Assembly: GCA_031266315.1 (NCBI GenBank)
Contig: JAISBG010000546.1
Coordinates: forward strand, 1 to 21,070
DNA from: Planctomycetaceae bacterium
GTDB taxonomy: Bacteria; Planctomycetota; Planctomycetia; Pirellulales; Thermoguttaceae
Reading direction: 5' to 3'
Length of the DNA: 21,070 nt
Shown in pieces: positions 1-21,070 of this stretch; the first letter of the stretch is position 1; each line of letters starts with the position of its first letter. The notes below the pieces were generated by a model, which saw only the letters and a list, made by a program, of their open reading frames with translations, searched no databases and was not told the origin of the DNA. A program made the position numbers and the translations under genes.

Positions 1-100
1 ACAGTGAATCAGATTAACGACGATAAATTGTGTTGCCTTCCGTTTTGGAGTCGAGTAAAACTCAACCGGCGCGACCGCCCAGCGGGCGGATCGCCCACCT
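1..100 (-). repeat. 143-bp hairpin-ended repeat, truncated by window start
   Basis: This is the reverse complement of the left and central parts of the element seen complete at 5899-6041. The match is nearly base for base, including the central segment around 10-65. The terminal hairpin is at about 72-94, with a CCGCCC/GGGCGG stem, a 3-nt loop and one bulged base, and the outer end AGGTGGG lies at 94-100. About 43 bp of the element lie outside the window. Confidence 0.85.
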
Positions 101-101
101 C

Positions 102-134
102 TTTTTTAACTACGGGGCGAAACATCAGTTATTA
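102..134 (-). repeat. 35-bp box abutting the 143-bp repeat
   Basis: A T-rich box starting TTTTTTAACTACGGGGCG follows directly after the 143-bp element. The same box is at 5862-5897 (opposite strand, again abutting the GC-rich end of a 143-bp element) and at 6103-6136. The combination seen here equals the combination at 5862-6041 in reverse complement, so the two travelled as one unit of roughly 180 bp. Positions 135-265 show nothing else recognisable. Confidence 0.65.
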
Positions 135-265
135 TTTTGACCGAAAAACAGAAATGATTATAATCGTTATTAATTTTTTAACCAGCCGGTTCTTTTGCCA
201 TCCTACTGACGTACCACTTGACACGTCTTTCTATCGGGCTACAATCACGAAATAATAAAAATTGA

Positions 266-480
266 GTGGTTGGTGTTCGCCGGGATGTTCTCATTTTGGC
301 GGGTAACAGGGAATCCGGTGACAGGTTCACGCCTCAGCCCGGAACGGTCCTCGCCGCTGTAATCGGTGTGTATTCGCAAGAATACCGAAAGCGTCAATGC
401 TTTTTTTGACCATTGATGTCCCGAAAGGGAGATTGAGAAGGTCGATGCTTTAAGCCGAGAGTCAGAAGACCTACCAGCAC
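266..480 (+). promoter_or_regulatory. Cobalamin riboswitch (B12 element)
   Basis: A cis-acting RNA that binds adenosylcobalamin or a related corrinoid and represses the downstream gene. The conserved core is recognisable in order: CAGGGAATCCGGTG (307-320), CCGCTGTAATCGGTG (354-368), and the 3' B12 box AGTCAGAAGACCTACC (460-475). A closing P1 helix can be drawn between GTG-G-TTGGT (266-274) and ACCAGCAC (473-480), with one bulge and one G-U pair. It lies on the strand of the DUF1559 gene that starts 160 nt downstream. The ligand class (adenosyl- or methyl-/aquocobalamin) cannot be told by eye. Confidence 0.93.
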
Positions 481-496
481 TTTTGTAGGACTTTTT
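468..496 (+). terminator. Possible riboswitch-linked terminator hairpin
   Basis: CCTAC (470-474) can pair with GTAGG (485-489). An outer G468-C491 pair sits across an A-A mismatch, and CTTTTT (491-496) follows. The 5' arm overlaps the 3' strand of the riboswitch P1 helix, so the two structures exclude each other. In that arrangement P1 formation would oppose, not favour, this hairpin, so the sign of control is unclear. The stem is only five pairs with a 10-nt loop and the U-tract is short, so this is a weak candidate. Confidence 0.3.
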
Positions 497-642
497 ACGA
501 GAAGATGAAAAGTAGAGCGTTACTCTTTTTGAGTGTTCCTATTTGTATTTGATGTCGTGTCTTTTCCACACGGGAATCCGTTTGATTCTCCGTCCCGATT
601 GAGATGCGCATCCTTGCCACTTTTTCAAAAAGGAGAATGATG

Positions 643-1791
643 ATGAAAAGATTTTGTGTCAAAATAGGGGGGGGGTCATATAGGGAGTTAAAAGAGAATA
701 GCAAAAAGAAACGTCGCATTGTTTTTTACTCGCCGCGTGGATTTACGCTTGTTGAACTTCTGGTTGTTATTGCGGTTATTGGTGCTTTGATTGCGTTGCT
801 CCTTCCGGCAGTGCAGGCAGCAAGAGAGGCGGCACGGCGCACGCAGTGTGTGAACAATCTCAAGCAACTCGGATTAGCGCAACACAACGCTCACGATGTT
901 CTCAATCGCCTTGTTCCCGGCGGCGATTTAAATATTACCGCTGCTACAAGTAGAGACCTTACTCCCGCATGGGGATTATTGATTATGCCGTATATGGAGA
1001 TGACGGCACTTTATGATTCCTTTGATAAAACAGAAACAGTTGCAATGGCTGCGGCATCAAATGCTGCCGGAACCCTTCACACAGCAAATAAAGATTTAGC
1101 AGCAACTGTCATTTCTCAATATTTATGTCCGTCTGCCAGTGATCCGGAATACCAGACAACAGCAGCTGGTGCCATAAAAGGATTGGCATCTGTTATGTTC
1201 ACCCGTGAACGAGTAAGTTTCACAAGCGGGAATTTATATGCAGGAGGACGAACACATTATGTTGCCGTTCAAGGAGCACTCGAAAATGCCGCTGACCGTA
1301 CCAATAACTATTATAGTTTATTCGAGCGTAATTACACCGGCGGTTCCGTGACCGGACATGGTGCGGGTTGCACGGAATCCTGTGCGCCGAATGGTTGTAT
1401 GCCGGCAATACAAAGAAAGAATGTAGAAGGAATGTATATTGATTTCACAAAGGTTACGGACGGCACATCAAATACGATCATGATCTCTGAAGATTGTGCT
1501 TCGTTAATGAGTCATTGGGGACATCATTACACTTTACTGGTATTCAAGGAAGATTATGCGGCTCCGATCAATCAGAAACCTTATGGACCATTTCCAAAAT
1601 GTGCATTTGGTCCCTCCGCCTTCCTAGCAGCGGCAATGTTCCAATTTCACGATTTACGTAGTATGCACCCGGGCGGAGTGAACTCGGTTTATGCGGACGG
1701 GCGTGTGTCACTCACTTCGGCAAGTACGGAGTTAAAAATGCTTCGATTGCTTCTCAACAGAATGGACGGTGAAATGGTTGTATCGCCTTGA
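643..1791 (+). CDS. DUF1559 pseudopilin-like surface protein
   Basis: A 382-aa planctomycetal DUF1559 (SBP_bac_10-like) protein. The N-terminus is basic (KKKRR at 21-25), followed by a prepilin-type cleavage site at G33/F34, the sequence [10 protein letters not shown] with the conserved Glu at mature position 5, and one hydrophobic helix to about residue 54. AAREAARR and NNLKQLGLA, both family hallmarks, follow. Near the C-terminus H342 and D352-G353 form the H-X9-DG motif. The family is abundant in planctomycetes; its members are thought to be processed by a prepilin peptidase and to sit in the envelope, but no molecular role is established. AGGAG (631-635) precedes three consecutive ATG codons at 637, 640 and 643; 643 has the best spacing (7 nt). 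An upstream in-frame ATG at 604 has no comparable ribosome binding site. A cobalamin riboswitch lies in its leader, implying B12-repressed expression. A run of nine G (667-675) in codons 9-11 is unusual. Confidence 0.93.
667..675 (+). repeat. G9 homopolymer inside the DUF1559 gene
   Basis: Nine consecutive G encode Gly9-Gly10-Gly11, between the start codon and the prepilin cleavage motif. Gain or loss of one G would shift the frame before any mature protein is made. The tract sits in otherwise AT-rich sequence. Confidence 0.95.
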
Positions 1792-1860
1792 TAGTTGATA
1801 GTGCCACAAGTGTATTTTTTAAAGTAAGCAATGAAAGACAGAGGTCGGCAAACCTTTTAT

Positions 1861-1965
1861 AGGTGGGCGACCTTTCGCTGAAAGGTCGCGTCGGCGTACT
1901 CGCCAACTGTGAATCAGATTAACGACGGCAAATGGTGTTGCCAATGGTTTTGGAATCCAATTGCC
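1861..1965 (-). repeat. 143-bp repeat, partial copy (right arm and centre)
   Basis: It starts with AGGTGGGC and a perfect 10-bp hairpin (GCGACCTTTC with loop GCT) at 1867-1889. The GTCGGC-type hairpin (degenerate here) and the conserved centre GAATCAGATTAACGACGGCA (1911-1930) follow. The sequence diverges after about 1965 and the left arm is missing. Positions 1792-1860, between the DUF1559 stop and this copy, hold no recognisable element. Confidence 0.75.
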
Positions 1966-1996
1966 AAACGAAAATTAGGGGCAAGCCGGCTATTTT

Positions 1997-2118
1997 GACC
2001 CCATTAGGGGTCGAATATTTATAGAACAAATGTTGCGGTATTTAACCGACCCTTTGGGTCGAATATTTTATTTATAGAACAAACGTTGTGTTTTTTATAG
2101 GCGACCCCTAACGGGGTC
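1997..2118 (+). repeat. Cluster of GACCC/GGGTC hairpin repeats
   Basis: Three short hairpins of a second family lie here: GACCCCATTAGGGGTC (1997-2012), GACCCTTTGGGTC (2048-2060) and GACCCCTAACGGGGTC (2103-2118). The first two are each followed by a conserved tail, GAATATTT then ATAGAACAAA, with variable bases between. A further GACCCTTTGGGTCGAATAT copy is at 4840-4857. The loop and the outer pairs vary while the stem stays paired. Confidence 0.7.
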
Positions 2119-2146
2119 AGAATAGCCCTCCCAAAACAAGGGCAAA

Positions 2147-2222
2147 GTCGGCTATCGCCGACGCAACCGTTCAGCGAACCTTTTGATAAATAGCCCACCT
2201 CCTATTAACAGGTTGCCCACCT
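2147..2222 (+). repeat. 143-bp repeat, right-arm fragment
   Basis: It begins with the GTCGGC-TATC-GCCGAC hairpin (2147-2162). A damaged version of the terminal hairpin follows, with extra bases around 2180-2194, and then two GCCCACCT ends (about 2193-2200 and 2215-2222). No left arm or centre precedes it. Confidence 0.65.
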
Positions 2223-2237
2223 CGAAAAAGCTAAGAG

Positions 2238-2389
2238 TGGTGGGCGATCCTTTCGCTGAAAGGTCGCGCCGGTTGACTCCGCATTGACTCCAAAACGGTT
2301 GGCAACACAATTTGCCGTAGTTAATTTGATTCATAGTCGGCGAGTACGCCAACGCGACCTTTTAACAAATAGCGAAAGGTTGCCCGCCT
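2238..2389 (+). repeat. 143-bp repeat, complete copy (tandem unit 1)
   Basis: The left hairpin at about 2243-2266 has a CCTTTC/GAAAGG stem with the bulged T typical of left arms. The centre contains CAACACAATTTGCCGTAGTT. The right arm ends at GCCCGCCT and carries a 7-nt insertion (2365-2371) that breaks the terminal stem. The copy is preceded by TCGAAAAAGCTAAG (2222-2235), which recurs before the next copy. Confidence 0.85.
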
Positions 2390-2404
2390 CGAAAAAGCTA
2401 AGAA

Positions 2405-2550
2405 TGGTGGGCGATCCTTTCGCTGAAAGGTCGCGCCGGTTGACTCCAGTATTGACTCTAAAACGGTTAGCAACACAATTTGCCGTAGTTAATTTGATTC
2501 ACAGTCGGCGAGTACGCCGACGCAACCTTTCAGCGAAAGGTTGCCCACCT
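2405..2550 (+). repeat. 143-bp repeat, complete copy (tandem unit 2)
   Basis: A direct tandem duplicate of the copy at 2238, with a period of 167 bp that includes the TCGAAAAAGCTAAG spacer. The right terminal hairpin at 2522-2544 is a perfect 10-bp stem with loop AGC. Only 55 bp separate the end of this copy from the FecCD permease start codon, so any promoter for that gene must lie in those 55 bp, inside the repeat, or further upstream. Confidence 0.87.
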
Positions 2551-2605
2551 TAGATTGCCGCCTACAAATACCAGAATATCAGTATTATAAAGTCTATTAG
2601 TTTCC

Positions 2606-3676
2606 ATGAATTTACCTTCCGTTAGCGACGAATATCATCAATACTTCCGGCGTAAATATATTCTGTTCGCGGGAATGGTTGTGTTGTTGCCGGTTGCGTT
2701 TTTCCTTTCAATTGCGATCGGTCCGGTCAAAATCAGTTTGGCGGAAGTTGTTCGGATTCTACTCGGTTGCGAAGCCCCCGAAACTCATGTCCGAATCGTT
2801 TATCATTTCCGGTTGCCACAAGCACTTGCCGCCGTGTTTGCCGGAGCCGGTTTGGCAATCTCCGGCGCAACCATGCAGGCAGTCCTGCGAAATCCGCTTT
2901 GCTCGCCCTTTACCTTAGGAATATCAGGTGCCGCCGCATTCGGTGCGGCATTGGTCATCTTCCTGAACGGCGGGGCTTTTACCGCAACTGCCGCAATCAC
3001 AACCACTTCAACCGCATCATGGTTTTTCGGTTCGGTTACCGCCGGTGCTTTTTTGAGTTCGTGCCTCGCTACCGGCTTGATTTTAACGTTGTCGGTCAAA
3101 CGTTCCGTCAAATCGGAAACAATTATCCTCATCGGTGTTGCTCTCGGTGCGTTTTACGGAGCGGGAACCATGATGCTCCAATATTTCGCCACCGAACGAC
3201 AACTTGCCGCAATGGTCTATTGGACTTTCGGCGACACGCAACGGGCAACATGGCACTCAGTCAAAATAATGAGCCTGTCCGTCGTTGTTTCGGTGATTTA
3301 TTTTATTTCACAGAGTTGGAACTACAACGCTCTGGTTTTAGGCGAAGAAAACGCACGGGCGTTGGGAGTTCCTGTCCGGCGAATACGGTTGGGAACGATG
3401 TTTTTCGCCTCACTGCTGACATCGGTGTTGGTAACATCGCTTGGAATTATCGGTTTTGTCGGATTGGTCATTCCGCACGGAGTTCGGCTCTGGGTCGGCT
3501 CCGACAACCGATTTGTGTTGCCCTGCTCAACGGTTTGCGGAGCCTTGCTCCTCCTTGTCGCCGACACCATCGCCCGAAGTATCACTCCGGGTTGCGTAAT
3601 GCCCGTCTCAATCCTCACCGCCTTTCTCGGTGCTCCCCTCTTCCTGTTAATGTTGCTGAATAGGAAGGAGGTTTAA
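2606..3676 (+). CDS. FecCD/BtuC-type ABC transporter permease
   Basis: A 356-aa inner-membrane permease of the FecCD family, which moves vitamin B12, iron-siderophores or haem from a periplasmic binding protein into the cytoplasm. The length is normal for the family. Family signatures are clear: RLPQALAAVFAGAGLAISG (69-87), RNPLCSPFTLGISGA (95-109), the EENARALG cytoplasmic loop near residues 246-253, GFVGLVIPHGVR near 286-297, and the closing GAPLFLLMLL. About ten membrane helices are expected. The ATG at 2606 fits the family N-terminus, though no strong ribosome binding site precedes it. No binding protein or ATPase gene is adjacent, which is odd because these are normally encoded together. 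The cobalamin riboswitch 2.1 kb upstream on the same strand hints at corrinoid as substrate; the sequence alone cannot separate B12 from iron-chelate transport. Confidence 0.92.
   Translation: MNLPSVSDEYHQYFRRKYILFAGMVVLLPVAFFLSIAIGPVKISLAEVVRILLGCEAPETHVRIVYHFRLPQALAAVFAGAGLAISGATMQAVLRNPLCSPFTLGISGAAAFGAALVIFLNGGAFTATAAITTTSTASWFFGSVTAGAFLSSCLATGLILTLSVKRSVKSETIILIGVALGAFYGAGTMMLQYFATERQLAAMVYWTFGDTQRATWHSVKIMSLSVVVSVIYFISQSWNYNALVLGEENARALGVPVRRIRLGTMFFASLLTSVLVTSLGIIGFVGLVIPHGVRLWVGSDNRFVLPCSTVCGALLLLVADTIARSITPGCVMPVSILTAFLGAPLFLLMLLNRKEV
3662..3671 (+). promoter_or_regulatory. Strong Shine-Dalgarno with no gene after it
   Basis: AGGAAGGAGG lies at the very end of the FecCD permease gene, the place where the ribosome binding site of an overlapping ATPase gene would normally sit. 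No ATG, GTG or TTG opening a convincing reading frame follows; the next bases are AT-rich repeat. It may be a relic of a deleted partner gene, or chance in the Arg-Lys-Glu-Val codons. Confidence 0.4.
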
Positions 3677-3686
3677 ATTTATCATC

Positions 3687-3721
3687 AAAAAAATTAATTA
3701 AAAAAATTAATTAAAAAAATT
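3687..3721. repeat. AT-rich 12-bp tandem repeat
   Basis: The unit AAAAAAATTAATT is repeated nearly three times with a 12-bp period. Each unit contains the self-complementary AATTAATT. It starts 10 bp after the permease stop codon. The low melting point could favour strand opening or transcript release, but no function is demonstrated. Confidence 0.8.
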
Positions 3722-3855
3722 TTCTCTGTGCCCTCTGTGGTAAAAAAGGAATTATGAGAGTTGCCCATTGATATAAAAACAAAAATTTGAATCGGGTTAA
3801 GATTTCCTTATATTGAAAAATATTCTGGATAAAAATTGGAGTCCATCTATTTTAT

Positions 3856-3882
3856 CGAACAGTTGTATGATACAATCGTTTG
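3856..3882. promoter_or_regulatory. Palindromic operator candidate upstream of the TetR gene
   Basis: TTGTAT-G-ATACAA (3863-3875) is a perfect 13-bp palindrome. The dyad extends outward: AAC (3858-3860) matches GTT (3878-3880), and C3856 matches G3882, with two unpaired positions on each side. It ends 57 bp before the TetR start codon. TetR-family repressors commonly bind such dyads in their own promoters, and a -10-like TATGAT (3866-3871) lies inside it. Autoregulation is inferred, not shown. Confidence 0.5.
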
Positions 3883-3939
3883 ATAGTTGTGTTTTTAACT
3901 TATTTATTCTTATTGAATTAACGTGTGACTATTTTAACA

Positions 3940-4572
3940 ATGACTGATACGGTTCAAATGCGGATTATTGAGGCGGCGGGACCGATTTTTGCTCAAAAGG
4001 GATTTGTGGCGACAACGGTACGTGAAGTTTGTGCGGCGGCGAAAGTGAATCAAGCCGCCATCAATTATTACTTTGGGAGCAAGGAAGGTTTGTACAAAGA
4101 AGTTTTTGCGTCCACTTATTCGTCTTTTACGCCGTTTCTTTTTGCCGGTGAACCGGATCAATCACGTCCGTTTGAAGATCGGTTTTATGAATTGATTGCG
4201 CAGCGAACCAAAAATATTTTTGCAACAGAGTTGATTGCGTGGAAGTCGCAACTGATTTTTCGTGAACTCCATGATCCGACACCGAGTTGCGGTGAAAAAC
4301 TTCAGGAATATATTATTCAGGATTACAAGGTGATAAATCGTTATCTTGACGAATATTTTGACCCGTCAACACCGGAACATATCCGTTGGAAAAGTATTTT
4401 CAGTATATTCGGATCGATTTTCTTCTACAAAAAATGCGGTTGGCTTTTACCGAAAATCGTTCTTGAAGACATACGCCAAGAGTCTTTTCAACCGGAACAA
4501 ATTGCGGCATTTGTGGTTCAGACTTTTTTTACCACCGCCGCCCCGTATCGGAAACAACCGACCAAAGAATAA
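3940..4572 (+). CDS. TetR/AcrR-family regulator, CerR-like
   Basis: A 210-aa DNA-binding repressor. Residues 8-55 form the TetR N-terminal domain: helix-turn-helix at about 26-45 with TTVREVCAAAKVNQAAINYY, then FGSKEGLYKEVF. The C-terminal half carries LIFRELHDPTP (105-115), characteristic of the CerR/YbiH-type (DUF1956) ligand-binding domain. Length is typical. The ATG at 3940 begins right before the first helix; a GTG at 3925 would add five residues, and neither has a clear ribosome binding site. Ligand and targets are unknown. Nearby candidates are its own gene, the FecCD permease 264 bp upstream and the MlaE permease downstream. In enterobacteria, relatives control efflux and envelope transport genes, which would suit this neighbourhood, but that is inference. 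Confidence 0.88.
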   Translation: MTDTVQMRIIEAAGPIFAQKGFVATTVREVCAAAKVNQAAINYYFGSKEGLYKEVFASTYSSFTPFLFAGEPDQSRPFEDRFYELIAQRTKNIFATELIAWKSQLIFRELHDPTPSCGEKLQEYIIQDYKVINRYLDEYFDPSTPEHIRWKSIFSIFGSIFFYKKCGWLLPKIVLEDIRQESFQPEQIAAFVVQTFFTTAAPYRKQPTKE

Positions 4573-4600
4573 ATTCTTATTGCCGTAATTGAAAAGTTCG

Positions 4601-4632
4601 TTTTAAACACGAACCACACGAAAATTCGCGGA
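4601..4632 (+). repeat. Short repeat TTTTAA..CACACGAAAAT, copy 1
   Basis: TTTTAAACACGAACCACACG (4601-4620) followed by AAAATTCGCGG. Related copies are at 8742-8775 (opposite strand) and 20997-21027. It abuts the 143-bp element at 4636. Confidence 0.6.
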
Positions 4633-4635
4633 AAG

Positions 4636-4778
4636 AGGTGGGCAATCCGCCCGCTGGGCGGTTGCGCCGGTTGACTCGACATTGATTCCAAAACAGAAAG
4701 CAATATCATTTGCCGTCGTTAATCTAATTCACAGTCGGCTAACGCCGACGCGACCTTTCAGCGAAAGGTCGCCCACCT
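4636..4778 (+). repeat. 143-bp hairpin-ended repeat, complete copy
   Basis: Exactly 143 bp from AGGTGGGC to GCCCACCT. The left hairpin (about 4642-4665) has a GCAA(T)CCGCCC arm, loop GCT and a GGGCGGTTGC arm. The GTCGGC-TAAC-GCCGAC hairpin (4734-4749) and the right terminal hairpin (4750-4772), a perfect 10-bp stem with loop AGC, complete it. It lies 63 bp after the TetR stop. A further scrap of the right end, AAAGGTTGCCCACC, lies at about 4783-4796. Confidence 0.92.
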
Positions 4779-4839
4779 ACAAAAGGTTGCCCACCAACAC
4801 CGGTTGAGCGATAATCAATTCCAATAGACAACATTCGCC

Positions 4840-4870
4840 GACCCTTTGGGTCGAATATCTGTAGAGAGGC
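4840..4870 (+). repeat. GACCC/GGGTC hairpin repeat, isolated copy
   Basis: GACCCTTTGGGTC (4840-4852) is followed by GAATATCTGTAGAG, matching the second hairpin and tail of the 1997-2118 cluster. The remainder of the gap to 4998 is AT-rich with no recognisable element. Confidence 0.6.
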
Positions 4871-4998
4871 GGTAGGATCGTTAAAATCATTAAAGTTTTC
4901 TAAATTTCACAGCGAAGGAAGGTCGATAAATCAAATTAACCTTATAGAATCAAATATTAAACGTTAAACTGTCAAACTTAATCGATTTAAATATTAAA

Positions 4999-5853
4999 AT
5001 GTCCGAACCATTACTGCCGCAACAACAGGGAACGAAGAATTTGATTTTCGGAATCGGCGAAATTTGTGCGGAACGGTTGGTTCGTTTGGGGCAATTTGCG
5101 GATTTTTGTTTTCAAACCTTTACTTGGCTCAGTTGGAAATTGCCGCGCCGCGAAATATTGAGCCAATCGTTTGACACAATTGGTGTTTTAAGTCTTCCGA
5201 TTATCATGCTTACGGGTATGTTTATCGGTATGGTTTTAGCCGTACAAACGTTTACGCAATTCAAACAGATTGGTATGGAATCGGCTCTTGGCGGTGTGAT
5301 TAGTTTGTCCCTGATTCGCGAACTCGGTCCTGTTCTTGCCGCAACCATGCTTGCTGGACGTGTCGGCAGTTCTATTGCCGCAGAACTCGGAACCATGAGA
5401 GTTACGGAACAAATTGATGCTCTCTCCACAATGGGAACCAGTCCCATTCATCATCTTGTTGTTCCAAGACTTTTGGCATGTCTGTTTTTAATCCCCGCAC
5501 TGACTATTATCGCTGATATTACGGGAATTGTCGGCGGCGCGTTCTACTGCATTGAAATACTGGATATTCAAGGACATTATTATTGGGAAAACGCCCAATC
5601 TTTTGTCGGAGTGTTCGACATTTTAGCCGGAACATTCAAAAGTGTTTTTTTCGGAATTAGTATTGCTCTGATTAGTTGTTATCAAGGTTTTCACTGCAAC
5701 AGCGGAGCCGAAGGTGTTGGAAAAGCCGCGACATTATCGTTTGTATGTTCGTTTGTTGTCATTTTGTTCCTTGATTTGTTACTCGGAATCGTCATTGACC
5801 GAATTACTCTCATGCTCGGTATTACGTCCGGTGTTATCAAAGGCGGAATGTAA
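4999..5853 (+). CDS. mlaE: MlaE-type lipid ABC transporter permease
   Basis: A 284-aa inner-membrane permease of the MlaE/YrbE (DUF140) family, which with an MlaF-type ATPase and an MCE-domain protein moves phospholipids between the two membranes and maintains outer-membrane asymmetry. The family core is nearly perfect: residues 106-150 read LIRELGPVLAATMLAGRVGS then SIAAELGTMRVTEQIDALST, followed by MGTSPI. Hydrophobic segments lie at about 62-84, 155-180, 205-230 and 247-275. Length is slightly above the usual 260 aa because of an N-terminal extension of about 20 residues. No ribosome binding site is evident before the ATG at 4999. Neither the ATPase (mlaF) nor an MCE protein (mlaD) is adjacent; the following gene is unrelated, so partners must be encoded elsewhere. 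Confidence 0.93.
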   Translation: MSEPLLPQQQGTKNLIFGIGEICAERLVRLGQFADFCFQTFTWLSWKLPRREILSQSFDTIGVLSLPIIMLTGMFIGMVLAVQTFTQFKQIGMESALGGVISLSLIRELGPVLAATMLAGRVGSSIAAELGTMRVTEQIDALSTMGTSPIHHLVVPRLLACLFLIPALTIIADITGIVGGAFYCIEILDIQGHYYWENAQSFVGVFDILAGTFKSVFFGISIALISCYQGFHCNSGAEGVGKAATLSFVCSFVVILFLDLLLGIVIDRITLMLGITSGVIKGGM

Positions 5854-5861
5854 TTTTTTTT

Positions 5862-5897
5862 AGTTAATAGCTCATGTTCCGCCCCGTAGTTAAAAAA
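5862..5897 (+). repeat. 35-bp box abutting a 143-bp repeat
   Basis: The reverse complement of the box at 102-134 (TTTTTTAACTACGGGGCGGA on the minus strand), ending at the first base pair of the 143-bp copy at 5899. A third copy in the opposite orientation at 6103-6136 flanks the far side, so the 143-bp copy here is enclosed by inverted boxes. Confidence 0.65.
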
Positions 5898-5898
5898 G

Positions 5899-6041
5899 AG
5901 GTGGGCGATCCGCCCGCTGGGCGGTCGCGCCGGTTGAGTTTTACTCGATTCCAAAACGGAAGGCAATACAATTTATCGTCGTTAATCTGATTCACTGTCG
6001 GCTATCGCCGACGCAACCTTTTAGCAAAAGGTTGCCCACCT
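5899..6041 (+). repeat. 143-bp hairpin-ended repeat, complete copy
   Basis: Exactly 143 bp. The left hairpin has a GCGA(T)CCGCCC arm with loop GCT. The middle hairpin is GTCGGC-TATC-GCCGAC. The right hairpin (6013-6035) is GCAACCTTTT with loop AGC, a perfect 10-bp stem in which two base pairs differ from the 4636 copy on both strands at once. It starts 45 bp after the mlaE stop. Confidence 0.92.
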
Positions 6042-6070
6042 AATGATTGTTCACTTTTAACAAAAATTCC

Positions 6071-6103
6071 AGTGGGAAACACCGAATCCGATAGAATTAG
6101 GAC
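6071..6103 (+). repeat. Short repeat GGGAAACACC..ATCCGATAGAAT, copy 1
   Basis: It matches the reverse complement of 21029-21060 at about 27 of 32 positions, sharing AATCCGATAGAAT exactly. It is followed directly by another copy of the 35-bp box (6103-6136). Confidence 0.6.
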
Positions 6104-6128
6104 TTTTTAACTACGGTGTGGAACATCA

Positions 6129-6223
6129 GTTAATAGTGAATAATTCGCAAACACGCTATTTACCGAAACGTATTAAATCCGCTTGCGTCCCCAACTATTC
6201 ACTATTAACTATCCACTATTAAC
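6129..6223 (+). promoter_or_regulatory. Inverted repeat in the leader of the small membrane-protein gene
   Basis: GTTAATAGTGAATA (6129-6142) is the exact reverse complement of TATTCACTATTAAC (6196-6209). A second, one-mismatch partner follows immediately at 6210-6223. The 5' arm could pair with either 3' arm, and the second ends 10 nt before the start codon at 6234. This could influence translation, but the two 3' arms also look like a simple tandem repeat of a type dispersed in these intergenic regions. Confidence 0.4.
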
Positions 6224-6233
6224 TAAATCGGTT

Positions 6234-6725
6234 ATGTCAACAGAATCGACAGCAGAACTTACGGCAGAGCCGGCAACACAAGAAAATTCGGTGGCGTCTG
6301 ATTTTCTCGCACAACTCGAATCGCTTGAGATTCCGCCGAACATCGACCCGAAACTTCTTGCTCTGTGGTTGGAACGGGAACGCGAAACAATTAAAAATCA
6401 GGAAAAATCGAAAAAAAAACCAAAATCAAAATTTCAACATAGAAAGTTAAGCCGTCTTTTTGCGGCTTACATTGGCATTATTGTATTTTGTTTTGCGATT
6501 GTTTTGGGTTTTGTGCAACAGAAAGAAACGTTTGAAATTCTCAATAATGCTTGTTTATCGTTCCTTGTTTACGTTGTTATTGGATTTTTTGTTGGTTTGG
6601 TGGCTGAATATTGTGTGAATGATTCTGTCGAAACACTTCTCCGTGAGATTATCCGCCGCAGTGATGAAGCCGCCGCAAATAATAGCGTAACACCGGGCAG
6701 GGAGATTCCTGATCAGGAATCTTAA
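6234..6725 (+). CDS. Small membrane protein of unknown function, two helices
   Basis: A 163-aa protein that I do not recognise. The first 50 residues are acidic and rich in Glu, Ser, Thr and Pro. Residues 54-73 are strongly basic (KSKKKPKSKFQHRKLSR). Two hydrophobic helices follow (about 76-94 and 106-125), then an amphipathic C-terminal stretch with LLREIIRRSDEAA. The positive patch before the first helix suggests that both termini are cytoplasmic. The ATG at 6234 is preferred because the reading frame further upstream translates an intergenic repeat. It stands alone, converging on hisS, with a repeat-laden leader. A role at the inner membrane is all that can be said. Confidence 0.75.
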   Translation: MSTESTAELTAEPATQENSVASDFLAQLESLEIPPNIDPKLLALWLERERETIKNQEKSKKKPKSKFQHRKLSRLFAAYIGIIVFCFAIVLGFVQQKETFEILNNACLSFLVYVVIGFFVGLVAEYCVNDSVETLLREIIRRSDEAAANNSVTPGREIPDQES

Positions 6726-6830
6726 AAGAGGAATAGTTACGGAATTTTTATACTATACTGTGTTAGGGGTGTATTTGGTATTTTTCAAGTTTCTAAATAA
6801 TTATTTTCTTGATTGATTCTGAAAAACCGA

Positions 6831-7024
6831 ATAGCCCGATAGGGCTTCATTTTCGTAACCGCAGGTCTTTGACCTGCGGTTACGAACCAAGGAAACCACT
6901 GCCTGAAAGGCAGAATTTTAAGTCGTTACCGTGTTAAGTTCTGCCTTTCAGGCAGTAAGAGGTTTGTCGTTACACCGCAGGTCAAAGACCTGCGGTTATG
7001 AAAAATGAAGCCCTATCGGGCTAT
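6831..7024. repeat. Mirror-ordered nested hairpins between convergent genes
   Basis: Three different hairpins appear in order A-B-C and then in reverse order and orientation C-B-A. A is 6831-6853 and 7002-7024, 23 nt exact inverted copies containing AGCCCGATAGGGCT. B is 6852-6886 (16-bp perfect stem, loop TTT) and 6975-6995 (9-bp stem, loop AAA). C is 6899-6913 and 6941-6955 (6-bp stem CTGCCT/AGGCAG). Each unit folds locally and the whole block can also fold as one long cruciform. Located between the converging 6234 gene and hisS, it could end transcription from both sides, although no U-tract follows the stems. Confidence 0.88.
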
Positions 7025-7110
7025 CCGATTTTGATACCAGTTAAATAAATAGTTATGCCAACTTTTAACAAAAATTACACTGAATAGTTATAAAAACACT
7101 AATTTTGTAA

Positions 7111-8406
7111 CTAACGCAGTATAATTTCGTGTTCTCCTAATTCTGAAACTTCAATTATTTTGTTATATCCTTGTTCAATTAATTTATCAATTTGTACTTT
7201 CATATTTTTTGATTTTGGCGAAACAAGAATCCGTTGTCCTTTTCCTCTCAATGTATTGGCTTTAACAAATACATTCTCAATAGAATCGTATCCTAAATTC
7301 TTTGAAATCAAATAAGCCGTAGAATTGCTGTCAATTTGCGGTTTCAATCCTTTTGATTTTAATATTGAAACAATGCGTTCAAAACCTATGGAAAAACCGC
7401 TTGCTGCTGCTTGAATTTTATTATCGTTATATTTCCCGATCATTTCATCATAACGTCCGCCTCCCGCAATAGACGATGACAAATTGGATTTATCAACAAG
7501 TTCAATTTCAAAAATGGGTCCTGTGTAGTAAGACATGCCCCTAACAAGTGTCGGATCAAAAACAACTTTTCCTTTATTGAGAATAATTTTTCTAACACAA
7601 AGGATAATATCGTTCAGATTATTTATGACCTCACTTGAAAGAACACCGTCAAGTTTGTTGCCGAGAAAATCGATACAAGAATCAAAATAAATTCCTTCTT
7701 TGAAAAAATTACAATATTTATGGACATTTTCTTCGGCAAATTTTTTTGCACAATTCATTGATTTTAAAATATTCATTACGCCTTCTAATCCGATTTTATC
7801 CATCTTGTCAAGTGCAATGAATACATCATCATATTTATCTTGCGGAAAATCACAAATTGCCGCCATTGCTTTTAATATTCGGCGGTCATTAATTCGGACG
7901 TTAAAATCGCCTAGTCCCAATTGAAAGAGCATTTCAGATGTTGCAGATATTAATTCTATTTCTGCTAAATTGCTGTTATCTCCGATAATATCAATATCGC
8001 ATTGTGTAAATTGACGGAAACGTCCTTTTTGCGGTCTGTCTGCCCGCCAAGCGTTTCCAATTTGTAACGATTTGAAGGGCGTTGGCAAAGAACTCATATT
8101 GTTTGCGTAGAATCGTGCTAACGGGACAGTTAAATCGTATCTTAGTCCGCCGTCACACAAATCGGATATTTTGTCCGCTTTCTCTAATTTTTCACCGCGT
8201 TTCAAAATTTTAAAAATAAGCGTTTCATTTTCACCGCCTTGTTTATTGGTTAAATTTTCGATATGTTCAATGGCAGGTGTATCAATTAAAGAAAATCCAT
8301 ACCTTTTGTAAGTTTCCTTAATTTTGTTCATCGCGTATTCCCGCAATTCCATATCAGCCGGAAGTTGTTCGGGCATCCCTTTTACCGGTGTTTTTATAAA
8401 ACTCAT
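7111..8406 (-). CDS. hisS: Histidine--tRNA ligase
   Basis: A 431-aa class II aminoacyl-tRNA synthetase that charges tRNA-His with histidine in the cytoplasm. All family signatures are present: KGMPEQLP at the N-terminus (9-16), LRYDLTVPLARF (88-99), motif 2 RADRPQKGRFRQFTQCDIDI (121-140), the histidine-binding LVRGMSYYTG (287-296) and AGGGRYD (314-320), and motif 3 GFSIGFERI (337-345). An anticodon-binding domain fills the last 80 or so residues. LVRGMSYY replaces the more usual LVRGLDYY. The codons are markedly more AT-rich than in the neighbouring genes, with many AAA, ATT and TTA, and the gene is the only one on the minus strand. Repeats flank it on both sides. This pattern suggests acquisition from an AT-rich donor such as a Firmicutes or Bacteroidetes lineage, though it may be the sole hisS of this genome. 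No clear ribosome binding site precedes the ATG. Confidence 0.96.
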   Translation of the reverse strand: MSFIKTPVKGMPEQLPADMELREYAMNKIKETYKRYGFSLIDTPAIEHIENLTNKQGGENETLIFKILKRGEKLEKADKISDLCDGGLRYDLTVPLARFYANNMSSLPTPFKSLQIGNAWRADRPQKGRFRQFTQCDIDIIGDNSNLAEIELISATSEMLFQLGLGDFNVRINDRRILKAMAAICDFPQDKYDDVFIALDKMDKIGLEGVMNILKSMNCAKKFAEENVHKYCNFFKEGIYFDSCIDFLGNKLDGVLSSEVINNLNDIILCVRKIILNKGKVVFDPTLVRGMSYYTGPIFEIELVDKSNLSSSIAGGGRYDEMIGKYNDNKIQAAASGFSIGFERIVSILKSKGLKPQIDSNSTAYLISKNLGYDSIENVFVKANTLRGKGQRILVSPKSKNMKVQIDKLIEQGYNKIIEVSELGEHEIILR

Positions 8407-8502
8407 AATGTGTTACTTTTATTTTATTTGTAAATTAAAAATTATATAATGATTCATTGAAATTTTCGTTAAAGATAAGCAATCATCAGGTGGGTGACCA
8501 CA

Positions 8503-8645
8503 AGGTAGGCGACCTTTCGCTGAAAGGTCGCGTCGGCGTTAGCCGACAGTGAATTAGATTAACGACGGCAAATTGTGTTACCTTCCGTTTTGGAGTCAAT
8601 AACAAACCAACCGGCGCGACCGTTCAGCGAACGGGTCGCCCACCT
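8503..8645 (-). repeat. 143-bp hairpin-ended repeat, complete copy
   Basis: Exactly 143 bp, in the opposite orientation to the copies at 4636 and 5899. The right-arm hairpin (8509-8531) is a perfect 10-bp stem with loop GCT on this strand. The left arm, at 8615-8638, uses a third stem version, CCGTTC/GAACGG. Outside it AATCATCAGGTGGG (8481-8494) is the exact inverted copy of CCCACCTGATGATT (8638-8651), extending the terminal inverted repeat into the flanks. It occupies the space between the divergent hisS and 8922 genes. Confidence 0.92.
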
Positions 8646-8741
8646 GATGATTACTTACTTTTACAATTTTTATATCTTATCAGCATGTCCGGTTTTTGCA
8701 ACCACCGCTCAATTCCCGATGAATAGTTACCGCAAAATTAA

Positions 8742-8775
8742 TTTTTCGCGATTTTTTCGTGTGTTTCGCGTTAAA
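8742..8775 (-). repeat. Short repeat TTTTAACGCGAAACACACGA, copy 2
   Basis: On the minus strand this reads TTTTAACGCGAAACACACGA followed by AAAAATCGCG. It is nearly identical to 20997-21020 and similar to 4601-4632. Nothing else is recognisable between 8652 and 8910; the region is AT-rich and should contain the promoter of the giant-protein operon, for which I cannot fix a -35/-10 pair. Confidence 0.6.
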
Positions 8776-8921
8776 AAAATTCAAAATGCGAAATCAAAAC
8801 AAAAAAATTTGTAGTTCTGTTGGGGGTCTTTCTAATTATTTTTATTTAGGGTAAAATGGGCAAAGTTTTCTGAATTTACCGAAGTTTATCATATCTTGTT
8901 CAACAATTACAAAGGAGATAA

Positions 8922-11900
8922 ATGATGATGTTACGAAACGTTTATCGATTCTTGATTTTGTGGTGTATCCTGATGATTTCTGTGTCACTTGTATTGGGAC
9001 AGGAAAAGGCGGTCAACGAAAAAACCGTCAAGGAGAAGACGGTTTATATTCCGTACGAAAAACTGCGGAATATTTTTGAACAACCCGGTCGCGGAGTTTT
9101 CGTACCATACGATGAATTTAAAGCCTTGTGGGATGTCGCAAGAGCGACGCAACCTGTTAAGCCGTCTGATGCGGTTCCGGTGAGTGCCATGATTACCGAA
9201 ACATCAAGCACGGCAACTATTACCGAAGAAGTTGTTCAAGTTGAATCAACGGTTTCGATTGAACTTTTGAAAGACGGTTGGCATGAAATTCCGCTTCGGC
9301 TTGCTGATGTTGCGATTACTAAAGCCGTGATCGGCGAAGAAAAAGCAAAAATTCTCGGCAATTCCGGCGGCGGTTACCGGCTTCTTGTCGAAAAGAAAAA
9401 AACGGAAAATGCGGAAAATGAAGAGCGGAAACCGGAACATTTGGAATTGACGTTACACTATGCCAAGAGTGTTGAGAAGTCGCCGGGTCGTAATTCCGTA
9501 TCGTTTGAAGTTCCGCAATCTCCGCTGGGACACTGGAAAATTATTGTACCGGAATCAGGAGTCAAAATTGATTTTACGCCACTGGTTGCCGCAGCAGAGC
9601 AAAACGCAACAGAAAATAAAACGGTTTTCGAAGCGTTTGTCGGTACTGTACCGAAAATTCAGATTGCTTGGACTCCGAAAGCGGAAGGGGCAACCGGTTT
9701 AGAGGCTCTGACCAGTGTTCAGTTGTTACAACAAACAACGGTTGACGAAAATATTTTGCGGACATCGGCGCGGTTTGATTATTCGATTAGCCGTGCGGCG
9801 ATTACCGATCTTGCGGTTCGGATTCCCAAAGATCAAAAAATTGCCGCTGTTTTTGATCCGAATATTCGCAAGTGGTCTGTTGAACCGAAAGACGATGCTC
9901 AGATTATTCGTATCGAATTATTTGAACCGGCGGACAGACACCAAGCGGTTCAACTGGAATTTGAAAAATTACGCAACAACAATGAGTCGAAGGTGATCAT
10001 TCCTGAAATATCGGTTATTGATGCGGGACGTATGCAAGGGATTCTGGTTGTCCGTGCCGCCGACGAATTGAATATCGAAACGGTTACGTCAACCGGTTTG
10101 TTGCGAATGGATTCTTCAGAACTGCCGGAGTTGTTACGGAAATCAAGTAAAACGAGAGATGCCGCTTATCGTATTCCGGCAACATCTTATGCGTTGGAAG
10201 TTGAAGTCAGCAAGGCGGAACCAAGAATTATCGCAACATCGCAAATTATTATAAAAATTCACTCCAATGGAATTGAAACAGAAATGTTGACGTTGTTCGA
10301 TATTGAAAAAGCCGGTCTGTTTCAGGTCTCGTTTGAAATTCCCGTCAATGCCGGTTCGCCGTTTGTTTCCGGTAGAGAGGCACATTTTCGTTCAGATAAT
10401 CAGGCGAAGGAATATTTGTATCAACCGGTTCAGGTTGATTCCCACTCGCTTGCACCGGCTGCCGATAACGCCTTAACGCAAACGCTCACGGTTAATTTCA
10501 AACGGAAAGCCATTGGCAAAGTCGGACTGGTCATTAGGTTGCTCAAATCGTTGAACGTACCGGATTTACAATCGCCAAAAGGAACATCGACAGATATTCC
10601 TTTTATTCTACCGACGTTGAGCAAGGGCATTGCCGAAAAATCGGACGGAAAATTACTTATTCGTGCCGAACCCGCTTTTCGGATTAGTCCGGTTAGTTTT
10701 GAAGGGTTACAATCGATTTCGTTGCAACAATTACAATCGTCTGCATGGCATCTTCCAATAGTACAGGATGCGCAATTGGGTTTTCTTGTTGCAGATTCCG
10801 GCGCGAAATTGACTCTTCGCGTTGAACGCCGTCAACCGCAATTGACGTTACGGGAACTTCGTACAGTGCATATTGAAGAAGGGTTGATTAAAAACGAAGC
10901 GAAATTTTATTACGAAATTCTTTTCAATACAATTAAATCGCTTCGAATTGATGTTCCAGAAAAATTGTCCGGTCGTCTGAACATTAGCAGAACAATAAAA
11001 GGAAAAGGAAATACTTCCAACGCTCAAAATGACGCAGCCGATTGGCGGGAACTAATGATGATGCCGCAACCGGACGATGTGGCGGAGGGTTATGTTGCGT
11101 GGGAATTTGCAACGAAATCAAGTCTGTTCGGAACGGGCGTGTTGGAACTCACATGGGAAGACGAACTCGCACAACCCGAAATCGGAAAAAGTTTGTCCAT
11201 AGATATTCCCCGCCTGCTCCCGAAAAAACAACAACCGGCAGACCGTGTTTGGGGACAAATTATTGTTTCAAAGTCGCAAGGTATTGATATTGGTGAATCG
11301 GAAACAATAAAAGGACTCAAACCGATTGATCCGCAATATGATATTTCCGAACAAGATCGAATTGATAATGCGGTAGCGGCGTTTGAATTTCATGACGATT
11401 GGTCGCTTCAATTGACGGCAACTCGTTACAAAATTGAAGAGGTTAAACGAACAAGTATTGAGCAAGGACTTGTCCGTGCTGATTTGGGTTTTTCAAAATT
11501 CGGTACGGAAATTTCCGCACAAGCCTTGTTTCGGATTCGGAGTGTTCTGCAACGTTTAGACCTTGTCATGCCGCCGCATTCGAAAATAAACAGTGTCCAC
11601 ATTAACGGGCAGCGTGTTGTTTTGGAAACGGACAACGCCTCTGAAACAACAACGCCGCGTTTTATGATTCCGCTAACGTCGGTTCCGCCGGACACGCCGT
11701 TTTTGCTTGATATTCGTTACTTTATTCCTGCCGACCGTGAAAACCGTAAAATTTGTATTGAAATTCCGTCTTTTCCCGATTCCAACGGTTCTTCGGAACC
11801 GGCTGTACAAAAAGTTTATCTTGCGGTTTATGTACCGGAAGGCTGGGTGATTGCCGGTTACGAAGGAATTTGGTCGAAGGATTTTTTGTTTTATCGCGGT

Positions 11901-12446
11901 TCAGAGTTTACCGGTGTTTTCAATCAGCCGGAAGTGTCTTCGGTATTTTCCAATACATTTTTTGAAGTGTCCAATGATTTATCGAACGATTTTTCTGTGA
12001 ACGGAACGCCGTATCTTTTTTCCGCATTGCACCCGCGAGAAGGTGATTTCCTTCAATTGTATATTTGGGGAGATTTACAAAGCGGTCTTATATTCTTTAT
12101 CGCTACAATTATTATCGGTCTTTATCTGTTGCGTTATTCATGGACGAAACGTTTTCAGATTACGATTTATCTGGTAATTCTTTGTGTCCTGCTCGGTTTT
12201 GCATTTCCGACATGGACACAACTTTTATCTGTGAAATCAACTTCCGGCTGGGGTATTATTATTGTTGCATTTTGTTGGATATTGCAAGCCTTTCATCAAG
12301 GTTTGTCCGTTTTTCGAAACAACTGGAAAACCAATCGCCGACGACATGTTGACGATCAACAACGTACTGAAAATCAACCGTGTACCGAAAATCAATCTGC
12401 CGAATCGGTTTCAACCGAAGAAAGGAGCGAAAACCATGACAACTAA
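8922..12446 (+). CDS. Giant exported protein, unrecognised family (single module)
   Basis: A 1174-aa protein of no family I can name. A signal peptide covers residues 1-26 (hydrophobic VYRFLILWCILMISVSLVLG, then QEK). Two 'PY' boxes follow, VYIPYEKLRNIF (41-52) and VFVPYDEFKALW (59-70). The long middle region is beta-rich, alternating polar and hydrophobic residues, with no evident catalytic motif. D367-A-G-R-M-Q-G has a counterpart in the second module of the next protein. The C-terminus has three hydrophobic helices (about 1057-1074, 1082-1098 and 1110-1127) and a polar tail rich in Glu and Asn. Most of the chain should therefore lie outside the cytoplasmic membrane, anchored at its end. 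AAGGAG (8912-8917) precedes three ATG codons (8922, 8925, 8928). It overlaps the next gene by 11 bp, so the two are likely translated together. Confidence 0.9.
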   Translation: MMMLRNVYRFLILWCILMISVSLVLGQEKAVNEKTVKEKTVYIPYEKLRNIFEQPGRGVFVPYDEFKALWDVARATQPVKPSDAVPVSAMITETSSTATITEEVVQVESTVSIELLKDGWHEIPLRLADVAITKAVIGEEKAKILGNSGGGYRLLVEKKKTENAENEERKPEHLELTLHYAKSVEKSPGRNSVSFEVPQSPLGHWKIIVPESGVKIDFTPLVAAAEQNATENKTVFEAFVGTVPKIQIAWTPKAEGATGLEALTSVQLLQQTTVDENILRTSARFDYSISRAAITDLAVRIPKDQKIAAVFDPNIRKWSVEPKDDAQIIRIELFEPADRHQAVQLEFEKLRNNNESKVIIPEISVIDAGRMQGILVVRAADELNIETVTSTGLLRMDSSELPELLRKSSKTRDAAYRIPATSYALEVEVSKAEPRIIATSQIIIKIHSNGIETEMLTLFDIEKAGLFQVSFEIPVNAGSPFVSGREAHFRSDNQAKEYLYQPVQVDSHSLAPAADNALTQTLTVNFKRKAIGKVGLVIRLLKSLNVPDLQSPKGTSTDIPFILPTLSKGIAEKSDGKLLIRAEPAFRISPVSFEGLQSISLQQLQSSAWHLPIVQDAQLGFLVADSGAKLTLRVERRQPQLTLRELRTVHIEEGLIKNEAKFYYEILFNTIKSLRIDVPEKLSGRLNISRTIKGKGNTSNAQNDAADWRELMMMPQPDDVAEGYVAWEFATKSSLFGTGVLELTWEDELAQPEIGKSLSIDIPRLLPKKQQPADRVWGQIIVSKSQGIDIGESETIKGLKPIDPQYDISEQDRIDNAVAAFEFHDDWSLQLTATRYKIEEVKRTSIEQGLVRADLGFSKFGTEISAQALFRIRSVLQRLDLVMPPHSKINSVHINGQRVVLETDNASETTTPRFMIPLTSVPPDTPFLLDIRYFIPADRENRKICIEIPSFPDSNGSSEPAVQKVYLAVYVPEGWVIAGYEGIWSKDFLFYRGSEFTGVFNQPEVSSVFSNTFFEVSNDLSNDFSVNGTPYLFSALHPREGDFLQLYIWGDLQSGLIFFIATIIIGLYLLRYSWTKRFQITIYLVILCVLLGFAFPTWTQLLSVKSTSGWGIIIVAFCWILQAFHQGLSVFRNNWKTNRRRHVDDQQRTENQPCTENQSAESVSTEERSENHDN

Positions 12447-15400
12447 ATTATCCTTTTTGTTTTCTTTTTTGTTCCTTTTTCCGATTTTCACGGCAACTTG
12501 TTTTTCGCAAGAGCGGGAAATATTTGTACCGGAAACTGAACTTGGTGCTTTGTTTGAAGGCGCAACAAACCGGATTCTGATTAATCGCAACGAATTTGAA
12601 ACACTCCGTCGGCAGGCACGTGAAATCCGGTTAGAAACGGAACAGAGTCGGAATAAGGACAAACCGCCTGCTGAAGCGGTTTTATTGTCCAGTGATTATC
12701 GAGTCGAAATTTCCGGGCTTCGCGCGGTTATTAACGGAACTCTTGAAATTGACGTTTTGACCGATGATCCGGTGAGTATTCCGTTACCGATGGAACGTGT
12801 TGCCGTGCTGGAAGCGGTATTTGACGGCGACCATCAACCGGTTGCTTTGTCGGAAAATAACGGACAAAAAATAGTGATTCTTTCGGGAAAACAACGCTAT
12901 CGGCTTCGGCTTCGTCTGACAACACCGTTGGAAATTGACGCAACACGTCAACGTTTAAACTTCCGGCTGATTTACGGTACGGAAACTTCCTTCCGCTTGT
13001 CGGTTCCCGGCGACGTGGAATTGAAAGGCGGTGCGTCCGTACTGTCACGAAAAGTCGAAAACGGCGCAACAAATTTTGATTTACTTCTGCCGCCGAATAA
13101 TAACAGAACAGAAATTTTAATGTCACTTAATTCTCACCGGAAGGGAGAATACAGTGCGGTATTGGCGCGAAGTGTTCAGTTTGCGGAAGTTACGGAACAT
13201 TACGAGCGGCTTCACGCAACCGTTTCGTTGAGCGAATTTCATCAAGGAGTCCGCGAAACGTCTTTTTTTGTACCAGCCGGATTTGAAATCACGGAGGTGC
13301 AATCGGTTTTTCTTGACCGCTGGAATGTACGAAAATCGGAGGAAAAGGACAAACGCGATGTGTTGACGATTCATTTTCGCGAACAAATTCCCGGTTTGAC
13401 AACGATTTATCTTTCGGCGATCAAGTCCGCTAAAACAGATGTTCAATGGATTTTTCCGTCGTTTGAGCCGTCTGATGCCGCCGTTCATTCGGCGGTGTTG
13501 GGATTGTTGTTGGACGAAGACCTTGAAATGTCTCATGTCGTGAGCAACAGTCTTTTTCCGATTGATACAATAACGCTCAAAGAAGCGATTCCGCCCGGCG
13601 CATTGGAATTGTTGCCCGGTTCGCCGACGCTTCGGTTGGTGTCGGCGTGGTATGCGCCGGGAAAAGAGGAACTGAATAAAAACGTTACGGCAAAATTCGG
13701 CAGAGCGGAAACGGATTCCGTGATTGAAACGGTACAAAATTTGATTTTGTCGGAAAAGGAACCGGTTCTTCAATATACCGCAAAAATAATGCCGCGAAGC
13801 GGAAAGATTTTTGAAACAACACTTGAAATCCCCGAAAACTGGAACGTCTTGAATGTTCTCGACACCGCCGGACAACCGCTTGATTTCCGTTTGGTTAATC
13901 CCGAAAAAGCAACAGAAAATGTATCTGAAAAAGTTTTTGGGAAAATAATGGTTCGTTTTTCAAAAGGAGTTGCCGCCAGAGAAACAATTCAATTTTCATT
14001 ACACATTTCCGGCAACATTCGGGACTGGTTTCAAAACGGTTCCGAAAAATCGTTGCAATATCCGGTGATTCGGATTGACGGTTCGGCGAACGAACAAGGC
14101 ACGATTTCGATTCAAAACAAATTTGAAGACGATTGGGAAATCATTCCGCTTCAAATGGAACATCTAACCGCACTCAACAAAAATTTATCATTTCAATATT
14201 TGTCTACACCGTTTGTCTTGCCGCTTCGTCTTGAAAAATTACAACCGCGTCTCAAAGCCGGAACAATTTCATTTTATTGTTTTGAGCCGTCCCTGCTTCG
14301 TGTTCGTTACGAAATTGATTATTTTATTGAACAGGCATCGGTACGGCAATTATCGTTGCTGCTTCCGGCATCCGCGCCGCCGACGCCTTCCATTCAGGGA
14401 CTCAACGGACTGAATATTAAAGAAACGTTAAGTGAGGAAACCGAAATAAACGGACAAAAATTCCGCCGTTGGAAAATTTTGTTCGCCGAACCGACCAACG
14501 GAAAAGTACGAATCGGCGTCAATTTTGAACAATCGATTGCCGAACAAACTTTTACCGATACAGCAATACCTTTTGATTTGCCGCCGGTCATTGTGGAAAA
14601 CACCGCGTGGCAGTCGGGGCTTATTGCCGTTGAAGGCGATGAGGAACTTGACCTTACGATTCCGACGGAACGTAACGGTAAACTGCTTTTGCGTTCTGTT
14701 GACGCAGGAGAACTTTCTGTTGCGGTTTATCGTCCGGGCAAACGGTTACTCGGAGTTTATTCCGTAACAGATTCGCAAAGTCCGATCACTATTAATGTTC
14801 GGAAAAATCAGACAACAGAACTTCTTTCCGCGCTGATACGTCATGTTTTCGTAACAGCAAGAATGGAACGTACAAATCTTACTGAATCCAATACCGGTGT
14901 TCTTTATTCTGTGTTGTACGAAATTCAAACTGCCGGAGGAGCCGTAAATATTAGAACTTCGCTTAATCAATCGGACGAACTCTGGTCAATAACACTTGAC
15001 GGCGAATCCATCAAAGCGCAACATGTCGGCGATGATATTCTGATTCCGATTTCCGCACAAAATAACACCGGTTTCAGACGGCTGGTTCTACTTTACCGGC
15101 GTCCGGCATTGGCAATTTGTGATTCAAAAAATGCACTGGTTCTGGATTTTCCGGCTCTTTCGCTTAACGGAAAAAAAGAGAAAGAGGACGAAAAAATTCC
15201 GGTAATGCAAACAACATGGAATATCATTCCGCCATTCGGTTACGAAATTGTTCGACTCGGCGGTATTCATTCCGGTGATTCTCTGTTACAGGAACCGTCG
15301 CCGGCATTGTTCAATCTTTTTCAAGGTACAATTGATTTCTTTAAGGCATTAACATTCCGTCCAAGTAAATTATGGAACAATATACTTTCATCAGAACAAA

Positions 15401-18400
15401 TATCAATGACCCTTCCTAAACCTTATTATCAAAATAATCGTGTAGATTATTATCAAGACAAAAATATCGTACTGCGTTATGAATCCGGACAAAACCAAGA
15501 AGTTGTACAAGATTCTTGGGCGGCAGGAGGAATAGTGATAAAAAATCAAGGATCATTGAAAGAACAATTAGATGTTAGTGGTACGACAATCAGTGGAGGT
15601 GCAATATATATGGGAGATACAGTAACTTTTGATGGTCAATATCAAAATTCGACACCGCTACCGAAATCCGGTGAGTCACCTTCAAATTCAATATCGACAC
15701 AAAAAACAACGCCTCAATCCGTCCGCCGGCTTCAATCAATACAACCTGTTACAGTTGTCGTTTCGGAAAACGGGAAAACGGATTCCGGCAGCAGTTATTC
15801 CGTCATCGGCAACCGGAACACGCAGGATATTTACGTACAATTATCATCGGTTGCCGTCGGACAACATTGGGGTTGGATTGCGTTTTTGGTTGTTGTTCTG
15901 ATTGGTTTGTTGGGTCTCCGTCAATCACGTCAAGGTCGGACAAAGTTTGTATTCGGACTTTTGATTTTGGGAACGTTTTTAATTTTTGTTCCCGGTCTTG
16001 AATTATTCGCAACAATTTTTAATGGAATTGTTTACGGTGCGGCATTGATCGGTGCGGTTTATCTCGGCAATGCACTTTGGCTGAAACTTGTTTCGATAAT
16101 CGTCAAACCGGATATTTCCGAATCCAAAATTTCCGAACCAAGAATTTCTGAATCGAAAATTTCCGGTACGGCAATTGTTTCGGTTTTCCTTTTGATGTTC
16201 CTTTATTTACCGGTTCATGCTGCAGAGCAAAATGAAACTCTTCCGAAAATTCAGTTTCCCGATGATGCAATTATTGTACCGTATTCACCGGACAAGATTT
16301 CGGAAGATTCACTTCCCGATCCTGACAATTTAACGTTACCGGAACAATCGTTATTGGTTCCGTATCGTCAATACACCGCAATACTTGAACAACTCCAAAA
16401 ACGAAACGAAAAAATTCAAAACAGTAAAAACGTACCGAATTTCGCTGTTCCGTTTGCTGTTTCCGCCGCTGAATATCAAACGGTGTTGCCTGCCGCCGGC
16501 AATGATATTTTGTTGCAAGGTAAAATCAAAATTGATGTTTTTACCAACCAGACGGTTCTTGTTCCGTTGACATTGGAAAACGGAGTTTTTGTACAACCGT
16601 TGCTCGACGGCAAACCGGCAATACTTCAATCGAAAAGCGATCATCAAATTGTTCTTCTTGTTGAAGGAAACGGCAGACATGAATTATCGTTCGATATTCG
16701 TGTTCGGATTCAACGTCAAGGCGGTTGGCGGATTGTAACAGGAAAACTTCCGGTTGCGGCGGCGGCGAAAATTTCGTTGACTTTGCCCGACGAAACCGGT
16801 GATCTTTTAACCGGTAATTCGCTCGACAAGAAAAAATGGTCTTTCGGTACAAATACAGAAAACACGAATACAACCGTTGCAAAAACTCATGAAAAAATAA
16901 TCGAAACATCTCTCGAATCAAACGGCTCTTTTCATTGGCAATGGAGGTCGGCAGTGTCCGCAGAGAATATTGACCGGAATCTCGAAGTTGATTCAAAAAT
17001 TCGATACGATATTCAGGAAGGCGGTGTTTGGGTACGTTGGACGCCGGTATTTCGTATCAGTCGGGGAAAATGGGAAATGATTCGTTTGTGTTTGCCGCAA
17101 GATTATCTCATTGCGGAAATCAAAGGCGAAAATGTACGCGGCTGGAATATCGTACAGGAAAATTCCAAAACGCGAACAATTGACGTTGAACTTCTGAAAC
17201 CTGCGGAAATAACGGAAACATTATCTGTCTTGTTGTCGGCTCCGCAATGGTTTGTCAAACCGTCAATGACTTTAACGTTGCCGAAATTAACGGTTCCCGA
17301 CGCAGGAATTCATCAAGGGCGGATCGATTTGTTTTACAGTTCTGTTATGAATCTTCGTATTCCTGATTCGACCGGTTTGTTGCCGGCGGATCAAGTTGTT
17401 CAGACGGAATCGAAACCGGTGTTGAAATTTGATACAATAAGTCCGTTTGATTCTTCCTTGTTCCGGTCTTACCGTTTTTCTTCCGAAAATTATTCGTTGC
17501 AGGTTGAATTGAAAAAAGCTCCACAAAGCCGATCACTGCAATTTTTTTCCGTATTAAAAATAACACGGCAAGATGTTTCCTTAGAAACAAAAATACGGAT
17601 TTCTGGAAATAATAATGCCGGAAGAAATAAACCATTTTATGAATCAATCCAATTGCCGGAAAAATTTGTATTAAAAAATGTCAACGTCCCGGACGGTATT
17701 TTATGGAATCGTAAATCCGGTGATGACAAAGAAAATCGACTCAATATTATTTGTCCTGACGGTCATTCTTCTGTCGAAATTCTTATCGACGGTGATTTCA
17801 GCGGGGCGTTTTCCAAAAATCGCAACGAAATTGAAACACTGCCGGTTTTTAAGGCAGACAACATAAATATTAGTACAAGAATTGCTGTTCTTACGGAACC
17901 GTCGTTGGATGTTCGGGCGGAGACGGAATATTTTCGTGCGGAAATACCGGATTCGGCGTTTTCGTGGTTGTCGCTTCCTGAGCAACGTGAATTGATACGG
18001 ATTGTGTTACGTTCACCGGCTCTGTCAAACAATGTTGACGGCAAGTTGATCCTTTCTGAACGAAAACCTGAAATTCGTTGCAGTACGATTACTAATGTTC
18101 GGACAACTGCCGACGCGATAGAAGAAACAACGTTACTTGATTTTGATATTACGAAAGCGGGAGTCCGGAATATTGAATTTGTGTTACCCGCATGGATGAG
18201 CAACGCTAAAATCGATGCTCCGTTTCTCCGGCGTAAAACGGTTACATCTCTTGATACGAAAAATACGGATTCACCGGTTCTTGTCCGGCTTGAACTTCAC
18301 GAAGAAGTCATGGAACAATTGCGGGTTTTGGTTCAAACCGACCGGCGTTTGCAGTCCGAAACGGATTATCATGTTTTTGTGCCGGTTATTCGTACCGGAC

Positions 18401-20964
18401 AAACAATACGTCAATATATTGTTATGGAAAATGACCGCCGCTCGCCGGACGAAATGGTTGTTGACCGGCTTCAAAATCTCCACGCCTTGAACCGTCAGCA
18501 GAGTGAATGGAGTTATCTGGCGTCTATTCTCGGCGGGAATGTTACCGAAGCCTATTTTGCAACGAAAAAAGACAACTCCGGTAATAACAGTTCCGATAAT
18601 GCCGCGAATTTATTGTTTCGAATGAAACGGCGTGAAACGGTGCAATTGGCGGATGCGCGGATTGATTTGTCGGAAACGCGGTTTACACTTGGCAGCAACG
18701 GCGGTTATCGGGCGGAACAGATTTATCGTATCGATAATAAAAAGGAACCGTACCTTGATCTTCTGCTTCCCGAAGGCGCATCGCTTTGGGGTGTCAGGAT
18801 TCTCACGGCTGCCGAATGGCAACAGAAAGAACACGGCGAACATAAAAACAACATTGGGCTTCCCGTAAAACCTAATATCATGCCGGCGGAAATTGCCGGA
18901 CGTTATCAGAAAAAAGTTACGGAATCGCGTTTGATTCGGATTCCGTTGGTCAAGACGGAGAGCGGTGATGTTGATTTTATTGTTCGGTTAATCTATGCCG
19001 GAGAATTGCAACATTTTTCGGATTGGGCGCGGCTTGACATTCCGTTTATTGATGTACTGAATATTCCGGTCGGCGAATCGCTTGTTCGTTTGAATTTGCC
19101 GGAACGTTACGAATATCAGTTTAAGGGCAACCTTCAGCGTGTCCGTCAAGAGCAGGAATCCGAAACAATCCGGCAGGTTCAATCGAATTATCAACGTCAA
19201 CAGACAGACCGTCTGCATCAAGCCGTGAGAGGTTTCAACCCTTTTGCCGCTAAACGTGCGAAAATTAATCTTAACCAACTCAACTCGGCAACTAATCTCA
19301 GCCTACCGGTTGATTCCAGTTACTTATCCGTCGAAAATTCTTATTCAGGTCATACAGATCCCAATAGCGTTTCTCTCGCCGGAGGACAAATAATAGGAAA
19401 AGGACAAATAATAACCGGCGACAAAGTTCTTTTCCCTAACGAAAAAGGTAAATCCGCTCAATCTCAAGATGTTGTTCCCGATGAAACGGCGAATCGTTCG
19501 TCAAAGAGTTCGGAAGCCTTGAATAGCAAAACATTAAGTTCCAATTTTCACAGTCAATCGAATAAATTTTCGGGGCAACTTGTCCAACAAAAAGCGTTGA
19601 CGATTAACAAAACGGTAAATCAATCCGCTACAAAACCTTCCTCCTCGTTCAACGACCATTGGTTTACCTCCAACAGTCTTGCCAATCCAAATGTTACAGC
19701 GTCAACCGAAGGAAAAGGCAGCTCAATAATTGTTACCGATCAAACTGTTCTGCAAAGTAATGTTTCGGCAATCAACGGTGGCGGAGTTATTGAAGCACAA
19801 CCTTATTCGGTTCCGCAACAACAGCAACAACAATCAGTTTTGCCGCAAGTTCCACAAAGTAATTCTCGAGGCGGCGGAATAATTGTTGCTGATACCGTCG
19901 TTCCGCAACAACAAAACTCCGCAAAACGAAATGTTCAGATTGTTCAGGGCAATATTGTACTCGGTAAATCAACAGACGATAAAACAAATTCCACAGGTTC
20001 CACGAGTCAACTCAATAATTCATTGGAATCACCTTCAAATGATTCGAGTTCCCCTTCACAACGTAACGAACTTTATGTACGTAACGAAGCTTACCAAGGC
20101 GGAGGACTTTTTAAGAATGAATTTGGACGAAGAAATTCCACACTTGGACAATCGGTAAATCAGCCGATTTTTTCGATAGAGGATAAATCGACGGATCAAC
20201 CGATTTTTTCAATAGATACCAAAACGTTTCCTTTGGAACCAACTCCGATACCTACCAATCGAAATAATAATAGTACTGCTCAACTGGGCATGCTTGTTCG
20301 TTTTCCCGACAATAATAATGATGTACAAGAAAGGTCTTCTGAACGACAACAACAATCAGACAAACCCGAATCAGCCCTGACTCGAACGGGCAGTGTATCA
20401 GTTGATACATATGGACGAGCAGGACAAATAGCCCAATCAGAAAAGCGTGATATTATTGGAAACGGTGGTTTTATTATTACAGATTCAGTAACACCGACAA
20501 CTGAACAATCCAGCACAACAGACAGCAACACCGAAACCACAATGGTTGTTGCGAGCGGGAGATTTGAGGTTTCCGGCACAGTGGAACAAATATTACCGGC
20601 ACTTTCGACACGGACATCAAGTCTTGACATTGAAATTCCGTACACAGGCAAGACGTTTTTATTTACGGCGTCACAGGGTTCGCTTGATCTTTCGTTCCGC
20701 GCAATTTCCAACCGTACAGGTTCACGTGGTTTTCAGATGTTGCTGTCGTTTTTTGGTTTAGCGTTTTTGTACGGAATTTATCGGCTCTGCTTCAGTATCG
20801 GCAACCGCCTGACATTCGACCGCCGCACTCACCGCAATATTGCAGGACTTGTTACGTTATTGGGTATTCTTTCGTTAATTCTTGCACCTTTCGTTTCTGT
20901 CTTGTCTTTCATTTTCGCCGCAATACTTTGGGTAACACTGTTGCAAAGAAAATCAACCACATGA
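12436..20964 (+). CDS. Giant two-module exported protein, unrecognised family
   Basis: A 2842-aa protein of no known family to me, built as two modules like the preceding gene. Module A: signal peptide (1-24), PY-like boxes EIFVPETELGALF (28-40) and RILINRNEFETL (46-57), beta-rich body, polar linker (about 1000-1140), three membrane helices (about 1146-1161, 1170-1187, 1195-1217). Then a short linker with the repeat ISESKISEPRISESKISG (1227-1244) and a second signal-like hydrophobic stretch (1245-1263, ending VHAAE). Module B: boxes AIIVPY (to 1283) and LLVPYRQYTAIL (1306-1317), a beta-rich body, a long Ser/Asn/Gln-rich region (about 2256-2695) with a QQQQQQ run and repeated GG-x-I-I-x-x-D-x-V motifs, and three more helices (about 2764-2840). 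AAAGGAG (12421-12427) precedes the ATG at 12436, which overlaps the upstream gene's end. In-frame sequence further upstream lies inside that gene and lacks a signal. An envelope structural or scaffold role is a guess. Confidence 0.88.
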   Translation: MTTKLSFLFSFLFLFPIFTATCFSQEREIFVPETELGALFEGATNRILINRNEFETLRRQAREIRLETEQSRNKDKPPAEAVLLSSDYRVEISGLRAVINGTLEIDVLTDDPVSIPLPMERVAVLEAVFDGDHQPVALSENNGQKIVILSGKQRYRLRLRLTTPLEIDATRQRLNFRLIYGTETSFRLSVPGDVELKGGASVLSRKVENGATNFDLLLPPNNNRTEILMSLNSHRKGEYSAVLARSVQFAEVTEHYERLHATVSLSEFHQGVRETSFFVPAGFEITEVQSVFLDRWNVRKSEEKDKRDVLTIHFREQIPGLTTIYLSAIKSAKTDVQWIFPSFEPSDAAVHSAVLGLLLDEDLEMSHVVSNSLFPIDTITLKEAIPPGALELLPGSPTLRLVSAWYAPGKEELNKNVTAKFGRAETDSVIETVQNLILSEKEPVLQYTAKIMPRSGKIFETTLEIPENWNVLNVLDTAGQPLDFRLVNPEKATENVSEKVFGKIMVRFSKGVAARETIQFSLHISGNIRDWFQNGSEKSLQYPVIRIDGSANEQGTISIQNKFEDDWEIIPLQMEHLTALNKNLSFQYLSTPFVLPLRLEKLQPRLKAGTISFYCFEPSLLRVRYEIDYFIEQASVRQLSLLLPASAPPTPSIQGLNGLNIKETLSEETEINGQKFRRWKILFAEPTNGKVRIGVNFEQSIAEQTFTDTAIPFDLPPVIVENTAWQSGLIAVEGDEELDLTIPTERNGKLLLRSVDAGELSVAVYRPGKRLLGVYSVTDSQSPITINVRKNQTTELLSALIRHVFVTARMERTNLTESNTGVLYSVLYEIQTAGGAVNIRTSLNQSDELWSITLDGESIKAQHVGDDILIPISAQNNTGFRRLVLLYRRPALAICDSKNALVLDFPALSLNGKKEKEDEKIPVMQTTWNIIPPFGYEIVRLGGIHSGDSLLQEPSPALFNLFQGTIDFFKALTFRPSKLWNNILSSEQISMTLPKPYYQNNRVDYYQDKNIVLRYESGQNQEVVQDSWAAGGIVIKNQGSLKEQLDVSGTTISGGAIYMGDTVTFDGQYQNSTPLPKSGESPSNSISTQKTTPQSVRRLQSIQPVTVVVSENGKTDSGSSYSVIGNRNTQDIYVQLSSVAVGQHWGWIAFLVVVLIGLLGLRQSRQGRTKFVFGLLILGTFLIFVPGLELFATIFNGIVYGAALIGAVYLGNALWLKLVSIIVKPDISESKISEPRISESKISGTAIVSVFLLMFLYLPVHAAEQNETLPKIQFPDDAIIVPYSPDKISEDSLPDPDNLTLPEQSLLVPYRQYTAILEQLQKRNEKIQNSKNVPNFAVPFAVSAAEYQTVLPAAGNDILLQGKIKIDVFTNQTVLVPLTLENGVFVQPLLDGKPAILQSKSDHQIVLLVEGNGRHELSFDIRVRIQRQGGWRIVTGKLPVAAAAKISLTLPDETGDLLTGNSLDKKKWSFGTNTENTNTTVAKTHEKIIETSLESNGSFHWQWRSAVSAENIDRNLEVDSKIRYDIQEGGVWVRWTPVFRISRGKWEMIRLCLPQDYLIAEIKGENVRGWNIVQENSKTRTIDVELLKPAEITETLSVLLSAPQWFVKPSMTLTLPKLTVPDAGIHQGRIDLFYSSVMNLRIPDSTGLLPADQVVQTESKPVLKFDTISPFDSSLFRSYRFSSENYSLQVELKKAPQSRSLQFFSVLKITRQDVSLETKIRISGNNNAGRNKPFYESIQLPEKFVLKNVNVPDGILWNRKSGDDKENRLNIICPDGHSSVEILIDGDFSGAFSKNRNEIETLPVFKADNINISTRIAVLTEPSLDVRAETEYFRAEIPDSAFSWLSLPEQRELIRIVLRSPALSNNVDGKLILSERKPEIRCSTITNVRTTADAIEETTLLDFDITKAGVRNIEFVLPAWMSNAKIDAPFLRRKTVTSLDTKNTDSPVLVRLELHEEVMEQLRVLVQTDRRLQSETDYHVFVPVIRTGQTIRQYIVMENDRRSPDEMVVDRLQNLHALNRQQSEWSYLASILGGNVTEAYFATKKDNSGNNSSDNAANLLFRMKRRETVQLADARIDLSETRFTLGSNGGYRAEQIYRIDNKKEPYLDLLLPEGASLWGVRILTAAEWQQKEHGEHKNNIGLPVKPNIMPAEIAGRYQKKVTESRLIRIPLVKTESGDVDFIVRLIYAGELQHFSDWARLDIPFIDVLNIPVGESLVRLNLPERYEYQFKGNLQRVRQEQESETIRQVQSNYQRQQTDRLHQAVRGFNPFAAKRAKINLNQLNSATNLSLPVDSSYLSVENSYSGHTDPNSVSLAGGQIIGKGQIITGDKVLFPNEKGKSAQSQDVVPDETANRSSKSSEALNSKTLSSNFHSQSNKFSGQLVQQKALTINKTVNQSATKPSSSFNDHWFTSNSLANPNVTASTEGKGSSIIVTDQTVLQSNVSAINGGGVIEAQPYSVPQQQQQQSVLPQVPQSNSRGGGIIVADTVVPQQQNSAKRNVQIVQGNIVLGKSTDDKTNSTGSTSQLNNSLESPSNDSSSPSQRNELYVRNEAYQGGGLFKNEFGRRNSTLGQSVNQPIFSIEDKSTDQPIFSIDTKTFPLEPTPIPTNRNNNSTAQLGMLVRFPDNNNDVQERSSERQQQSDKPESALTRTGSVSVDTYGRAGQIAQSEKRDIIGNGGFIITDSVTPTTEQSSTTDSNTETTMVVASGRFEVSGTVEQILPALSTRTSSLDIEIPYTGKTFLFTASQGSLDLSFRAISNRTGSRGFQMLLSFFGLAFLYGIYRLCFSIGNRLTFDRRTHRNIAGLVTLLGILSLILAPFVSVLSFIFAAILWVTLLQRKSTT
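15520..15645 (+). repeat. GG-x-I motif pair in module A linker
   Basis: Within the giant gene, two copies of a short motif occur: AAGGIVIKNQG (residues 1029-1039) and SGGAIYMGDTVTFDGQ (1053-1068). The second matches the D-[TS]-V ending seen in the module B copies. They sit just before the membrane helices of module A, the same relative place as in module B. Confidence 0.6.
19378..20500 (+). repeat. GG-x-I-I-x-x-D-x-V motif series in low-complexity region
   Basis: Within the giant gene: GGQIIGKGQIITGDKV (2316-2331), SSIIVTDQTV (2429-2438), GGGVIEAQPYSV (2448-2459), GGGIIVADTVV (2479-2489) and GGFIITDSV (2677-2685). They are separated by Ser/Asn/Gln/Thr-rich spacers of varied length. The hydrophobic IIV core followed by Asp and Val suggests short beta-strands in a disordered chain. 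Confidence 0.65.
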
Positions 20965-20982
20965 TTTTATGCAATTATTCCG

Positions 20983-21000
20983 TAGGATTTTCCTATTTTA
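20983..21000 (+). terminator. Weak terminator-like hairpin after the giant operon
   Basis: TAGGA (20983-20987) pairs with TCCTA (20991-20995) around a TTT loop and is followed by TTTTA. It starts 19 bp after the stop codon at 20962-20964. The stem is only five pairs and AT-rich. Confidence 0.3.
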
Positions 21001-21027
21001 ACGCGAAACACACGAAAATAGAAAAAT
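20997..21027 (+). repeat. Short repeat TTTTAACGCGAAACACACGA, copy 3
   Basis: TTTTAACGCGAAACACACGA (20997-21016) followed by AAATAG. It is the near-exact inverse of 8742-8775, so inverted copies of this repeat flank the giant-protein operon. Confidence 0.6.
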
Positions 21028-21028
21028 T

Positions 21029-21060
21029 CCCTGATTCTATCGGATTAGGTGTTTTCCACC
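21029..21060 (-). repeat. Short repeat GGGAAACACC..ATCCGATAGAAT, copy 2
   Basis: An inverted copy of 6071-6103, with five mismatches over 32 bp. The window ends 10 bp later. Confidence 0.6.
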
Positions 21061-21070
21061 GGAATAGTCA

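What the first reader, a model, noticed from the sequence alone, without database searches (positions are those of the whole stretch)
1861..8645. A 143-bp repeat family whose hairpin stems covary between copies
Complete copies at 4636-4778, 5899-6041 and 8503-8645 are each exactly 143 bp; slightly longer ones are at 2238 and 2405, and partial copies are at 1-100, 1861 and 2147. Each element has a terminal hairpin at both ends in inverted arrangement. Stems differ between copies but stay paired. In the right arm GCGACCTTTC becomes GCAACCTTTC or GCAACCTTTT with matching changes on the other side. In the left arm the stem is CCGCCC, CCTTTC or CCGTTC, each with its complement. The GCT/AGC loop is constant. 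That is selection or a copying mechanism acting on the hairpin, as in REP/REPIN elements moved by RAYT transposases.
Basis: partly seen in the sequence, partly recalled or inferred. Interest (0 to 1): 0.7.

Follow-up and report, generated by a model that had tools for sequence, protein, structure and literature searches.

The report
Hairpin-pair core of a bacterial MITE
The 143-base repeat is the inner part of a small jumping DNA element present in hundreds of copies in this planctomycete genome; its two hairpins change sequence but stay paired, so their folded shape seems to matter for how the element spreads, although the evidence points to a different mover than the one first proposed.

Summary
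Stem covariation is real: the two sides of the common variable pairs are linked at r2 0.69-1.0, centre sites 6-20 bp apart at about 0.05. Private changes are mostly one-sided, so resident copies decay while spreading lineages stay paired. The hairpins are REP-like: GTGG/GTAG directly 5' of the stem in 271 of 286, in inverted pairs as in REPINs.
The 143 bp are not the whole mobile unit. In another genus (G074) the core lies between GTAAT... inverted ends, about 245 bp in all, with 8-bp target duplications (8 of 14 copies match at 7 or more of 8; 0 of 20,000 permutations). Here many cores sit in a second MITE type (11 of 28 exact duplications). No RAYT was found in this MAG, and Y1 genes do not track the repeats in the genus. 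Best reading: a REPIN-like hairpin pair carried inside DDE-type MITEs. QMITE2 is a partial precedent.

The parts
4636..4778 (+). complete 143-bp core, left hairpin CCGCCC type, right hairpin CCTTTC type
5899..6041 (+). complete 143-bp core inside a longer composite (5871-6129)
8503..8645 (-). complete 143-bp core, left hairpin CCGTTC type
2238..2389 (+). longer core (152 bp), right hairpin with enlarged loop; first of two tandem copies 167 bp apart
2405..2550 (+). core of 146 bp, second of the tandem pair
1..100 (-). core cut by the window's first base; the stretch 1-134 is 96% complementary to 5865-5998, that is to the 5899 copy with its left flank
   Evidence: inverted repeat I1
1861..2199 (.). 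one copy with right-type hairpins at both ends, split by another hairpin repeat at 1988-2127
   Evidence: read by eye
1988..2127. inverted GACCCC/GGGGTC hairpins inside the split copy; by eye like the motif arrayed upstream of the Y1 gene on contig C697 (the exact pattern does not match here)
5871..5896 (+). outer end of type C left of the 5899 core
6104..6129 (-). outer end of type C right of the 5899 core; TTAATAG stands directly outside both C ends (5864-5870 and 6130-6136)
6079..6100 (-). type-A-like end (3 mismatches) between the 5899 core and the right C end
103..128 (-). type C end of the copy cut by the window's first base
8446..8466 (+). weak type-B end (4 mismatches) outside the right hairpin of the 8503 core
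21031..21052 (+). type A end (1 mismatch), element cut by the window's last base

Best explanation
The 143-bp repeat is the interior of a non-autonomous transposable element (MITE). The interior is a REPIN-like pair of GTRG-tagged hairpins in inverted order around a conserved centre. The basic mobile unit is about 245 bp: GTAAT... terminal inverted ends (type B) flank the core, and insertion makes an 8-bp target duplication. It is most likely moved in trans by a DDE transposase that reads those ends, perhaps of the IS66/ISBst12 type (inferred from end sequence and duplication length; that gene was not looked for). In this genome the unit was then caught inside other MITE families (ends of type A and type C) and copied on with them. 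The stems stay paired because only lineages whose hairpins fold keep producing copies; a copy that has landed decays. Shown: covariation, tag, ends, target duplications, one nested copy, distribution. Inferred: transposase type, order of capture, and that folding acts during propagation.
For: Target duplications: B-core-B copies in G074, 8 of 14 match at 7 or more of 8 bases (5 exact), 0 of 20,000 permutations; A-core-A copies in G000, 11 of 28 exact, 0 of 20,000 permutations. Elements with B ends or A ends but without the core exist (outer copy in L242; L171, L173, L183), so ends and core are separable. GTGG/GTAG tag in 271 of 286 hairpins of G000, 14 of 14 in G014 and 36 of 36 in G074. The core is intergenic: 0 of 138 inside an open frame of 200 codons or more. 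Pairing. Decay after insertion: states seen in one copy only, 35 of 5725 centre cells and 14 of 2920 stem cells; 10 of the 12 stem pairs concerned have one rare side. ISDge4 of the ISBst12 group has ends GTGACTACTCAGCA/GTAACTGCTCAGCA and an 8-bp repeat (PMC12898284, passages), close to type B GTAAYTATTCAG.
Against: Only 27 of 138 cores in this MAG have type-A ends on both sides; 42 have one, 62 none, 7 lie too near contig edges, so most copies here show no intact element. The nine B/B copies of G000 show no clear duplication (8-mer identity 0.514 against 0.438 for mixed pairs), and 6 of 14 in G074 have none or a poor one. No autonomous partner was recognised in the DNA fetched; the one DDE family searched, PF12762, is absent from G000; IS66 transposases were not searched for. 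Nothing I know of DDE transposition explains why inner hairpins should stay paired. A Y1 gene lies about 1.7 kb from one core copy in G074.
Confidence: 0.6

Rival explanations
1. True REPIN: the core is excised and inserted as single-stranded DNA by a RAYT-type Y1 transposase that reads the GTRG tag and the hairpin, and the MITE ends are passengers or landing sites.
For: GTRG tag, inverted pair, constant loop and compensatory changes; cores occur with several outer ends and with none; no clear duplication at the core's own edges in 62 end-less copies, as expected for Y1 movement; all three module-bearing genomes of genus g55 have Y1 genes, and in G074 one lies about 1.7 kb from a core copy.
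Against: No RAYT in the MAG; G013, G008 and G005 (88, 77 and 86% complete) have many modules and no Y1 match, and G010, G020 and G015 have Y1 but no module match; by eye 9 of 10 Y1 loci lie among other hairpins and 1 of 18 has a module in the stretch searched; B-core-B copies carry target duplications.
Confidence: 0.2
2. Arm-to-arm copying: during propagation one arm of each hairpin is used as template for the other (fold-back template switching or hairpin repair), so pairing is kept by a copying mechanism and not by selection.
For: Between nearest copies (27 disjoint pairs, centre divergence 6.1%) 56 base pairs differ on both sides and stay Watson-Crick, against 16 changed on one side and 1 other double change; that is more paired change per base pair (56 of 540) than single change per centre site (122 of 2013). 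Two variable pairs 7 bp apart in the right stem are unlinked in the commonest class (r2 0.0008, n = 121) and all four combinations exist as perfect hairpins: 41, 28, 20 and 12 of 101.
Against: Rare, recent stem changes are mostly one-sided, so correction is not quick in resident copies. Exchange of whole hairpins between copies could also bring in double changes. Some mismatched haplotypes occur in 2-3 copies.
Confidence: 0.25
3. A structured RNA or regulatory element kept for the host's benefit.
For: Multi-hairpin plan shared by two genera; one copy folds better as a single strand than 200 of 200 shuffles; slightly denser in convergent gaps.
Against: No Rfam family reaches its gathering score in the window's copies. 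The 96 of 138 cores that could be placed lie in same-direction, convergent and divergent gaps at 0.95, 1.38 and 0.81 per kb (59, 22 and 15 copies in 61.9, 15.9 and 18.6 kb), so no class of gap is avoided. Model matches range from 0 to the cap of about 150 between species of one genus, as for mobile DNA. Private changes accumulate in stems about as in the centre.
Confidence: 0.08
4. Covariation is only shared descent: a few old hairpin types copied many times.
For: Most hairpins belong to about ten haplotypes; variable pairs 1-2 bp apart on one arm can be strongly linked (left pairs 7-9 r2 0.66-0.85, right pairs 5-6 r2 0.90).
Against: Centre sites have lost linkage by 6-20 bp (mean r2 0.05-0.06; 0.195 at 1-5 bp) while the partners of pair 3, 18-19 nt apart, keep r2 0.69 and 0.85; whole-arm shuffles never reach the observed pairing; the stems differ again, still paired, in other species and in another genus.
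Confidence: 0.04

Closest known systems
QMITE2 of Coxiella burnetii (MITE carrying a GTAG REP), as summarised in the review PMC10969869 (passages only)
   Same: MITE of about 190 bp with 23-29 bp ends, 7-9 bp direct repeats, a 113-145 bp core and a GTAG REP; cut copies that have lost their ends look like REPs.
   Different: Here the core is an inverted pair of REP-like hairpins, occurs in two planctomycete genera, shows strong stem covariation, and sits inside at least two other MITE types as well. The QMITE2 sequence itself was not compared.
REPINs with RAYTs (Bertels and Rainey 2011, PMC3116915; passages only)
   Same: Inverted REP doublets in intergenic DNA, high copy number, compensatory changes on the two sides of the hairpin.
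   Different: No RAYT found associated with them; terminal inverted ends and an 8-bp target duplication lie outside the doublet.
GTAG-tagged REP superfamily (PMC3733652, abstract and passages; PMC2817692, part of a table)
   Same: A stem-loop directly preceded by GTAG or GTGG; head-to-head dimers; GTAG families reported in the PVC superphylum.
   Different: The sequence families found here were not compared with the published ones; here an inner second hairpin and MITE ends are added.
IS66 family, ISBst12 group (ISDge4; PMC12898284, passages)
   Same: Ends beginning GTAAC/GTGAC..CTCAG and an 8-bp direct repeat.
   Different: No transposase gene inside; only part of the end sequence agrees; no IS66 gene was looked for in these genomes.

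Membership tests
REP (GTAG-tagged) | stem-loop with a GTAG-type tetranucleotide directly 5' of the stem | tested here: met
   GTGG or GTAG in 271 of 286 hairpins of G000, 14 of 14 in G014, 36 of 36 in G074, 10 of 10 in G007, 17 of 17 in G013 (no foot was required, but at least 9 of 10 pairs and a GCY loop were; the loci of the other genomes had been chosen because they hold such hairpins)
REP (GTAG-tagged) | many intergenic copies | tested here: met
   652 arm matches in the genome; 0 of 138 cores inside an open frame of 200 codons or more
REPIN | two REPs in inverted order forming one unit | tested here: met
   77 inverted pairs 80-300 bp apart among 232 hairpin modules, 58 of them left-right; 204 of 292 modules paired with a looser pattern
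REPIN | cognate RAYT (Y1) gene flanked by the same REPs | tested here: not met
   NF047646 absent from G000; 1 of 18 Y1 loci has one module, plus a core copy about 1.7 kb from a Y1 gene in G074; G013, G008 and G005 have modules and no PF01797 match. All genomes are incomplete MAGs
REPIN | insertion without target duplication at the doublet's own edges | tested here: inconclusive
   No clear duplication at core edges in 62 end-less copies, but copies with ends show duplications outside the core
MITE (DDE type) | terminal inverted repeats | tested here: met
   Type B ends facing each other in 14 of 20 G074 regions; type A ends in G000 and relatives
MITE (DDE type) | target site duplication | tested here: met
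   8 bp; B in G074: 8 of 14 copies at 7 or more of 8; A in G000: 11 of 28 exact; B/B in G000 (9 copies): not clear
MITE (DDE type) | no coding capacity; a related autonomous element exists | tested here: inconclusive
   Too short to code. No transposase recognised by eye in the longest frames of the 8 facing end pairs 0.7-4.5 kb apart in the fetched DNA; PF12762 absent from G000
IS66/ISBst12 derivative | ends starting GTAA and 8-bp direct repeat | tested here: met
   13 of 14 G074 pairs have GTAAT at one end or both (the search pattern itself began so) and 8 of 14 have 8-bp duplications at 7 or more of 8; compared with PMC12898284 and PMC11946415 (passages)
IS66/ISBst12 derivative | IS66-type transposase able to use these ends | not tested

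The most novel reading that the evidence does not exclude
A REP doublet has become the standing cargo of DDE MITEs and has changed vehicles at least twice (type B, then type A and type C ends), and each round of copying repairs its hairpins by using one arm as template for the other. Hairpin arms then evolve in concert inside a double-strand transposon that, by current models, has no use for hairpins.
Probability: 0.18. Interest if true: 0.72.

Novelty: new variant of a known kind. Interest (0 to 1): 0.46.

Why it matters
REPINs and MITEs are usually treated as two classes of small bacterial mobile DNA, one moved as single strands by Y1 enzymes and the other by DDE enzymes (own knowledge of the field). 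Here a REPIN-like module rides inside DDE-type elements in two genera and keeps its stems paired. That offers a natural series (hundreds of copies, several vehicles, many species) for asking what keeps hairpins paired in mobile DNA: selection on propagation, or copying between arms.

Tried and rejected
RAYT next to the repeats: not found for the genomes held, with the G074 exception told above. Larger IS of which the copies are internal deletions (the finder's second refutation): 2 candidate long pairs among 292 modules, one being the split window copy and the other spanning 3.3 kb, whose contents were not examined. The 8 facing A or B end pairs at 0.7-4.5 kb were judged by eye from the first 60 residues of their longest frames, without a family search, not to be transposons. 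IS1595-type transposase as partner of the 8-bp duplications: none in G000. Known RNA family: only a cobalamin riboswitch reached its gathering score, outside the repeats; in 4500-6250 two matches at E 1 or below, one of them lying on the 4636 core (mir-1468, 23.6 bits against 95), are far below their gathering scores. Orthologous empty sites in relatives about 87% identical in coding DNA: intergenic DNA too diverged to place the junctions. Age test within G000: copies with A ends on both sides are slightly closer to their nearest neighbours than end-less copies (medians 0.063 and 0.078, p 0.048), too weak to use. One search returned nothing because of an error in my script; repeated. The alignment behind the covariance model was filtered for pairing, so its pair counts are not used as evidence of covariation; model matches per genome were capped at about 150 and at 69 with stricter filters. 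A-core-A copies number 28 because the flank length and the mismatch limit differed.
Full report
WHAT WAS CLAIMED AND WHAT IS THERE. The window is contig C514 of a 4.24-Mb MAG in 883 contigs, 65.8% complete. DUF1559/pilin-type and other genes and the record title of a relative of its genus, JAISQS010000165.1, a Planctomycetaceae MAG, place it in the planctomycetes. The hairpin variants and the constant loop are as described. The pieces at 1861 and 2147 belong to one copy split by another repeat.

COPY NUMBER. A pattern for the hairpin arm has 652 exact matches in the MAG (325 forward, 327 reverse) and none when read backwards. In the 95 contigs I read, window included (618 kb), 139 non-overlapping full cores were found, of which the 138 no longer than 180 bp were aligned. 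Lengths cluster near 143-145, 117-119 and 167-170 bp (61 contigs; some symmetric copies counted on both strands). None of 138 lies within an open frame of 200 codons or more.

ANATOMY OF THE CORE. Left hairpin: 10 pairs with a bulged T, loop GCT, then GCCGGTTGA. Right hairpin: 10 pairs, loop GCT, then a second hairpin GTCGGC...GCCGAC. Between them lies a centre with its own partial palindrome. Left-right is the main combination (58 of 77 pairs), right-right occurs (9) and left-left is rare (3); in the other 7 one end was not typed. Directly before the stem stands GTGG or GTAG (271 of 286), the tag of GTAG-type REPs (PMC3733652, abstract and passages; PMC2817692, part of a table). In G074 the first stem pair is G-C in 23 hairpins and C-G in 13 while the tag stays, which fixes the border between tag and stem.

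COVARIATION. Among 111 left and 161 right hairpins, 83 and 132 have all ten Watson-Crick pairs; whole 3' arms shuffled among copies never reach this in 2000 trials (maxima 31 and 44). Before this count 4 of 115 and 11 of 172 pattern matches with fewer than five pairs were dropped. To separate pairing from shared descent I compared linkage. The two sides of one pair are linked at r2 0.69-1.0 for left pairs 3 and 7-9 and 0.74-0.97 for right pairs 3, 5-7 and 10; the rarer variants of pair 2 are linked less (0.15 left, 0.53 right). Centre sites have mean r2 0.195 at 1-5 bp, 0.057 at 6-10 bp and 0.052 at 11-20 bp, while the partners of pair 3 are 18-19 nt apart. Along one arm, variable pairs 1-2 bp apart can be linked (left 7-9, 0.66-0.85; right 5-6, 0.90), and left pair 3 with pairs 7-9 at 0.17-0.18. 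Two variable pairs of the right stem 7 bp apart have r2 0.041 in all 161 hairpins and 0.0008 in the commonest class (n = 121), and all four combinations occur as perfect hairpins (41, 28, 20 and 12 of 101). A crossover between those two pairs would break pairing, so double changes must have recurred or one arm must have been copied from the other.

TEMPO. In 73 copies with both arms parsed and no demand on pairing, states seen in one copy only make up 35 of 5725 centre cells and 14 of 2920 stem cells. Of the 12 stem pairs concerned, 10 have one rare side (6 mismatched, 3 G-T, 1 still Watson-Crick) and 2 have both. Resident copies therefore decay almost as the centre does. Yet the common polymorphism is paired: 32 of 1460 stem pairs are not Watson-Crick. 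Between nearest copies (27 disjoint pairs, centre divergence 6.1%) there are 56 paired double changes, 16 single ones and 1 other double change. Pairing is thus kept in the lineages that produce copies. Selection for folding during propagation, exchange of whole hairpins, or copying between arms could each do that; these data do not decide.

OUTER LAYERS. Aligning flanks showed that many cores have repeated ends further out. Type A (CTGATTCTACCGKATTAGGTGT) has 351 matches in the MAG and occurs in 5 of 21 genomes of the genus (up to 2 mismatches). 27 of 138 cores have it on both sides, 42 on one, 62 on none and 7 could not be judged (0 of 276 in the reversed control). A-core-A units of 244-362 bp (28 copies) carry 8-bp duplications of an AAAATTTT-like target: 11 of 28 exact, permutation mean 1.2, 0 of 20,000 reach it. 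In G005 and G019, elements of about 189-217 bp with A ends lack the core; one carries a Y1-type hairpin cassette instead (four elements, judged by eye). Type C (CTSATGTTMCGCACCGTAGTTAAAAA) flanks the window copy at 5899 (5871-5896 and 6104-6129); a type C element without the core on L125 has matching 8-bp flanks, TTACTTAA, read by eye.

THE BASIC UNIT. The decisive case is G074, a 92%-complete MAG of another genus of the family. Facing pairs of type B ends (GTAATATATCAGTGGAATTTT) were found in 14 of 20 regions fetched around model matches; 12 pairs are 223-256 bp apart and two are 134 and 277 bp apart. Their interiors align to the core, centre included, though several (L249, L253, L254, L257, L259) are truncated or divergent. 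8 of 14 have flanking octamers identical at 7 or more of 8 (5 exact), against a permutation mean of 1.0 and 0 of 20,000. One unit (239 bp) lies inside another B-ended element that by eye has no core, with the exact duplication GTTTTTTA. In G000 type B sequence is also found between A ends and cores in some copies, so the likely order is B-core-B first, then capture by A and C; this order is an inference. The nine B/B copies of G000 themselves give no clear duplication.

DISTRIBUTION. Sequence families differ between species while the plan stays the same in the loci read.

Y1 AND RAYT. PF01797 matches in 14 of 21 genomes of the genus. 11 of 15 module-bearing and 3 of 6 module-free genomes have it. 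NF047646 is absent from G000, and its single Y1 protein scores as IS200 (63.4 bits against a cut-off of 55) and not as RAYT (21.6 against 80). Of 10 Y1 loci read, 9 lie by eye among other hairpins. Of 18 Y1 loci searched with R1, one (L144) has one module about 1 kb from the gene. Against this: G074, G109 and G118 have modules and Y1 genes (five, two and five PF01797 matches), G096 and G028 have Y1 genes with no module and two module matches, and on G074 contig C10 a Y1 gene (7705-8049) lies about 1.7 kb from the core copy in L242.

COMPARISON. It works like a MITE by its ends and duplications and looks like a REPIN inside. Compensatory changes in REPINs are in print (PMC3116915, passages). 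A MITE with a GTAG REP is in print too: QMITE2, as described in a review (PMC10969869, passages). The type B ends resemble those of ISDge4, an ISBst12-group IS66 element with an 8-bp repeat (PMC12898284, passages); IS66 ends are said to start GTAAGCG (PMC11946415, passage). Searches for REP/REPIN/RAYT with planctomycetes, MITE with planctomycetes, ISBst12 with miniature elements (no paper) and REP with MITE and target duplication listed no paper whose title or shown abstract describes this family; of the papers listed I saw passages of PMC3733652, PMC6006769, PMC3116915, PMC10969869 and PMC2817692, and only the listing of the rest.

VERDICT. A real and strong case of covarying hairpins, in a REPIN-like pair that is the cargo of DDE-type MITEs. 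It is a new variant of known kinds, not a new kind. What keeps the stems paired inside such an element is open and testable.

Noticed in passing
L031 1396-1860 (G000:C697) and the Y1 loci L137-L145: One to three Y1 (IS200-like) matches occur in 14 of 21 genomes of the genus, and by eye 9 of 10 loci lie among short hairpin repeats that differ from genome to genome; this looks like a REPtron-type arrangement with an IS200-class enzyme.
   Followed up: partly
L176 1308-1524 (G019): An A-ended MITE of 217 bp carries a Y1-type hairpin cassette in its interior.
   Followed up: no
window 6823-7032: Nested inverted repeats (AGCCCGATAGGGCTTC..., ACCGCAGGTC...GACCTGCGGT, TGCCTGAAAGGCAG) of other repeat families.
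   Followed up: no
window 254-492: Cobalamin riboswitch (RF00174, 71.3 bits) upstream of a DUF1559 gene at 604-1791, with a FecCD permease gene at 2606-3676.
   Followed up: no
window 8922-12446 and 12262-20964: Two very long open frames (1174 and 2900 codons); no Pfam match for the first, the second was not searched.
   Followed up: no
L091 and L218, and flanks of right hairpins printed: Tandem runs of tag plus 5' half of the stem (GGTGGGYRACCTTCATTTTA and similar) stand outside some right hairpins, as if half-hairpins had been copied repeatedly.
   Followed up: no
window 6128-6225: A repeat of about 100 bp (TAGTGAATAATT.../AACTATTCACTATT) matches at many places in several genomes of the genus.
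   Followed up: no
flanks of left hairpins printed: A recurrent stretch like CACGAAAATTCGCGAAAAG precedes many left hairpins, with and without A ends.
   Followed up: no
G074 contig C10, 7705-8049 and the core copy at about 9704-9942: A Y1 gene lies about 1.7 kb from a B-core-B copy in the other genus; the DNA between was not examined.
   Followed up: no
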